From Gemmatimonadaceae bacterium (lineage in GTDB: Bacteria; Gemmatimonadota; Gemmatimonadetes; Gemmatimonadales; Gemmatimonadaceae): a stretch of DNA of 64,000 nt. Positions 1 to 64,000 of the stretch are shown in pieces. The notes beneath the pieces are model-generated. The model had not been told where the DNA came from. It did no database searches and saw only the letters and a list, made by a program, of their open reading frames with translations. The DNA lies in contig JAHBVS010000002.1 of assembly GCA_019637445.1 (NCBI GenBank), positions 558,001-622,000 of the forward strand. Reading direction: 5' to 3'. Made by a program: the position numbers and the translations under genes. Position 1 is the stretch's first letter. Each line of letters starts with the position of its first letter.

Positions 1-206
1 CGCGAGCGGCCGGGCGCGCGCCGAACGTAGCCCTTCCGTTCCAGCGCCTTGATCAGGTCCGAGACCGTACGGGTGGACGGGATGCGCAAATGCCGCGCAA
101 TCTCACGAATGCTCGGCTGGTAGCCGTGCGAGGCCAGGTGGTCGAGCAGATGATGCCAAACGCGCTGCTCGACAGCAGTGAGCGGCGCGCGCGGCGTGTC
201 AGGCAT
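1..206 (-). CDS. lexA: LexA-family repressor, N-terminal part (cut by window edge)
   Basis: LexA represses SOS genes and is cleaved after DNA damage. Only the first ~68 codons are visible, on the minus strand from the ATG at 206. They encode the LexA winged-helix DNA-binding domain: LTAVEQRVW near the start, then GYQPSIREIA and a second helix ending in LERKGYVRRAPGRSR, the family pattern of a PSIREIA helix followed by E-x-KG-Y-x-RR. The start overlaps the gltX stop by 8 bases, so the two are probably co-transcribed. The C-terminal peptidase domain lies outside the window, so a LexA-like regulator without SOS function cannot be excluded. Confidence 0.85.
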   Translation of the reverse strand, partial: MPDTPRAPLTAVEQRVWHHLLDHLASHGYQPSIREIARHLRIPSTRTVSDLIKALERKGYVRRAPGRS

Positions 207-1656
207 TCGTCGCCGCCAAATACGACACGGCGCGCGCGATGCGCGACACACAGGCCTCTCGGCCGAGCAGCACCATCACCTCGAAGATGCCGGGCGAGGC
301 CGCCGAGCCGACCAGCGCGACCCGCAGGGGCTGGAGCAGCTTGCCGGCGCCCACGCCGCGCGACTCGGCCAACGCGCGCATCGCGACTTCAATCGATGAC
401 TCGTCGAAGGGCTCAAGCGAAACCAGCGCCTCACGCGCCGCAGCGAGATGCCCAGTCGCGGCCGCGGCATCCTTCCACTGCTTCGCGACCGCATCCGGCT
501 CGTAGGCGAAATCGTCCTTGAAGTAGGCGTAGGCCTGCGTGACGATCTCGTCCGTGAGCCGCGCGCGCACGCGCAGCAGCTCGAGCAGCTTCTCGAGCCA
601 GGCGCGCTTGCCGGCCAGCTCGGTCGCCGTGGCGAGCCCCGCCTTCACGAGCAGCGGCGAGACTAGCGCCACCACATCGCCAATCGGCATCCGCGCCAAG
701 TGCTGCCCGTTCATCCACTCCAGCTTGGCCGGGTCGAACACCGCCGCCTTCTTGAGGAGCCCATCGCCGCTGAATGACTCCACCAGCTGCGCCATCGACA
801 TCACCTCGTCGAAATCGCCGCCGGGCGACCAGCCGAGCAGGGCGAGGAAGTTCACCATCGCCTGCGGCAGGATGCCCTGGTGCTGGTAGTCGCCCACGGC
901 CGTGGCGCCGTGGCGCTTGGAGAGCTTCTTCCCGTCGGTGCCGTGGATCATCGGCAGGTGGGCGAACTGCGGCTGCGCCGCGCCCAGTGCCTCGTAGAGC
1001 AGGATCTGCTTCGGCGTGTTGGAGATGTGGTCGTCGCCGCGCATCACGATGGAGATGCGCATCGCGATATCGTCGGAGACCACCGCGTGGTTGTAGATCG
1101 GCGAGCCGTCCGAGCGCAGGATGATGAAGTCGTCGATGTCCTTGTTCGGAAAGCTGATGCGGCCGTGGACGAGATCGTCCCAGGCCGTCTCGCCATCGCG
1201 CACGCGGAAGCGGATGGTGAAGGCCTCACCCGCGGCGGCACGACGCTCGGCCTCCTCGGGCAGGATGCGATCGCAACGGCGGTCGTAGGCAAAGGCGCCA
1301 CCCGCGGCCTCGGCGGCGGCGCGGCGCTGCGCGAGGTCATCGGCCGTGCAGAAGCAGCGGTAGGCCTTCCCCTCGAGCAGCAGGCGCTCGGCGTCCGCGC
1401 GATGGCGCGCGAGGTTGGCACCCTGGAAGACGACTTCCTCGTCCCAGTCGAGGCCCAGCCAGGTCATCCCCTCGAAGATCGCGCGCGTGGACTCCTCGGT
1501 GGAGCGCGCGCGGTCCGTGTCCTCGACGCGCAGCAGGAACTGGCCGCCGAGCTTGCGGGCGAGCAGCCAGTTGAAGAGCGCCGTGCGCGCGCCGCCCACG
1601 TGGAGGTAGCCCGTGGGGGAAGGCGCGAAGCGAAGGCGTGGGGGCGAGGCAGTCAT
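199..1656 (-). CDS. gltX: Glutamate--tRNA ligase
   Basis: Class I aminoacyl-tRNA synthetase charging tRNA-Glu (and possibly tRNA-Gln in organisms with the amidotransferase route). About 485 residues, normal family length. The HIGH-type motif is APSPTGYLHVGGARTA near residue 10; the KMSKS-type loop is KLSKRHG near residue 235. A longer reading to 1722 is open but would enter the upstream tRNA leader, so the ATG at 1656, followed directly by the ATP-binding segment, is preferred. Downstream it overlaps lexA by 8 bases. Upstream lie a tRNA-Ser and a hairpin. Confidence 0.97.
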   Translation of the reverse strand: MTASPPRLRFAPSPTGYLHVGGARTALFNWLLARKLGGQFLLRVEDTDRARSTEESTRAIFEGMTWLGLDWDEEVVFQGANLARHRADAERLLLEGKAYRCFCTADDLAQRRAAAEAAGGAFAYDRRCDRILPEEAERRAAAGEAFTIRFRVRDGETAWDDLVHGRISFPNKDIDDFIILRSDGSPIYNHAVVSDDIAMRISIVMRGDDHISNTPKQILLYEALGAAQPQFAHLPMIHGTDGKKLSKRHGATAVGDYQHQGILPQAMVNFLALLGWSPGGDFDEVMSMAQLVESFSGDGLLKKAAVFDPAKLEWMNGQHLARMPIGDVVALVSPLLVKAGLATATELAGKRAWLEKLLELLRVRARLTDEIVTQAYAYFKDDFAYEPDAVAKQWKDAAAATGHLAAAREALVSLEPFDESSIEVAMRALAESRGVGAGKLLQPLRVALVGSAASPGIFEVMVLLGREACVSRIARAVSYLAATNA

Positions 1657-1683
1657 CAGGGCGGGAACGGACGGAAACGAGAA

Positions 1684-1718
1684 GCGGGCCCGACCGGAGA
1701 AGGTACCGGCGGGCCCGC
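1684..1718 (-). terminator. Hairpin between tRNA-Ser and gltX, probable terminator
   Basis: GCGGGCCC at 1684-1691 pairs with GGGCCCGC at 1711-1718, with further pairing inside. Read on the minus strand the stem is followed by TTCTCGTTTCC. It lies 5 bases after the tRNA-Ser 3' end and just before gltX, so it is either the tRNA terminator or a gltX leader attenuator. Confidence 0.55.
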
Positions 1719-1722
1719 ACAC

Positions 1723-1812
1723 GGAGACGGAGGGATTCGAACCCTCGATACAGGTGTAACCCCGTATAACGGTTTAGCAAACCGCCGCCTTCAGCCTCTC
1801 GGCCACGTCTCC
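1723..1812 (-). tRNA. tRNA-Ser (GCU anticodon)
   Basis: Ninety-base class II tRNA on the minus strand. The acceptor arm GGAGACG pairs with CGTCTCC, the anticodon stem GCGGT/ACCGT encloses loop TTGCTAA (anticodon GCT), there is a long variable arm typical of serine tRNAs, and the T loop is GTTCGAATC. CCA is not encoded. Confidence 0.95.
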
Positions 1813-1870
1813 AGCGCACTCGGGCGTGTCCGAGCGTCGACAGGGAATCTCGCCCCGAGCGGGGGGTGAA

Positions 1871-2356
1871 TCAAGGTCGGCGCAGCTCGTAGGTCACGCG
1901 AGCGAGCTCGGCGCGCCAGGTAGTGGGACCGGTGCGGATCCAGCGATAGCTGCCCCGGCCCGGCGTGGTGCTGGCGAAGCTCACGGTGTCGGCGACGACG
2001 GTGATGCGCGTGGTGACCTCGCCGCGGGCGTTGAGCTTCACGATCTGGCCGTCGCGGACGGTGAAGACGCCGTTGGACCGCTGCTGGGTGAAGGCCGCGT
2101 CGTCGACCTCGCGCTGTTCGAGCGTCGTGTCGTTGAGGACGCGGTACTCCTCGTAGAAGGCGCTGTAGCTGCCGCCGCTGCCGACCCAGCGGCCGGCGAG
2201 CCAGGCGATCTGGGCCATCGGGCCGCGAAGGGTTGGCGGCTGGGTGCCCGCGGCTTGGCTGGCTGACTGCGCCTGGAGCGTCGGGGCGGTGAAGAGGGCG
2301 AGGGTGAGCGCGGCGATGGCGATTAGACGCGTCTGACGAGCGGAGCGATGTGGCAT
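1871..2356 (-). CDS. Small secreted protein of unknown function (DUF6265-like)
   Basis: About 161 residues. An N-terminal signal peptide (arginines, then LIAIAALTLALFTAP, cleavage after LQAQ) predicts export. The mature part has AQIAWLAGRWVG followed by YEEYRVLNDTTLEQRE, resembling the DUF6265/lipocalin-like proteins that carry a WLAGxW signature; no catalytic residues are recognised. The ATG at 2356 is chosen because it places the signal peptide at the terminus; the frame stays open to 2395. It lies between two tRNA-Ser genes on the same strand. Confidence 0.7.
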   Translation of the reverse strand: MPHRSARQTRLIAIAALTLALFTAPTLQAQSASQAAGTQPPTLRGPMAQIAWLAGRWVGSGGSYSAFYEEYRVLNDTTLEQREVDDAAFTQQRSNGVFTVRDGQIVKLNARGEVTTRITVVADTVSFASTTPGRGSYRWIRTGPTTWRAELARVTYELRRP

Positions 2357-2440
2357 CGGACCTCCGAGCAGGGGACGCGGAATCACGCCCACCATTCGAT
2401 ACGGCCAACCCTACCAACGGTTTCTCTCGCGATTGTAAGC

Positions 2441-2522
2441 GGAGGGTGAGGGATTCGAACCCCCAAGTCCTTTCGGACGGCGGTTTTCAAGACCGCTGCA
2501 ATAGCCATTCTGCCAACCCTCC
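2441..2522 (-). tRNA. tRNA-Ser (UGA anticodon)
   Basis: Acceptor arm GGAGGGT/ACCCTCC, anticodon stem GCGGT/ACCGC with loop CTTGAAA (anticodon TGA), a variable-arm stem GTCC/GGAC, and T loop GTTCGAATC. At 82 bases it is at the short end for class II. CCA is not encoded. Confidence 0.93.
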
Positions 2523-2635
2523 GGGCCTCCGGGAAAGGTCAACTGATGGGGCGGGGGAGGCAACGGGGGCGGGGCAGATCGTCGCGGAGGACCGGCGGTA
2601 TTTCGCGAATGAAGGAGCAGTGACAGCTTGGGGAG

Positions 2636-2989
2636 ATGAATACGCACAGCGGACCTGACCCACGCTCGCCGGAGACTCGTCGGGCGCTCGATGCCATTCG
2701 CGCCGTGGGCGGCGACGAGCTCGTCGAGGCGATGAGTTCGGCGTTCCTCGCCTTCGCCGCGGCGCAGGAGGAGTGGTTGGCTCGGCAGTTCCTGGCGAAG
2801 AACTTCGAGGCCGTGGCGGAGGGTGCGCGTGCCCTGCGGATCAGTGCACTGCAGTTGGGTGCTGGCGATGTTGCGGCGGCCTGTGCGGCTGCGGAGTTGG
2901 CGGGTGCGGGTGGTGATGCTGCGGCGGTGCAGGGAGCGCTCGAGCAGCTGTCGTTGGCGTTAGTCGGCGTGCGGAAGGCGCTGGGCTAG
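2636..2989 (+). CDS. Hpt-domain-like protein lacking the phospho-accepting histidine
   Basis: A 117-residue, mostly helical, alanine-rich protein. Pattern and length resemble a single Hpt phosphotransfer domain: the stretch EGARALRISALQLGA sits where Hpt proteins have AHxLKGSAxxLGA, followed by an acidic/alanine helix (AACAAAELAGAGGD) and a final helix. The position of the phosphorylated His is occupied by Gly/Arg, so it could not act as a canonical phosphotransferase. It stands alone between a tRNA and a convergent toxin locus. The Hpt assignment is tentative. Confidence 0.5.
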   Translation: MNTHSGPDPRSPETRRALDAIRAVGGDELVEAMSSAFLAFAAAQEEWLARQFLAKNFEAVAEGARALRISALQLGAGDVAAACAAAELAGAGGDAAAVQGALEQLSLALVGVRKALG

Positions 2990-3049
2990 CGAGGGGACGG
3001 GGCCCGCAGGGGCGCGTTAAGCGGCGCACGCGGGACCGGCGGCTGGCGT

Positions 3050-3748
3050 CTACCGAGGCTGCGACAGGAGCGAGTCGATCCACGCCGCCCCCGGACACGC
3101 GTCAGCTGTGCGCGGCAGCTCTCCGCCACGTTGCTTCGATGATCCTCGAGACACCCGCACGATCACGGTGCCGACCTGGCGCAACGAATCCCCTCCCGTT
3201 TCGAAGGATATCTCTGCCTCGACCGTCTGCCGCTTGGTGGCCTCGGATTTCCAGATGACAGATTGGGTGGCCCAGCCTCGTGGTGTCGAGTGCGGAGTGC
3301 AGGAGCGCGACGTGGGTTCGCCAAACGCGCTAACGAGCAGATCGAGGGTGCTTGCCGCCGTGCGCGAAGAGTCGATTCGAAGGTGAAACCTTGCGAGCCG
3401 TCCCGCGCGTCTCTCAAGCCACGCGGGGGTTGCTGGATTGAACTCGTATCGAGCCTCGAGGATCCGCGCGTCGCCGCTCGGTTCGATCCATCCAGCGTAT
3501 GGAACGTGCCCAAGCTGCGGTCGCGCGCGCTGGAGCTCTTGAAGAGACCAGTTGAACGAGACTTGGGGTTCCCCGAGACCGAGGGAGACAACCGGAGTCG
3601 GCGGTCCCGAACACGCCGCGAGCACGCACACAGCCAGCGAACCGCTCCAACGCAGGGTGCGCAGACCTGGGCAGAGGCGCAGGCTCCTTGCGGTGCCGCG
3701 GGTGGTGTGGCGCTCATAGGAGCCCTCTGTGGGAAGCGCTTGCTGCAT
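3050..3748 (-). CDS. Predicted lipoprotein downstream of the Rhs immunity gene
   Basis: About 232 residues from the ATG at 3748; the frame is open further up to 3865. A hydrophobic segment SGSLAVCVLAACSG ends in a lipobox (LAAC), so export and lipid attachment are predicted. The n-region is unusually long (about 30 residues), so the true start is uncertain. No family recognised. It lies 26 bases after the immunity gene of the expressed Rhs toxin on the same strand. Five of the eleven array cassettes carry lipoprotein immunity candidates, so this may be a second immunity gene or the remnant of an older tip-immunity pair whose tip is gone. Confidence 0.55.
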   Translation of the reverse strand: MQQALPTEGSYERHTTRGTARSLRLCPGLRTLRWSGSLAVCVLAACSGPPTPVVSLGLGEPQVSFNWSLQELQRARPQLGHVPYAGWIEPSGDARILEARYEFNPATPAWLERRAGRLARFHLRIDSSRTAASTLDLLVSAFGEPTSRSCTPHSTPRGWATQSVIWKSEATKRQTVEAEISFETGGDSLRQVGTVIVRVSRGSSKQRGGELPRTADACPGAAWIDSLLSQPR

Positions 3749-3773
3749 AGCTATTGCAGCTCTCCTCGCAGCG

Positions 3774-4421
3774 CTAACGCCATCCGTACTCGACGCGCAC
3801 CGCGCTCCAGACACCGTCGACTGAAGCGATTCGCACGAAGAGTTGCTCACCTCGCGCCAGGCCATCCTGTCGCGACCAGACGGCCACTTGCACGCGAATC
3901 GTTCCTGGCAACGAGGCGAGCGGAGGTGAGAACACGAGAATGCATGACGGCCCCGGAGTGTCTAGCACCGCAAGCACGGCCGCCGAGTCCACGACGGAAA
4001 TCTCGCGCCAATAGCGGCTGAAGAGAGCGATTGATAGTTCGCGGGCGCGTGCGACCGGCGGACCGGCCGGCACTACCCGCTCGACCGAGGGCGCAAAGTA
4101 GAGGAGGTCCAAGACTAACGGCGCCGCCCGCTGGCAGTCTTTCCGCTCAGTCAGCACGGCGTCAAGTGCTATGGTGAGCAGGTGCTCCGTCTCGCACAGC
4201 ATCGCACCGCAGGCGGGTATCGGCCGCACCGGGGCGGCTGATGGGTGGGCTTGCGCCGCGGCGGACAGCGGCGCAAGCAGCAATGCAACTCCCACCGCCA
4301 GAAGTAGTGCGATGTAGGCAGCCGGCGCTGTCCTCGAACTTGCAGTGGCCACCCCATCAACAGCGCATCGGAACTCTGTCAACTCGGGCGAAATGCGGTT
4401 CAGCGACTGACTGTCGAGCAT
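3774..4421 (-). CDS. Candidate immunity protein for the expressed Rhs metalloprotease tip
   Basis: 215 residues. Residues ~33-58 form a hydrophobic signal segment (AYIALLLAVGVALLLAPLSAAAQA) with an AxA-type cleavage site, so the protein should be periplasmic. It starts 4 bases after the Rhs stop codon on the same strand, the usual place for an immunity gene. Four cysteines in the mature part (one pair in IPACGAMLCE) suggest disulphides. No family recognised. The role is inferred from position and export; binding to the zincin tip would be the expected activity. Confidence 0.65.
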   Translation of the reverse strand: MLDSQSLNRISPELTEFRCAVDGVATASSRTAPAAYIALLLAVGVALLLAPLSAAAQAHPSAAPVRPIPACGAMLCETEHLLTIALDAVLTERKDCQRAAPLVLDLLYFAPSVERVVPAGPPVARARELSIALFSRYWREISVVDSAAVLAVLDTPGPSCILVFSPPLASLPGTIRVQVAVWSRQDGLARGEQLFVRIASVDGVWSAVRVEYGWR

Positions 4422-4424
4422 CGG

Positions 4425-7400
4425 CTACCGTCCGCCAGAGTGCCGGACGGCGCGTTGCAGGCTCTGGTAGCGCGCCTGCTCTTCGCCGTCTGCGAAGGGA
4501 TTCATCTGGTGTGTGGTAGGCATACACTTTGAGATGGACTCCTGCATCTGCGATCCAGTAACTCGAGGGCCTGCGTCACGCTTCGTCTTGTTCATGAGAT
4601 GCCCCTTCCACGGTGAGTCGCTGATGCCCATTACGTGACCGAACTCGTGTCCGGCCCCGCGGTGGAGCTCGTTTGTGTTCGCCACGGCAAGGAACCAGAT
4701 GTCGCCCCCTGCCGGCACTCCGAAGGTGTCCTTCCCGTGGCTCGAGCCCTGGTGATCGACACCTGCGCGATCTCTCTTGATCTTGACTTCTGGGCCGCCA
4801 CTGAAATCGATCGTAACGTTGTAGCCTCCTCGGCGGCCCTCCCAAGCGGCCCGAATACCTGCCTCCACCGCAGTCATGTCCGCGGGGGTCCAGTTCGGGC
4901 CTTCGAACGACAGCTGTGCGCGCAGCACAAGGTTGTTCCCGTTGAGCTTCATTTCGACGCAGAGTCCGAACGGATCGTTTGAGTTGACCGGGTCCCCACC
5001 CACATACCCGTACTGGTTGACCCCACCCGCCAGCCCGATCGGGTCGCGCTGCGTGAACCGACCCGACGCGGGGTCGTAGTACCGGTTCCGCATATAAATC
5101 ATACCCGATGCGTCCCGCTTGTTGTCAAGCAGGGACCCGAACCAGCCAAGGTCCACGACGTCGGGATAGCGAACCTCACCTCCCGGATACGCGCCCTCTT
5201 GCTTCCCTGGCCAATGGTAAGCCGTCATGGCCGTGTTGTTCAGATACCGGCCCATCTCGTAGCCGCCGCGGCCGCTCCGGATCGGAGAGAAGGCGGAGTG
5301 GCCCGACTTGCGCACGATGAGCGGGTCATCGATCCCCAGGGCGTGCACGTAGCGCACTTCCCCGAAGAAGGCGCCCGAGCCGCCCGCTACGGCATCGAGA
5401 GAATCCGCCGACATCGCCCAGTTGCCGGCACGACGGCGCTCGAGCAGGAGCTGATCTCCGTCCCAGTAGAACCGCTCGATTGCCTGCACGCACACGGCCG
5501 CTGTCGCAGGCACGGTGCCGGAGCAGGTCGTGACGCTGTCCTTGCGCGTCCGTACAAGCACGCGGCGGCCCAGTGCGTCGTAGCGATACTCCTGGATCGT
5601 GTGCCGCCCACTCTGCTGGCCGAACCAGCGTTCCACTTGGCGCAATCGATTCGACGAATCGTAGAAATGCCGCGACTGCGAACCACCCTCGAAGGTCGGC
5701 GTGACGTAGTCGAAGGAGCCAGTGAAGGTGACGGTCTGCATCACGCTTCCTTGCCGCGTGGTATTGCCCGCCTGGTCGTAGTAGTACGTGCTGTTGTCCA
5801 GCGAGGTCACCGCCGGCTGCTGATTGGGCTGCCTCTCTGCGCTCAAGGGATCCGTAGCAGAGCTCGCCAGGCGCTCAAAGCTGTAGAGGTAGTCGCGACG
5901 GCTCCGGTACGTGCTCCATCCCCGGTTGGAGTCGTGGGACATCATGTTGCCCAAGGGATCGAGCGAATACTCGTCGCTGTAGATGTTCCAGCCTCCGTAC
6001 GGCCGGTACTGCTCTCGGGCGATCAAAGCGCCGAAGCCATCGTAGTGCATGCGAGACGTGTCGGCATCCTCGGGCGCGAGGCCCGACGTGCGGCGCACCG
6101 TCTGCTTCCCGCGGGCGTCGTACTCGTAGTGGTTGTAGTAGACGCCGGCGATGGAACTCGAGTCGAGTCGCCCAAGCGAGCCGTAGAAGTACTGATCGGC
6201 CACGAGTCCAGCGACCTTCTGGCTGCGGAGCCGGCCCGCAGCGTCCCAGCTGAAGGTGACGGTGTCACCACCCGTCGCACCATTCGACTCAATCGTGCGC
6301 TCGAGCACCCCGAGCATCGGGTGGTATTGGTAGAGCTGCGTCGAGCCGGTGTTCATCGTGCGCTTGGTGCGCCTGCCGAGGATGTCGACCTCAAACGTGA
6401 GGCCGAGCCAATGCTGCGAGTACGCACTCGTGAGCGTATCGCTCGGCGCATACTGGCGGATGCGCAGTGTATCGGCCTTCAATGCCCCGTTCGCGTAGTA
6501 GCCCCTGGAGATCCTGGCGTCGCGGTTGTTGGCCGTCAGCATCCGGCCTGCGAGATCGTAGGAGAACGTCTCGACGTCACCTGGGAGCACGATGTCCGGC
6601 GACGTGCCTCCGCCGAGCAGGTTGGTCGGGAAGTAGGGGAAGGTCGACCACGCCGAGTCTGGAAAGACGCCGAGGAAGCAGAGTGACATGCAGTCCTGCT
6701 TTGGGCTGGTCACGGCGGGAGTCACGCGCGCGACGAGCTGGCCGCCTGCATCGTAGTAGCTCCTGACGATGTGCCCGCGCGAAGTCCGATGGCGCGTCAC
6801 GAGACCAGCGGGGTCGTAGGTGAACGTGTCGGGCCCCATGCCGTCCTCGCGCTTCGTCTTCACGCGCCTGGCCGCGTCGTACGTCCACGCAGTCTTGGCG
6901 ACCGTCGTGAGGACGCCGGCGGAAGTGCGACCCCGACGCACGATGCTGTCGACATTTCCCTCGAGGTCGTAGAAGGTATGGATCATCCGGCGTGCGGAGT
7001 CCGCACTGCCGGACAGGCTTGAATAGAGCAGCGAATAGGAGCTCGGGACGCTGACGGTGCGCGTGGAGTCGACGCGCCCGAGCACACTGCGATACGACGT
7101 CGTGCGCGCGAAACCGTCAAAGGACACCGTGTCCTCTCCCCAGACATTCCGCGTCACCGTGGTCGTCATCGGCGGCGTCTCAACCTCGGCGATGTTACCC
7201 AGCGTGGCGTCGTAGTCGTACGTCTCGGTCGGGCTGCCTGGCGAGGCCACCGAGGCGACGCGATGCTTGGCATCGTAGGTGAAGGTGACCTTCAGCGAGT
7301 CGTGCGGGCCGAGGCGGCGCCACAGGACCTTGGCGTAGGAGCCGTCGTAGCCAATGCGGGTCGTGTCGCCGAGCGGCGGCACGATCTGCGTGGGCAAGGT

Positions 7401-10073
7401 CCACTTGCTGTGCCACGTGATCTTGGTCCGCGCGCTGCTGTCGCTCGCGGTGAGCCCCGCAGCCTGTACCTGCGTGGCGAGCCCGCGGGTCGTGTCATAC
7501 CAGGCGCGCTGTTCGATCCCCATCGGGTCCACGATGCGGGTCACGAGCGCCGGAAATTTCCAGTGCCGCTCAATCCTGGTCCGGCCACCCAGCGGGTTCT
7601 GGACGCTGTCCGGCCCCCCGAAGCGATTGAGATGGAAGGTCGAGACGTCGATCAACCCGCCGCGCGGACCGTCCACGCGGGTGAGCGCGGATGCAACGGG
7701 GACGCCACCGAGAGGTGTGGAAGGGCCCCACCCGCAGGAGACGAGGCCACTTGTTGCGGCATGGCAGAACCTGACCTGGATGGCGCTGTCACCTGGCACG
7801 GCGACGGTCGTGGTCGTCACGGCACCGTGGGCGTCGTACGCGTAGGTGGTGCTGTCTCCCTTTCGGTTGAGTCGCTTCAGGGCTCGGCCGGTAGCGGCGT
7901 CGTAGGAGAACGCTATTGACGTTCCATCTGGGTCGGTGATGGTGTTGAGCAAAGAGTCGTTCTGAACATGACCAAATTGCGTAACGCGGGTCACACTGTC
8001 GGGAATATCCGAACGCTTGAGCGTCGTCGAAGAAAGAATGCGAGTAGTGGAATCGTATCGGAACCAGTACGCGACACTAATGGTCGAGCTCTCCACCGGC
8101 ACCGTGATCGAGTCGACTCGTGACACTCCGCCGAGAGTCGTCGGCAAGAACCGAGTAACATGTCCTTGGGCATTGACAGTGTGCGTGTGATGGCCGCTCG
8201 AGTTGAAGCGCACGTACGCACCGTTTGGCAGTCGTCGGCGCCAGTTGTGAGTGCCGCTGTGTAAACGCAGCGTGTCCGGTCGCGAGACTAGGTGTGCCAC
8301 GGTGTAGACTGAGTCCACGATGCGCTTGTACAAGCGCGTGCTACCATCACCGCCGACCCAGAACTTCGTGCTGTCGTTGACATGGATGATCTGTTCGAGC
8401 CCCTCAATCCACCAGCCGCGTCCATACGGGCTCTTGGCGCGGTTCACGATGGCCAACTCGCCCGAGGTCGTGGCCGTCGTGCTGGTCCCGTTGATGCGAG
8501 CCTCGAGGGAATACGTGTAGTAGCCCGTGGCCAGCGAGAGCGCCTCAGCATCCACTGGAATCGAGACCCGACATTCCACGTTGCGGCAGGACGAACTCCA
8601 GTAATACTTGCGAACGACGGGAGACTTGCCGGGAATCGTCAGCGTCATCATCACCGTGTCAGGCGTGGCGTGTCGCGTCGTGACGTTGGCGCTCACGAAG
8701 TACACAGGCCGCGCGTGCTGACTCAGGTAGACGAGGCGGGGCGCTCGGGTGCGTCCCATCGTCTGGATCGGCGCGAGCGAATGGGCCAGGCGGAGACTGC
8801 CGCACTCAACGCCCGCCGCATCGCCGGCGGCGTACATCAGACACTGGTCGCGCGAGACAGAGCTCTCTGGATTCAGGTTCGCTGTCGATACGAGGATTCC
8901 GGCGGTCCCACCAGCACCGCCATTCGGACCAACGGTGACTCCGGTATGGGCCGTGACGGTCGCCGCGCCGTGCCGCGCCGTGAGCGAGACGGCACCTGTC
9001 ACGAGCGTGTCTGAGCTGACGGCCGTGAGAGAGCCGACGGTGATCAGGGTCGAGGCGCCCGCTGCCAAGGTCGTCTGCGTAGGCGCGCTGCACGAGGCAG
9101 GCGTCACGACTGAAGCGTCGCACGCCCGGTCCAGGGCGACGACGGCACTCGATGACCCCAGGTTCTGCACCGTGAACGTCACGTTGAACGAGGTTCCGTT
9201 CCCCTTCGCGACAGTCGCAAGCGTCGGCGTCACAACCAAGTTGGCCGCGACGGGTGTCGGGGGGACGACGGCCACCGTCTGTGACCCGAATACACAGACC
9301 AAGGACGGCGTACTGCGGCAGATGGTCGCCGACACCGGCTTCGAGCCAAGCGAGTCGCCACGCACACGTACCTTCACCGTGTCTGGCGAGGTCCCCTTTC
9401 CGACCGCGGCGACGACGGTGCTCGTCAGCTTGGTGCAGGACCCGAGGCCACCGTAGCACTTCGTGGCGACCGTATCGTACGTCAGCGACGTCGAACCGTT
9501 GTTCCGCACGACGAACTTGACGACGACGCTGTCACCCAGCGTCGTCGTCAGCTGCTCGGCTGGGGCCTCGAGCTGCACCGGGTCTGGGCTCGGGGGCGCA
9601 TAGAAGATGTAGGCGGTTTCGTCGATGCACTCGTAGTACTGATTGCAGGCCTGGATCCGCACATCGTTCGCTCCGTGCAGGAGCTCGTTCGAGTTGGCCT
9701 CATTCCAGTTCACGAAGTAGGCGACGCCCGGACCTCCCCACATGCCGTCGCAGTTCTCGGCCGCACCGTCGGCAACGATGCCGCGAGAAGAGGTTACGGA
9801 AAGGCCTTGCAGATTCTCGCCGCAGATCGACACCGCGATCTGCGCGTTCGGGTCGTTCAGCGTCGAGCCGAAGGGGATCGAGGAGACGTAGAACGGAGGC
9901 GTGACGGCCTCCGTTGCGCCGATGCTTGGTGCGGACTCCGGTACCTCCACCGCGGCATCGGCCTCACGGGCTGGACCTGAGGAGAGTCCGGCCCACGCGG
10001 GCAGTGCAGCCAGAGCCACGACAATGGCCACACGTCGGCCAAGGGTGGGGATGCGGATTGGCGGAATCGTCAT
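4425..10073 (-). CDS. Secreted Rhs/YD-repeat polymorphic toxin with zinc-metalloprotease tip (expressed copy)
   Basis: About 1,880 residues from the ATG at 10073 (a GTG at 10121 gives 1,898). N-terminus: Sec signal (RRVAIVVALAALPAWAGL). Residues ~165-395 hold two CARDB-like beta domains (VVVKFVVRNNGSTSL; FNVTFTVQNLGSSS). From ~600 to ~1690 run YD repeats (YDAxGxL/TxYxYD type) building the Rhs shell. The core ends with MRNRYYDPASGRF, then TQRDPIGLAGG and NDPFGL, whose paired DPxG motifs are the site of Rhs autoproteolysis in studied members. The ~180-residue tip carries HEFGH (4635-4649), then GISD and GHLM, resembling a metzincin HExxHxxGxxH/D site with Met-turn. No PAAR or VgrG module, so not a T6SS type. 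Its core-end repeat is inverted relative to the array repeats at 20-34 kb. Confidence 0.93.
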   Translation of the reverse strand: MTIPPIRIPTLGRRVAIVVALAALPAWAGLSSGPAREADAAVEVPESAPSIGATEAVTPPFYVSSIPFGSTLNDPNAQIAVSICGENLQGLSVTSSRGIVADGAAENCDGMWGGPGVAYFVNWNEANSNELLHGANDVRIQACNQYYECIDETAYIFYAPPSPDPVQLEAPAEQLTTTLGDSVVVKFVVRNNGSTSLTYDTVATKCYGGLGSCTKLTSTVVAAVGKGTSPDTVKVRVRGDSLGSKPVSATICRSTPSLVCVFGSQTVAVVPPTPVAANLVVTPTLATVAKGNGTSFNVTFTVQNLGSSSAVVALDRACDASVVTPASCSAPTQTTLAAGASTLITVGSLTAVSSDTLVTGAVSLTARHGAATVTAHTGVTVGPNGGAGGTAGILVSTANLNPESSVSRDQCLMYAAGDAAGVECGSLRLAHSLAPIQTMGRTRAPRLVYLSQHARPVYFVSANVTTRHATPDTVMMTLTIPGKSPVVRKYYWSSSCRNVECRVSIPVDAEALSLATGYYTYSLEARINGTSTTATTSGELAIVNRAKSPYGRGWWIEGLEQIIHVNDSTKFWVGGDGSTRLYKRIVDSVYTVAHLVSRPDTLRLHSGTHNWRRRLPNGAYVRFNSSGHHTHTVNAQGHVTRFLPTTLGGVSRVDSITVPVESSTISVAYWFRYDSTTRILSSTTLKRSDIPDSVTRVTQFGHVQNDSLLNTITDPDGTSIAFSYDAATGRALKRLNRKGDSTTYAYDAHGAVTTTTVAVPGDSAIQVRFCHAATSGLVSCGWGPSTPLGGVPVASALTRVDGPRGGLIDVSTFHLNRFGGPDSVQNPLGGRTRIERHWKFPALVTRIVDPMGIEQRAWYDTTRGLATQVQAAGLTASDSSARTKITWHSKWTLPTQIVPPLGDTTRIGYDGSYAKVLWRRLGPHDSLKVTFTYDAKHRVASVASPGSPTETYDYDATLGNIAEVETPPMTTTVTRNVWGEDTVSFDGFARTTSYRSVLGRVDSTRTVSVPSSYSLLYSSLSGSADSARRMIHTFYDLEGNVDSIVRRGRTSAGVLTTVAKTAWTYDAARRVKTKREDGMGPDTFTYDPAGLVTRHRTSRGHIVRSYYDAGGQLVARVTPAVTSPKQDCMSLCFLGVFPDSAWSTFPYFPTNLLGGGTSPDIVLPGDVETFSYDLAGRMLTANNRDARISRGYYANGALKADTLRIRQYAPSDTLTSAYSQHWLGLTFEVDILGRRTKRTMNTGSTQLYQYHPMLGVLERTIESNGATGGDTVTFSWDAAGRLRSQKVAGLVADQYFYGSLGRLDSSSIAGVYYNHYEYDARGKQTVRRTSGLAPEDADTSRMHYDGFGALIAREQYRPYGGWNIYSDEYSLDPLGNMMSHDSNRGWSTYRSRRDYLYSFERLASSATDPLSAERQPNQQPAVTSLDNSTYYYDQAGNTTRQGSVMQTVTFTGSFDYVTPTFEGGSQSRHFYDSSNRLRQVERWFGQQSGRHTIQEYRYDALGRRVLVRTRKDSVTTCSGTVPATAAVCVQAIERFYWDGDQLLLERRRAGNWAMSADSLDAVAGGSGAFFGEVRYVHALGIDDPLIVRKSGHSAFSPIRSGRGGYEMGRYLNNTAMTAYHWPGKQEGAYPGGEVRYPDVVDLGWFGSLLDNKRDASGMIYMRNRYYDPASGRFTQRDPIGLAGGVNQYGYVGGDPVNSNDPFGLCVEMKLNGNNLVLRAQLSFEGPNWTPADMTAVEAGIRAAWEGRRGGYNVTIDFSGGPEVKIKRDRAGVDHQGSSHGKDTFGVPAGGDIWFLAVANTNELHRGAGHEFGHVMGISDSPWKGHLMNKTKRDAGPRVTGSQMQESISKCMPTTHQMNPFADGEEQARYQSLQRAVRHSGGR
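4983..5054 (-). repeat. Rhs core-end repeat, expressed copy (inverted relative to the array copies)
   Basis: 72 bases inside the Rhs gene, from ACGCAGCGCGACC to ACCCGGTCAAC read on the minus strand, matching the start of all eleven array cassettes almost base for base. Upstream of it the expressed gene encodes DPASGRF, which the array copies lack. Downstream it diverges at once (VNSNDPFGL here, VNFSDPFGL in the array). This is the only minus-strand copy in the window. Confidence 0.95.
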
Positions 10074-10162
10074 CGGCAACGCGTCCAGGCGAAGGGTGGA
10101 GGATTGCCGGACGACGTGCACGAAATGTGCCCGCCGTAACTATATGTGGTGAAAGGAGTTAC

Positions 10163-10264
10163 ATGACACGCTCGGCGCGCGTTCAGGTCGGTGGCACAGA
10201 GAAGGAAGAGCTTGTTGACGTTGGGTCGAGCCAGTTCTATCTTCTCACGCCCGAAGCGATGTAA
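10163..10264 (+). CDS. Possible 33-residue ORF with strong ribosome binding site
   Basis: The ATG at 10163 is preceded by AAAGGAG at 10152-10158, good spacing, in an A/T-richer stretch (TAACTATATG). It encodes a short peptide beginning MTRSARVQVGG and ending in LLTPEAM. No similarity recognised. It lies in the divergent region between the Rhs gene and the sigma-54 regulator. It could be a leader peptide or chance; the ribosome binding site is the only positive evidence. Confidence 0.3.
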   Translation: MTRSARVQVGGTEKEELVDVGSSQFYLLTPEAM

Positions 10265-10336
10265 GCCATAGATTGAGCAGTTGTCGGCGCACTCTATGTC
10301 CTTTTAGCAGATGGTTGTGCCCGACACCTGGCTCAA

Positions 10337-11353
10337 ATGACCGATCGCGCCACCCCGTTTGGAAGCGTGAGCTCGGAGAGCTCCGGCCTCGACGCTCTCT
10401 TTCTCAGGTCGGAGGTCCCGTCCGTCCAGGAGGCGGTAGCGAGGCTGCGAGCCTTTGCACTCGCAGACGACCCCATCCTTCTCGAAGGCGAGACGGGAAC
10501 GGGTAAGTCGCACTTGGCAATCGCCGCGCACGAGTTCTCCCCCAGACGCCGCGGGCCCCGTTTTGATGTCTCGCTCAGCGGACTGGATCACGACCTCATG
10601 CACAGCCACCTCTTCGGGCACCGAAAAGGTGCCTTCACGGGCGCGACCTCGAATCACGATGGCCTGTTCGTACAGGCCCAGGGGGGCAGTCTGTTTATGG
10701 ACGAGATCGGACACGCGCAGCCACCGCTGCAGCGCGCCTTGCTCGACGTTGTCGAGAACCGGCGCGTTCTCCCGCTCGGATCGAAACAGTACGTGCCGAT
10801 GGAGTGTCGGATGCTGAGCGCGACGAACGTCCCCCTCGCGACGCTCGTGGCCAACGGGCAGTTCCTCGACGACCTGCGGTACCGCGTCTCACCGTTCGTG
10901 GTGAGACTGCCGAGCCTTCGTGAGCGCCAGCAGGACCTGCCCGACATCTTCCGCTGGTTCATGCAACGCCGGGCGGCCCTCTCGTACGCCCGGAGGCCCG
11001 CGCCTGCGCTGCATCCCGACGCAGCCCGCGTGGTGGCCGAATACACCTGGCCCGGAAACCTCCGAGAGGTCGCGGGGGTCGTCGCCCGCCTCCTCACGCT
11101 GCATCGCGAGGCGTCGGAGCTGAGCGCTGAGGTCGTCACGGAGGAGATTGCAGCTTCGGGGAGCGTCGCTCGCACTGCGGAACGCCCGATGGTTCCGCCG
11201 AGGCCGCCGAGCGGCGCAGCAACCGACGACGAAATCATCGCGGCGCTGGCGGCGTGCGGCGGGAAGCGCGACGTCGCGGCGAGCATGCTTGGCATCGGTC
11301 GCTCTACCCTGTTTCGGAGACTCAAGGCTTTGCGCAGCAAGCAGTCGGCGTGA
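10337..11353 (+). CDS. Sigma-54-dependent transcriptional activator (AAA+ enhancer-binding protein) without receiver domain
   Basis: 338 residues. The AAA+ domain shows Walker A GETGTGKS (~residues 50-57), the sigma-54 contact loop GAFTGA in HRKGAFTGATS, Walker B SLFMDEIGH and an arginine-finger region (DDLRYRVSPF). The C-terminus is a Fis-type helix-turn-helix (DVAASMLGIGRSTLFRRL). There is no N-terminal response-regulator or GAF domain, only ~30 residues, so activity may be set by expression or a partner protein. It lies directly upstream of a T2SS operon that has a sigma-54 promoter and clustered repeat boxes, its likely targets. Confidence 0.92.
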   Translation: MTDRATPFGSVSSESSGLDALFLRSEVPSVQEAVARLRAFALADDPILLEGETGTGKSHLAIAAHEFSPRRRGPRFDVSLSGLDHDLMHSHLFGHRKGAFTGATSNHDGLFVQAQGGSLFMDEIGHAQPPLQRALLDVVENRRVLPLGSKQYVPMECRMLSATNVPLATLVANGQFLDDLRYRVSPFVVRLPSLRERQQDLPDIFRWFMQRRAALSYARRPAPALHPDAARVVAEYTWPGNLREVAGVVARLLTLHREASELSAEVVTEEIAASGSVARTAERPMVPPRPPSGAATDDEIIAALAACGGKRDVAASMLGIGRSTLFRRLKALRSKQSA

Positions 11354-11365
11354 CGCCTCAAGCAC

Positions 11366-11422
11366 GGTCTCACTCTCGTCTCGTGCAGTCCCGTCGTGAG
11401 ACTGCAGTGAGACGGTGAGACC
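11366..11422 (+). promoter_or_regulatory. Clustered GTGAGAC boxes, probable activator binding sites
   Basis: GGTCTCAC at 11366-11373 (inverted) and GTGAGAC at 11396-11402, 11407-11413 and 11415-11421, the last extended to GTGAGACC and so the exact inverse of the first box. They lie 77-133 bases upstream of a sigma-54 type promoter, the usual enhancer position, and directly after the enhancer-binding protein gene. Confidence 0.65.
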
Positions 11423-11498
11423 GCGACCGCAGCGAACGGCAGTGAGTTCTCTCTAGCCGCACACACAAGACGAGCGACCTAATAGGCTACCGCCACGC

Positions 11499-11512
11499 GG
11501 CACACTTCGTGC
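11499..11512 (+). promoter_or_regulatory. Sigma-54 (RpoN) type promoter of the T2SS operon
   Basis: CGGCACACTTCGTGCA contains GG (11499-11500), exactly ten bases, then GC (11511-11512), matching the -24/-12 rule; the CGGCAC and TGCA elements are close to consensus. Transcription would start near 11524, almost at the GTG proposed for gspE (11526), so either the message is leaderless or gspE starts further in. Confidence 0.7.
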
Positions 11513-11525
11513 ACTTCCGAGGGTC

Positions 11526-12950
11526 GTGCCGACTGCACCTAACCATACCTCTGATTCCCAATTCGAGGCCCACGCCATCGCGCGTGAGTACTTGGTTGCG
11601 CATCGCGTCTGCCCCTTAAACATCGAGCCAGACGGAGCCCTCGCAGTGGCAGCGACCAGGGCCGCGAGCCTCGACTCGCTGGACGAGATCGGCGTCGAGT
11701 TCGGTCGCGAGGTCTGCGCCCGCGAAGTTGACGATGCGGAACTCGACCGCCTGATCGAGCAGTACGCCGCGAGCCTCCAGTCGGAAACCCACAGGGCCTC
11801 GACCGGCGCCGCGCAGGGTGCCGCAACCGACGTTCGCGATCAGGTCGAGGCGGCGCCCGTCGTGCGCTACGTCAACCTCCTGCTGCGCTTCGCCATCGAC
11901 CAGCGGGCGAGCGATGTGCACCTTGAACTCGGCCCCGAACAGCTTGCCGTTCGTGTACGCGTGGATGGATCGCTGCGGCCGGCGCCGGACGCGCCGCCGC
12001 ACTTCAGCAAGGCCGTCGTATCGCGCGTGAAGCTGCTGGCGGACCTCGACATCTCTGACGTGGCGCGGCCGCAGGACGGAAGAATGCGAATCCGCCTGGA
12101 CGACCGCGACTTGGACATCCGCGTCGGCACGCTGCCGAGCATGTTCGGCGAGAGTGTCGTCCTCCGAGTGCTCGATCGCGGGTCTGGTCCCGGAGAACTG
12201 CGTCAACTGGGAATGCCTCCGGAGATCGAGACGCGCGTTCGGCGAATCGTTGAGCGGCCTCACGGCCTGCTCCTCGTAACGGGACCCACAGGCAGCGGCA
12301 AGACTTCCACGCTCTACTCGGCGCTCCGGCTCCGCGACGCCAGTCGGGAGAAGCTGGTCACTGTGGAAGATCCCGTGGAGTATCGGCTGGCCGGAGTCAC
12401 CCAGGTTCCGGTGAACCGGTCGCAGGGCGTCACCTTCGCCGCGGCCCTGCGGTCAATCCTTCGTCAGGATCCAGACGTGATCCTGGTTGGCGAGATGCGC
12501 GATGCAGAAACCGCCGCGCTGGCGGTTCAGGCCGCACTCACCGGCCATCTCGTGCTGTCGACCTTGCATACGAACGATGCGGTGGCAGCGGTGCCGCGCC
12601 TGCTTGACCTCGGCGTGCCACCCTACCTGATCGCCGCCACGCTGCTTGCCGTGGTCGGTCAGCGGCTGGTTCGCCGCCCGTGCCCGTCCTGCCACGGAAC
12701 GACGCGCAAGGGCAGCTCCCGCTGTACCGCCTGCGCCGGCTCCGGATATCAGGGTCGCATTGGCCTCTTCGAGCTCTTGGAGCCTGACGATCGCTTTCGC
12801 GAGCGCATTTCGTCGCAGGCGAGCGTCTCAACGCTCCGCGAACTCGCGAAGCAAGTCGGATACGAACCACTCACGGTCGACGGAGAGCGCAAGGTCTCAA
12901 ACGGGCAGACAACTGCCGAGGAGGTGCAGCGTGTCGCCATGGCGGAGTAG
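11526..12950 (+). CDS. gspE: Type II secretion ATPase GspE
   Basis: 474 residues. Cytoplasmic secretion ATPase that drives pseudopilus assembly. Visible: N2-type domain (RASDVHLE ... VRVRVDG), Walker A GPTGSGKTS near residue 258, Asp box VTVEDPVEY, Walker B DPDVILVGEMRD, His box GHLVLSTLHTNDA, and a zinc-binding CPSCHG ... CTACAGSGYQGR element typical of GspE/PilB. The N1 domain is short. The GTG start lies just behind the sigma-54 promoter. First gene of the secretion operon; its 3' end overlaps gspG. Confidence 0.95.
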   Translation: MPTAPNHTSDSQFEAHAIAREYLVAHRVCPLNIEPDGALAVAATRAASLDSLDEIGVEFGREVCAREVDDAELDRLIEQYAASLQSETHRASTGAAQGAATDVRDQVEAAPVVRYVNLLLRFAIDQRASDVHLELGPEQLAVRVRVDGSLRPAPDAPPHFSKAVVSRVKLLADLDISDVARPQDGRMRIRLDDRDLDIRVGTLPSMFGESVVLRVLDRGSGPGELRQLGMPPEIETRVRRIVERPHGLLLVTGPTGSGKTSTLYSALRLRDASREKLVTVEDPVEYRLAGVTQVPVNRSQGVTFAAALRSILRQDPDVILVGEMRDAETAALAVQAALTGHLVLSTLHTNDAVAAVPRLLDLGVPPYLIAATLLAVVGQRLVRRPCPSCHGTTRKGSSRCTACAGSGYQGRIGLFELLEPDDRFRERISSQASVSTLRELAKQVGYEPLTVDGERKVSNGQTTAEEVQRVAMAE

Positions 12951-13386
12951 GGCGCGCCCCGGTTTCACGTTGGTCGAACTGCTGGTGGTCATCGCCATCA
13001 TCGCAACGCTCGCGAGCGTTGTCGCACCAAGCCTCTTCCGGAATGTGGGCGACGCGCGCGCGAGCGCAGCGAAGGCACAGATCCAGACGCTCGCGCTGGC
13101 GCTCGATACGTATCGACTCGATGCGTTCACCTACCCCACGAGCGCGCAAGGACTGCAGGCGCTGCGCGCAGACCCCGGTCCGGTGGGGGCCGGCTCCCGC
13201 TGGCGCGGGCCCTACCTGCAACAGGAGGTCCCGTTGGATCCTTGGGGCCGGCCCTTCCTCTACCGCTCCCCGGGGGTCGTGAACACCTCCTCCTATGACT
13301 TGTATTCTCTCGGGCGGGACGGTCTCGTCGGTGGGGAGGGCGAGGATGCCGATGTCACCTCGTGGAACGGCTCGGTGGATCGCTGA
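12931..13386 (+). CDS. gspG: Major pseudopilin GspG
   Basis: 151 residues from a GTG at 12931 with GAGGAGG at 12918-12924; it overlaps the gspE end by 20 bases. A short basic leader ending RPG is followed by FTLVELLVVIAIIATLASV, the class III prepilin peptidase site (cut after Gly, methylated Phe, Glu at +5) and helix. The C-terminal part has the GspG signature: TYPTSAQGLQAL, DPWGRPFLYRSPG, YDLYSLGRDG and a final acidic calcium-loop region (GEGEDADVTSWN). Main building block of the periplasmic pseudopilus. Confidence 0.95.
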   Translation: MSPWRSRARPGFTLVELLVVIAIIATLASVVAPSLFRNVGDARASAAKAQIQTLALALDTYRLDAFTYPTSAQGLQALRADPGPVGAGSRWRGPYLQQEVPLDPWGRPFLYRSPGVVNTSSYDLYSLGRDGLVGGEGEDADVTSWNGSVDR

Positions 13387-14576
13387 TGCAGGCCGCGGCG
13401 GCGTTTCGGTACACCGCGCTCCTGCCCTCAGGGGAACGCTGCAGCGGCGTCGTTCGGGCGCCGAACGAGGGAGCCGCCCGCGCGCGCCTCGCCGCGATGG
13501 GGACGTTGCCTGTTTCCCTCGTCCCCACGGACGCAGCGGACCTGCGGCGCGAGATGCCTGGCAGCGATGGCGCCGTCGGGCTGCGGCTGCTCGCGGACCT
13601 ACTGGCGTCAGGACTTCCGATCGAGGCAGCATTGGAGACGCTTGGCGCGCTTGCTCCGGCGACCTGGCTGGAGGCTCTTCCGGCCCTTCTCCAGGCCATC
13701 CGTGAGGGCGAGACGCTGGCGTCGGCCCTGACCCAGATGCCGAGGCCACTGGCGAGTTCTCTGATCGGTATCGTGCAGGCGGGCGAGGCCGCCGGATCGC
13801 TCGGCCCGTCGCTAATGCGAGCCGCCACGTACGCCGAGTCTCAGCAGGCGCGCGCCAAGGCACTGCGCGCGGCCCTGGCCTATCCAAGCATCGTCCTTGG
13901 GGTGGGCGTCGTCACCCTCGCGGTGCTCGTCCTCGCGGTGATCCCGCGATTTGCTTCGCTGCTTCTAGACATGGGTGCTCGGGTTCCTCGAGGCCTCGCG
14001 CTGCTCCTTGGCGCGGCGGACTTTCTGCGGTCGTACGGCGCCGTCGTCGTCATCGGTGCGGTCCTGCTGCTCGCGGCAGGTGAGCGACTGCTGAGGTCGC
14101 CCCAGCGCCGACGCCAGCTGCAGCGCCTGCTGCTCGCCGCGCCGATAGTCGGCCCGGTCATTCGCGCATCGCTTGATGCACGACTACTGGAGACGGTTGG
14201 GTCTGCGGTGGACGCTGGCGTTCCCCTTCGCAGAGCTCTCGAGATTGCCATCGACGCCGAGCGGCACCTGGAGCTCAGGCATCGGCTCGCCGCTGCGCGG
14301 GAGGCGGTGCTCGAGGGGCAGAGTCTTGGGCGCGCGTTTGAGCGATTCCACGTGATCGGTCCGGTGGCACTGACGCTGGTGGCCGCCGGCGAGCGCACGG
14401 GGCGCGTGTCTGTCTTCTGCCTGCGTGCCGCTGCGGTTCAGGCCGATGAGGCCGAGCGGCGCATTCGCGCGGCGCTTCGCTTCCTTGAGCCGGGTCTCAT
14501 CCTTGGGCTGGCGCTGGTCGTCGGGCTAGTCTCGTCCGCACTACTTCAGGCTGTGTATGCGGTACGACCGCAGTAA
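13386..14576 (+). CDS. gspF: Type II secretion inner-membrane platform protein GspF
   Basis: About 396 residues; the ATG at 13386 overlaps the gspG stop by one base. Two T2SSF domains: the first with LLADLLASGLPIEAALETLG and EAAGSLGPSLMRAA, the second with LETVGSAVDAGVPLRRALEIA and ERTGRVSVF. Hydrophobic segments lie at ~residues 165-195, 215-235 and at the C-terminus (LGLALVVGLVSSALLQAVY). It anchors the ATPase and pseudopilus in the inner membrane. A reading eight codons longer exists but is less likely. Confidence 0.94.
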   Translation: MQAAAAFRYTALLPSGERCSGVVRAPNEGAARARLAAMGTLPVSLVPTDAADLRREMPGSDGAVGLRLLADLLASGLPIEAALETLGALAPATWLEALPALLQAIREGETLASALTQMPRPLASSLIGIVQAGEAAGSLGPSLMRAATYAESQQARAKALRAALAYPSIVLGVGVVTLAVLVLAVIPRFASLLLDMGARVPRGLALLLGAADFLRSYGAVVVIGAVLLLAAGERLLRSPQRRRQLQRLLLAAPIVGPVIRASLDARLLETVGSAVDAGVPLRRALEIAIDAERHLELRHRLAAAREAVLEGQSLGRAFERFHVIGPVALTLVAAGERTGRVSVFCLRAAAVQADEAERRIRAALRFLEPGLILGLALVVGLVSSALLQAVYAVRPQ

Positions 14577-14862
14577 GACCGCGCGCCGCAGGCGCGGAGC
14601 CACGCTCGTGGAACTCGTTGTTGTCCTGCTAGTGCTTGGTCTCGTTCTGAGCTTGGTGACGCTGTCAATACCGGAAGCCTCGGGGCGCACTGATCACTCG
14701 GTGCGCGCCCAGTTGGAGGGAGATGCGCTGGCGAGCGGCCGGCCCCGCTCTGCGCTGATGGGCGACTCTTCGACGCCGACGCTCATCACAGCCTATCCTG
14801 ACGGCTTTGTTGTGACGGACTCTCTGGTCGGGCTGGGGCTGATCCCGGAGCCGACTCGATGA
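14557..14862 (+). CDS. gspH: Minor pseudopilin, GspH-like
   Basis: 101 residues. N-terminal prepilin signal RRRRG followed by ATLVELVVVLLVLGLVLSLV, with Glu at +5. The remainder is short, so only a small globular domain follows. It overlaps gspF by 20 bases and gspI by 4. Assignment as H rests on its position between F and I and on the prepilin motif; the C-terminal domain is too small for certainty. Confidence 0.75.
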   Translation: MRYDRSKTARRRRGATLVELVVVLLVLGLVLSLVTLSIPEASGRTDHSVRAQLEGDALASGRPRSALMGDSSTPTLITAYPDGFVVTDSLVGLGLIPEPTR

Positions 14863-15209
14863 ACATGCGCACGACGAGAAGCGGCGCGGCGCTGATCGAG
14901 GCCTTGGTCGCCATCGCGATCTTCGGTACTGCGGCTGTCGGCTGGATGGTGTTGGCGCGACAGTCCGGCCGTGCTGTCGTTGCCTTCGGTGCGCACGATC
15001 GGCTGATCCGCGAAGCCGATTCTGCGTTGGCGTTTGCGGCTGCAGCACCGCCCGACAGCCTGCTCGCCTTCGCAGCTGGCAGGCAATTCGGCCGTGTGGT
15101 TGTGCGCAGCCACGAGCTTGCTGGAGGCCTCGTGCGTCTCGACGTGGCTAGTGAGGATGGCTTGGCATTGCTCTCAACCATCGTGCTGCCTGAACGAGGC
15201 GGCGAATGA
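14859..15209 (+). CDS. gspI: Minor pseudopilin, GspI-like
   Basis: 116 residues. Prepilin leader MNMRTTRSG followed by AALIEALVAIAIFGTAAVGW, with Glu at +5 of the mature protein. The small C-terminal part contains LLAFAAGRQFGRVVV. GspI normally nucleates the pseudopilus tip with J and K, which follow here. It overlaps both neighbours by 4 bases. Confidence 0.75.
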   Translation: MNMRTTRSGAALIEALVAIAIFGTAAVGWMVLARQSGRAVVAFGAHDRLIREADSALAFAAAAPPDSLLAFAAGRQFGRVVVRSHELAGGLVRLDVASEDGLALLSTIVLPERGGE

Positions 15210-15736
15210 AGGACCGCCGCAGCGGGTTCACCGTTCTCGAGCTGGCGATTGCACTGTCGCTCACGGCCATGTTGCTCTTGACTGCCGTGACCTCGCTCGA
15301 CGGTCTTCGCCGACTCACGACGGTCACGCAGCAACGCGCGGTGCAACTCAGCGAGTTCGCGATCGGATACCACGTGCTCCGCGACCTGCTGGGTACGACG
15401 CAGGTCGGGCTGGCAAAGTCCGACCGGTTCTCCGGTGATTCGCGCAGTGTCTCCGTCCTTGCGCTGTGCCGCACAGCCGGCGGATGGCGCGAGCGCTGCC
15501 GCGCCTCGATCAGCCTATCTCCGAATGGCGAGCACACGCGGGTGTCGTGGAGCAGCGGCCGCGGGACGCCGCAGGGCCTGTTTGACGTCGCCGGCATCGC
15601 TGAGTTCCGATTCAGCGATCCGGGTGGCGCCGGTGCTGGCTGGCAGTCGTCCTGGGGCACCGGCACGGCTGCGCCCCGCCTTGTGGCTCTGGTCGCCTCC
15701 AGCGACACCATGTTCTTCAGCGTCGGCAGTCGATGA
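15206..15736 (+). CDS. gspJ: Minor pseudopilin, GspJ-like
   Basis: 176 residues. Leader MKDRRSG, then FTVLELAIALSLTAMLLLTAV: prepilin peptidase site, Phe +1, Glu +5. The rest is beta-rich with a cysteine pair (ALCRTAGGWRERC). Position between I and K and size fit GspJ. 4-base overlaps with both neighbours show tight translational coupling. Confidence 0.78.
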   Translation: MKDRRSGFTVLELAIALSLTAMLLLTAVTSLDGLRRLTTVTQQRAVQLSEFAIGYHVLRDLLGTTQVGLAKSDRFSGDSRSVSVLALCRTAGGWRERCRASISLSPNGEHTRVSWSSGRGTPQGLFDVAGIAEFRFSDPGGAGAGWQSSWGTGTAAPRLVALVASSDTMFFSVGSR

Positions 15737-16656
15737 AGCGCCGCAGCCGCCGGAGAGCAGGCGCCGCTTTGGTCACGGTGCTCTGGGTGGTCTCGATGAT
15801 GGCCGTTGCGACGGCAGCGGCGGTCAGTGATGCACGTCGGTTCACGGACGCGTCGTCAAGCCGGGACCTCTTGCTGGCTGCTCATTGGGAGCTTCGCGGG
15901 TGCCTCGCCGTCGTCAGAGCCGAACTGCACGTCGCGCTGCGGGACGGCGCTTCACTTGAAGCTGCCGTCCGGCGCGTTGCTGATGGGCGCGGGGCGCCGA
16001 CGCTTCGAGCTGCGCGGACCTGCGATGTGTCGTTCCAGCCTGGCGGGGTCTCGCTTCCACACGACCTGCAGGACGAGTTCGCGCTCGCCACGTATTTCAA
16101 TGTGCTTGGGTACGGGTCGCGATCGGTCGACTTTCGGGATGCACTGTTGGACTGGACCGACACGGACGAGCGGCCGCGGGCGCGAGGGGCAGAGAGAAGC
16201 TGGTACCGTCGCGCCGGTCGAGTGGGGCCGAGGAATGCAGCTGCGGCCTCGGTTGCTGAGTTGCGCCTCGTCGCGGGCTTGGAGCTGCTTCCGGACAGTG
16301 TGTTGGAAGGCCTCATCGCTCGCGATGCGTACGTGAGCCTGAACCACGCGCCGCAAGCAGTGATCGAGGCGCTTCCGGGAATTGGGCCGCGGCTAGCCGC
16401 CCGGGTGGTGGCACGGCGCCTCAGCGGGCGACCGTTGAGAAGCGCGCTGGAGCTTGAAGAGCTGGTTGCGCCCCAGGAGCGAGAGGAGCTTGAACGAGCG
16501 TGGCCCGCCCTCCTCGCCGTCGCGGTCGCAGCGCCGGAATCCTGGTTGATCCGAATGAGAATCCCGGGAGTGGGCGGACGTGCCGATGTACAGGCAAGCG
16601 CACGCGTCGTGCTGTCAGGGCACGGCACTCACGTTCTCGAGTGGGTTCCCGAATGA
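15733..16656 (+). CDS. gspK: Minor pseudopilin GspK
   Basis: 307 residues. Prepilin-like leader RRRAG followed by AALVTVLWVVSMMAVATAAAV; as is characteristic of GspK, Glu +5 is replaced (Val). The large periplasmic part includes a helix-hairpin-helix region (LNHAPQAVIEALPGIGPRLAARVV) typical of K. It caps the pseudopilus tip complex. The C-terminal region (IRMRIPGVGGRADVQASARVVL) fits the family. Confidence 0.88.
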   Translation: MKRRSRRRAGAALVTVLWVVSMMAVATAAAVSDARRFTDASSSRDLLLAAHWELRGCLAVVRAELHVALRDGASLEAAVRRVADGRGAPTLRAARTCDVSFQPGGVSLPHDLQDEFALATYFNVLGYGSRSVDFRDALLDWTDTDERPRARGAERSWYRRAGRVGPRNAAAASVAELRLVAGLELLPDSVLEGLIARDAYVSLNHAPQAVIEALPGIGPRLAARVVARRLSGRPLRSALELEELVAPQEREELERAWPALLAVAVAAPESWLIRMRIPGVGGRADVQASARVVLSGHGTHVLEWVPE

Positions 16657-17828
16657 GTGCTCCCGCTCTGGCGCTCACCGTTCGCGCGCAGCACCTCTGC
16701 GCGGCGGCCTTCCGAGATGGTTCGCCCACGGCGCACTGGGCGGCGAGTCACCACTTCCGCTCTACCGAGGAGCTGGAAACGGCGGCGACGAACCTCTTGA
16801 GGAACGCTGCCACGCAGATCGGCAAAGGCTTCGAGGTTCTGCTCTCGGTCGGGCCCAACTACAGCCGCCTCAAGCGCGTCGAGCACGTGCCGGCGACCGT
16901 CATGGATACGGAGCTCAGCACCGCCCTCAGCGAGAACCGCGCCCGGTTCTTTCTCGGGCCTGCGGCCCAGTGGAGCCTCTTGGGCTGGCGCCGTCACGAG
17001 GGACAGCTCTGGGTGGGCGTCGTCGATCCGGCGGTGCTTGAGGCCGTCCTCGGAGCCGCGAATCGCGTTCGCGTTGCTGTCCGCGTGTGCGTTCCAGCGG
17101 TCTGCGCAGTGGCTGCGGTCTCTCCGGACGGCGCACTCGAGTGGAGTGACGGTACCAGAGTCTCCGCCATCGTTGTTCGGGGCGGGCGCGTTACGCGCAT
17201 TCAAGCACTCCGGCAGGTATCGGCGGAGATTGACGGGTCCACGGAGGTCGGAATGGACGACCTGCGCGGAATCGCAAGCGCCGTCGCGATCGGAGCGCCG
17301 TGCAAGTTTCCGGCGAAGGAGCGCCGGCGCAATCGCAGGGAGCGCTTCGTTCGCTCCGCTGCGACTGCGGCTTCGGTGGTACTGCTTGGAGTGGCCGCGG
17401 TGGGCCCTTATGCCTGGCACACAGCGCGGGTGCGCGCAGCGGCTACCTCGCGCTCACTGATCGCCGACTCTGTGGACTACGCCATCCGCGCAGCGGCAGG
17501 TGCACGGGCCGAACGCGAAGACCTTGAGGCGATCTCGTCGTTCCTTTCGAGTTCCGAGGAGCGGCGGCTCGCGATGCTCGCGTTCGTCGAAGCGCTCCCA
17601 AGCGGTGCGGCCCTGGCCGCGTTGCGAGTAGACGCGACCGGGGTGACAGCGACCGTCGTGGCCCCTGAGTCCTTGGACGTCCTCGACGCGATCGCGCGAT
17701 CCACTGCCTTGCAGGACGTAGTGCCCATCGGTGGGTTGAGCAGCGAATCTCGGGACGGAGCGCGCTTCCAGCGAGTCGTCGTCACCGCGCGCCGCAGTCT
17801 CGGCAGCGAGGGAACCGATGAGCCGTGA
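16653..17828 (+). CDS. gspL: Assembly protein GspL / PilM-PilN-like fusion
   Basis: About 391 residues from the ATG at 16653, overlapping the gspK stop by 4 bases; the frame is open further upstream but those codons are inside gspK. The N-terminal ~260 residues look like the actin-like cytoplasmic domain of GspL/PilM. A transmembrane segment (AATAASVVLLGVAAVGPYAW) follows, then a periplasmic ferredoxin-like PilN-type domain. It links the ATPase to GspM and the pseudopilus. Identity is inferred from architecture and operon place. Confidence 0.75.
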   Translation: MSAPALALTVRAQHLCAAAFRDGSPTAHWAASHHFRSTEELETAATNLLRNAATQIGKGFEVLLSVGPNYSRLKRVEHVPATVMDTELSTALSENRARFFLGPAAQWSLLGWRRHEGQLWVGVVDPAVLEAVLGAANRVRVAVRVCVPAVCAVAAVSPDGALEWSDGTRVSAIVVRGGRVTRIQALRQVSAEIDGSTEVGMDDLRGIASAVAIGAPCKFPAKERRRNRRERFVRSAATAASVVLLGVAAVGPYAWHTARVRAAATSRSLIADSVDYAIRAAAGARAEREDLEAISSFLSSSEERRLAMLAFVEALPSGAALAALRVDATGVTATVVAPESLDVLDAIARSTALQDVVPIGGLSSESRDGARFQRVVVTARRSLGSEGTDEP

Positions 17829-18393
17829 ACGTCGAGTGTTGGCCCTTGGTGCCGCTGCGATCGCACTCATCGTCGGTCTGGGCCGCGGCCTCCCGCGGTT
17901 GCTCGCCATGGAGCGTACGGCGAAAGCAGATGCGCTACGACTGATGAATGCGCTCGAGACCGAGAAGGCGTTGCTCGCTGAGCACTCCGCTCGACCTACC
18001 GTCGCCGCGTCCGCAGATGAACTCGTCGCGCTTCGTCATCGCCTAGTGCGCGCCTCCTCGCCCCTCGCTGCAGCCGCGCTGGTCCAACGCGACCTTGCAG
18101 CGGCGGCTCGCGTGGCGGGGATTGAACTGACGGGATCGTCAGCGGATGCCGACCCCGCGTTCCTCAATCGGATCGACACGGTTGGCGTCCAGCTCACGGC
18201 TCTCGGTTCGGCAAGTCGCTTGGCGCATTGGCTAGTGTTGCTGACTCCGAAGGACGCTCTGGTGCGCGTTCGGGAGCTCACCATCACACAGTCCGACGTT
18301 CACATCGCTGCGTCCGCCGAAGCCGTGCTGCACATCTCCGTCGTCGTTGAGGCACTGGTGGTCGCCGAGTCTGAGCGCGAGGCCGGCCAGTGA
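17818..18393 (+). CDS. gspM: Assembly protein GspM-like (PilO-like)
   Basis: 191 residues. A single N-terminal membrane helix (LALGAAAIALIVGLGRGLP) is followed by a coiled-coil-like stretch (LMNALETEKALLAEHS) and a periplasmic alpha/beta domain, the architecture of GspM/PilO. It follows gspL with an 11-base overlap and precedes the GspC-like gene. No sequence signature; assigned by topology and order. Confidence 0.7.
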   Translation: MSRERRVLALGAAAIALIVGLGRGLPRLLAMERTAKADALRLMNALETEKALLAEHSARPTVAASADELVALRHRLVRASSPLAAAALVQRDLAAAARVAGIELTGSSADADPAFLNRIDTVGVQLTALGSASRLAHWLVLLTPKDALVRVRELTITQSDVHIAASAEAVLHISVVVEALVVAESEREAGQ

Positions 18394-18842
18394 GAAGCGC
18401 CTACCGCAAGCCGGCTATCGGCGCGCTCATCTGCCTTATTGCCGCTTCGCTCAGGATGTGGAGCGCCGTTTCGGAGGGCGGCCTTGGTATCGATCGCCCC
18501 GCGGAGTCCAAGGAGCGTGTTGACAGCACACGTGCAGAGGCCGGACCCTGGATCCGCGGCCGCGATCCGTTTCGCCTCAGTCCACAGGTGTCTGCGTCAG
18601 AGCAGGAGGACGCGGACGCCGGGCCGCCGCGGTCGGACTTCGACCTGACCGTGCTTGCCGTCGCCGGCGGCTCGCCCTGGCGCGCCGTTGTGCGGTCCCA
18701 GTCGCTCGGGATCACCTCCCGGGTCGTGTCAGTCGGTGATTCGATCGGCCCCGCCGTCGTCGAGATCATCTCAGGCAAAGGCGTGGTGCTGCGGGGTCGA
18801 GATAGCACCCGAGCGGTCCCAATCGTGCGGAGGGGCCTGTGA
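18390..18842 (+). CDS. gspC: GspC/PilP-like periplasmic connector
   Basis: 150 residues. A short hydrophobic N-terminal segment (IGALICLIAASLRMW), a proline/acid-rich linker, then a small beta domain (FDLTVLAVAGGSPWRAVV ... VVSVGDSIGPAVVEIISGKGVVLR) matching the homology-region domain of GspC or PilP, which connects the inner-membrane platform to the secretin. It is directly followed by the secretin gene with a 4-base overlap, as expected for a partner. Confidence 0.75.
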   Translation: MRSAYRKPAIGALICLIAASLRMWSAVSEGGLGIDRPAESKERVDSTRAEAGPWIRGRDPFRLSPQVSASEQEDADAGPPRSDFDLTVLAVAGGSPWRAVVRSQSLGITSRVVSVGDSIGPAVVEIISGKGVVLRGRDSTRAVPIVRRGL

Positions 18843-20287
18843 GGCTTCGATCCCTGTGTTGTCTCGTGCTCGTGACGGCGAGCCGCCTTGGAGCGCAGGC
18901 CCAGGCTCCGGACAGTGTTGAAGTACAGTTGCAGGGCGTGGAGCTCTCAAAGGCGGTTCAGCTCTTGGGTTCGTACCTAACGCGCCCAGTGCTTTTCGTT
19001 GGGCAAAGCAATGCGTCGGTGACGCTCGAGACACCGGCGCCGATTGCCCGCGGTGACGTGCTCCGCCTGCTGCGCGGCCTCGTGGAGTCGCACGGTTTCG
19101 AGTTGGTGGATGACTCCGCATCAGGACTGTACCGCGTCCGGCCGCGACCTCCAGCGCCGCCGCCGCAGCTGCAGCCGCCCTCAAGCCCACAGCGGACGGG
19201 TCTCCCCGAGCTCTTTGTGATTCCCTTGCGCCACGCGAGGGCCTCGGACGTGGCGCAGACCGTCAATGCGCTCTACGGACGGTCAAGTTCCGGAGGCGCC
19301 GCCGCTCCCTTGGTGTCCACCTTGGGCGACGAGCTTCGTGGGAATCTGGTGGCGCCAGTTGGCGAACTGACGCCGCCGTCGAGCGGATTCGCGCAGCCGC
19401 GAGCCGCGGCCCTGTCGGGGGAGCTGATTGTCGTACCTGACGCGCGCGGAAACAGTCTCCTAGTGCGTGCGAATCGCGCGGACTACGATCTCGTACTCGC
19501 CGTGGTTGAGCGCATCGACGTGCGACCGCTGCAGGTCATCATCGAGGTGCTGATCGCAGAGGTGCGTCGGGATCGGTCGCTCGGCATCTCGGTCGACGGA
19601 CAGGTGGCCGACGTCCCGGTCGGAAACCGGGGGACGACGGCCACCGCCGGTCTCGAGGGCCAGGGGCTCGGTGACTTCGCGCTCAAAGTGATGGGAATCG
19701 GCGGCATCAACGCCGATGCCACCCTGAACCTCGCGGCACAGCGCGGCGAAGTGCGCATTCTCAGTCGACCCGTGCTGCTCGCCACGAACAACCAGCAGTC
19801 GTCCATCGTCATCGGCAGCCAGCGTCCGTTCGTGCAGGTGCAGCGCGCGCTGCCGACCGATAACGCGTCACGAGACCAGATCGTGCAGTACAAGGAGGTG
19901 GGTACGAAGCTCACCGTACAGCCATCGATCAGCGTCGATGGCGCGGTGCAGCTTGACGTGCTCCAAGAGGTGAGTAGCGCCACAGCCGAAACTGCATTCA
20001 ACGCGCCCGTGATCTCCACGCGAAGCATTCAGACGCAGCTGCTCGTGCGCGATGGCCAGACCGTCGTGTTGGGTGGTCTGGCTGATCGCCAGCGAGACGT
20101 CGCGCAGCGTGGACTGCCGTTCCTTAGCGCGATTCCACTGCTCGGGGGGCTCTTCGGCTCGGCGGAGCGTCGAACAACAGAAACCGAGTTGTTTGTGTTT
20201 CTCACGCCTCGTGTGATTCGCACGGACGATGATGCAATGCGGCTGAGTGCTCCTTATGAGGAACGCGCCAGCAGTCGCCAGCCTTGA
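18839..20287 (+). CDS. gspD: Type II secretion secretin GspD
   Basis: 482 residues, GTG start overlapping the previous stop (GTGA). A signal peptide (SLCCLVLVTASRLGAQA) leads to an N-domain (VELSKAVQLLGSYLTRPVLF), a second N-domain ending LVRANRADYDLVLAVVERID, and the C-terminal secretin domain (VIIEVLIAEVRRDRSLGIS; VLLATNNQQSSIVIGSQ; LLVRDGQTVVLGGLADRQ; VPFLSAIPLLGGLFG-type end with ELFVFLTPRVI). It forms the outer-membrane channel. Shorter than classical GspD (~650), so it has fewer N-domains. Last gene of the operon; no terminator is visible before the toxin array. Confidence 0.95.
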   Translation: MRLRSLCCLVLVTASRLGAQAQAPDSVEVQLQGVELSKAVQLLGSYLTRPVLFVGQSNASVTLETPAPIARGDVLRLLRGLVESHGFELVDDSASGLYRVRPRPPAPPPQLQPPSSPQRTGLPELFVIPLRHARASDVAQTVNALYGRSSSGGAAAPLVSTLGDELRGNLVAPVGELTPPSSGFAQPRAAALSGELIVVPDARGNSLLVRANRADYDLVLAVVERIDVRPLQVIIEVLIAEVRRDRSLGISVDGQVADVPVGNRGTTATAGLEGQGLGDFALKVMGIGGINADATLNLAAQRGEVRILSRPVLLATNNQQSSIVIGSQRPFVQVQRALPTDNASRDQIVQYKEVGTKLTVQPSISVDGAVQLDVLQEVSSATAETAFNAPVISTRSIQTQLLVRDGQTVVLGGLADRQRDVAQRGLPFLSAIPLLGGLFGSAERRTTETELFVFLTPRVIRTDDDAMRLSAPYEERASSRQP

Positions 20288-20335
20288 GGGCGCAGGTCTG
20301 CTTGCGAAGGTGGCGCGAGACGGGCCAGTTTGTTG

Positions 20336-20439
20336 GGCCCCGCCACGCAGCGCGACCCGATTGGGCTGGCGGGTGGGGTCAACCAGTACGGATATGTGGG
20401 CGGGGATCCGGTCAACTTCTCGGATCCGTTTGGGCTGTG
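20336..20439 (+). repeat. Rhs core-end repeat, array copy 1
   Basis: Starts GGCCCCGCCACGCAGC and encodes GPATQRDPIGLAGG, then VNFSDPFGLC. 49 bases after the gspD stop. The repeat is in frame with tip 1; opposite orientation to 4983-5054. Confidence 0.95.
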
Positions 20440-20914
20440 CGAGAAGCCCAATGAGAATGGGAAGTGCCCCGGTGGTCTGTCGGTTCGCCAATGGCGACAG
20501 GTCGAATATGCAGCGGAGAACAACATGAGCGCCGAGGCAGCGGGTGCGGTGCGAGGGCTTCTTCACAGCGGCAATATCAGCCCCAGTGATGGGGAGCGAC
20601 CACTGCCGTCCAACGCGGCGGGAGGCGTCTCGAGGTCCGAGCAAGGGACGGTTGTGATCAACGTGAACTTCTCGGGTGATCTCGTTAAGGACGTCCATTA
20701 CTCGGGCAGCGTGTTCGATGCGCCTGCCATCATGCTCGCAGAGACTTTGATGCACGAGACCAAACATGTGATAGACCTCAAGAGCATGGACGCTTCCCAG
20801 AAGGCTGCTGTGTTCACGAAGGACAGCCCGGAGAACAGGGCTCACGAGGCCGCGGCGGAGAAGTACGCGCGCGACAATGCGTGCAACAAGGCGGCGGGCT
20901 GGCCATGCAAGTGA
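20336..20914 (+). CDS. Silent Rhs tip, cassette 1: zincin-type metalloprotease
   Basis: The frame opens within the repeat and runs ~192 codons; there is no ribosome binding site or credible start (a TTG at 20330 is the nearest). Past the repeat the tip has VVINVNFSGDL, then LMHETKHVIDL with an HExxH zinc site (HETKH, 20753-20767), and a downstream AHEAAAEKYARD helix that could supply the third ligand. Predicted zinc protease released from an Rhs core once fused to one. The paired lipoprotein immunity gene suggests a periplasmic target. Confidence 0.75.
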   Translation, partial: GPATQRDPIGLAGGVNQYGYVGGDPVNFSDPFGLCEKPNENGKCPGGLSVRQWRQVEYAAENNMSAEAAGAVRGLLHSGNISPSDGERPLPSNAAGGVSRSEQGTVVINVNFSGDLVKDVHYSGSVFDAPAIMLAETLMHETKHVIDLKSMDASQKAAVFTKDSPENRAHEAAAEKYARDNACNKAAGWPCK

Positions 20915-21459
20915 TTAGCCGTGGGTGGTCCAGTCTAGAGTGGCTGCGCAGTCGCGCTGTGAAGATCTGTGTCCTCTTCCTTGTGGCGATACTGCTGGCC
21001 GCAGCTGCGAGTTGCCGACCATTTCGAGGCGGCTCGCCTGCGGGAATCGCACCGTCGGTAGCAGCGAATCGAGGGGCCGCCGCGAGAGTGGCAGGCTGCT
21101 ACAGGCTGGCGGCCGGACCGTGGGACACGGACTCCGCTTCGCATGCAGGGCTGTCACCGATCCTGAGACTTCAGCTGACCGTGGATACTGTGTATGCCGG
21201 TGCGGGCCGCTATATCGAGGTATTCGCGGTGCGAGATGGAGACGGAAATCGCACGCCAGACTTAGAAATTTGGTACCCGGCGAGCGCGTCCGGTGATTCC
21301 ATCGTGGTCACTGGCCGGGGCCTCCGAAGTGGGTACACACTTCGCGCTTCGCGCTCCGCCACGGGATTCTCCGGCCTCATGTCATACGTTATGGACTTGG
21401 GTCCTAGGGCCTCGCGCGCCCCAGCTCAGATGACGCGGATAGACTGCAGCCCCGGCTAA
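20905..21459 (+). CDS. Candidate immunity lipoprotein, cassette 1
   Basis: 184 residues from the ATG at 20905, overlapping the tip end by 10 bases. Residues ~17-37 are hydrophobic (VKICVLFLVAILLAAAAS) ending at a lipobox cysteine (AASC), so it should be a lipoprotein. The mature part is a beta-rich domain (VAGCYRLAAGPW; YIEVFAVRDGDGNRTPDLEIW). Family not recognised. Immunity role inferred from coupling to the tip. Confidence 0.65.
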   Translation: MQVISRGWSSLEWLRSRAVKICVLFLVAILLAAAASCRPFRGGSPAGIAPSVAANRGAAARVAGCYRLAAGPWDTDSASHAGLSPILRLQLTVDTVYAGAGRYIEVFAVRDGDGNRTPDLEIWYPASASGDSIVVTGRGLRSGYTLRASRSATGFSGLMSYVMDLGPRASRAPAQMTRIDCSPG

Positions 21460-21505
21460 GTGCGACGAAGGCGCGAAAGCGTTAGGCCGATTGGGGGCCT
21501 CCGCT

Positions 21506-21525
21506 GAGCAACCAACACGTTGCTC
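21506..21525 (+). terminator. Small hairpin after immunity gene 1
   Basis: GAGCAAC (21506-21512), six-base loop, GTTGCTC (21519-21525): a perfect 7-bp stem in the spacer between cassettes 1 and 2. No long T tract follows, so termination is uncertain. No equivalent is found in the other spacers. Confidence 0.35.
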
Positions 21526-21579
21526 TCCATTGTAGCATTACCGCTATAGCCGGCTCGGCGGATACGATGAGCCGGTCCG

Positions 21580-21678
21580 GGCCCCGCCACGCAGCGCGAC
21601 CCGATCGGGCTGGCGGGCGGGGTCAACCAGTATGGGTATGTAGGTGGGGATCCGGTCAACTTCTCGGATCCGTTTGGG
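21580..21678 (+). repeat. Rhs core-end repeat, array copy 2
   Basis: Begins GGCCCCGCCACGCAGC. Encodes the common block up to VNFSDPFG; the usual Leu-Cys is replaced by Glu-Lys, so the tip joins one codon earlier than in the other copies. Confidence 0.95.
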
Positions 21679-22146
21679 GAGAAGGTTGTCTTCAAGGGCG
21701 AGGCCGCCAGAGCTCTGTGGAATCAGCTAGTGCAGGCGGCGAATGCCGCCGCGAAGTCCGAGGACGCAGATATCGCAGCGAACGGCCGCGCGTTGCAGCA
21801 GATGTTGGCATTTATCGACACGTCGCGGACGGTACTTACGATTGACGTGAAGAGGCGCTCCGGTCTCAAGAACTTCCTTGACGGAGGTGGATTCACCAGG
21901 GTTCAGGTTCAAGGTGCGGGAGTTGGTGCTCGTACGGCGCTTGACCAAGCTCACATCAGTCAACGCTGGGGAATCTCGGGAGTCGCCGGTCTAGCCCACG
22001 AGGTCGGTCATGCGTTTGGATACATGACCGGGCAGGAGCCGGACGAGAACGATACGAGCGCACTTACAGCGGAGAACGCAGTCCGCGGGCTCGAGCGGTG
22101 CAGGAACTTCCGTCCATCACATAACTCGCTACCTCCGTGCCGATGA
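21580..22146 (+). CDS. Silent Rhs tip, cassette 2: zincin metalloprotease (M91-like)
   Basis: 189 codons in frame from the repeat, no start signal. The tip begins EKVVFKGEAARALW and contains LAHEVGHAFGYMTG, an intact HExxH site (21997-22011), ending in a Cys-containing tail. Resembles small effector zincins of the M91 type; this label is tentative. Clearly related to tip 9 (same order: KV..G.. A...W..L, AA.GR.L..ML, then the HE.G.AFG block). Immunity gene overlaps by 4 bases. Confidence 0.72.
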   Translation, partial: GPATQRDPIGLAGGVNQYGYVGGDPVNFSDPFGEKVVFKGEAARALWNQLVQAANAAAKSEDADIAANGRALQQMLAFIDTSRTVLTIDVKRRSGLKNFLDGGGFTRVQVQGAGVGARTALDQAHISQRWGISGVAGLAHEVGHAFGYMTGQEPDENDTSALTAENAVRGLERCRNFRPSHNSLPPCR

Positions 22147-22559
22147 CCTTCTCAGTACGCGTGGCCGCCGCCGCGTTGTCCGCTCTTATTGTCGTAGCGG
22201 TCGTTCTCGACCCGTACTCGTGGAACTTGAACGGATCGGACGCGCGTCAGCCAGCGCCTGCCATACAGCTTTTCGGGGCGCTCGGGAGCATCGCGCTCCA
22301 AGTGCTGGCGGCAACGCTCACCCTTCGTGGCGCGTTCGCGGTCTCAGCGAGGGTAGCCGCTGCTGAGATCGCGGTGGCAGCCGGTGCTCTCGCGTACCTT
22401 CTTTGGCGCGACGGATATCGTCGCTTTGAATGGGGCCTTGGGGCACAAGACTTTGTTTGGCTCATCGCGTTGGCGTTTGCGGCCAGAATACTTCTGAACG
22501 TTGCGCTTAGACTCTTGTCCAGTGGCGAGACTGAGCCTTCAGCACGCGAGTCGCGCTGA
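22143..22559 (+). CDS. Candidate membrane immunity protein, cassette 2
   Basis: 138 residues from the ATG at 22143, in an ATGA overlap with the tip stop (a GTG two codons earlier is possible). Four hydrophobic segments (VAAAALSALIVVAVVL; LFGALGSIALQVLAATLTL; VAAAEIAVAAGALAYLL; FVWLIALAFAARILLNVAL) make it a polytopic inner-membrane protein. No family recognised. Membrane immunity fits a toxin acting at or across the inner membrane. Confidence 0.6.
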   Translation: MTFSVRVAAAALSALIVVAVVLDPYSWNLNGSDARQPAPAIQLFGALGSIALQVLAATLTLRGAFAVSARVAAAEIAVAAGALAYLLWRDGYRRFEWGLGAQDFVWLIALAFAARILLNVALRLLSSGETEPSARESR

Positions 22560-23063
22560 GTGGCTAGGGGTTTGCTGCATTCCATCACTGAGGCTTCTGT
22601 CCGATCCTCTCGAAGCGCACGCAATCGCAGGTTGGCGATGCACGAACACAGGGGCGGACCTGATGTGCCTTCACTGCGCCAAGGCCGGAGCCTGACGGAG
22701 TACTCGAGTCGCGGCCTGGCTGAACCGGCCCCGATTCTTCGGCGGCTCGGCTAGTTGACTCCCACGGCCGCGCGTGTGGCGTGGTCCCTAGCGATGCGGC
22801 GCTGCGTACTCGGCGACCTCCAGTCCCCTCCACAGGCCGCTGGCCCGTGCCGTGTTCGTGTTCGCGAGTGTCACGCGAGTCTGGGGAACGTCTGCGCATG
22901 GCTCCGACCGCCCGCGATTAGGAGCCGCCGGCCATACGGGGCCGTTCACGGTGGCGCTTCCCACGGTTGTTCGGGCAAGGACGTCAGCGCCTCGTCGGCC
23001 ACCTCACATCTCCCGCGGCGTGAGGCACCCACTGGCGGTACATTCAGGAGGTATATTCAGGAA
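22560..23063. other. 504-base stretch without a supported gene
   Basis: Between immunity gene 2 and the nucleotidyltransferase pair. Short open frames exist but lack ribosome binding sites and family resemblance. No copy of the cassette repeat. Two direct copies of ATTCAGGA (23042 and 23054) lie just before the next gene. It could be decayed cassette DNA that arrived with the toxin-antitoxin pair. Confidence 0.4.
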
Positions 23064-23294
23064 ATGGGCACGCACCCCACCACCGAGCAGGCGCAGAGCT
23101 GGATGCGCCAGTGGCGAGCCGCCGCGCCGGCCCTTGCCCGCGTACGCGCCGCCGAGCTCGCGACGGTTGACGTTGTGGTCGTCGCTGAGGAGTTGGAGGG
23201 GGCCCTCGACGCGCGCATGCGCATGGAGCCTCCCCCGCCATCCTCTGGGCTCGTCGAGCAGCAGCGGGTGTTCGCGCGCGCCCGCCGGGGGTGA
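23064..23294 (+). CDS. Small protein paired with a nucleotidyltransferase (putative antitoxin-like partner)
   Basis: 76 residues, ATG at 23064 behind AGGA. Helical, with TTEQAQSWMRQWRAAAPALARVRAAEL and a proline-rich segment. Its stop overlaps the next gene's GTG. Small helical proteins in this position are common partners of AbiEii/MNT-type nucleotidyltransferases. Direct repeats ATTCAGGA just upstream could be an operator. Confidence 0.55.
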   Translation: MGTHPTTEQAQSWMRQWRAAAPALARVRAAELATVDVVVVAEELEGALDARMRMEPPPPSSGLVEQQRVFARARRG

Positions 23295-23884
23295 GATCCC
23301 TCCTGCAGGCCGGTGCGCGCGTCCAGGCGCGGCTGCGGGCCCGGGGATGGCCGTTCTGCTTCATCGGCGGGGTCGCCAACTTCCGCTGGGGCACCCCCCG
23401 CCTGACCAACGACCTCGACCTCACCGTCCTGACGGGGTTCGGGGGCGAAGGCCCGGTGATCGCCGGGCTCTTGGAGGATTTCGAACCGCGCATCTCGGAC
23501 GCCGCGGAGTTCGCGACGCGGCACCGAGTCGCGCTGCTACGGACGCCTGACGGATTCGCGATTGACATCGCCCTGGGGGCGATGCCGTTCGAGGCGGCGA
23601 CCATCGAACGCGCGACGGACGGCGAGCTGGCGGAGGGCGCGGTGCTCAGGACCTGCTCCGCGACCGACCTCGTCGTCCACAAGGCCTTCGCGGCGCGCCC
23701 ACAGGACTGGGCCGACATCGAGGGCGTCCTGCTGCGCCAGCGCGGGCGTCTCGACTGGCCTCAGCTGTGGACGGATCTCACCGACCTCGCGTCGTTGAAG
23801 GGGGAACCGGAGTTGCTCGAGGAACTGGAGCGTGTCGCGCGGCGCGTGGAGGCGGTCATCGGTCCCTTTGAGAGGGCAAGATAG
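23291..23884 (+). CDS. AbiEii/MNT-family nucleotidyltransferase (toxin-antitoxin type)
   Basis: 197 residues, GTG start in a GTGA overlap. The motif FIGGVANFRWGTPRLTNDLDLTV shows the GG and DxD signature of the nucleotidyltransferase fold; a later Asp (FAIDIALG) would be the third metal ligand. Such enzymes modify tRNA or partner proteins in AbiE and MenT/MNT systems. The gene sits between cassettes 2 and 3 and has no repeat of its own, so it is a passenger of the array. Helix-rich C-terminus (ELLEELERVARRVEAVIG). Confidence 0.75.
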   Translation: MRSLLQAGARVQARLRARGWPFCFIGGVANFRWGTPRLTNDLDLTVLTGFGGEGPVIAGLLEDFEPRISDAAEFATRHRVALLRTPDGFAIDIALGAMPFEAATIERATDGELAEGAVLRTCSATDLVVHKAFAARPQDWADIEGVLLRQRGRLDWPQLWTDLTDLASLKGEPELLEELERVARRVEAVIGPFERAR

Positions 23885-23913
23885 GATAACCGCTTTGGCG
23901 TTGGTGCCCTTCA

Positions 23914-24017
23914 GGCCCCGCCACGCAGCGCGACCCGATCGGGCTGGCGGGTGGGGTCAATCAGTACGGGTACGTGGGCGGAGATCCAGTCAACTTCTCG
24001 GATCCGTTCGGATTGTG
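23914..24017 (+). repeat. Rhs core-end repeat, array copy 3
   Basis: Begins GGCCCCGCCACGCAGC, 29 bases after the nucleotidyltransferase stop. Minor silent differences (GGAGATCCAG) from other copies. In frame with tip 3. Confidence 0.95.
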
Positions 24018-24429
24018 CCCGACCAAGGAAGGCCTGTTGAATCGGCTGCTGGGGCGGACCACTCCAGCGTGCAAGAGTCGCGACGAGGCCGCGACCAAGG
24101 CGCTCGATGCAGTCCCGACCGGTGGCTGGCGCGAGCGCTGCGGAGAGATCGTTCGGGCGGACGACGGCTATCGCTATACTCCGTCTCGGCCAGGCGATGC
24201 AATACGCTGCGGCATCAAGACCGGGACAGAGGGATACGAGGGAGCGTATCACACCCACCCCGACCCGCGACCTGACACGGAGCCCGAGGAGTTCTCGGAT
24301 GGGGATGGCGAGCTCGCGGACAAGACGGAGAAGCCGGTGTACGTGAAGACGCCTTCGGGAAAGATCAAGCGGAAGGACCCGGATCCTGACAAGAAGGCGA
24401 AGGGCTCCGAGAAGACGATCCGCCCGTGA
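23914..24429 (+). CDS. Silent Rhs tip, cassette 3: DUF4329-like toxin domain
   Basis: 172 codons in frame from the repeat. The tip has DEAATKALDAV, then YEGAYHTHP (YHTHP at 24247-24261) and EEFSDGDGELAD, the order seen in DUF4329 domains of Rhs and other polymorphic toxins (AYHTH...FSxxD), which look like JAB-type metal-dependent hydrolases. Lysine-rich tail. Activity unproven for the family. The following immunity lipoprotein points to the periplasm. Confidence 0.7.
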   Translation, partial: GPATQRDPIGLAGGVNQYGYVGGDPVNFSDPFGLCPTKEGLLNRLLGRTTPACKSRDEAATKALDAVPTGGWRERCGEIVRADDGYRYTPSRPGDAIRCGIKTGTEGYEGAYHTHPDPRPDTEPEEFSDGDGELADKTEKPVYVKTPSGKIKRKDPDPDKKAKGSEKTIRP

Positions 24430-24460
24430 ATCGAGAGCTCAGTCCAGGAGAGTAGCCACC

Positions 24461-24823
24461 ATGCGCAGACTTCTTGTTGCAGGCGCCGCCCTGCTCGTTG
24501 CCACGGCAAGCGCGTGCGCGCCAGAACCGGCTCGGTTTGCCGACGTCCCGGGTTCGACGGTCGAGCGGGACGGGCGACGGCTCTTCGTACCTGACAGCGG
24601 AATCGTCCGCGATTCCGCGACGGCCGCCGCGATCGGCGCGGTTTACATCGCCTCCATCTATGGTTCCAGCATCCTCGAGGCGCAGCGTCCGCTGCGCGTG
24701 ACGCGCGATGGCGGCGACTGGGTCATCCGCGGTACCCTCCCGCCGGATCACGTCGGCGGAACTGCGACCGTGCGCCTATCGAGATCTGCCGGCACGGTTC
24801 TCGAGCTCCGCCATGGGTTGTAG
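24461..24823 (+). CDS. Candidate immunity lipoprotein, NTF2-fold type, cassette 3
   Basis: 120 residues, ATG at 24461 with GGAGAG upstream, 31 bases after the tip. Signal LLVAGAALLVATASACAP with lipobox Cys. The mature part VPDSGIVRDSATAAAIGAVY ... YGSSILEAQRPLRV ... WVIRGTLP ... GGTATVRLSRSAG matches the pattern of NTF2-fold immunity proteins (IA...YG...P..V...W.V.G.LP...GG). The domain match plus position make an immunity role likely. Confidence 0.75.
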   Translation: MRRLLVAGAALLVATASACAPEPARFADVPGSTVERDGRRLFVPDSGIVRDSATAAAIGAVYIASIYGSSILEAQRPLRVTRDGGDWVIRGTLPPDHVGGTATVRLSRSAGTVLELRHGL

Positions 24824-24900
24824 GTTCGAGTGTAACTGAGAGAGAGGTCAAAGGCGCCGCGCGACGAGCGCGCAACGGGTGGCGGCTGCTGGCGTAGCTG

Positions 24901-25004
24901 GGCCCCGCCACGCAGCGCGACCCGATCGGGCTGGCGGGTGGGGTCAATCAGTATGGCTATGTCGGTGGGGATCCGGTCAACTTCTCTGATCCGTTTGGGC
25001 TGTG
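24901..25004 (+). repeat. Rhs core-end repeat, array copy 4
   Basis: Begins GGCCCCGCCACGCAGC, 77 bases after immunity gene 3. One silent difference (TTCTCTGAT). In frame with tip 4. Confidence 0.95.
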
Positions 25005-25425
25005 TCCGGTGCCAGCGGACAAGTGTCCTCCCGGTACCTTCGCGGCGGTAGGCGCTGCGATTGGGGCCCTCGTCGGCGGAACGACCGGAGGAGGAACCGG
25101 ACTCGTGGCTGGCCCCGGAGCCGTGGTGGCGGTTCCGGTGTTATCGGCTGCGGGAGCGCTCAAGGGGGCTGCGGTTGGGGCTTACGTCGGCAGCGCGGTC
25201 GATGCGCTCGTGCTCCTCTCGAAGGGCGAGTCAGCTGCGATTGGACAGGCGATCACTGAGGTGATGGGTGCCGCAGCGAACACCGCCGAGAACCGACGAT
25301 GCGTCGGTGACTACCTCGAGGAGTGCAAGGCGGACGGCGACACCGGGACCAAGAACGAGCGGGGTGACTTCACGTGGCGCGAGCTGGTCAACAAGGTGCG
25401 CGAGTACTTCAACCAACCCGAGTAA
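24901..25425 (+). CDS. Silent Rhs tip, cassette 4: unrecognised, glycine-rich hydrophobic segment
   Basis: 175 codons in frame from the repeat. After PADKCPPG comes ~60 residues of Gly/Ala-rich hydrophobic sequence (AAVGAAIGALVGGTTGGG; GAVVAVPVLSAAGALKG) that could insert in a membrane or be a linker. The C-terminal ~50 residues are charged with two cysteines (CVGDYLEEC ... FTWRELVNKVREYF). No toxin family recognised. Immunity gene follows after 3 bases. Confidence 0.6.
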   Translation, partial: GPATQRDPIGLAGGVNQYGYVGGDPVNFSDPFGLCPVPADKCPPGTFAAVGAAIGALVGGTTGGGTGLVAGPGAVVAVPVLSAAGALKGAAVGAYVGSAVDALVLLSKGESAAIGQAITEVMGAAANTAENRRCVGDYLEECKADGDTGTKNERGDFTWRELVNKVREYFNQPE

Positions 25426-25428
25426 CAG

Positions 25429-25908
25429 ATGTCACGACTCGAAGGCCCTGAGCGGCACGACTCGCCCCACGAGGGTCTCGTACGCGCGGTAGCGACGATG
25501 GCCGGACAGCGGGTTCTTGAATGGCGCGGGGGCTATGCCGATAGTGGCAGCTTGCACATCGGGAAGCAATTGATGAGAGATGGGCCGAGAAGGCGCGCGC
25601 GTGGAGAATGGGTGCTCACGATCTGGGCAGCTCCCGTGAGAGTTGAGGACACCAATGAGTCAAATGCAGCCCTGACTCGTCCGCCGCTTCAGCTGGAGCA
25701 GCTCAACATTGGACGACTCAGCGGACAGTCGATTGAGGAGGCAGGAGTGCTCGCAGATGGCACCGTGTGGCTTCGAATCGGCCAGTCGACGAAGCTGATC
25801 GTACTTGCGGATGCCCAGGTGCCCGAGAATGAGGACCAGTGGACGCTTGAGACCCCAAATGTGGGATCTTTTGTCGTTCGAGCCGGACCGCGATTTCAGG
25901 TAGAGTAG
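25429..25908 (+). CDS. Candidate cytosolic immunity protein, cassette 4
   Basis: 159 residues, ATG 3 bases after the tip stop. No signal peptide or membrane segment. Beta-rich C-terminal half (VLADGTVWLRIGQSTKLIVLA; QWTLETPNVGSFVVRAGP). No family recognised. Immunity role inferred from coupling alone. Confidence 0.55.
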   Translation: MSRLEGPERHDSPHEGLVRAVATMAGQRVLEWRGGYADSGSLHIGKQLMRDGPRRRARGEWVLTIWAAPVRVEDTNESNAALTRPPLQLEQLNIGRLSGQSIEEAGVLADGTVWLRIGQSTKLIVLADAQVPENEDQWTLETPNVGSFVVRAGPRFQVE

Positions 25909-25977
25909 ACGGGCCGCGGCGGGCAGCGCGGACGCTGTGGGCAGGTCCCAATTGGGCAGTATTCGAGAGATTGACCG

Positions 25978-26517
25978 TGCCCCGCCACGCAGCGCGACCC
26001 GATCGGGCTGGCGGGTGGAGTCAATCAGTATGGGTATGTGGGTGGGGACCCGGTCAACTTCTCGGATCCGTTTGGGCTGTGGCCCCTCGCAGCTTGCGCT
26101 GCCAACCCGGTAGCGTGCCTTACAACGTTGGTCAGCGTAGGTTCTCGCGCTTGGGGAGTGGCAAGGTTCGTCGGCAGAATCTTCAAGGCGGCCCAAAGCG
26201 CGAACGAGGAGGCCAGTCAGCGCACGGACGACGCGGTTGCGGGGCTGGATGGTGAAGGCGAAGTCTCAGAAGGCAGCAGAGTTCGAAACGTCGATCGTAC
26301 TGGCGAAGGACTCAGCGCAAACGACGAGCTCGATGCACTTGCGGATCGCCTCGGAGAGGAGGTACGGACGTCGCGGGATGGGGAGACGCGCTACGTCAAC
26401 TTGCCGGATGGTGGCACGGCCTCTGCGCGCCCGACGTCAAAGAGCACCGGCGGCCCGACAGTGCAGGTGAACCGTCCTGGCAAGAAAACGACGAAGATTC
26501 GCCATGATCGTCCTTGA
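25978..26517 (+). CDS. Silent Rhs tip, cassette 5: unrecognised toxin with basic C-terminus
   Basis: 180 codons in frame from the repeat. Short hydrophobic part (AACAANPVACLTTLVSVG), an acidic middle (LSANDELDALADRLGEEV), and a C-terminal module RYVNLPDGGTASARPTS ... TVQVNRPGKKTTKIRHDRP. The terminal basic strand with conserved-looking KIRHDRP resembles small Rhs nuclease tips, but I cannot name the family. The immunity candidate is cytosolic, consistent with a cytosolic target. Confidence 0.6.
   Translation, partial: CPATQRDPIGLAGGVNQYGYVGGDPVNFSDPFGLWPLAACAANPVACLTTLVSVGSRAWGVARFVGRIFKAAQSANEEASQRTDDAVAGLDGEGEVSEGSRVRNVDRTGEGLSANDELDALADRLGEEVRTSRDGETRYVNLPDGGTASARPTSKSTGGPTVQVNRPGKKTTKIRHDRP
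25979..26081 (+). repeat. Rhs core-end repeat, array copy 5
   Basis: Begins GCCCCGCCACGCAGC preceded by T, showing that the conserved edge is GCCCC, not GGCCCC. Encodes the common block to NFSDPFGLW. Confidence 0.95.
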
Positions 26518-27074
26518 CCGCTGATCACACGGCCCCCCACGCTATGCCAATCCCCAATTCCGGCAAAGTATCCGAAATCCTTGACGGGTCTGCGATTGAC
26601 CGACGGTCGTTCCGGCCAGCGGGATGGCACTTTGCCGTTCTGCCGGTCGGGCTTCAGCTGGACGAGAGAACGCGCCTCGTCCTTGGCGCTGCAGCGCAGT
26701 CGGGCCAGTCCACCGTCGCCTATGTATTCGGCTGCCGCTCCGAGTTTGAGGATCAGCCTTCTCTCGAGATCGGAGACCTGTCCGACCTAGAGCGGATCTC
26801 GTTCTCTACCGTTCTGGGTCACATCGACACGGCCGTTGTGGCCGCGTCGTCGAGATGGGCTGCCCTTTGCTCGCCCGAGGGATTCGCACTCATCGGGGCG
26901 GAAGCCGAGGTCATAGATCAGCTCGAGGAGGCCTGGGGTGGGAGAACGGCACTGCGGGCCGAAGTGATCACCGGCGTCGACGAGAATCTGATTGGCTGGG
27001 GGGCGCCGATTCGACACCTGATGCAGCACCTTTTCGGGCAGGTGGGTTGGCCGTTGCACCCGGGTTGGCCATGA
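26514..27074 (+). CDS. Candidate cytosolic immunity protein, cassette 5
   Basis: 186 residues from a TTG at 26514 in a TTGA overlap with the tip stop; an ATG ten codons later (26544) is an alternative. No signal peptide. Contains AGWHFAVLPVGLQLDERTRL and DTAVVAASSRWAALCSPEGFALIG; no family recognised. Immunity inferred from position. Confidence 0.55.
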   Translation: MTADHTAPHAMPIPNSGKVSEILDGSAIDRRSFRPAGWHFAVLPVGLQLDERTRLVLGAAAQSGQSTVAYVFGCRSEFEDQPSLEIGDLSDLERISFSTVLGHIDTAVVAASSRWAALCSPEGFALIGAEAEVIDQLEEAWGGRTALRAEVITGVDENLIGWGAPIRHLMQHLFGQVGWPLHPGWP

Positions 27075-27162
27075 GGCTAAAGAACCGAAGGCCGAACCGT
27101 GAGTCACAGCCGTTTCCATCTGGGACTGATACTCTACGAGGCCTCTTTGGGCGGCGCTCCTA

Positions 27163-27266
27163 GGCCCCGCCACGCAGCGCGACCCGATCGGGCTGGCGGG
27201 TGGGGTCAACCAGTATGGGTACGTGGGCGGGGATCCGGTCAACTTCTCGGATCCGTTTGGGCTGTG
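27163..27266 (+). repeat. Rhs core-end repeat, array copy 6
   Basis: Begins GGCCCCGCCACGCAGC, 88 bases after immunity gene 5. In frame with tip 6. Confidence 0.95.
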
Positions 27267-27759
27267 TGGCGAGAAGGCTGGAGAGGTTGAGGTCAATGGC
27301 AAGTGCCTCGATGCGAAGGCCGCCATCGGGGTCGTCGTGGGAGCGGCAATGGGTGCGATCGGCCGCGGCTTGGGTATGTTGCGCCAGGCCGCTGCCTCGC
27401 GCCGGGCGGCCCAAGCGGCTTCACTTGCGGACGACGTCTCCGAGGTGCACGGTGCACTTGATCCAGTGGCACAGTCGATGAGGACGACGGCGGTTCTCGA
27501 AACGAATGGAGGGCGAATTGCGGCGGGTGGAGCTCGCGACTTGACCCCTGCACAGCGTGGGGCGGCGGCCTCTCGGGGCCTTCAGACCGCCGCCGCACCG
27601 GGCGTCCACGCGGAGCAGACCGCCCTCCAAGCGGCCTTCCGGGCTGGGTTCAAGCCAGACGCGCTCGCCGTGTCACGACCGATGTGCAGCAACTGCCAGG
27701 CAGCGGTGACTGCGAGTGGTGGACAGGTGACCAGCCCTACCACTGCAGTGTGGCCATAG
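27163..27759 (+). CDS. Silent Rhs tip, cassette 6: nucleic-acid deaminase toxin
   Basis: 199 codons in frame from the repeat. The C-terminal ~110 residues form a cytidine-deaminase-fold domain: zinc-site HAE in GVHAEQTAL (27607-27615) and PMCSNC (27679-27696), followed by GGQVTSPTTAVWP, as in YwqJ/MafB19-type polymorphic-toxin deaminases. It would act on nucleic acids or nucleotides in the target cytoplasm. A preceding segment (AAIGVVVGAAMGAIGRGLG) may help translocation. The paired immunity protein lacks a signal peptide, as expected. Confidence 0.8.
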   Translation, partial: GPATQRDPIGLAGGVNQYGYVGGDPVNFSDPFGLCGEKAGEVEVNGKCLDAKAAIGVVVGAAMGAIGRGLGMLRQAAASRRAAQAASLADDVSEVHGALDPVAQSMRTTAVLETNGGRIAAGGARDLTPAQRGAAASRGLQTAAAPGVHAEQTALQAAFRAGFKPDALAVSRPMCSNCQAAVTASGGQVTSPTTAVWP

Positions 27760-27773
27760 GGGACTGAAACGAA

Positions 27774-28364
27774 ATGGAGACTCGCGATCACGAGCAGGCG
27801 CTACTACGTCTCCTCGCGGGGGCTGACCGATCGGTGCGTGTTGGATTCGCCGTAATCTGTGCTGACCGGGTGATGGCAATGACACCTGACTTGACACCAG
27901 AAACGGTCTCTCGCGAAGCGTCTCGGTCAGTCGAGTTGGCATGGGAATCGGTGGTCGGACGATCAGCCACACTTGCGGAAGTCCAAGAACAGCTGGCCCG
28001 ATTGGCGAGTCTTGTCGCACCCGACGATTCCAGCGATGGTGCCGAGCGGACGCTTGGAGCTCAGGAGGCGGTCGAAGCGGCGCTCCACGCACTAAGTCAG
28101 GCAGCGGACCCAGACCCATCGCATGCTGTTTGGGCGGCTCGCGGTGTGACGGACGCGGTTGACCGCCGCCTTCAGCAAGATCGCTCTCCGGGGCTCCTCA
28201 CGGCCGACGATCAGCGTGACCTCGGAAGCAACCCTGCGATTCGCAGTGAGATGGTGATGCAACGTGACGTTCTTGAACGGCTGCGCGCGGCTGCGGGCCA
28301 AGTAGAGGCAATGACTGCGGTTCGGAACGAGGCGGCAGGCAGACCCCCGCGTCGTCGCGAATAG
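27774..28364 (+). CDS. Candidate immunity protein for the deaminase, cassette 6 (DUF416-like)
   Basis: 196 residues, 14 bases after the tip. All-helical, no signal peptide: LLRLLAGADRSVRVGFAVIC, VSREASRSVELAWESVVG, GAQEAVEAALHALSQAADPD, AIRSEMVMQRDVLERL. The spacing resembles DUF416-type helical proteins found next to polymorphic toxins, a weak match. Function inferred from pairing with the deaminase tip. Confidence 0.6.
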   Translation: METRDHEQALLRLLAGADRSVRVGFAVICADRVMAMTPDLTPETVSREASRSVELAWESVVGRSATLAEVQEQLARLASLVAPDDSSDGAERTLGAQEAVEAALHALSQAADPDPSHAVWAARGVTDAVDRRLQQDRSPGLLTADDQRDLGSNPAIRSEMVMQRDVLERLRAAAGQVEAMTAVRNEAAGRPPRRRE

Positions 28365-28494
28365 CTGACCGAGCACTTGCCGTGCCGCTCTGGATTGCCT
28401 CGAACGAGCGGGGCAATCGTCGGCTGTCGCCGGTGCGGCTCAATCCGAGGTCGAATGACGCTGCGAACAAGGGGAGCGACTGTCTCGCGGCGCA

Positions 28495-28596
28495 GGCCCC
28501 GCCACGCAGCGCGACCCGATCGGGCTGGCGGGTGGGGTCAATCAGTACGGGTATGTGGGTGGGGATCCGGTCAACTTCTCGGATCCGTTCGGGCTC
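28495..28596 (+). repeat. Rhs core-end repeat, array copy 7
   Basis: Begins GGCCCCGCCACGCAGC, 130 bases after immunity gene 6. Ends in DPFGLDC rather than DPFGLC. Confidence 0.95.
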
Positions 28597-29061
28597 GACT
28601 GCGTTGGCCCTGATGGCGTCCGCCGCCCCTGTACCGTCACGTGGTCGACCTCAGAGAGTCCAGCGCCGAACCCGAACGTGTCGGCCAAGACCATGCGGGT
28701 CGTCCAGGAAGTGGCCGACGCAGCGGGCTATGACCTCGTGCTGTCCAGCGGACTGCGGCCGGGAGATGGCCCACACCACGGCACCGGCAACGCGGTCGAC
28801 ATCTCGAAGATCGGCGGACTGGACGTGGGAGATGGATCACGAATGAATCCCCTTGCCGCAAAGCAGATCGAGGCGGTGCAGAAGGCCGCGAACGCACACG
28901 CCGACGTCCGCGAGAACTTCGGCCCCGCCGGGCTGTTCAAGGCCGATGGCACCGGCAAGCCGAAGTCCAACTACCAAGACGGCTCCCCGAAGCGCGTGAA
29001 GCTACAGAAGGACCACATGGATCATGTCCACCTCAGCACGCAGCCCAATGACGAGCGTTGA
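28495..29061 (+). CDS. Silent Rhs tip, cassette 7: M15-type peptidoglycan peptidase
   Basis: 189 codons in frame from the repeat. The tip contains SSGLRPGDGPHHGTGNAVDIS (zinc ligands His and Asp in the HxxGxxxD block, 28777-28800) and DHMDHVHLS (HVH, 29023-29031), the M15/VanY-like D,D- or L,D-peptidase signature. It would cleave peptidoglycan stem peptides in the periplasm. The paired immunity protein is a lipoprotein, matching that site. Confidence 0.8.
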   Translation, partial: GPATQRDPIGLAGGVNQYGYVGGDPVNFSDPFGLDCVGPDGVRRPCTVTWSTSESPAPNPNVSAKTMRVVQEVADAAGYDLVLSSGLRPGDGPHHGTGNAVDISKIGGLDVGDGSRMNPLAAKQIEAVQKAANAHADVRENFGPAGLFKADGTGKPKSNYQDGSPKRVKLQKDHMDHVHLSTQPNDER

Positions 29062-29476
29062 GCGGATCTTCCTAGCGCTGCTTGTAGCAGCTGCAGCTTG
29101 CTCACCCCGGCCTGCGTCGACGGCGCGATTTCCCCGTTGCGACGGCGCCGACGGTGTCCCCGATACATTCCGGTTCGCGGATCTGAGCCGTTCGCCCGAG
29201 ACGGGCGACGTGTCTGGTTCGCTCCTGGCCCTGTGGCAAGAAGCCGACGGCAAGTGGTCGGGATACCTTCGGCTCGCCCGTGGAGAACTCGCCGGCCCCC
29301 GTCCACTAGACTTGTTGGCCGTGGAGAGCGGTGACTCAAGTGTTCGCTTCGCCGAGGGCACCGGCGGTTCGCGCCGAGAGTTTCACGGGAAGGTTGGCTG
29401 TGACTCCCTGTGGGGCATGGAGACTCTATTTGGAGGTGCTGATAGCGTCTTCAGGGTGAGGCATCGAGTGCGTTAG
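29048..29476 (+). CDS. Candidate immunity lipoprotein, cassette 7
   Basis: 142 residues from the ATG at 29048, overlapping the tip by 14 bases; eight extra codons upstream are possible but would hide the signal peptide. Signal VERIFLALLVAAAACSP with lipobox Cys. Mature part has two more cysteines (FPRCDGADG; GKVGCDSLWG). No family recognised. Confidence 0.65.
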   Translation: MTSVERIFLALLVAAAACSPRPASTARFPRCDGADGVPDTFRFADLSRSPETGDVSGSLLALWQEADGKWSGYLRLARGELAGPRPLDLLAVESGDSSVRFAEGTGGSRREFHGKVGCDSLWGMETLFGGADSVFRVRHRVR

Positions 29477-29479
29477 CTG

Positions 29480-30052
29480 TGCCCCGCCACGCAGCGCGAC
29501 CCGATCGGGCTGGCGGGTGGGGTCAACCAGTATGGGTATGTCGGTGGGGATCCGGTCAACTTCTCGGATCCGTTTGGGCTTGACTGCAAGGATTCCAGTG
29601 GGAACCGAGTCCCCTGTCCGCCCCTCTCTGGGACGCTCAAGCTTGCTCGGCTCGTCGGATCGGAGAGCACCCGCGGAAGTGGGTTCGTCCAGCGCACGCG
29701 TGAGGACGGATCAAAGTATCAGCACCAAGGTGTTGACCTCGAGGCAGCACCCGGGAGCGACGTATTCGCCATGTTTGACGGTGTCGTGACGAGAGCGGTT
29801 GGGGAAGAAGACGGCAACGCCGCTGGCTTGCGCGTCACGATCAAGTCGGATGCCGACGGGAGCGAGACAACCTCGTACTGGCATCTGAGTTCAGTGGATG
29901 TGGTTGTTGGCCAACGGGTCACAGGAGGACAGAAGATTGGAAGCAGTGGGACTTCTGGAAACGCCGACCCCGCGGTCTCCGGGCGACGACCTCACCTGCA
30001 TGCGCGGCGACAAGTGAACGGTCAGGATGTAGACCCGGAGGTGCCCCAATGA
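29480..30052 (+). CDS. Silent Rhs tip, cassette 8: M23-type peptidoglycan endopeptidase
   Basis: 191 codons in frame from the repeat, no start signal. LytM/M23 domain: YQHQGVDLEAAPGSDVFA (His 29723 and Asp 29735), YWHLSSVDVVVGQRVTGGQ, IGSSGTSGNA and PHLHARR (HLH 29993-30001). It would cut peptide cross-links of peptidoglycan in the periplasm. The immunity gene overlaps in ATGA fashion and encodes a lipoprotein. Confidence 0.82.
   Translation, partial: CPATQRDPIGLAGGVNQYGYVGGDPVNFSDPFGLDCKDSSGNRVPCPPLSGTLKLARLVGSESTRGSGFVQRTREDGSKYQHQGVDLEAAPGSDVFAMFDGVVTRAVGEEDGNAAGLRVTIKSDADGSETTSYWHLSSVDVVVGQRVTGGQKIGSSGTSGNADPAVSGRRPHLHARRQVNGQDVDPEVPQ
29481..29581 (+). repeat. Rhs core-end repeat, array copy 8
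   Basis: Begins GCCCCGCCACGCAGC only 4 bases after the stop of immunity gene 7, the shortest spacer in the array. Preceded by T, not G. Ends in DPFGLDC. Confidence 0.95.
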
Positions 30053-30822
30053 TTCGTCTTCTGACCTTGCTACGTTCGCCCACGCACTTCGCGTCAGAGG
30101 CGTTCGCCGTCATCACAGCCGCTTTGTCAGCCGCTCTTCTTGCGGGGTGCTCACCCTCGAAAGATGCCGAGCAAGCACGTGCTGACTCGTTTAGTTGCTC
30201 GACCGAGCAACGAGCACCACTTTGGCTGCGCACTCGCAACACGGAGCCGCAGCCTGACGATCCTAGCCAGCTCTCGTTAGCACAAACTACCGTGCTGTCG
30301 TTGGAGCGAATCGACTTGGATTGTGACGGCATCGAGGACCTGGTGGCGCAGACAAGCGAACTAGATGGGCTGGGCAGGTCGCGCCTATGGATCACAGGTT
30401 TCTTGCGAGATTCGGCAAGTTGGAGGCTCGTTCTCCGAGACCCGTCGGTCGTGGACGGATACGAAGGCGTCGCTCTCGCCGCAGACCTGAACTCGGATGG
30501 TATGTCGGATGTGCTCTTCCTCGGTCAAGACGAAGGCGGCGTGGTACCACACCTGATGCGGTCGACTCGGGAGAGGATGTACGAGCGCGTCCGAATTCCT
30601 AGCGGCTATCGGTTGCGGAACGAGACGGAGTGGGGCGCCTCCTGCTGGAGTCGTCTCGCGCCTGCACTAGCTGACGGCCGGCAGCTGCGATTGGCCAGAG
30701 AGACTATCTCGCCTGAATCGACTGTCGGACACGGGACTGACTGCGATCTTCCGCTTGACACCTTGGCCCTGCAAGGTGACTCGCTGGTTCGCCTTGAGGG
30801 AAACGCAGCAGTTCGCCCGTAG
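30049..30822 (+). CDS. Candidate immunity lipoprotein with FG-GAP/VCBS-like repeats, cassette 8
   Basis: 257 residues, ATG at 30049 in an ATGA overlap. Signal ending AALSAALLAGCSPS (lipobox LAGC). Two DxDxDG-type loops, ERIDLDCDGIEDLVAQ and AADLNSDGMSDVLFLG, resemble calcium-binding VCBS/FG-GAP beta-propeller repeats. Four further cysteines. Likely periplasmic; immunity against the M23 tip is inferred from the overlap. Confidence 0.65.
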   Translation: MIRLLTLLRSPTHFASEAFAVITAALSAALLAGCSPSKDAEQARADSFSCSTEQRAPLWLRTRNTEPQPDDPSQLSLAQTTVLSLERIDLDCDGIEDLVAQTSELDGLGRSRLWITGFLRDSASWRLVLRDPSVVDGYEGVALAADLNSDGMSDVLFLGQDEGGVVPHLMRSTRERMYERVRIPSGYRLRNETEWGASCWSRLAPALADGRQLRLARETISPESTVGHGTDCDLPLDTLALQGDSLVRLEGNAAVRP

Positions 30823-30877
30823 GTCGCCGCATCCTGACCTTTGATGGCCCCGGTTCGGACAGCTTTGCCTAGGGACA

Positions 30878-30937
30878 GGCCCCGCCACGCAGCGCGACCC
30901 GATCGGGCTGGCGGGTGGGGTCAATCAGTATGGATAC
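30878..30937 (+). repeat. Rhs core-end repeat, array copy 9 (half-length, hybrid)
   Basis: The first ~60 bases match the other copies (GGCCCCGCCACGCAGC through AATCAGTATGG). After that the sequence changes completely, encoding YASADPVSYNDPFGL in place of YVGGDPVNFSDPFGL. The DPxG motif is kept but its DNA is unrelated at codon level. Confidence 0.93.
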
Positions 30938-31429
30938 GCCAGTGCAGACCCCGTTAGCTACAATGACCCTTTCGGGTTGAAAGTCACTTATGTCGGGCCG
31001 ATGGCGCAGCGCTACTTCGAGCGGCTCCAGTGGGAGGCGCGCCGCGCAGCAAACTCGAAGGACTCCACGGTGGCTGCAGCAGGAAGAAAGCTGGGCGACA
31101 TGCTCCAGGCGATGAAGGACGACTCAGTGACAACATATGTCGTGCAGTTCTCGCGTTGGAACGACTCCGAAAAGCTCGGCAGGACCGGTGGAGGAGAACA
31201 GTACTGCAATGGCCTAATCTGTAACATCAACGTCGCCACCAACCGCGGGTATCCCTTGGCCGGCACCCTAACCACCCTCGGTCATGAAGCGGGCGGAGCG
31301 TTCGGGGAAGTCTCCGGTATCGATCACTACTCTGACGGGGGAGCCGTCAGCTGGGAGAACGTTGCTCGCGTTGTTTTTGGCTGCCCACCTCGAAGCAATC
31401 ACAATGAGACTCCGACTCGCTGTCGATAG
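30878..31429 (+). CDS. Silent Rhs tip, cassette 9: zincin homologue with altered zinc site
   Basis: 184 codons in frame. Related to tip 2 (KVTYVGPMAQRYFERLQ; AAAGRKLGDMLQ) but the zinc motif reads GHEAGGAFGEVSG: HEAGG at 31283-31297 in place of HExxH, so the second histidine is glycine. Either inactive or using another ligand. It carries several cysteines (EQYCNGLICN; FGCPP; TRCR). Its 5' junction is the hybrid repeat, suggesting import from another Rhs gene. Confidence 0.65.
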   Translation, partial: GPATQRDPIGLAGGVNQYGYASADPVSYNDPFGLKVTYVGPMAQRYFERLQWEARRAANSKDSTVAAAGRKLGDMLQAMKDDSVTTYVVQFSRWNDSEKLGRTGGGEQYCNGLICNINVATNRGYPLAGTLTTLGHEAGGAFGEVSGIDHYSDGGAVSWENVARVVFGCPPRSNHNETPTRCR

Positions 31430-31970
31430 GCGGTGGCTGCTCTCCGCGCTGGCGGTCGCGTACGCTTCTGCTTGCGGCCACCTCGCGCGTCCTGGCGAGG
31501 CCGACAGCCAGATGCCAGAATCAGCAGGTTCGATCGCGGACGCCGTGATGAACTGGCGTGTAGAGTCGCAGCGTTGGAAGGAGCGCTACCTCCAACGTTG
31601 CTGGAACGCGCCGGTCGACTCGATGGAAGCTCGTTGGGAAGTTGGGGAGCAGGATGTGGCACGGGTACTCGTAGCGATTCACCCCGATCTCAGTGACGCT
31701 CTAGCTGGCTCCGGGCTGCTTCCAGGGGACTACAAGGCTCAGCTGCTCGGGGTGAAGTTTCGCAATCAGTCGGCGATTCTGGTGAACGGCGTCAACGTCG
31801 CGTTGATGTCAAAGCATTTCTACTTTGAGGGCTCAGGCCGCGGCCCGCTTGTTGTCGACTGGAAGGAGGGGCCGATTGTCCCGTGCGATGGAGGGCTAAT
31901 CAGATTCGTCGCGGTGGTCGACTCATCTGGAGGGATATTGCTCCCTGTTCGCTTCAACCCGCGGATGTAG
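31404..31970 (+). CDS. Candidate immunity lipoprotein, cassette 9
   Basis: 188 residues from the ATG at 31404, overlapping the tip by 26 bases; the frame stays open upstream but those codons are inside the tip. Signal RRWLLSALAVAYASACGH with lipobox Cys. C-terminal part: VDWKEGPIVPCDGGLIRFVAVVDSSGG. Unrelated to the membrane immunity protein of the homologous tip 2. No family recognised. Confidence 0.6.
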   Translation: MRLRLAVDRRWLLSALAVAYASACGHLARPGEADSQMPESAGSIADAVMNWRVESQRWKERYLQRCWNAPVDSMEARWEVGEQDVARVLVAIHPDLSDALAGSGLLPGDYKAQLLGVKFRNQSAILVNGVNVALMSKHFYFEGSGRGPLVVDWKEGPIVPCDGGLIRFVAVVDSSGGILLPVRFNPRM

Positions 31971-32031
31971 CCACACTCGCCGAACCTGCCGCCCAGGCTG
32001 CGGAAAGCAGGTGTCCACTCATTCTTGACCA

Positions 32032-32135
32032 GGCCCCGCCACGCAGCGCGACCCAATCGGGCTGGCGGGTGGGGTCAACCAGTACGGGTATGTGGGCGGG
32101 GATCCAGTCAACTTCTCGGATCCGTTTGGGCTATG
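32032..32135 (+). repeat. Rhs core-end repeat, array copy 10
   Basis: Begins GGCCCCGCCACGCAGC; one silent change (CCAATCGGG). Ends NFSDPFGLW. 61 bases after immunity gene 9. Confidence 0.95.
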
Positions 32136-32553
32136 GGGGTTTCCCAGGTGGGTTCGGAACGTCGTCGCGGCGGTCGCGACGTGGATGGCATCACACGGCG
32201 CCACCGCCCACCCGAGTCCAGATGGAACTCCCCGGCCACAGATCGAACAGGTCCAAACAGACAATCCGTCGGAGCCGGATGGACCGAAGACTCCCGCAAA
32301 GCAGCGCCAGCCGGGCACGCCGTCCGCCTCCCCCAAGGCAGGTGGTCCTGACGGTGGGTCTTCTGGCGCGTCGCGGGGGGCAACCAGCGCGGGCAGGGGT
32401 CTTCTGGGTCGCATTCTTGGCACGGCGCTCGGGGTCGTCGCCGGTATCTTGATCAATTACAGTGAAGCGGGATGTTCGACTCTCGATTGTCGCATTGATC
32501 ATCAGACGGGTACTCCTCCGGACTTTGAGTCTGCTCCTCCCTCTACTCCGTAA
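32032..32553 (+). CDS. Silent Rhs tip, cassette 10: unrecognised, proline-rich with one membrane segment
   Basis: 174 codons in frame from the repeat. After WVRNVVAAVATWMASHGA comes ~80 residues rich in Pro, Ser, Gly and Lys, then a hydrophobic helix (LLGRILGTALGVVAGILI) and a Cys-containing tail (GCSTLDCRID). No toxin motif. It could be a pore-forming tip or a shortened one. It is followed by the longest partner gene of the array. Confidence 0.55.
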   Translation, partial: GPATQRDPIGLAGGVNQYGYVGGDPVNFSDPFGLWGFPRWVRNVVAAVATWMASHGATAHPSPDGTPRPQIEQVQTDNPSEPDGPKTPAKQRQPGTPSASPKAGGPDGGSSGASRGATSAGRGLLGRILGTALGVVAGILINYSEAGCSTLDCRIDHQTGTPPDFESAPPSTP

Positions 32554-32559
32554 GGCTGT

Positions 32560-33651
32560 GTGAATCCGATCCTGTCCCTGATCTCCGCAAAGTTGGCGGC
32601 AGTTCCGCTCTCGCGCGCCGCAACCGTGCGCCATCAGATTCTCCAGATACCGGAGGATGGAAGCCCCCGTCGCGTCGTGCTTCGCCTGTTCGTCGAGGCG
32701 CCGTCGCGCTGGCAGTCCGTTGTCTGGTTACGGCCTGCATGGGCTGATTGGCTTCAGTGGCGCAGCCTCAGCCATGCGGGCAAAGTGCAGGAGATTTCGA
32801 GTCCCGGCCCGCTTGTCTCGCTTCGGCTTAGATCGACGAGAAGTGTGGAGGTTGTCGATCTTGCGTTTGACTGGTTGGATGAGCGCTATCCACTGCGATA
32901 TCCATTTGATTTCCCGGAAGTCCTGCGCTCGCGGCTCCGACCTGCTCCGATGGCGACCACCGAACTCGGGCCACTCGCTCCCGGCCCGATCGTTTCCATG
33001 ATTGGCGTGCAGAGCGGGCAGGGGTCACAGATGTACGACGCGTCGATTTCTCGTGGCGAACGCTTCGAGCGAAGGGAGATCGGAGACGGCTCCCTTCACG
33101 CGCAGTTCGTTGGAGCCGACTGGGGGACGGTATCTGCCGAGCAGCGGCTATCTACGATCGCGCAAGTGGAGCTGTCAGCACGTAGGCTAGGAGCGGTCCT
33201 GCCCGGCCGCCCGTGCGGAGAAGTCCAGCTTCGGATTGGGCCTGATGGCGATGCCAAACACGGTCGTTCGGCAGCCGCGCTGTATGTGGCTCGCGCGCGT
33301 CTCGGTGTCTCGGCGAACTCCGCCGATTTCATGCATCACCTTACCTATCAGCTTGCCGGGCTGTGGTGGGGTGCGGCGATTCGTCTCTTAGGACCTCAGT
33401 CAGAACGCGCTCTAACCGTCATTCGCGAGGAACTCGCCTCTCATGTCGCTGGAGCTACGTCTCTGCATCTGCCAGATGGCGAGGACGTCACTGCGATGCG
33501 AGGCACAATTCGCAGGCTTCTGTCGTCTCCCCCCGGCCGCACGTGGTTCCGAGAACTCTCGGAGTCACTCCTTTCGAAGGAGGTACATACGGTGTGGTTG
33601 ATGAAGCGGCTAGCGAAGGCGCCAATGGCGGACACGGCTGCCGCAGACTGA
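32560..33651 (+). CDS. Large partner protein of cassette 10 (363 residues, unknown)
   Basis: GTG start 6 bases after the tip stop. No signal peptide. N-terminal ~120 residues beta-rich (VVLRLFVEAPSRWQSVVWLRP), C-terminal ~150 mostly helical (DFMHHLTYQLAGLWWGAAIRLLG; TVIREELASHVAG). More than twice the size of the other immunity candidates; it may be immunity plus another domain. No family recognised. Confidence 0.55.
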   Translation: MNPILSLISAKLAAVPLSRAATVRHQILQIPEDGSPRRVVLRLFVEAPSRWQSVVWLRPAWADWLQWRSLSHAGKVQEISSPGPLVSLRLRSTRSVEVVDLAFDWLDERYPLRYPFDFPEVLRSRLRPAPMATTELGPLAPGPIVSMIGVQSGQGSQMYDASISRGERFERREIGDGSLHAQFVGADWGTVSAEQRLSTIAQVELSARRLGAVLPGRPCGEVQLRIGPDGDAKHGRSAAALYVARARLGVSANSADFMHHLTYQLAGLWWGAAIRLLGPQSERALTVIREELASHVAGATSLHLPDGEDVTAMRGTIRRLLSSPPGRTWFRELSESLLSKEVHTVWLMKRLAKAPMADTAAAD

Positions 33652-33768
33652 GTTCGGATCGACCTTCCCGATCGTCGGACGATTGTCGAGCGAACAAGGG
33701 CATTGGGCGCCCGTGGCCGCCAAGTTGTAGCTAGCACTCGGACGCTCAACTGGGACAATCGGCCGTCA

Positions 33769-33872
33769 GGCCCCGCCACGCAGCGCGACCCGATCGGGCT
33801 GGCGGGTGGGGTCAACCAGTATGGGTACGTTGGTGGGGATCCGGTCAACTTCTCGGATCCGTTTGGGCTGTG
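33769..33872 (+). repeat. Rhs core-end repeat, array copy 11
   Basis: Begins GGCCCCGCCACGCAGC, 117 bases after the cassette 10 partner gene. Last copy of the array. In frame with tip 11. Confidence 0.95.
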
Positions 33873-34323
33873 CCTGACACCGACTACACGGCCAGTCTGC
33901 CTCGCCGCGATGGGGAAGGTAGGAACGGCGGTCAGCGTCACGATCCCAGCGGCCGTGGTGGCAACGACAGGGGCAGTGCTCGGTGCGGTAGCCGAGGCAG
34001 GAGCGTCCATGTTGGCCCAGCACGCAGCGGCTGTCCGTGAGTGGGTGTCCGATGGACTGCACGCAAACAATCTGAACTCGTCCAAGCCTGCCGTTCGCTA
34101 TTCGCTCCGAGACCGAGATACGGGAGAGGTCGTGAAGTACGGCGAAACGACCCAGGGCGAGCGGCGATACTCGAAGAGATATCTTGAGAAGCACAACGTT
34201 GACTTTGTAGTTGAGGCCACCGGGACCAAGAAAGAGATGCGCGAGTGGGAAACCGAGCAGATTCAGAGCCACACGGAGCGCACAGGGTCTCGCCCAGCCC
34301 TCAACAAGACGGACCACGACTGA
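33769..34323 (+). CDS. Silent Rhs tip, cassette 11: GIY-YIG/URI-fold nuclease
   Basis: 185 codons in frame from the repeat (open to 33703 without a start signal). Hydrophobic segment VSVTIPAAVVATTGAVLGAV, then a nuclease-like domain: RYSLRDRDTGEVVKYGETT (KYGET, 34135-34149), RRYSKRYLEKHNVDF, GTKKEMREWETEQI and RPALNKTDHD. This is the order of URI-type toxin nucleases (Y-x-G-x-T, basic helix, WE, P-x-x-N). Expected DNA/RNA target in the cytoplasm. ATGA overlap with the immunity gene. Confidence 0.78.
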   Translation, partial: GPATQRDPIGLAGGVNQYGYVGGDPVNFSDPFGLCLTPTTRPVCLAAMGKVGTAVSVTIPAAVVATTGAVLGAVAEAGASMLAQHAAAVREWVSDGLHANNLNSSKPAVRYSLRDRDTGEVVKYGETTQGERRYSKRYLEKHNVDFVVEATGTKKEMREWETEQIQSHTERTGSRPALNKTDHD

Positions 34324-34730
34324 TGAAGGTTTGGATTGGAGGCGAGGTCTCCGCTGCCGCGTACGACGCGTTTCGGCCCGTCCGCAACGCGTTCGAGCGC
34401 GCACTCAACCATCACCTCGGCCGGCTTGAAATCGGTGGTGGCGTCGTGAAGTGGTCGATCGTTCCGATGCTGCTCGCGGCCGACACCAAGATACAAGAGT
34501 CCTACAAGTACCGATCCCGCACTCGGGAGGTCGAGGCTCACGTTGCGATGGATATCGACGTGTTCCTGGCGTCGGATCGCGGGGAACGAATACAGCAGCT
34601 GGCGAGCGTGGTGAAGCGGGTGGTCGCTCAGGCCGGTCACCACGGAACTCCCCCGCTGGCCGATGGACGGGATTTGCTGGCTACTGCGGTCGAGCTGGCG
34701 GCTATTGACGCGAGCAAGGAGCCGGAATAG
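34323..34730 (+). CDS. Candidate cytosolic immunity protein, cassette 11
   Basis: 135 residues, ATG at 34323 overlapping the tip stop. No signal peptide. Begins MKVWIGGEVSAAAYDAFRPV followed by NAFERALNHHLG; the opening strand plus helix recalls Imm44-type proteins, a tentative comparison. Cytosolic location fits a nuclease toxin. Confidence 0.6.
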   Translation: MKVWIGGEVSAAAYDAFRPVRNAFERALNHHLGRLEIGGGVVKWSIVPMLLAADTKIQESYKYRSRTREVEAHVAMDIDVFLASDRGERIQQLASVVKRVVAQAGHHGTPPLADGRDLLATAVELAAIDASKEPE

Positions 34731-34779
34731 GAACATCGAGAGCACACTGGCTTGCTCAAGGGAGCTGCATGCTGTCGAC

Positions 34780-35703
34780 CTACACGTTGTCCGCAGCCTC
34801 CGCTGGATGCGTCCGCCGATGCACCTCCCGCACCCTCTCCACAGACACGTGCGTGTAGATCGCCGTCGTCGACAGATGCGCGTGCCCAAGCAACTCCTGC
34901 AGCACACGAATGTCCGCACCTCGGTCGTGCATTAGGGTCGCCATCGTATGCCGCCAGATGTGGCAGCTCCCAGGCTTCCCAATGCCCGCCGCCACCAGAT
35001 AGCCACGCAGCCGCTCGGTAAGGCGGGACCTCGTCACCCGGCGGCCTCGGGCTCCGAGGAAGAGCGCGCGCTCTCGCGGGTCTCGGACAAGACTCCTTCG
35101 TGCGGAGTCCAGATAGCTTGCCAGCCAGGCGGCCGCGCGGCGACCTAGTGGGACGTATCGCGCCTTTCCTCCCTTGCCGCGCCGCACGTAGACCGTGCCA
35201 CGCCCGAAGTCGACGTCGCCGACATCCAGCCCGAGCAGCTCGGCGCGTCGGAGCCCACAGCTGTATAGCATCTCAAGGATGGCCCGGTCTCGAACCCCGG
35301 CCGGAGACGAGGTATCGACCGCGGACAGGACGCGTTCAGCCTCGTCGCGCGTGAGCACGGCAGCTGGAAGGCGCCGCGGCGCGCGGGGCAGGGAGAGGGT
35401 GGCGGAAGGGTCGGCCTCCAACAGCCCGGACTGAACGGCCCACCGCGTGAGCGCTCGAACTGCGGTGAGACGTGCCCGGAGGGTGAGGGAACTGGGAGAC
35501 GGGGCCGCTACCGGAGCCCCGAGCCAGAGTTGATACGCTGCAAGTCGCTCGTGACTCAGCTCGCGGCAGTCACAGATTCCCGCCTCAGCGCACCAAGCCA
35601 AGAATGGCCGGAGGGACCTGGCGCGCCCTCGCATCGTACTCTCGGCGGCCCCCGTGGCCCTCAACCAGCGCAAATGCAGCCGCTCCGCCTCACGCGGCTG
35701 CAT
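34780..35703 (-). CDS. Tyrosine recombinase capping the toxin-tip array
   Basis: 307 residues, XerC/D size. N-terminal SAM-like core-binding domain (AESTMRGRARSLRPFLAWC) and a C-terminal catalytic domain with all expected residues: Arg in CGLRRAELLGL, Lys in RRGKGGKARYVPL, HxxR in HIWRHTMATLM, His in GHAHLSTTAIYTH and the nucleophile Tyr in AIYTHVS. Catalyses strand exchange via a covalent 3'-phosphotyrosine. It lies directly after the last cassette, convergent with it, and is a candidate for moving or inverting cassettes; a chromosome-dimer or unrelated integrase role is the alternative. Confidence 0.9.
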   Translation of the reverse strand: MQPREAERLHLRWLRATGAAESTMRGRARSLRPFLAWCAEAGICDCRELSHERLAAYQLWLGAPVAAPSPSSLTLRARLTAVRALTRWAVQSGLLEADPSATLSLPRAPRRLPAAVLTRDEAERVLSAVDTSSPAGVRDRAILEMLYSCGLRRAELLGLDVGDVDFGRGTVYVRRGKGGKARYVPLGRRAAAWLASYLDSARRSLVRDPRERALFLGARGRRVTRSRLTERLRGYLVAAGIGKPGSCHIWRHTMATLMHDRGADIRVLQELLGHAHLSTTAIYTHVSVERVREVHRRTHPAEAADNV

Positions 35704-35718
35704 TCGCTTCCGAAGTCG

Positions 35719-37980
35719 CTACTGCCTGATCGGCACCGGCACCCCCTGCCGCGTATCCCCCGGCACCGCCGGCGCCGTCGACGGAATCACCGGCACCTCC
35801 GGCAACACGTCGCCAAACTCCGACGCCAGCGCCACATCGCGCGAGATCCGCAGGATCTCATTCGCCTTCGCCTCCTGCCCATAGCGCGACGCCGCCTCGC
35901 TGGTCACGAGCCCGGTATTGAAGATCAGGAACGGAATGCCCTGCGAGGGCCGGTCGATCCAGTCGCCGCGACGAATCAGCGACGCCGGCGCCTTGAACTC
36001 GTCCCACAGCGCCAACGAGCGCTTGGCGTTCACGAAGCCCTCGCCCGGGACCTGCACGATGTCGCCACCGGCCTGGACGGGCCCCGGATTCACCTTCTGC
36101 ACGTGCCCCTGCGTGACGAGGTAGGGCCGCAGGCCCAGCTCGCCGCCGAGGTTGCCGGCGGTGCGGCTCAGGTGCACGGCACGGCGATCATTGTCGAGGA
36201 TCATCCGTAGCACGACGATATCGGCGCGCGTCAGCAGTCTCGGTTGGATGGTCGCGCGCAGCTCGCCCTTGGTGAAGACCTGCGGCGTGTAGACCTCCTG
36301 ATAGATCGGCAGGGCATCAGCCTGGTCGATCGTCATCTTGAGCACGGGATGCTCTGGCTTCGGCCACTCCTGGTCGCGCCAGACGGCGGGGCCCTTCTCG
36401 CGGTCGTACTCCTCGATCGGCCGCTTGAGCAGCTGCCGCGTATACCAATCCGTGTTGAGCAGCGAGGTGTTGGCGACGGTCACGTCGCGACGCACCCCCA
36501 GCACCTCCTGCGCGTACCACAACGGGAAGGTGTCGTTGTCGCCCACGGTCACGAGGATGCCGTAGGGCTCCACCGAGTTGAGCATATCCACCGCGAAGTC
36601 GGCCGAGTCGGTCTGGCCGCTGCGCGAGGCGGCGTCCCAGTTGCCGATCATCGGCAGGATGGCGAGCAGCAGCACGGGTGAGGCGGCTATCCAACCCTTG
36701 TTCGTGGGCAGGTCGTAGGTCTCGCTGCCGACGGTCACGCGCTCGCGGCCGACCAGCACAGCCAGCGTCTCCCACAGGTACACGAGGCCCAGCGCGGCCC
36801 ACACGGACCAGGCGGAGAAGCTCCAGAGATAGAAGTAGTCGCGGTCTCGCACCTCGCGCTCGACGGTCTGGCCGAGCTGCGGGTCCTGCGAGGAGCCGTA
36901 CTTGAAGTTGAGGTAGTAGATCAGCCCCAGCGTCAGCGTGAGCATCAGCGGGCCGAAAAACGCGAAACTTCGAGGGTCGCGTCGGTAATGCACCCAGCCG
37001 CCGAGGATGCCGAGCAGCAGGAAGATGGCGGCCAAACCGCCCTGGATGCCTGGCTGCAGGCCCTGATGGTCGCGCCACCACTGCCACTTGAAGTACAGCC
37101 ACCACATCCCGACCTGCGCGGGGAAGGGTGCCATCCGTTCCGTGACGTCGGGCTTGCCGTACTGGCCGCGGTTGAAGTTGTACATGAAGGCTTCGTAGGT
37201 CTCCGCGGAGAACGTGCAGGAGACCGCGATGCCGTCGCGGCAGGCGGTGGGGTCGCCCTCGTTGATGGGCGGATTGTGCGCCGCGCGGATGGGCTGCGTG
37301 GCGAAGGGCGTCATGCCCAGGAGCAGCGCGCCGACGCCGGCCAGAATCAACCGCCAACGCAGGAAGGTCGTGGGCTTGCGCAGCACCACGGCAAGAGCGG
37401 CCGCCGGCAGCACGAGGAAGCCGGCCATGTGGTTCGCGTAGCCGAGGCCGCAGAGGAAGCAGACCAGCACCAGCAGGCGGTCGGCCTTGGGGCCATTGGG
37501 CTCGTCGCACCAGCGCACGATGAGCCAGGAGCAGATCGCCATGCCAACCAGCGAAACCGTGTAGACCTTCTCGTTCACCACGGAGTTGGACCACACCGTG
37601 AACGCGGTGGCGCCAATCAACACGGCCAGCGTGCCGCCCATGATGCGCTGCCAGCGCTTCTCGAACCAGCCGACCAGCACCCGCTCCGTGATGAGGAACC
37701 ACATCCCGGCCGCGACGGCGCTGGAGATGGCGGCCAGCAGGTTGATGCGCATGGCCACATTGGGCGCGATCGGCAGGATCGAGAACACGCGGCCGATCAG
37801 CACGAAGAACGGATTCCCCGGCGGATGCGGGAGGCCCATCGTGTACGCGGCGGCGATGTACTCGCTCGTGTCCCACATCGCCGTCTCGGGGGAGAGGGTG
37901 AGCAGGTAGAGGAGGAAGGTCGCGCCTGCGGCGATGGCGGCGGCGTAGTAGCTGGGGCGGTAGTCGAGCTCTGCTGACAT
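35719..37980 (-). CDS. DUF2723 membrane protein, O-mannosyltransferase-like
   Basis: 753 residues. N-terminal half has about ten membrane helices beginning FLLYLLTLSPETAMWDTSEYIAAAYTMG; the acidic WDTSE in the first loop is the expected catalytic Asp of GT-C glycosyltransferases. The HPPGNPF motif follows. The C-terminal half is soluble with VTVGDNDTFPLWYAQEVLG, the signature of this DUF2723 group in Bacteroidota and Gemmatimonadota. Likely transfers sugar from a lipid carrier to exported proteins. Stands alone after a heptad-repeat hairpin. Confidence 0.88.
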   Translation of the reverse strand: MSAELDYRPSYYAAAIAAGATFLLYLLTLSPETAMWDTSEYIAAAYTMGLPHPPGNPFFVLIGRVFSILPIAPNVAMRINLLAAISSAVAAGMWFLITERVLVGWFEKRWQRIMGGTLAVLIGATAFTVWSNSVVNEKVYTVSLVGMAICSWLIVRWCDEPNGPKADRLLVLVCFLCGLGYANHMAGFLVLPAAALAVVLRKPTTFLRWRLILAGVGALLLGMTPFATQPIRAAHNPPINEGDPTACRDGIAVSCTFSAETYEAFMYNFNRGQYGKPDVTERMAPFPAQVGMWWLYFKWQWWRDHQGLQPGIQGGLAAIFLLLGILGGWVHYRRDPRSFAFFGPLMLTLTLGLIYYLNFKYGSSQDPQLGQTVEREVRDRDYFYLWSFSAWSVWAALGLVYLWETLAVLVGRERVTVGSETYDLPTNKGWIAASPVLLLAILPMIGNWDAASRSGQTDSADFAVDMLNSVEPYGILVTVGDNDTFPLWYAQEVLGVRRDVTVANTSLLNTDWYTRQLLKRPIEEYDREKGPAVWRDQEWPKPEHPVLKMTIDQADALPIYQEVYTPQVFTKGELRATIQPRLLTRADIVVLRMILDNDRRAVHLSRTAGNLGGELGLRPYLVTQGHVQKVNPGPVQAGGDIVQVPGEGFVNAKRSLALWDEFKAPASLIRRGDWIDRPSQGIPFLIFNTGLVTSEAASRYGQEAKANEILRISRDVALASEFGDVLPEVPVIPSTAPAVPGDTRQGVPVPIRQ

Positions 37981-38023
37981 TCGCGTTGATGCGGGGGTGT
38001 GGATGCGGAAGAAGCTTCAACTG

Positions 38024-38101
38024 CAGTCGTAAGTTGTAAGTGGTGAGTTGTAAGAGGTGAGGAACTCATCACTTATGACTTACAACTTACTACTTACCAC
38101 T
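38024..38101. repeat. Seven-base periodic repeat with inverted halves
   Basis: Left half reads in sevens (AAGTTGT, AAGTGGT, GAGTTGT, AAGAGGT); the right half is the complementary series (TCATCAC, TTATGAC, TTACAAC, TTACTAC, TTACCAC). AAGTTGTAAGT (38031-38041) is the exact inverse of ACTTACAACTT (38078-38088). Strikingly A/T-rich for this genome. Lies between purH and the DUF2723 gene, possibly acting as a terminator hairpin. Confidence 0.75.
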
Positions 38102-38111
38102 GCCGTTCAGC

Positions 38112-39644
38112 CTAGTGTCTGAAGGTCCGAAGGCCGGTAAAGACCATCGCCATTCCGTGCTCATCCGCCGCGGCGATGACCTCGTCGTCCCTCACCGAAC
38201 CGCCCGGCTGGACGATGGCGCGTACCCCTGCCTGGGCGGCTTGGTCCACGCCGTCGCGGAAGGGGAAGAAGGCGTCGGAGCCTAGGGCCGCGCCGTCGGT
38301 CTTGTGGTTGGCGGACTTGGCCTTGTGGACGGCCAGAAACGCGGCGTCCACGCGGGACATCTGGCCGGCGCCGATGCCAATCGTCGCGCCGTCGCGGGCG
38401 AGCACGATCGCGTTGGACTTCACGCTGGCCACGGCGCGCCAGGCAAAGAGCAGATCCTTCCACTCCGCGGCCGTGGGCTGGCGCTTGGTGACGACCTTCC
38501 AGCCGGCGTCGCCGAGGTTGGAGGGGGCGCGTTCCTGCACGAGGACGCCGCCGCGCACGCCCTTCACGTCGAGCGCGGTGCCGGTCACCCGTGCGCTGCC
38601 CTCGAGGACGCGGAGGTTCTTCTTGGCGCCGAGGGCGGCGAGGGCCTCCGGTGAGTACGAGGGCGCGACGATGCATTCCACGAACAACGAGGCCACGGCC
38701 TGGGCCGCGGCTTCGTCCACCGGCACCGAGAAGGCGATCACGCTGCCGAAGGCCGAGACGGGGTCGCAGGCCAGCGCCTTCTGGTAGGCGTCGAGCGCGG
38801 ACTTGCCCGTGGCGAGGCCGCAGGGCGTGGTGTGCTTGATGATCGCGCAGGCGGTTTCGTCGCCGAAGGGGTCGATGGCCAGCATCGCGCCTTCGAGGTC
38901 CAGCAGGTTGTTGAACGAGAGTTCCTTGCCGCCGTGCTGCTTGAGGGCGCCGAGTCCGCCGCCAGCCTTCTCGACATAGAACGCGGCGGCCTGGCCGGGG
39001 TTCTCGCCGTAGCGCAGGGTCTGCACGCGTTCGAAGGCCATCGCCATCCGCTCGGGGAACTTCTCGCCGCGCTGGCTGGCGAACCATCCACTGATCGCGG
39101 CGTCATACGCCGCCGTGTGCGCGTACACCTTCTCGGCGAGGTCGCGGCGCAGCTCGGTGGCGTCGCCGCCGTTCTGCATCGCCTCGAGCACGCGGCCGTA
39201 GTCGGCGGGATCCACCACCACCGTGACGGCCGCGAAGTTCTTCGCCGCCGAGCGCAGCATCGATGGACCGCCGATGTCGATCTGTTCGATCACCTCGGCC
39301 GGCTCCAGGCCCTTCTTCGCGGCAGTCTCGCGGAAGGGATACAGGTTCACGCAAACGAGGTCGATCGGCGCGATGCCGTGCTCGGCGATGGCCGCCATAT
39401 GCGCCGGCAGGTCTCGGCGGGCGAGCAGGCCACCGTGCACCACGGGGTGCAGCGTCTTCACGCGGCCGTCGAGCATCTCGGGGAACTGTGTGGCCTCGCT
39501 GACGTCAGTGACCTTGAGCTTGGCCTCGCGCAGCACCTTCGCCGTGCCGCCGGTGGAGAGCAGCGTGTAGCCGTGGTCCACGAGGCCGCGGGCGAAGTCC
39601 ACGAGGCCGGACTTGTCGGAGACGGAAAGCAGGGCGATGGGCAT
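38112..39644 (-). CDS. purH: Bifunctional AICAR transformylase / IMP cyclohydrolase
   Basis: 510 residues. Last two steps of purine synthesis. N-terminal IMP cyclohydrolase (MGS-like) domain: ALLSVSDKSGLVDFARGL, STGGTAKVL, DGRVKTLHPVVHGGLL. C-terminal transformylase: LRYGENPGQAAAFY, FNNLLDLEGAM, IIKHTTPCGLATG, and the end AIVQPGGSVRDDEVIAAADEHGMAMVFTGLRTFRH. ATG at 39644 chosen because the homologous region begins MPIALLS there. Downstream of purN by 17 bases. Confidence 0.97.
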   Translation of the reverse strand: MPIALLSVSDKSGLVDFARGLVDHGYTLLSTGGTAKVLREAKLKVTDVSEATQFPEMLDGRVKTLHPVVHGGLLARRDLPAHMAAIAEHGIAPIDLVCVNLYPFRETAAKKGLEPAEVIEQIDIGGPSMLRSAAKNFAAVTVVVDPADYGRVLEAMQNGGDATELRRDLAEKVYAHTAAYDAAISGWFASQRGEKFPERMAMAFERVQTLRYGENPGQAAAFYVEKAGGGLGALKQHGGKELSFNNLLDLEGAMLAIDPFGDETACAIIKHTTPCGLATGKSALDAYQKALACDPVSAFGSVIAFSVPVDEAAAQAVASLFVECIVAPSYSPEALAALGAKKNLRVLEGSARVTGTALDVKGVRGGVLVQERAPSNLGDAGWKVVTKRQPTAAEWKDLLFAWRAVASVKSNAIVLARDGATIGIGAGQMSRVDAAFLAVHKAKSANHKTDGAALGSDAFFPFRDGVDQAAQAGVRAIVQPGGSVRDDEVIAAADEHGMAMVFTGLRTFRH

Positions 39645-39661
39645 AGTCAGTTCGCTGCGCG

Positions 39662-40339
39662 TCACCCGGCGAACGGATGGCGCTGTCGTGGTTCGGGGGC
39701 AAACACATTGAAGTCGTACGCCGGCGCGCCCTTCGTGCGGCCGTCGGCGCCGAGTGTGATCTGTCCGTTGGCGACGGCGTGCAGGCACCAGGGGAAGATG
39801 CGGTGCTCGACGGCGAGCACGCGGGCGGCGAGCGACTCGGGCGTGTCATCGCTGCGCACCGGCACGGGCCACTGCGCGATGATGGCGCCTTCGTCGTACT
39901 GCTCGCTGACAAAATGTACCGTCGGACCACTCACGCGGGCGCCGGACTTGAGCACGGCCGTGTGCACCTTGGCGCCGTACATCCCGGGGCCGCCAAAGGC
40001 GGGCAGCAGCGCGGGGTGCACGTTGATCATCCGGCCGTGAAAAACGCGCACGACCTCGGTGGGGATGAGCCGCAGGTAGCCGGCGAGCGCGACGTGCGTG
40101 ATGTCGTGCTCCGCGAGCAGTGCGCCGAGCGAGTCGTTGCGGTCCTTGGCGAGATGCACCGCGGGGACTTTCCAGCCGCGCGCGCGGTCCAGCGCACCCG
40201 CCGCGGCGCGGTCCGACACGACGAGGGCGAGCTTGGCCGCAGCGTTCGCGCCGCGGTCCTCGAGGTCGTCGTAGATGGCTTGCAGGTTGCTGCCGCCGCC
40301 GGACGCAAGCACGGCGAGGCGCGCGGGCGTGGTCGTCAC
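39662..40339 (-). CDS. purN: Phosphoribosylglycinamide formyltransferase
   Basis: 225 residues. Adds the formyl group to GAR using 10-formyl-THF in purine synthesis. Visible: LAVLASGGGSNLQAI near the N-terminus (phosphate-binding), the catalytic INVHPALLPAFGG (Asn, His) and VHFVSEQYDEGAIIAQWPV with the conserved Asp. Adjacent to purH on the same strand, a classic purine pairing. Confidence 0.96.
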   Translation of the reverse strand: MTTTPARLAVLASGGGSNLQAIYDDLEDRGANAAAKLALVVSDRAAAGALDRARGWKVPAVHLAKDRNDSLGALLAEHDITHVALAGYLRLIPTEVVRVFHGRMINVHPALLPAFGGPGMYGAKVHTAVLKSGARVSGPTVHFVSEQYDEGAIIAQWPVPVRSDDTPESLAARVLAVEHRIFPWCLHAVANGQITLGADGRTKGAPAYDFNVFAPEPRQRHPFAG

Positions 40340-40348
40340 CTACGAAAC

Positions 40349-40906
40349 TTAGCCGCCCTGCGGCCCGAGGACGAGCGACACGGCGGCATCAAGCGTGGGC
40401 AGCACGCGCGCCTCGCGCTCGGCGCGCTCGCGGTCGGCGCTTGGCGTGGAACTGCTCGGGACCAGCACGGCGGTGCCGCCGAGCTCGAGGCCCGGGCCGA
40501 CATCGCGCCAACGGTCGCCGACGAAGAGCGACTGCTTGGTATCGAGTCCGTAGCGCTCGGCGGCTTGGCGGTAGAGCAGGGTCCCCGGCTTGCGGCACTC
40601 GCAGGGGCCCGTGAAGTCGGGGTGGTGTGGGCAGTAATACGAGTCGGTGAGCGTGACGCCTTCGGCGGCGAGCAAGGCGTCGAGTCGCGCGCGCACGGCT
40701 TCGTATTGCGCGGTGGTCACGAGGCCGCGGGCGATGCCGGACTGGTTGGTGACGGCGATGAGTGCGTAGCCGGCGTCGGCGAGGCGGCGCATCGCGGCGG
40801 TGGCGCCGGGGATCAGGGTGACGGCGTCGGGATCGTTCGGGAAATCCGCGTCGACGATGATGGTGCCGTCGCGGTCGAGGAAGGCGGCGGGGCGGCCGGT
40901 GCTCAT
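40349..40906 (-). CDS. gmhB: D-glycero-manno-heptose 1,7-bisphosphate 7-phosphatase (HAD family)
   Basis: 185 residues. HAD phosphatase with AAFLDRDGTIIVDADF (nucleophile DxD), ALIAVTNQSGIARG, the zinc-binding loop YCPHHPDFTGPCECRKPG typical of GmhB, and KQSLFVGDRWRDVGPG. It removes the 7-phosphate in ADP-heptose synthesis for lipopolysaccharide. ATG at 40906; the longer open frame lies inside selA. It ends 9 bases before purN, so the purine genes may be in the same operon. Confidence 0.9.
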   Translation of the reverse strand: MSTGRPAAFLDRDGTIIVDADFPNDPDAVTLIPGATAAMRRLADAGYALIAVTNQSGIARGLVTTAQYEAVRARLDALLAAEGVTLTDSYYCPHHPDFTGPCECRKPGTLLYRQAAERYGLDTKQSLFVGDRWRDVGPGLELGGTAVLVPSSSTPSADRERAEREARVLPTLDAAVSLVLGPQGG

Positions 40907-40967
40907 ACGCGCGTCGCGGCCTTGAGGGGCTCCCAACCGGCCCGCATCACTTGGCGAAGGCGGTGCA

Positions 40968-42362
40968 TCACCCGACGATCGCCTCGCGCAGCCGCTCCGT
41001 GAGCAGCGCGTCCTGCTGCGCCGGCACGCTGCGCAGGTCCAGCCACAGGCGCCCCTCGCGTGTGACGGCGATGACCGGCACGGCGTGGTTGCGCAGCCGT
41101 TGCTCCAGCGCGCTGACATCGCCACTGACGGTGATCGCCACGGAAGGAATCCGCGCCGTCGGGAAGGCGCCGCCGCCCACCGTGGATTCCGTGCGCTCCA
41201 CCTTCAAGTTCCAATCCGGCCCGAGCAGCGAGTGCTCGCGTGTTCCGCTGATGTTGTCGCCACGCAGCTCGGCGGCAATCGCGACCGCGCGCTGTTCGAT
41301 CTCGTTCACGGGCGCGGTGAGCATCGCCAGTGTCGGGATCTCGCGCAGGGCCTTCGCCGGCTCGCGGTACAGCGCGAGCGTGGCTTCGAGCGCCGCGAGC
41401 GTGAGCTTGTCCACGCGCAGCGCGCGCGCCATCGGATGTTGCCGCAGCTTCGCGATCGCGTCGCGCTTGCCGAGCACGATGCCGGCCTGCGGGCCGCCGA
41501 GCAGCTTGTCGCCGCTCATGATGACGAGGCTGGCACCATCGCGCAGGGCGTCGGCGGCCGTGGGCTCGCCGCCGAGTCCGTGCGGCGCGAGGTCGAGCAT
41601 CAAGCCGCTGCCGAAGTCGTGGATGAGCGGGATGCCCGCTTCGGCGGCGATGGGCACCAGTTCTGGCACCGTCGCCTCCGCGACGAAGCCATCGACCGTG
41701 AAGTTGCTGCGGTGCACCTTCACGATGGCGGCCACGCTCGGCGCCAGCGCGCGGCGATAGTCCGCGACGTGCGTGCGGTTGGTGGTGCCGACTTCGACGA
41801 GAGTCGTGCCGCTGGCGGCCATGATCTCCGGCACGCGGAAGCTGCCGCCGATCTCGATCAACTCGCCGCGGCTTACGAGCGTCTCGCGACCCGCGGCCAG
41901 GGCCTGCAGCGCGAGCACGAGCCCCGCCGCGCAGTTGTTGACGACGATGGCGTCTTCGGCGCCGGTGAGCTCGCAGAGCAACGCGGCGCAATGCACGTGG
42001 CGCGAGCCGCGTGCGCCGGCGGCGACGTCGTACTCGACCGTCGCCGCGCCCGCGGCGATGCTGGCGATGGCGTCGAGTGCGGCCTGTGCGAGCGGCGCGC
42101 GGCCGAGGTTGGTGTGGAGGATGACGCCCGTGGCGTTGATGGCGGGGCGCAGCGTGGAGGCGGTGCGCGCGGCGAGCCACTGTTCGAGCGCGCGGCGCCA
42201 GTCGTCGTCGGATTGCGGGACGGCGGCGCCGTTGCGTGCGGCGGCGATGAGGGTGCGGATGCCTTCGGTGACCAGCGTACGCGGCCACTTGTCGCAGAGG
42301 GCGCGCACGCTCGGGCGGTCGAGGGTGCTGCCGACGGCGGGGAGGGCGCGCAGGGCGGTCAC
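40968..42362 (-). CDS. selA: L-seryl-tRNA(Sec) selenium transferase
   Basis: 464 residues. PLP enzyme converting Ser-tRNA(Sec) to Sec-tRNA(Sec). N-terminal LPAVGSTLDRP, then ATGVILHTNLGRAPLA, NNCAAGLVLALQAL, and the PLP lysine in MSGDKLLGGPQAGIVLG. Length matches the family. Implies selenocysteine use, although selB, selC and selD are not in this window. Starts 4 bases inside the upstream lipoprotein gene. Confidence 0.95.
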   Translation of the reverse strand: MTALRALPAVGSTLDRPSVRALCDKWPRTLVTEGIRTLIAAARNGAAVPQSDDDWRRALEQWLAARTASTLRPAINATGVILHTNLGRAPLAQAALDAIASIAAGAATVEYDVAAGARGSRHVHCAALLCELTGAEDAIVVNNCAAGLVLALQALAAGRETLVSRGELIEIGGSFRVPEIMAASGTTLVEVGTTNRTHVADYRRALAPSVAAIVKVHRSNFTVDGFVAEATVPELVPIAAEAGIPLIHDFGSGLMLDLAPHGLGGEPTAADALRDGASLVIMSGDKLLGGPQAGIVLGKRDAIAKLRQHPMARALRVDKLTLAALEATLALYREPAKALREIPTLAMLTAPVNEIEQRAVAIAAELRGDNISGTREHSLLGPDWNLKVERTESTVGGGAFPTARIPSVAITVSGDVSALEQRLRNHAVPVIAVTREGRLWLDLRSVPAQQDALLTERLREAIVG

Positions 42363-43597
42363 GGTTGGGCGGGTGGTGTTTCGGGCGGGGTCTCGCTCGG
42401 CTCCGCTGGCTTCGGCGCGTCGATCTTGAAGCTGCGATCCGAGGGCCAGGCCAAGCCGTTCAGTCCCGGTGCGCCACTGACCTTCAGGCGATAGTCGCCA
42501 GGCTCAAGTGGTGCGGCGAGGCGGACCTTCCACTCCTGCGAGGGGCGGATGCGCGCGAACGTTGGAGCGCGGACCGTCGTTGCCGCGCTGTCGGCCGCCG
42601 CCGCTGCGGCCTGGCCGGGCGCAGCCGCTTGCGCGTTGGCTGGCGCTGCAGCGGTCGTGTCCGCGGCAGCCGTATCCGCCGGCGCCGCCGCACGCGCGAG
42701 CGAATCAAAGCGCGTCGCCGGCATCGGCACGCCGCCGAGCGTGACGACACTGGAGTCCGCACGCAGCAACTGCACCGCGGCGCCCGCCGCCCAATCGCCC
42801 GCGACGGCGCGATTGAAGCGCAGCAAGAGCACCGTGGAGTCCTGCACCGTCACACGCTCGAGCTGCGGGGCCATCGTGTCGCGCACGAAGGCGTAGAGAT
42901 CCGCGCTGGCCGTGGTCTCCAGCGTGACCGTCGTCGTATCCACCGCTTCGTTCCTGCCGACCGCACGATCGCCATTCGCATCGATCCACGCACGGACGCG
43001 ATAGGTGCCCGGCCCGAGATCGCGCACGACGAAGCGACCCGTACTGTCCGCGCGCGCCGTCCAACGGAACGTGGAGTCGCTCGGCGGGAACACCTCCACG
43101 CGCGCCAGCGGTGCGGCGCGGCCTTCGGCGAAGTCGAACACCGCGCCGCGCACCTCACCCGTCGGGATGTCGGGGCCCGTCGAAAACACAAACTCGGTCC
43201 GCTCGCCGAGCACGTTGCCGCGCAGGTCCACGACGCCGGGCAGGATCGTCACGCGATACGCCGTGTTCGCTCGGAAGCCGCGTCGTGGCTTGAGCTCGAT
43301 CGCCGTGCGCCGCCAGGTCACGCGGTCGCGGCCGTCGCTGGGCGAGATGGTCACGATGGCGGAAAGGTCCGCGATGCTGCCCGCGGCGGCCGCACCGGCG
43401 CCGCCGGGACGCTCGGAGATGACTTCATCGAAGAAGATCAGCACCTCGTCGGCGCTGACGTTCGTCGCGTTCGAGTCGGGCGTGATGCGCCGGATGACGG
43501 GCACGTCGCTGTCGGGCGGGCCGCCCGGCGGCATCCCGGGGGAGGCGCAGGCGGCGAGCGCGAGCAGGAGATACGTAGCGTGCCAGCCGCGCTTCAT
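42359..43597 (-). CDS. Ig-like (Big_5) domain lipoprotein
   Basis: 412 residues. Signal LLLALAACASPG with lipobox Cys. N-terminal Ig-like domain PVIRRITPDSNATNVSADEVLIFFDEVI, then FRANTAYRVTILPGVVDLRGN (Big_5 pattern). A carboxypeptidase-regulatory-like beta domain follows (GRFVVRDLGPGTYRVRAWIDANGD), then an Ala/Pro/Thr-rich region of low complexity (~320-350). Surface or periplasmic, function unknown; this type is common in Bacteroidota and Gemmatimonadota. Directly downstream of valS. Confidence 0.8.
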   Translation of the reverse strand: MKRGWHATYLLLALAACASPGMPPGGPPDSDVPVIRRITPDSNATNVSADEVLIFFDEVISERPGGAGAAAAGSIADLSAIVTISPSDGRDRVTWRRTAIELKPRRGFRANTAYRVTILPGVVDLRGNVLGERTEFVFSTGPDIPTGEVRGAVFDFAEGRAAPLARVEVFPPSDSTFRWTARADSTGRFVVRDLGPGTYRVRAWIDANGDRAVGRNEAVDTTTVTLETTASADLYAFVRDTMAPQLERVTVQDSTVLLLRFNRAVAGDWAAGAAVQLLRADSSVVTLGGVPMPATRFDSLARAAAPADTAAADTTAAAPANAQAAAPGQAAAAAADSAATTVRAPTFARIRPSQEWKVRLAAPLEPGDYRLKVSGAPGLNGLAWPSDRSFKIDAPKPAEPSETPPETPPAQP

Positions 43598-46384
43598 CTA
43601 GCCGCCGAGCTCCTTCACCTTCTGCGCCAACTGCTCGGCGCGCAGCGCCCACTCGCGCTCCTTTGCACGCTCAGCTTCGACCACGGCGGGCGGCGCCTTG
43701 GCGGTGAACTTCTCGTTGGAGAGCCGCCCGCGCAGGGCATCGAGCTGCTTGGTGAGCCCGGCGAGTTCCGTGCCGAGTCGTGCGCGTTCCTTGGCGAGGT
43801 CCACCATGCCTTCGAGCGGCAAGGAGAGTTCAATGCCACTCGGCAACACGGCGTGCGCGGCGGCGCCCTCGGGCGTGGCGCCGAGCGTGAGTTCGCAGCG
43901 CGCGAGTCGCTGGATGAGGGCGGCAGCGTCCCGCAGCGGCGCGGTGGCCGGCGTGTCGGCAGCGAAGGCGCGGATCGGTGCGCCAGGCTGCACGCCGTAC
44001 TCGGCGCGCAGGGTGCGGATGGCGTCGATGGCTTCGCGCACGGTGTCGAATGCGGCGCCGCTGTCGGCGGCGGCATCGACACCAGCGCGCGTTGCTGCAC
44101 CAGCAGTCGCGCGCGTCGTCGGCCACGGCGCCACCGCGAGGAACGCACCCGCCGTCTGCCCCGGCAGTCGCTGCCACAGCGTCTCGGTGACGAACGGCAT
44201 GATCGGATGCAGCAGTCGCAGGCCCTGGTCAAACACGTGCACGAGTACCCGACGCGCCACCTCGCGGTCCGGGCCCGGCGTGGCGAGCCGCGGCTTCACG
44301 GCCTCCACGTACCAGTCGGCGAGTTCGTTCCACACGAAGCGTCGCGCGGCTTCGGCGTAGGCGTCGAGCCGCATGCCGAGCTGGCGCTGTTGTTCAGGCC
44401 ACTTGCCGCCGTCGGTGGCGGGACGCGCCGGCCCAAGTGCGGCATCGCACTCGGCGATCGCTGCATCGAGACGGCCAAGGATCCAGCGATCCTCGAGTCG
44501 CAGCGCGGAATCGGCGGGCATCGCGGACAGCGGTTCATCGCCCACCTGCAGCAGCAGGAAACGGCCGATGTTCCAGAGCTTGGTCGCGAAGTTGCGGCCG
44601 GGTGCGAAGGACTTGTCGAGGTCCGTGGGGTCGAGCATCACGTCCACGCCAAGGCCCATGCCCTGGATCACCGTCCAGCGCAGCGCGTCGGCGCCGTAGC
44701 GCTCGACCACGTCCAGCGGATCGATCCCGTTGCCCAGCGACTTGGACATCTTGCGATGCTGCATGTCGCGCACGGTGCCGTGCAGGTACACGGTGTGGAA
44801 CGCGGGCCGGTCCATGAACGCGTAGGACGACATCATCATGCGCGCGACCCAGAAGAACAGGATCTCGGGCGCGGTGACGAGCACGTCGCTGGGGAAGAAC
44901 GCCTTGAGATCCTTCGTGCCTTCGTCGGGCCAGCCCAGTGTGCTGATGGGCCAGAGCCAGGACGAGAACCAAGTGTCGAAGACGTCGGGGTCCTGCGTCA
45001 GCGTCGCATTGCCGCAGCTCCTGCACTCGGTGGGATCCTCGCGGTAGGCCACGGCGTGGCCATTGGCGCAGGTGAACACCGGCACGCGGTGTCCCCACCA
45101 GAGCTGCCGCGAGATGTTCCAGTCGCGAATGCCCTCGAGCCAGTTGATGTAGACCTTCTCCCACTTCTCGGGCAGGATGCGCGTGGTGCCGTTCTTGACG
45201 GCGGCCAGCGCCGGCGCGGCCAGCGGCTCCATGCGCACGAACCACTGGTCGGAGAGCCGCGGCTCCACGACCGTGTCGCAGCGATAGCAGCGGCGGATGG
45301 AGTTCGCGTGCTTCTCGATCTTGATGAGCGCGCCCGAGGCCTCGAGCAGCTTGACGATCTTCTTACGCGCCTCGAAGCGGTCCACGCCCTGCAGGTCGGC
45401 GGGCACGCGGCCAGCCGCGTCCGTGACCTCGGCCATCTTGCCGTTGGCGTCGATCACCACCGGCATCGCCAAGCCGTGGCGCTTGCCGACCTCGAAGTCG
45501 TTGGCGTCGTGCGCCGGCGTGATCTTGAGCGCGCCGGTGCCGAAGTCCTTCTCCACGTAGCCGTCGGCGATCACCGGCATCTTGATCCCGGTGATGGGCA
45601 GCAGCACCTGCTTGCCCACGAACCCGGCGTAGCGCTCGTCCTCCGGATGGACGGCGATGGCGACGTCGGCGAGGATCGTCTCCGGCCGCGTGGTCGCGAT
45701 GGTGATGCCGTTCGACGGGTCGTCCGCGAAGGCATAGCGCACGTGATGCAGCGCGCCCTCGCTGTCGTGGAACTCGGCTTCCTCGTCCGAGAGTGAGGTC
45801 AGGCAGCGCGGGCACCAGTGGATGACGCGATGGCCGCGGTACACCAGCCCACGCTCGTGCAGCCGCACGAAGGCCTCGCGCACGGCGCGCGAGAGCTCGG
45901 GGCTGAAGGTGTAGGCAGTGCGCGTCCAATCCGCCGACGCGCCGATGGCGCGCAGCTGCTTGAGGATGACGCCGCCGGTCTCCTCGACGAACTGCTCCGT
46001 GCGCTTCACGAAGGCCTCGCGGCCCAAGTCGAAGCGCGTCTTGCCTTCCTTGGCGATCAGCTTCTCGACCACGTTCTGCGTGGCGATGCCGGCGTGGTCC
46101 GTGCCCGGGAGCCAGAGCGTCTCGTCGCCGGCCATGCGGCGCCAACGCACGAGCACGTCCTGCACGGTGTTGTTGAGTCCGTGCCCGACGTGCAGCACCG
46201 CCGTCACGTTCGGCGGCGGGATGAGGATTGTGAAGGGATCGCGGTCGCCGCCCAAGCGCGTGGTGCGGTCGGGGTCGGCAGTGAACAGCCCAGCGTCCTC
46301 CCAGGCCTTGGCGAGGCTGGGCTCGGCGCTGGCGAAGTCGAAGTGCGTGGGGAAATCAGCGGGCGGGGTGGTCGTCTCGGCCAT
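43598..46384 (-). CDS. valS: Valine--tRNA ligase
   Basis: 928 residues. Class I synthetase. HIGH-type motif PPPNVTAVLHVGHGLNNT near residue 55, editing domain including TTRPETILADVA, KMSKS loop HRKMSKSLGNGIDPL near 560, anticodon-binding domain, and C-terminal coiled coil (LEGMVDLAKERARLGTELAGLTKQLDAL). Full length. The stop is adjacent to the start of the Ig-like lipoprotein gene. Confidence 0.98.
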   Translation of the reverse strand: MAETTTPPADFPTHFDFASAEPSLAKAWEDAGLFTADPDRTTRLGGDRDPFTILIPPPNVTAVLHVGHGLNNTVQDVLVRWRRMAGDETLWLPGTDHAGIATQNVVEKLIAKEGKTRFDLGREAFVKRTEQFVEETGGVILKQLRAIGASADWTRTAYTFSPELSRAVREAFVRLHERGLVYRGHRVIHWCPRCLTSLSDEEAEFHDSEGALHHVRYAFADDPSNGITIATTRPETILADVAIAVHPEDERYAGFVGKQVLLPITGIKMPVIADGYVEKDFGTGALKITPAHDANDFEVGKRHGLAMPVVIDANGKMAEVTDAAGRVPADLQGVDRFEARKKIVKLLEASGALIKIEKHANSIRRCYRCDTVVEPRLSDQWFVRMEPLAAPALAAVKNGTTRILPEKWEKVYINWLEGIRDWNISRQLWWGHRVPVFTCANGHAVAYREDPTECRSCGNATLTQDPDVFDTWFSSWLWPISTLGWPDEGTKDLKAFFPSDVLVTAPEILFFWVARMMMSSYAFMDRPAFHTVYLHGTVRDMQHRKMSKSLGNGIDPLDVVERYGADALRWTVIQGMGLGVDVMLDPTDLDKSFAPGRNFATKLWNIGRFLLLQVGDEPLSAMPADSALRLEDRWILGRLDAAIAECDAALGPARPATDGGKWPEQQRQLGMRLDAYAEAARRFVWNELADWYVEAVKPRLATPGPDREVARRVLVHVFDQGLRLLHPIMPFVTETLWQRLPGQTAGAFLAVAPWPTTRATAGAATRAGVDAAADSGAAFDTVREAIDAIRTLRAEYGVQPGAPIRAFAADTPATAPLRDAAALIQRLARCELTLGATPEGAAAHAVLPSGIELSLPLEGMVDLAKERARLGTELAGLTKQLDALRGRLSNEKFTAKAPPAVVEAERAKEREWALRAEQLAQKVKELGG

Positions 46385-46531
46385 CTATAGAAGTTAGCCG
46401 GATGGGCAACCGGTGGACTACCGCGTGCCGTTGTCCGGACGCTGGTGCCTCGCCGTAGCTGACCGCCGGTCTCGGTGCCGGGTGTGGCAAGGGGACGGAC
46501 CCCCTGCTTGCTACCGCGCGGCAGGAACATT

Positions 46532-46547
46532 ATCTTACCAGTAAGAT
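46532..46547. promoter_or_regulatory. Perfect 16-bp palindrome upstream of the VapBC-like operon
   Basis: ATCTTACCAGTAAGAT, perfectly self-complementary, 15 bases before the antitoxin ATG and just before GAGGAG. AbrB-type antitoxins usually bind such palindromes to repress their own operon. Confidence 0.6.
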
Positions 46548-46562
46548 TGCACCGAGGAGCCC

Positions 46563-46823
46563 ATGAGCGCCGCCACCACCACTCTCTCGTCCAAAGGGCA
46601 GGTCGTCATTCCCGAGGAGATTCGCGAACGCCTCGGGCTGCGCGCCGGCGCGCGCTTTGTCGTGGTCGCCGAGAAGGACGTCGTCATCTTCAAGGTCCTG
46701 GAGCCCCCGGCGCTCGAGGGGCTCGCGCCGCTGCTGGCTCGGGCCCGATCCGCCGCGAAGGCGGCCGGACTCACGCGGCGTGATGTGGCGGATGCCGTGG
46801 TGCGCAGCCGCCGGTCGCGGTGA
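46563..46823 (+). CDS. AbrB/SpoVT-type antitoxin (VapB-like)
   Basis: 86 residues. The swapped-hairpin DNA-binding domain is clear: TTLSSKGQVVIPEEIRERLGLRAGARFVV. The C-terminal helices (LLARARSAAKAAGLTRRDVADAV) would bind the toxin. ATG preceded by GAGGAG. Overlaps the PIN gene by 4 bases; together a toxin-antitoxin operon. Confidence 0.9.
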   Translation: MSAATTTLSSKGQVVIPEEIRERLGLRAGARFVVVAEKDVVIFKVLEPPALEGLAPLLARARSAAKAAGLTRRDVADAVVRSRRSR

Positions 46824-47236
46824 GGGCGCTGGTCGACACCAACGTGCTGGTGTCGGCCGTCTTCTTCGGCGGCGTCCCCGGACGCGTGCTTGATGCGCTC
46901 GTTACGCGGCGGTTCGCGCTTGTCCTGTCACCCGAGATCCTGGACGAGTACCGCCGCGTCGGCGCCGAGTTGGAAGGGCGCTATCCGAGACTGACGGGCA
47001 CGTTTGAACCGGTGCTCGCCTTGTTGGCGGCTACTTCGATTCTCGTTGACGCACCGCCGCTCGCGGAATCCGTTTGCGATGACTCCGACGATGACAAGTT
47101 TCTTGCGGCGGCACTGGCGGCGCGCGCGGAGGTCATCGTGTCAGGTGACAAACACCTACTCAGGGTCACAGGATGGCGTGGCATCGATGTGCTCGCGCCC
47201 CGGTCGTTCCTCGATCGCTTGGACCGCGGGCGTTGA
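46820..47236 (+). CDS. PIN-domain toxin (VapC-like, COG1569)
   Basis: 138 residues, GTG start. PIN ribonuclease motifs: RALVDTNVLVSAVFFGG (first Asp), LSPEILDEY (Glu), DDSDDDKFLAAALAARAEVIVSGDKHLL (Asp cluster). Putative RNase inhibited by the upstream antitoxin. The PIN_3/COG1569 group pairs with AbrB antitoxins as here. Confidence 0.88.
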   Translation: MRALVDTNVLVSAVFFGGVPGRVLDALVTRRFALVLSPEILDEYRRVGAELEGRYPRLTGTFEPVLALLAATSILVDAPPLAESVCDDSDDDKFLAAALAARAEVIVSGDKHLLRVTGWRGIDVLAPRSFLDRLDRGR

Positions 47237-47242
47237 GCCGGG

Positions 47243-47977
47243 CTACTTCCGACTGACCTTGAGCCGCTGCCGCACGCTGGTCACGCCGGGCACGCCCTTG
47301 GCGATGGTCACGGCGTGGGGGATCTCCTTCGACGCCCGCACGGCGCCGTGGAGCAGCACCGCGCCGTTCTCGTCGGCCTCGATCTCCACGTCGCGCTCGA
47401 CAAGTACGGGGTCGTTCACGAACGCCTCGAGCACGCGGCTGCCGATCTCGGAGACGGGTTCCTCGTCCTCGTCCGCATCGTCGTCGGCGTCCGCATCGAG
47501 GTCATCGTCGTCGTCGAGGTCGTCGTCTTCCTCCTCGTCCTCGAAGTCCTCGTCATCAAGGTCTTCTTCTTCGTCCTCGTCGTCCGAATCCTCGTCGTCG
47601 AGGTCGTCCAAGTCCTCGTCCTCGTCGTCATCATCGTCGAGGTCCTCGTCGTCCTCCAGCTCCTCTTCCTCGTAGTCCTCGTCGTACTCATCCGCATCGT
47701 CATACGCCGCGGCCGGAAGCTCCAACTCCGCCTCCTCGCGCCCTTCGGCCCAGGCCTCGCGCAGCTCCAACGCGAGGTCGACCAGAGGCCCCCACTGCGC
47801 CGCCGCCGTCTTCGCCATCGTCCGCGCGCGCCGCAGCAGCGAGCGCGCCCCCGTGCGCCGCCCGCTGAACTTCTCCGAGAGCAGGATGCCCGCGCCCACG
47901 CCCAGTGCCGTCCCGGCGACCATCCACCAGAGCCAGGCAGTTCCGTTGCGTTCCTCTTCGACTTCGATCACGCGCAT
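47243..47977 (-). CDS. Membrane-anchored BON-domain protein with very acidic linker
   Basis: 244 residues from the ATG at 47977. N-terminal helix (WLWWMVAGTALGVGAGILLSE), a short helical region, then roughly residues 90-180 consisting almost only of Asp and Glu with occasional Leu and Tyr, then a BON domain (ENGAVLLHGAVRASKEIPHAVTIAKGVPGVTSVRQRLKV). BON domains bind phospholipid surfaces. The acidic block might bind cations or keep the domain away from the membrane. Converges with the PIN gene and diverges from thrS. Confidence 0.75.
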   Translation of the reverse strand: MRVIEVEEERNGTAWLWWMVAGTALGVGAGILLSEKFSGRRTGARSLLRRARTMAKTAAAQWGPLVDLALELREAWAEGREEAELELPAAAYDDADEYDEDYEEEELEDDEDLDDDDDEDEDLDDLDDEDSDDEDEEEDLDDEDFEDEEEDDDLDDDDDLDADADDDADEDEEPVSEIGSRVLEAFVNDPVLVERDVEIEADENGAVLLHGAVRASKEIPHAVTIAKGVPGVTSVRQRLKVSRK

Positions 47978-48122
47978 CGCAGAAACTCGGGGGAAGGGTC
48001 GTGCATCGCTTGGCGAGCCCCACGGCCCGCGGCTAACTTCAACGTGACCAACTGCTTCGGCCGTGGCAAGCGCAGTCGCGCCCGGCCTCGCCTCGCACAC
48101 GCTCTCCCCCCGCTCCCACGCA

Positions 48123-50096
48123 ATGCCGCTCGTCCTGACCCTCCCTGACGGCAAGACCCGCGAGGTCGAACCGGGCACCCCGGCGCGCGACGTCGTCGCC
48201 AGCATCGGACCCGGCCTGCTCAAGGCCGCCATCGCCGTGGCCGTGGACGGGGAGATCCAGGACCTGATGACGCCCATCCGGAAAGCTGGCGCGTTCCAGG
48301 TCATCACGGAGAAGGACCCGCGCGCACTGCCGGTGCTGCGACACTCCGGCGCGCACATCCTCGCGACCGCGGTGCGCCGCCTGCGCCCGGACGCGAAGAT
48401 CGGCTTCGGCCCCGCCATCGACGACGGCTTCTACTACGACTTCGAGGTTGCGAAGCCGTTCACGCCGGAGGACCTCGAGGCCTTCGAGGCCGAGATGCAC
48501 AAGGTCGTGGCGGAGAAGTTCGGCTTCGAGCGCGCCGAGGTCACCAAGGAGCAGGCGAAGAAGGTCTTCGCCGACGATCCGCTCAAGCTGGAGCGCCTCG
48601 AGGACTTCACGGACCCCAACGAGGTCATCTCGACCTACACGGACGGGCCCTTCGTGGACCTCTGCCGCGGGCCGCACGTGCCGGACACGTCCTACGTGAA
48701 GCACTTCAAGCTGCTCTCCACCGCGGGCGCCTATTGGCGCGGCGATGAACGGCGGCAGATGCTGCAGCGCATCTACGCGACGGCCTTCTTCAAGAAGGAC
48801 GACCTCGAGCAGCATCTGCACCGGCTCTCCGAGGCGAAGAAGCGCGACCATCGCGTGCTGGGCAAGCAGCTGGACCTCTTCCAGTTCTTCCCGCAGTCGC
48901 CGGGCGCGACCTTCTGGACGCCGCGCGGCACGGTGCTCTACAACACCTTGGAAGCCTTCGTGCGCGATCGGCAGAAGGCCGACTTCCTCGAGATCAAGAC
49001 GCCGCTGCTGTTCACCAAGAAGCTGTGGGAGCAGTCGGGGCACTGGGGCAAGTACCGCGAGAACATGTTCCTCGTGCACGACAAGGAGGCGGCCGAGGCG
49101 GGCGCCAGCGCGGACGAGGCGCTGTCGATGTCGCTCAAGCCGATGAACTGTCCCTCGCACCATCTCTACTATGGCGCGAGCAAGCATTCGTATCGCGAGC
49201 TGCCGAAGCGCTACGTGACCTTCGACGTGCTGCATCGCAATGAGTTGAGCGGTGCGCTGTCCGGTCTCACGCGCGTGCGGCAGTTTGCGCAGGACGATTG
49301 CCACGTCTACCTGCGCGAGGATCAGATCGCCGAGGAGGTGCAGTTCCTCCTCGACTTCATCCTTGGGCATTACGAGACGTTCGGGCTCACCGCGCGGCTC
49401 AAGTTCGCCACGCGGCCGGAGCAGCGGATTGGTTCGGACGAGCTATGGGACCGCGCAGAAGCTGGTCTCAAGGCGGCACTCGAGAAGTCAGGTCGTCCGT
49501 ACGAGCTCAAGGAAGGCGATGGCGCCTTCTACGGCCCAAAGATCGACTTCGACGTCACCGATTCCATCGGCCGCGCCTGGCAGTTGGGCACCATCCAGCT
49601 CGACTACAACGCGCCGGAGCGATTCGACCTCAGCTACACGGGCGAGGACAACGCCGCGCATCGGCCGGTGGTCATCCATCGCGCGGTCTGTGGCAGCTTC
49701 GAGCGCTTCATCGCGATTCTGATCGAGCACTTCGCGGGCGCCTTCCCCGTGTGGCTCTCGCCCGAGCAGGTGCGCGTGCTGCCGATCTCCGACGACGTGG
49801 CGGGGTACGCCGAGCAGGTGACGGCGAAACTTCGGGCGGCCGGCATCCGTGCTGTCTGTGACGACCGCAGCGACACGTTGAACTACCGGATTCGGGACGG
49901 CGAGCTGATGAAGGTTCCTTACATGGCAGTCTGCGGAAAGCGCGAGGCCGAGGCGGGGCAGGTGGCCGTGCGCATACGCGGGGCGGGGAAGAAGCAGGAA
50001 GTGGTCTCTGTGGATGACTTCCTGGCGCGGGTGAGCGATGAGATCCGCACGCGGGCCCTGGTGCCGGCGGCGGCAGCAACGGCGGCTTCGGAGTGA
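48123..50096 (+). CDS. thrS: Threonine--tRNA ligase
   Basis: 657 residues. TGS domain at the N-terminus ([20 protein letters not shown]), editing domain with [11 protein letters not shown] and the metal-site [11 protein letters not shown], class II catalytic core ([36 protein letters not shown] type motif 2; motif 3 with [18 protein letters not shown]) and anticodon-binding domain. ATG at 48123 matches the family start; the frame is open 20 codons further up. Confidence 0.97.
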   Translation: [657 protein letters not shown]

Positions 50097-50620
50097 TGGG
50101 CGCGCAGCGAATCGCCAGGCTTTCCTGCTTCCTCGGGCTGCTGGCAGTCACGAGCGTTGCCGCACCACGCGCCATCGCCGCCCAGGAAGCCCGCCCGCAG
50201 CTCAGCGCCGGCCGCATCGCCGGTGAGCTCTTCGCCGGCACCTACGCCGGCATCGGCGGCTTTTTTATCGGCCGCTTCGCCGGCGAAGGCGTGGGCGACC
50301 TGATGGGCGTCACCTCCGAGGACACGCGTCGCCGGATGGGCTACACCGGCGGCGTCTTGGTCGCGGGCCTCGCCACGGCGGGCGCCGTGTACGGCATCGG
50401 CAACATCGGCGACCAGACGGGCGAGTTCGACGCCACCTACCTTGGCACCGGCGTGGGCTTCGTGGCCGGCTGGGCGCTTTCGCGGGCGATTCTTGGGCCG
50501 GCCGAGCGGCCGCGAACGGGGATGAGCACCGCCGCGCGCTGGGCGACGGCGAATGTGTTGGCGATGTTGCCGGCACTGGGTGCGACGATCGGGTTCAACT
50601 CGTCGCGGCGGGTGCGGTAG
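50096..50620 (+). CDS. Exported glycine-rich membrane-associated protein, unknown
   Basis: 174 residues. Signal peptide (LSCFLGLLAVTSVAAPRAIAAQ). Mature part has repeated Gly/Ala-rich hydrophobic stretches (GTYAGIGGFFIGRFAGEGVGDLMG; GGVLVAGLATAGAVYGIGNIG; GTGVGFVAGWALS) like outer-membrane or glycine-zipper proteins. Starts on the last base of thrS (TGATG). No family recognised. Confidence 0.65.
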   Translation: MGAQRIARLSCFLGLLAVTSVAAPRAIAAQEARPQLSAGRIAGELFAGTYAGIGGFFIGRFAGEGVGDLMGVTSEDTRRRMGYTGGVLVAGLATAGAVYGIGNIGDQTGEFDATYLGTGVGFVAGWALSRAILGPAERPRTGMSTAARWATANVLAMLPALGATIGFNSSRRVR

Positions 50621-50706
50621 GGCGACGCGAGGCAGCGCACCGCCGCCCCTCTTGGCAGTCGCCGCGCACACGGCGACACGGCAGGCGCCGAGCGGTAGAT
50701 TTAGGT

Positions 50707-50925
50707 ATGACCCATGACCGCTCAGGGATGACCCTGCGGGTCCTGCGCCTCGACGATCACGAGGCCTCCGCGCCGCCGCTCCCGCCAACAAGTATCGCGG
50801 CGCGCCTTCAACTGCTCGCCGAGCTCAGTGAGCAGTCCTGGAAGCTCGGCGGCAAGCCGATTCCCGACGTACAACGCGCGCAGATGACGGCCGTACTTCG
50901 GCCCCTTGGCGCGCCGCCAGTCTAG
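50707..50925 (+). CDS. Small protein upstream of a nucleotidyltransferase
   Basis: 72 residues, ATG after a TTTAGGT stretch. Contains SIAARLQLLAELSEQSWKLGGKPIP, a helical core. Two bases before the nucleotidyltransferase gene. It may be the partner in a toxin-antitoxin-like pair, as at 23.1-23.9 kb. Confidence 0.55.
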   Translation: MTHDRSGMTLRVLRLDDHEASAPPLPPTSIAARLQLLAELSEQSWKLGGKPIPDVQRAQMTAVLRPLGAPPV

Positions 50926-50927
50926 TC

Positions 50928-51383
50928 GTGAGCACCGTGCACCGCGATTTCCGCGACATCGTCGTCGAACTCATTCGCCATGAGGCGCGGTTCCTGATTG
51001 TCGGTGCGCACGCGCTTGCTGCGCACGGCGTTCCCCGGGCCACGGCCGACCTCGACATCTGGATTGAACCGACCGAGGGCAACGCGGAGCGTGTGTGGCG
51101 TGCGCTCGCCGCGTTCGGCGCCCCCGTCGAGAGCTTGGGGCTCACCAAAGCAGAGCTGAGTCGACCCGATATCGTGGCGCAGCTCGGGCTGCCGCCTGTT
51201 CGCATCGACCTGATGACCGGCCTGTCCGGCGTGCGATTCGCGGACGCGTGGCAGAATCGCGTGGAGGCCGAGTTTGACGGGGTTCGGGCCCCGTTCCTCG
51301 GCCGCAGCGATCTCGTGGTGAACAAGCGCGCGACCGGCCGTACCCGCGATCTCGCAGACCTCGAGTCGCTGGGCGAGCGCTAG
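50928..51383 (+). CDS. Nucleotidyltransferase-fold protein (DUF6036/MNT-like)
   Basis: 151 residues, GTG start. FLIVGAHALAAHGVPRATADLDIWIEPT gives the G-x-x-A, R-x-T-x-D-x-D signature of the fold; VRIDLMTGLSG carries the next Asp. C-terminal DLVVNKRATGRTRDLADLESL matches DUF6036-type proteins. Likely RNA- or protein-modifying toxin or a related stand-alone enzyme. Not closely related to the array nucleotidyltransferase beyond the fold. Confidence 0.75.
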   Translation: MSTVHRDFRDIVVELIRHEARFLIVGAHALAAHGVPRATADLDIWIEPTEGNAERVWRALAAFGAPVESLGLTKAELSRPDIVAQLGLPPVRIDLMTGLSGVRFADAWQNRVEAEFDGVRAPFLGRSDLVVNKRATGRTRDLADLESLGER

Positions 51384-51459
51384 CGCGGCAGCTAGACCGG
51401 CACCGCACGATTCGCCGGGCCCCGGGATTATCTTTCCCGAGCACTCTCAACCGACGATC

Positions 51460-52671
51460 ATGTCCGCTGACCGCACCCCTGTCATCATTTCCGCCGCCCG
51501 CACCCCAATCGGGCGCTTCCTCGGCGGCCTCGCCCCCCTCACCGCCCCCGAACTCGGCGCCATCGCCATCCGCGAGGCCGTGAAGCGTGGAAAGATCGAC
51601 GCGGCCCAGATTGGCGAAGTCATCATGGGCAATGTCCTCCAGGGTGGCGTCGGCCAGGCCCCCGCGCGCCAGGCCGCCATCAAGGCCGGCATCCCCGGCG
51701 AGGTGCCCGCCTACACGGTCAACAAGGTCTGCGGTTCCGGCCTGCAGGCGGTGATGCTGGCGGCGCAGGCCATCCGCGCGGGCGACGAGAAGCTGCTCAT
51801 CGCCGGCGGGCAGGAATCGATGAGCAACGCGCCGCACTACGTGCGCGGCATGCGCGGCGGCGTGAAGTTCGGCAACCAGGTGATGCAGGACGGCCTGATC
51901 ACGGACGGGCTCTGGTGCTCGTTCTACGACCGCCATATGGGCGGCCACGCCGAGTACACGGCGAAGAAGGCGGGCATCACGCGCGCGCGGCAGGACGAGT
52001 TCGCGCTGGCCTCGCACCAGAAGGCCGTGGCGGCCATCGAGGGCGGGAAGTTCAAGGCCGAGATCGTGCCGGTGGAGATCGGCGGCCGCAAGCCGGTGAC
52101 TATCGACACCGACGAATCGCCGCGCAAGGACACCTCCCTCGACGCGCTGGCCAAGCTGAAGCCGGCGTTCCCGAAGGACGCGCCGAAGGACATGAAGCCC
52201 GAGGAGCTCACGGTCACGGCGGGCAATGCGCCTGGGCTCAATGACGGTGCAGCTGCGGTGGTGGTGGCCAGCGAGGCCTACGCCAAGGCCAACGGCCTGC
52301 CAATCCTCGCGCGCATCACGGGCTACGCCTCGGGCGGCGGCGATCCGCAGGACCTGTTCTTCGCACCCATCGTGGCGGTGCAGAACCTGATGAAGAAGAC
52401 CGGCGCCAAGATCGGCGATTACGACCTGATCGAGGCCAACGAGGCTTTCGCCTCGCAGTCGCTGGCCGACGGCGATGGGCTGGGCTGGGACTGGGATCGC
52501 GTGAACGTGAACGGCGGCGCAATCGCGCTGGGCCATCCGATCGGCGCCAGCGGTGCGCGCGTGCTCGTGACGCTGCTGCACGCGCTGGCGGCGCAGGGCA
52601 AGCGCACGGGGATGGCAACGCTCTGCCTCGGCGGTGGCAATGCCGTGGCGCTGAGTGTGGAGCGGGTCTAG
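51460..52671 (+). CDS. Acetyl-CoA C-acetyltransferase (thiolase)
   Basis: 403 residues. Condenses or cleaves acetoacetyl-CoA/3-ketoacyl-CoA. Catalytic Cys in [22 protein letters not shown] loop, His in [10 protein letters not shown] and second Cys in [10 protein letters not shown]. Type II biosynthetic/degradative thiolase. With the hydroxyacyl-CoA dehydrogenase and acyl-CoA dehydrogenase that follow it forms a short-chain acyl-CoA module. Preceded by a possible leader ending in CGACGATC. Confidence 0.95.
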
Positions 52672-52692
52672 GCGCCAGTCAGCGGAGACAGC

Positions 52693-53559
52693 TTGAGGGA
52701 AGGCGCGAGCGCGTCAGACGTGGTCTTGCGAATGGCCGGCCGGCTTGCCGCGCTGGCTGGCTTCGCGTTGGTCGCCATCTTCGTGCTCGGCATCGCGCTG
52801 AAGCCGGCATTGCCCGACGGACTTCCGGCCGGCCGTGATGGCCGCATCCTGCTGCTGTTCCTGGTCGCCATCGCGCTGTTGATCGCGCACGCGGCCGTGG
52901 TGCTGCTCTTTGATCGCGGGCGATTCGAGGTCGTCGGGTTTGGTCGCTACGCCATCGCCCCACTGGCGCTTCTCGGCGGTCCGGCGATCGGCCTCGTGGC
53001 GGCTGCGCTGCCGATCGCGATCGCAGTTGGGTTGGCCTACGCCGACTTCCAGGCCGTCGACACGGCGCGCGTGGCGGCGGCCGGCGAACTCTGGTCGATT
53101 GTCGCCGCGGCGACGCTGGTGGAGACGCTGGCCTTCCGCGGCTACTTCCAAGGCCTGCTCGAACAGCAGGTGCCGCGAGTCGTCGCCGTGCTCGTGCCGG
53201 CGCTGGTTGCCACGGTCTACCGCTTCTGGGCGCAGGACCACACGTGGATCGGCCTGACGGCCGTGCTCGCGACGGGCCTGCTGCTGGGCAGCGTGCGTCT
53301 GAGGACGCAGAGCCTGCCCGCCGCTTGGCTCTGCCAACTCGCCGTGACGATTCCCGTGGTGACGCTCTCGAGTGGCGAGCTGGCCGAGCTGGTATTTGGC
53401 GTGGGAGCCGGCAGTTCGGTGCAGTTGGTGCTCAGTGGCCCGGAACTCCTGACTGGCGGCGCGCTTGGCATCGCTGGCGGGGCACTGACTGCGGCCGTGG
53501 CGTTGCTGCTGGCGCTGGCGATCTGGCCGCGCAAGTCGCGAGCGGCCTCGCAGCGCTAG
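52693..53559 (+). CDS. CPBP-type intramembrane protein (CAAX protease-like) with altered motif
   Basis: 288 residues from a TTG at 52693 behind GGAG (an ATG at 52732 is possible). Seven to eight hydrophobic segments. VETLAFRGYFQGLLEQ resembles the EExxxR motif of CPBP/ABI proteases but has Thr at the second Glu; FWAQDHTWIGL could carry the His of the second motif. Catalytic competence is doubtful. Lies between thiolase and hydroxybutyryl-CoA dehydrogenase without obvious link. Confidence 0.6.
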   Translation: MREGASASDVVLRMAGRLAALAGFALVAIFVLGIALKPALPDGLPAGRDGRILLLFLVAIALLIAHAAVVLLFDRGRFEVVGFGRYAIAPLALLGGPAIGLVAAALPIAIAVGLAYADFQAVDTARVAAAGELWSIVAAATLVETLAFRGYFQGLLEQQVPRVVAVLVPALVATVYRFWAQDHTWIGLTAVLATGLLLGSVRLRTQSLPAAWLCQLAVTIPVVTLSSGELAELVFGVGAGSSVQLVLSGPELLTGGALGIAGGALTAAVALLLALAIWPRKSRAASQR

Positions 53560-53646
53560 GCGCGAACCCGACGGTCGCGGGCAGGCCTCATCCGGGCGCT
53601 GACCCCGCATCCCCCGGCCCCTTGGCTCAGGGGTTATTTTGATAGG

Positions 53647-54507
<861 letters not shown>

Positions 54508-54509
54508 AG

Positions 54510-55709
54510 GTGGGGACGACGTTGACAGCTTCCGGCGAGGCGCTCACTTACCGCGGCATCGTCTCGCTGACGGAGGAGCAGCTCGCCATCGTCGAGACGG
54601 CCCGCGCCTTTGCCGACGAGCACCTGCGGCCATTCTCCGCGCAGTGGGACCGCGACTCGCACTTCGATCCCACACTGATCACGAAGCTCGGCGAACTCGG
54701 CTTCCTCGGCATGCTGCTGCCCGAGGAGTACGGCGGACTGGGGCTGGACCTGCGCACCTACCTGCTGGCGCTCGAGGAGATCGCCAAGGCCGATGCGAGC
54801 GCCGCGGTGCTGATGTCCGTGCACAACTCGCTGCCGACGCAGATGATCCTGCACTTCGGCAACGAGCAGCAGAAGCAGCGCTTCCTGCCCAAGCTGGCGC
54901 AGGGCGAACTGCTCGGCGTGTTCGCGCTCTCCGAGCCGGACGCCGGCTCCGACGCCGCCAACATGCGCGCGCAGGCGGTGCGCGACGGCGACGACTGGAT
55001 CCTCAACGGCACGAAGGCCTGGATCTCCGGTGGCACGCACACCGGGGTCTGCGTCGCGATGGTGCGCACCGACAGCCCGGATGCCCGCAAGGGCGCCAAG
55101 GGCATCTCCGCCTTCCTCATCACGCCGGACCTGCCGGGCTTCAGCGTGGGCAAGAAGGAGGACAAGATGGGCCTCCGCGCCTCGCCCACGGTGCAGTTGC
55201 GCTTCGACAACATGCGCGTGCCCGGCGATCGCCTGCTCGGCGAGGAAGGGCAGGGCTTCATCTACGCACTGCAGTCGCTGGTGCACGGCCGCCTGGGCAT
55301 CTCCGCGCAGGCCATCGGCATCGCGCAGGCGGCCTTCGACGCCTCGGTGGCCTACGCCAACGAGCGCAAGCAGTTCGGCAAGCCCATCGCCGAGTTCCAG
55401 GCGATCCAGTTCAAGCTCGCCGATATGGCCACGCGCATCACGGCGGCACGCTCGTTGCTGCACTCGACGGCACTCGCCGAGGACGCGCTTGTCGCCGGCT
55501 ATCCGGAAGCCTCGATGTGCAAGCTCTTCGCCTCCGAGACCGCGATGTGGGTCACGACGCAGGCGATCCAGATCTTCGGCGGATACGGCTACGTGAAGGA
55601 GTATCCGGTGGAGCGGTACTTCAGGGATGCAAAGGTGACCGAGATCTACGAGGGCACCTCTGAGATTCAGCGGCTCGTTATTGGTAGGGCGGTGACGAGG
55701 AAGACGTAG
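54510..55709 (+). CDS. Acyl-CoA dehydrogenase, short-chain type
   Basis: 399 residues, GTG start 2 bases after the previous stop. FAD enzyme: [15 protein letters not shown] and [13 protein letters not shown] segments; C-terminal [33 protein letters not shown] with the catalytic Glu in IYEGTSEIQ. Butyryl-CoA type dehydrogenases share this position. With the preceding two genes it indicates butyrate/short-chain beta-oxidation. Confidence 0.95.
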
Positions 55710-55828
55710 GACGGAGGACGAAGGACGGAAGCAATGGCACCGTGCTTCCGGATTCGCGCTCCGATTCTGCATCCTCCACCGCATCCAGCAGTTCCGCTTT
55801 CGTCCTTCGTCCTTCGTCTTTCGTCTTC
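55708..55828. repeat. Seven-base periodic repeats flanking a 68-base spacer, before the dehydrogenase gene
   Basis: AGGACGG, AGGACGA, AGGACGG at 55708-55728, starting on the acyl-CoA dehydrogenase stop; then CGTCCTT, CGTCCTT, CGTCTTT, CGTCTTC at 55801-55828, the inverted complement. The two arms can pair into a long hairpin. The second arm ends 8 bases before the next ATG. Confidence 0.7.
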
Positions 55829-55836
55829 TCAACCGA

Positions 55837-56913
55837 ATGAAACTCTTCGAGACCATCGCCGCCCTCGGCCACGAACAACTGGTGATTTGCGCGGATGAAG
55901 GCGCCGGCTACCGCGGCATCATCGCCATCCACGACACCACGCTCGGCCCCGCGCTCGGCGGCACGCGCTTCTGGAACTACGCCTCCGACGAGGAAGCCAT
56001 CGTCGACGCCCTGCGCCTCGCGCGCGGCATGACGTACAAGAACGCGGTCGCTGGCCTCAACCTCGGCGGCGGCAAGTCGGTCATCATCGGCGACAACCGC
56101 ACCACGAACCGCGAGATGATCTTCCGCGCGCACGGACGCTTCGTCGAGTCGCTGGGCGGGCGCTACGTCACGGCCGAGGACGTCGGCACCAGCACGTCCG
56201 ACATGGACTACGTGCACATGGAGACCGACTACGTCGCGGGTCTCGCCAACAAGTCGGGCGACCCGTCGCCCGTCACCGCGCACGGTGTCTTCCGCGCCAT
56301 CCAGGCCTCGGCCAAGCAGCGCTGGGGCTCGTCCTCGCTCGAGGGCAAGACCATCACGGTGCAGGGCCTCGGCAACGTCGGCTACTACCTCTCGCGCGAA
56401 CTGCACGAGGCGGGCGCCAAGCTCATCGTCACCGACATCCGCCCGGAGCGCGTGCAGAAGGTCGTGGACGAGTTCGGCGCCAAGGCCGTCGACGGCAAGG
56501 AGATCTTCAGCGCCAAGGCCGACATCTTCGCGCCCTGCGCCCTCGGCGCGATCATCAACGACGAGACCATCCCGCAGCTCAAGGTGGAGATCGTGTGCGG
56601 CGGCGCCAACAACCAGCTGCACGAGCCGGACAAGCACGGCCCGGCGCTGGCCAAGCGCGACATCATGTACGCGCCTGATTTCGTAGCCAACGCCGGCGGC
56701 GTGATCAACGTCTACGGCGAGGTCGCTGGCTGGACGCGCGAGCGTGCGCTGCGCAAGGCCGACGAGATCTACGACACCATCCTCGGCGTCTATCACATTG
56801 GCAAGGAAGAGGGCCTGCTCAGCTACGACGCGGCCGACAAGCTCGCCGAGCGGCGCATCGCCGCGGTGCACGGGATGGTGCGCACTTGGCCGCAGTGGCC
56901 GCGGAAGAGCTGA
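55837..56913 (+). CDS. Glu/Leu/Phe/Val dehydrogenase (leucine-dehydrogenase-like)
   Basis: 358 residues. Oxidative deamination of branched-chain amino acids with NAD. Visible: [43 protein letters not shown] with the catalytic Lys (TYKNA) and [15 protein letters not shown]-binding GLGNVGYYL and the ending [12 protein letters not shown]. Size fits leucine or valine dehydrogenase rather than glutamate dehydrogenase (~420). Substrate not settled by sequence alone. Confidence 0.92.
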
Positions 56914-56915
56914 AC

Positions 56916-57434
56916 GTGGCCGAGCGCATCCCCATCGCCTCGGACCACGCGGGGTTCGAGATGAAAGAGCATCTCCGTCGCGCGTTGACGGAGATGGGCT
57001 ACGACGTGGAGGACCTCGGCACGCACTCGCCGGCCTCCACCGACTATCCCGACTACGCGCACCCGCTGGCCGAGCAGGTGGAGCAGGGCAAGGCCAAGCG
57101 CGGCGTGTTGCTCTGTGGGACGGGCCTGGGGATGAGCTACGCGGCGAACCGTCATCCCGGCGTGCGCGCCGCGGTGGTGTGGACGCCGGAGATCGCCTCG
57201 CTCGCGCGCAAGCACAACGACGCGAACGTGCTCGTGCTGCCGGCGCGCTTCGTGAGCGAGGAGGATGGCGTGGCCATCCTCAAGACCTGGTTGGACACGG
57301 AGTTTGAAGGCGGCCGCCACGGTCGTCGCGTGGAGAAGATCGAGGCAACGGGACACGCGGAGGCAGCGGGCGCGCAGAGCGCGTCGGCATCGCCGACGCA
57401 GCGAGACGCGAAGACTTCATCGGAGGCGAAGTGA
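56916..57434 (+). CDS. rpiB: Ribose-5-phosphate isomerase B
   Basis: 172 residues from a GTG at 56916 behind GGAAGAG. Pentose phosphate pathway. [33 protein letters not shown], the catalytic Cys region [24 protein letters not shown] and [16 protein letters not shown] identify RpiB. A ~35-residue polar tail ([19 protein letters not shown]) is longer than usual and looks unstructured. The frame is open to a TTG at 56886. Overlaps glyA by 4 bases. Confidence 0.93.
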
Positions 57435-58708
57435 AGCCAGGCTGGCAGAACTGGGACCGCCGCCTGCCGGGCGCGGCCCTGCAAGGCACCGACCCCGAGA
57501 TCGCCGCGCTCGTCGCCGAGGAGACCAAGCGACAGAGCGAAGGCCTCGAACTCATCGCCAGCGAGAACTTCGTCTCGCCGGCCGTGCTCGAGGCGATGGG
57601 CTCCTCGCTGACCAACAAGTACGCCGAGGGCCTGCCGGGCAGGCGCTACTACGGCGGCTGCGAGGTGGTGGACAAGGTCGAGCAGTTGGCCATCGATCGC
57701 GCCAAGCAACTCTTCGGCGCCGACCACGCCAACGTGCAGCCGCACAGCGGCGCGACGGCCAACGCCGCCGTCTACCTCGCCTTCCTCAAGCCCGGCGACA
57801 CGGTGATGGGCCTCGACCTCTCGCAGGGCGGGCACCTCACGCACGGCTCCCCCGTGAACTTCTCGGGGCTGAACTACAACGCCGTGCACTACGGCGTGAA
57901 CGATGAAGGCCTCATCGACTACGCCGCGATGCGTGAGACGGCGCGCAAGGAGAAGCCCAAGCTCATCATCGCCGGCTACAGCGCCTACTCGCGCGTGCTC
58001 GACTACGAGCAGTTCGCCGCCGCGGCCAAGGAAGTCGGCGCGATCTTCATGGTCGACATGGCGCACTTCGCCGGCCTCGCCGCGACGGGCGTGTACCCGA
58101 GCCCGGTCCCGCACGCCGACGTCGTCACCACCACCACGCACAAGACGCTGCGCGGCCCGCGCGGCGGACTCATCCTCTGCAAGGCCGAACACGCCAAGGC
58201 CATCGACAAGGCGATGTTCCCCGGCACGCAGGGCGGCCCGCTCGAGCACGTGATCGCAGCGAAAGCCGTCGCCTTCCGCGAGGCGCTGCAGCCCTCGTTC
58301 AAGGACTACTGCCGCCAGGTCGTGCTCAACGCGCAGGCCCTGGCCGCCGCGCTGATCGCGCACGGCGTGCACGTCGTCTCCGGCGGCACCGACAACCACC
58401 TGATGCTCTGCGACCTGCGCACGCGCAGCGCCGAGCTCACGGGCAAGGTCGCCGAGCAGGCGCTGGACCGCGCCGGCATCACGGTGAACAAGAACACCGT
58501 GCCGAAGGAGACGCAGTCGCCCTTCGTGACCAGCGGCATCCGCATCGGCACGCCCGCCGTCACCACGCGCGGGATGAAGGAGCGCGAGATGAAGGAGATC
58601 GCCTCGCTCATCGACCGCGTCCTCTCCGCACCCGACGATGCCAGCGTGACGGAAGCCGTGCGCAAGGACGTGCACGCGCTCACCCAGGATTTCCCGCTGT
58701 ACATTTGA
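57431..58708 (+). CDS. glyA: Serine hydroxymethyltransferase
   Basis: 425 residues, GTG start in a GTGA overlap with rpiB. Converts serine and THF to glycine and methylene-THF. [57 protein letters not shown], and the PLP lysine in [14 protein letters not shown]. Full family length. Confidence 0.97.
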
Positions 58709-58745
58709 CGGCCATGCATCGCTCCATCACTCACCGCCGCTCAAT

Positions 58746-58768
58746 GCGCGGGACAATGCGTCCCGCGC
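58746..58768 (+). terminator. GC-rich hairpin after glyA
   Basis: GCGCGGGAC (58746-58754), loop AATGC, GTCCCGCGC (58760-58768): perfect 9-bp stem, 38 bases after the glyA stop. No T tract follows, so termination may be Rho-dependent or weak. Confidence 0.5.
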
Positions 58769-58786
58769 GGCGCACCGCGCCCTCCC

Positions 58787-59173
58787 GTGCCTGAACTCGC
58801 CTTCCGCGACGGGGTGATGGACCGCATTCGCCTGCGCGAATCGCGGTACGACGAGCGTGCGTATCTCTTCGTGCTCGCCGCGCTGGAGTTCGTGCAGCAA
58901 CGCCTGCCCGAGCGCCGCCACCTGAGCGGCAGCGAACTCGCCGAGGGTTGCCGCGACCTCGCACTCGCGCGCTATGGCGTCCTCGCGCGCACCGTGCTCG
59001 AGCACTGGGGCATCACCAGCACCGCCGACTTCGGCGAGGTCGTCTTCACGATGGTGGACACCGGCCTGCTGATGAAGGAGCCCCAGGACACGAAGGACGA
59101 ATTCATCGGCGTGTTCGATTTCCACGAAGCCTTCGATCGGGCGTATCGCTGGACGACGCCGACCGACGCCTGA
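58787..59173 (+). CDS. Minf_1886-family protein
   Basis: 128 residues, GTG start. Matches the family pattern: RESRYDERAYLFVLAALEFVQQRL, HLSGSELAEGCRDLALARYGVLARTVLEHWGI, TADFGEVVFTMVDTGLL and DFHEAFDRAY. Widespread in several environmental phyla; function unknown. Its stop codon is the loop of a terminator hairpin. Confidence 0.8.
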   Translation: MPELAFRDGVMDRIRLRESRYDERAYLFVLAALEFVQQRLPERRHLSGSELAEGCRDLALARYGVLARTVLEHWGITSTADFGEVVFTMVDTGLLMKEPQDTKDEFIGVFDFHEAFDRAYRWTTPTDA

Positions 59174-59187
59174 GGCGTCGGTCTTTT
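59161..59187 (+). terminator. Rho-independent terminator overlapping a stop codon
   Basis: GACCGACGCC (59161-59170), TGA loop (59171-59173), GGCGTCGGTC (59174-59183), then TTTTCC. Perfect 10-bp stem. The loop is the stop codon of the Minf_1886-family gene, whose last codons form the left arm. Confidence 0.8.
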
Positions 59188-59203
59188 CCTCGCGAGTGAT
59201 CCG

Positions 59204-60739
59204 ATGACGGTGCGCGTCACGACAGCAGAGCAGGCCGCGGCCCGCGATGCGGCAGCCATCGCCGGAGGCGTCGACTCCTGGACCCTGATGCAGGCCGCCG
59301 GCGAACGCACGGCGCAGCTCATCCTGCAGCGATTCCCCGACGTGCGCACCGGCGGCGCCGTCATCTACGCCGGCAGCGGCAACAACGGCGGCGACGCCTA
59401 CGTCGTCGCGCGCGTGCTCGCTGAGGCGCGTTGTCCGCTGCGCATCGTCGCTAGCGCAGAGCCGACCACCGACGACGCACGTCGTGCCCGCGACGCCGCG
59501 CTGCCACGCGTCGCCGAAGTCAGCGAGCCGCAGCGGCCTGCGGTGATCATCGACGGCCTGCTCGGCGTCGGCACCAAGGGCGAGATCCGCGCCGAACTCG
59601 TGCCGCTCATCGCCGCCATCGCCGAATGGCACCAGCAGGGCGCCCGCGTCGTCGCGCTCGACATCCCCAGCGGCATCGACGCCAGTAGCGGCGCCGGCGG
59701 CAGCACCGTGCGCGCCGACCTCACCGTCACCTACGGCACCGTCAAGCGCGGCATCCTGCTGCGCCGCGACGAGTGCGGTGAGATTGTCTGCCTCGACATC
59801 GGACTCGGCGCCTACGCCCTGCTCGATGACGGCGCGCCGCAGCTGGTTGACGCCGAGTGGGTGCGCGCCGCCGTGCCGCCCATTCCGGCCGACGCGCACA
59901 AGGGCGTGCGTCGCCGCCTCGCCATTATCGGGGGCGGGGAAGGGATGGCCGGCGCGCCGATGCTTGCCGCGCGCGGCGCCATGCGCAGCGGCATCGGTAT
60001 GGTGCAACTGCTCGTGCAGCCCACGAACGTGCCTGTCGTACAGGCCGCATTGCCCGAGACGATGGCCGCGCGCTGGCCCGTGACCGCCGAGGACCAGGAT
60101 CGCGTGCTGCACTGGGCGCACTGCCTGCTGCTCGGCCCCGGTCTCGGCCGCACCGCGATGACGCGCGCCTTGATCGAGCGCCTGCTCGTCGAGTGGAAGG
60201 GCCCCGTCGTGCTCGACGCCGACGCGCTCAACGTCTTCGAAGGCGAGCCGCGCACGCTCGGCTCGCTGCTCGGTGCGCGGCCCGCTGTCGTCACGCCGCA
60301 CCCGGTGGAAGCCTCGCGATTGCTGCGCCGCGCGAGCACGGACGTGATCGCCGGGCGATTCGGTGTGGAGCTCGAGCTAGCCAAGCAGCTCGGCGCCACG
60401 GTTCTATTGAAGGGCGTGCCCACGGTGGTCGCGCATCCGGATGGTCGTGTTGGCGTCAGCGCCGCCGGCAGTCCCACGCTCGGCATGGCGGGCAGCGGCG
60501 ATGTGCTCGGCGGAATCGTCGCCACGTTGCTCGCGCAGACCGGTGATCCCTTCGCCGCCGCGCTCGCCGGAGCCTGGATCCACGGGCGTGCGGGCGAGCG
60601 CGCCGCGGCAACGGGATCAGTGCGGGGCACGTCGTTGGAAGACGTCGTGATGGCCCTGCGCGAAGTCTGGCGATTGGACGACTCGCCGCACGCCGCGCCG
60701 ATCCTCGCGCAGCTGCCGGCCGCCGGACAGGCGCGATGA
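59204..60739 (+). CDS. nnr: Bifunctional NAD(P)H-hydrate epimerase / ADP-dependent dehydratase
   Basis: 511 residues. Repairs hydrated NAD(P)H. N-terminal YjeF_N epimerase: WTLMQAAGERTAQL, YAGSGNNGGDAYVVARVLA, LDIPSGIDASSG. C-terminal dehydratase: KGVRRRLAIIGGGEGMAGAPMLAARGA, VLDADALNVF, VTPHPVEASRLL and LGMAGSGDVLGGIVATLLAQ, the ADP/NADHX pocket. Typical bacterial fusion length. Confidence 0.95.
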   Translation: MTVRVTTAEQAAARDAAAIAGGVDSWTLMQAAGERTAQLILQRFPDVRTGGAVIYAGSGNNGGDAYVVARVLAEARCPLRIVASAEPTTDDARRARDAALPRVAEVSEPQRPAVIIDGLLGVGTKGEIRAELVPLIAAIAEWHQQGARVVALDIPSGIDASSGAGGSTVRADLTVTYGTVKRGILLRRDECGEIVCLDIGLGAYALLDDGAPQLVDAEWVRAAVPPIPADAHKGVRRRLAIIGGGEGMAGAPMLAARGAMRSGIGMVQLLVQPTNVPVVQAALPETMAARWPVTAEDQDRVLHWAHCLLLGPGLGRTAMTRALIERLLVEWKGPVVLDADALNVFEGEPRTLGSLLGARPAVVTPHPVEASRLLRRASTDVIAGRFGVELELAKQLGATVLLKGVPTVVAHPDGRVGVSAAGSPTLGMAGSGDVLGGIVATLLAQTGDPFAAALAGAWIHGRAGERAAATGSVRGTSLEDVVMALREVWRLDDSPHAAPILAQLPAAGQAR

Positions 60740-60782
60740 GCGCGGATCGCTCCCTGCCGACCCGGCCGATCGAGGCAGCGCG

Positions 60783-61726
60783 ATGAACCACACCCCCCTC
60801 GGCCCCGGCGCCGAGTTCGACGCCGTGCGCGCGCTACTCGCCCAGTGGGGCAGCGCCGCCCAGGGCATCGGCGACGATGGCGCCCTACTCGACGTGCCCA
60901 GCGGTTCTCGCCTCGTCGTGAGCACCGACACGACGGTCGAGGACGTGCACTTCCGTCGCCCCTGGCTCTCCCCAGAGGAGATCGGCTGGCGCGCCACCAT
61001 GGCCGCACTTTCCGACCTCGCTGCGATGGGCGCCGCGCCACTCGGCGTCCTGCTCGCGCTCACGCTGCCCGCCAACTGGCGCAACGATCTCTCTGCGCTG
61101 GCACACGGCATCGCCGACGCCACGCGCGCGATTGGCGCGCCCATCGTCGGCGGCGATGTCACCGATGGAGATAGACTCGCACTCGCGATCACCGTGCTCG
61201 GCCACGCGCAGCAGCCACTCACGCGCGCCGGTGCGCGTGCGGGCGACACGCTCTATGTGACCGGCGCACTCGGCGGACCTGGCGCTGCGCTCGCCGCTTG
61301 GGAGCGCGGCGCTTCACCTACCGCACCCCACCGCGACCGCTTCGCCCACCCCGTCGCCCGCATCGAGGCCGGCACCTGGCTCGCCGCCCACGGCGCCCAC
61401 GCCGCCATCGACATCAGCGACGGACTCGCCGGCGACATCGCCCACCTCGCCGCCGCCAGCGGCGTGCGCTGTGTGCTCGACTTGGGCGCCATCCCCTGCA
61501 TCGACGGCGTGAGCGTCGACGCCGCACTCGCCAGCGGCGAGGAATACGAGTTGCTCGTCGCCGCTCCGCCGTCACTCGATCTCGAAGCCTTCGCCAAAGC
61601 GACCGGCGGACTCAAGCTGACCGCCATCGGCCGCGTCGAGGCCGTCGGCAGCAGCAGCGGCGAAGTCCGCGCCGAGCGCGACGGCCGCCCCGCGCCACTC
61701 CCGCGCGCCCACGACCACTTCGCCCG

Positions 61727-61730
<4 letters not shown>
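60783..61730 (+). CDS. thiL: Thiamine-monophosphate kinase
   Basis: 315 residues. Phosphorylates thiamine monophosphate to thiamine diphosphate. GIGDDGALLDV near residue 30, STDTTVEDVHFRRPWLSPEEIGWRATMAALSDLAAMGA, IVGGDVTDGDRLALAITVLG and AAIDISDGLAGDIAHLA follow the ThiL/PurM-fold pattern. The stop overlaps the plsC start. Confidence 0.95.
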
Positions 61731-63866
<2,136 letters not shown>

Positions 63867-63873
63867 GGTCGAC

Positions 63874-63969
63874 GTGATGCGCCGGCGAGAATCCGCGAGC
63901 GTTGCAGCCTCGTCGGCGGGCCAGTCCCGCGGAGTGCCTCGGGCATCCGGTTGCGAGGCGGCGGCGTGA
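63874..63969 (+). CDS. Possible 31-residue ORF after eno
   Basis: GTG at 63874 (ATG at 63877) to a TGA at 63967-63969, encoding MRRRESASVAAS and a Gly/Ser/Arg-rich remainder. No ribosome binding site beyond AAGG. It ends in a GTGA overlap with a following open frame. Could be chance. Confidence 0.25.
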   Translation: MMRRRESASVAASSAGQSRGVPRASGCEAAA

Positions 63970-64000
63970 GCCCCGCCAAGCGCCCCAGCCGCAGCGGACG
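63966..64000 (+). CDS. Start of a further gene cut by the window end (FtsB position)
   Basis: GTG at 63966 reading MSPAKRPSRSG to the window edge. In many bacteria the gene after eno encodes the division protein FtsB; only eleven codons are visible, so this is a positional guess. Confidence 0.25.
   Translation, partial: MSPAKRPSRSG

What the first reader, a model, noticed from the sequence alone, without database searches (positions are those of the whole stretch)
11366..11512. Sigma-54 control module for the secretion operon
An enhancer-binding protein with intact GAFTGA but no receiver domain is followed by four GTGAGAC boxes (one inverted) and a GG-N10-GC promoter 77 bases further on. This predicts regulated, possibly stress- or stage-dependent T2SS production, with the activator not under a partner kinase by standard phosphorylation.
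Basis: partly seen in the sequence, partly recalled or inferred. Interest (0 to 1): 0.58.

Follow-up and report, generated by a model that had tools for sequence, protein, structure and literature searches.

The report
Sigma-54 switch for an Rhs-toxin exporter
A bacterium that carries an arsenal of Rhs-type toxin genes appears to switch on the type II secretion machine beside them with a dedicated sigma-54 activator and its own set of DNA boxes, a layout that recurs in related genomes with different boxes each time.

Summary
A 338-aa sigma-54 activator with GAFTGA and no receiver (10337-11353) is followed by four GTGAGAC boxes (11367-11421), a -24/-12 element (GG 11499, GC 11511-11512) and a T2SS operon starting at GTG 11526. 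The layout recurs: eight loci (window included) in six genera of the same family carry a receiverless activator of this clade beside gspE. Seven of eight have GG-N10-GC ending 13-15 nt before the gspE start; 307 of 9609 ATG/GTG codons do. Box sequence differs by locus, but in seven of eight a box block lies 65-79 bp before the promoter. Those seven transcripts are predicted to be leaderless. New context: the window is an Rhs polymorphic-toxin locus. A divergent 1882-aa Rhs gene has a near-identical promoter (GGCACATTTCGTGC), as does a second Rhs gene; GGCACANNTCGTGC occurs exactly three times in the 3.35-Mb genome, at these three genes. Eleven orphan Rhs cassettes and an integrase follow the operon. 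Best reading: a PspF-like, phosphorylation-independent activator co-induces a Sec-exported Rhs toxin and its T2SS. Signal, DNA binding and start site are untested. New variant of a known kind.

The parts
10337..11353 (+). EBP1: receiverless sigma-54 activator (AAA+ with GAFTGA, AAA lid, Fis-type HTH)
11367..11373 (-). box 1, GTGAGAC on the minus strand
11378..11384 (-). degenerate box ACGAGAC (2 mismatches), 11 bp from box 1
11396..11402 (+). box 2, GTGAGAC
11407..11413 (+). box 3, GTGAGAC, 11 bp from box 2
11415..11421 (+). box 4, GTGAGAC
11498..11513 (+). -24/-12 promoter CGGCACACTTCGTGCA of the T2SS operon; predicted +1 about 11524
   Evidence: conserved in relatives
11526..12950 (+). gspE, GTG start 2 nt after the predicted +1 (only start codon in its open frame upstream of the conserved part)
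12934..20287 (+). rest of the T2SS operon: gspG, gspF, pseudopilins, gspK, L/M-like, gspD; all 10 consecutive gene pairs from gspE to gspD overlap as the longest open frames
10117..10132 (-). near-identical -24/-12 promoter GGGCACATTTCGTGCA of the divergent Rhs gene; predicted +1 about 10106
4425..10073 (-). Rhs1: 1882-aa Rhs-repeat protein with a signal-peptide-like N terminus (read by eye) and an Rhs core followed by a variable C terminus
10886..10907 (.). dyad GTCTCAC-N8-GTGAGAC inside the EBP1 gene; possible extra enhancer, may be chance
10243..10248 (-). single GTGAGA site about 112 bp upstream of the Rhs1 promoter
20288..34323 (+). eleven orphan Rhs C-terminal cassettes, open frames starting in a shared core-end sequence
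34780..35703 (-). tyrosine recombinase (Phage_integrase) at the end of the cassette array

Best explanation
EBP1 is a sigma-54 activator without a cis-acting sensor. It binds the GTGAGAC boxes just behind its own gene, assembles there, and by looping remodels sigma-54 RNA polymerase waiting at 11498-11513. This starts a message whose 5' end lies about 2 nt before the gspE start codon, so the T2SS operon is read from a (nearly) leaderless mRNA. The divergent Rhs gene has the same promoter and is probably induced by the same activator from the same or nearby sites (a GTGAGA at 10243, the dyad at 10886-10907, or the main block 1.2 kb away). The outcome is coordinated production of a Sec-exported Rhs toxin and the T2SS that would carry it across the outer membrane. 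Since EBP1 has no receiver, control must act on its amount or through a partner protein in trans, as PspA does on PspF or HrpV on HrpS. Shown: gene content, domains, box cluster, promoter motif, conservation of the layout, and near-identity of the three promoters. Inferred: DNA binding, start site, leaderless translation, co-regulation of Rhs, Rhs as T2SS cargo, trans control.
For: Eight loci (window included) in six genera of one family have a receiverless EBP of this clade before gspE; EBP identity to the window is only 33-40%, so the shared layout is not recent copying. In 7 of these 8 a GG-N10-GC element ends 13-15 nt before the gspE start (14,14,14,15,14,15,13); 307 of 9609 ATG/GTG codons in ten loci do so. 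The genome's second T2SS also has one, 14 nt before a GTG. Post-EBP repeat clusters: 5 of 9 clade EBPs reach p<=0.005 against 2 of 71 other EBPs (72 were run, one, L135, being clade member L153). In seven of the eight T2SS loci and before Rhs2 the box block lies 65-79 bp before GG. GGCACANNTCGTGC: three exact copies in 3.35 Mb, at T2SS1, Rhs1 and Rhs2. GTGAGA-type boxes also lie between the second receiverless EBP and Rhs2. RpoN present.
Against: No expression, binding or secretion data. Box clusters could not be recognised at L104, and at L105/L149 only through a CACTTNCG-type pair 21-22 bp apart conserved between these two. At L151 a gene is inserted and the promoter is not at the -14 position. 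GTGAGAC boxes also occur between a receiver-bearing PilR-like EBP and pilA in relative G010, so the box is not specific to this EBP type; the own-genome PilR-like EBP has none nearby. Rhs1 has no box cluster of its own within 200 bp. 125 of 179 family genomes lack Rhs hits and G010 has the T2SS module but no Rhs hit (78% complete). Leaderless non-AUG starts are reported as inefficient in E. coli (PMC3616915, passages). The exact promoter pattern was written after seeing the three copies.
Confidence: 0.72

Rival explanations
1. EBP1 controls only the T2SS operon. The Rhs promoters are sigma-54 promoters served by other activators, and the T2SS is a general secretion machine that merely sits beside the Rhs genes.
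For: In G069 and G079 the Rhs gene has its own EBP directly upstream; own Rhs2 follows EBP2; Rhs1 has no box cluster of its own within 200 bp.
Against: Near-identical promoter core in T2SS1, Rhs1 and Rhs2; GTGAGA half-sites at both EBP1 and EBP2; 7 of 20 GTGAGA hexamers of the 64-kb window lie in the 1.4 kb between the Rhs1 and gspE starts.
Confidence: 0.3
2. A different EBP (for example a PilR-type response regulator) binds the GTGAGAC boxes, so the operon does answer to a kinase.
For: GTGAGAC/GTCTCAC boxes lie between a PilR-like EBP and pilA in G010.
Against: No GTGAGA cluster near the own-genome PilR-like EBP or the other receiver-bearing EBPs scanned (8 scanned; one has three scattered sites); the boxes change with the adjacent receiverless EBP from locus to locus.
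Confidence: 0.12
3. The repeats are a transcription terminator or another regulator's sites, and GG-N10-GC is a chance match.
For: The motif is common genome-wide; boxes 1 and 4 can pair as a stem (sequence).
Against: No T-run follows; conserved promoter-to-start spacing in 7 of 8 loci; conserved box-to-promoter spacing.
Confidence: 0.06
4. The operon is sigma-54 dependent, but the real start site or gspE start lies elsewhere and the mRNA has a normal leader with a Shine-Dalgarno sequence.
For: GAGG (window) and GGAGG (L104) lie just before the start codon (sequence); leaderless non-AUG starts are weak in E. coli.
Against: In window, L104 and L149 only one start codon is available upstream of the conserved region; the spacing is fixed at 13-15 nt in 7 loci with both ATG and GTG.
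Confidence: 0.25

Closest known systems
PspF and HrpR/HrpS (bEBPs lacking a cis-regulatory domain, regulated in trans by PspA or HrpV; PMC7057263, passages)
   Same: AAA+ with GAFTGA plus HTH, no N-terminal regulatory domain; HrpRS serves a secretion system
   Different: EBP1 scores far below the PspF equivalog cut-off (172.4 against 443.55 bits); no PspA- or HrpV-like partner was found or searched for; target is a T2SS/Rhs locus
Sfa2 / VasH (EBPs encoded inside T6SS clusters that co-activate machine and toxins; PMC8855297, abstract and passages)
   Same: EBP gene inside a secretion locus, RpoN-dependent, machine and toxin islands co-induced, EBP site may lie more than 1 kb away
   Different: T2SS rather than T6SS; Sfa2 has an N-terminal GAF domain, EBP1 has none
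NorR G266D (GAFTDA) variant (PMC2941729, passages)
   Same: GA[FY]TDA is present in six of the eight T2SS-linked EBPs of the clade; in NorR this change keeps sigma-54 activation and escapes repression by the regulatory domain
   Different: Window EBP1 has GAFTGA; GAFTDA is also common in longer, receiver-bearing-size EBPs here, so it is not a mark of this clade
Rhs polymorphic toxin systems, many assigned to T2SS export (PMC3482391, passages)
   Same: Rhs repeat protein with variable C terminus and stand-alone C-terminal cassettes; XerC/D near polyimmunity loci noted there
   Different: The word sigma54 does not occur in its held text; a dedicated sigma-54 switch shared with an adjacent T2SS is not described in the passages I saw

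Membership tests
sigma-54 enhancer-binding protein | PF00158 AAA+ domain above cut-off with GAFTGA L1 loop, Walker A/B | tested here: met
sigma-54 enhancer-binding protein | ATP-dependent open complex formation with sigma-54 RNAP | not testable with these tools
   needs purified protein
PspF-type bEBP without cis-regulatory domain | no receiver, GAF or PAS domain N-terminal to AAA+ | tested here: met
   (8 of 8 clade members show no such domain)
PspF itself (TIGR02974) | equivalog score above 443.55 bits | tested here: not met
   172.4 bits
PspF-type bEBP without cis-regulatory domain | protein partner that inhibits in trans | not tested
   no candidate was searched for
sigma-54 promoter | GG-N10-GC with GGCAC / TGC context | tested here: met
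   conserved in relatives
sigma-54 promoter | mapped start about 12 nt after GC, rpoN dependence | not testable with these tools
   needs RNA
type II secretion system | gspE, gspF, gspG, gspK and gspD secretin in one operon | tested here: met
   GspE, GspF, GspK and GspD score below their NCBIfam equivalog cut-offs, GspG above; Pfam domains above cut-off
Rhs polymorphic toxin | RHS repeats plus Rhs-associated core and variable C terminus | tested here: met
Sfa2/VasH-type activator | encoded in a T6SS cluster | tested here: not met
   the cluster is a T2SS

The most novel reading that the evidence does not exclude
A lineage of bacteria carries self-contained sigma-54 'ignition modules' - a sensorless activator, a private enhancer word that changes from locus to locus, and a leaderless sigma-54 promoter - that switch on an Rhs toxin and its T2SS exporter together, so that several toxin systems in one genome can be addressed separately while the C-terminal toxin cassette is exchanged by a neighbouring integrase.
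Probability: 0.35. Interest if true: 0.78.

Novelty: new variant of a known kind. Interest (0 to 1): 0.6.

Why it matters
T2SS operons are not usually thought of as having a built-in sigma-54 activator (own knowledge; searches listed no report of it in the open-access library). Tying a T2SS and an Rhs toxin to one switch makes 'which machine exports this Rhs' a testable question in a poorly studied lineage. The locus-to-locus change of box sequence with a fixed geometry offers a natural series for reading the DNA code of Fis-type activators, and the fixed promoter-to-start spacing predicts a set of leaderless sigma-54 messages that one 5'-end experiment can confirm or kill.

Tried and rejected
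Regulon by boxes: GTGAGACNNNNGTGAGAC occurs exactly twice in the genome; the second copy, behind an ilvE-like gene (my reading), overlaps the next start codon and I saw no -24/-12 element there, so I set it aside as chance. Regulon by motif: the general sigma-54 pattern is not enriched. Close relatives of EBP1 in named genomes: 4 distant EBPs only. Phylum-wide: 7 of 395 sampled genomes carry the EBP clade at E<=1e-92, all in the same family (G010 and G079, known members, are not among the seven listed). GAFTDA as a mark of the clade: rejected, common elsewhere. Own T2SS2 and L072 were meant as negative controls: T2SS2 turned out positive (14 nt spacing), L072 negative at its likely start. G013 has a clade EBP but no T2SS next to it. 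Terminator reading: no T-run. The family name is an inference: the sizes of G016 and of single-contig G022/G048/G103 fit Gemmatirosa and Gemmatimonas as I recall them; no call names them.

Full report
What is there. The window is G000:C2:558001-622000 of a 3.35-Mb genome with one rpoN. The activator EBP1 (10337-11353) has the sigma-54 AAA+ domain, lid and Fis-type HTH and nothing else. Thirteen bases after its stop begins a 55-bp block with four exact GTGAGAC boxes, one inverted; a degenerate inverted box at 11378 makes an 11-bp pair with the first, mirrored by the 11-bp pair 11396/11407. Seventy-seven bases on is CGGCACACTTCGTGCA, and 14 nt after its GC the gspE GTG. Genes E, G, F, pseudopilins, K, L/M-like and D follow, every consecutive pair overlapping as the longest open frames.

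More than chance. Single boxes are at background (9 against 10.8 expected), but the cluster is not (0 of 2000 shuffles; 10 of 2000 for the 4-fold 7-mer). A -24/-12 match alone means little in this genome. The decisive evidence is comparative.

Relatives. A profile of the first five EBPs was run over the 179 genomes held for the family, and neighbourhoods were checked by tblastn with the window's T2SS proteins. Eight loci including the window carry a clade EBP next to gspE: window, L071 (G069), L104 (G029), L105 (G032), L106 (G010), L149 (G082), L151 (G079), L153 (G138), from six genera (window and L071 share one, L105 and L149 another). A ninth clade member (G013) has no T2SS beside it. EBPs are 33-40% identical to EBP1. 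In 7 of 8 a GG-N10-GC ends 13-15 nt before the gspE start codon; the eighth, L151, has a gene inserted and no such spacing. By the same rule 307 of 9609 ATG/GTG codons pass. I chose the gspE starts knowing the question, but in window, L104 and L149 only one start codon is possible. The own genome's second T2SS also has a 14-nt spacing; the EBP-less paralogue in G069 (L072) does not at its likely start.

Boxes. They differ by locus: GTGAGAC (window), GTGTTCC/GGAACAC (L071), TGTCGC/GCGACA (L106), TGTAGCGCTACA twice (L151), GTTGCGCGCAAC and GTTGCGCAAC (L153), a CACTTNCG-type pair 21-22 bp apart kept between L105 and L149. L104 shows no clear cluster. Formal test: 5 of 9 clade regions reach p<=0.005, against 2 of 71 regions after other EBPs. 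Main block to GG: 77 (window), 65 (L071), 66 (L151), 74 (L105) and 74 (L149) bp, and 68 bp before Rhs2, as printed; 79 and 68 bp for L106 and L153 if one isolated downstream half-site in each is left out. Variable word plus fixed geometry is what one expects if each activator reads its own boxes.

Rhs context. The gene divergent from EBP1 is an Rhs protein (PF05593, Rhs core) with a signal-peptide-like start at 10073 (signal peptide read by eye). Its promoter GGCACATTTCGTGC differs from that of the T2SS in one base. Rhs2 (C2:233213) has GGCACACCTCGTGC behind the second receiverless EBP, with GTGAGA boxes between. The pattern GGCACANNTCGTGC has three exact copies in the genome, these three, and 30 with one mismatch; about one exact copy would be expected from the one-mismatch number. 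G069 shows the same idea: two Rhs genes with GGCAC(A/G)CTCGATGC, one of them directly behind a second receiverless EBP. Rhs cores occur in 54 of 179 family genomes and in 8 of the 9 genomes with a clade EBP (a tenth genome searched there, G028, has no confirmed clade member and had none).

Mechanism. Activator bound to the box block, DNA looping to sigma-54 polymerase, ATP-driven opening: established for bEBPs (PMC7057263, passages). With no cis domain, EBP1 would be controlled in trans or by its amount, as PspF and HrpRS are (same source). The predicted +1 at 11524 leaves a 2-nt leader; in 7 loci the leader is 1-3 nt if +1 lies 12 nt after the GC (convention recalled, not measured). In S. meliloti all leaderless starts were AUG and non-AUG is said to be inefficient in E. 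coli (PMC3616915, passages), which speaks against the four GTG cases (window, L104, L106, T2SS2).

Relation to known systems. It works like Sfa2/VasH, which sit in T6SS clusters and co-activate machine and toxins (PMC8855297, abstract and passages), and is built like PspF/HrpRS. It is a member of neither family by the tests in the table. Searches for EBP with T2SS, Gemmatimonas with T2SS and sigma54, Rhs with T2SS and sigma54, and Rhs with Gemmatimonadota (listings only unless stated) listed nothing that describes this arrangement; the library holds open-access papers only.

Noticed in passing
window 20288-34323 and 34780-35703: Eleven orphan Rhs C-terminal cassettes in a row, each beginning abruptly with a shared GCCCCGCCACGCAGCGCGACC-type stretch (Rhs1 has GTTCACGCAGCGCGACC at the same point), 1.0-2.3 kb apart, ending at a tyrosine recombinase: looks like a site-specific toxin-cassette array.
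   Followed up: partly
G000:C2:232000-251900 (L156, L070): Second complete system in the same genome: receiverless EBP2, Rhs2 with the same promoter core, inverted cassettes, second T2SS.
   Followed up: partly
L156 about 1106-1153: 14-bp inverted repeat CTTCAGCGTGAGAT ... ATCTCACGCTGAAG spanning the EBP2 stop codon, containing GTGAGA half-sites.
   Followed up: no
L071 14039-15094 and L157 1-300 (G069:C4): A second receiverless EBP at the end of the T2SS operon directly before an Rhs gene, with a long imperfect palindrome in its 3' end.
   Followed up: partly
L013 2380-2730 of the reverse complement (G010:C452): GTGAGAC/GTCTCAC boxes and TGGCCCACCCGTTGCC between a PilR-like EBP and pilA.
   Followed up: partly
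window 10886-10907: Dyad GTCTCAC-N8-GTGAGAC inside the EBP1 coding region.
   Followed up: partly
L071 3653-4048 (minus strand): A gspG-like gene stands inverted upstream of the activator in G069, outside the T2SS operon.
   Followed up: no
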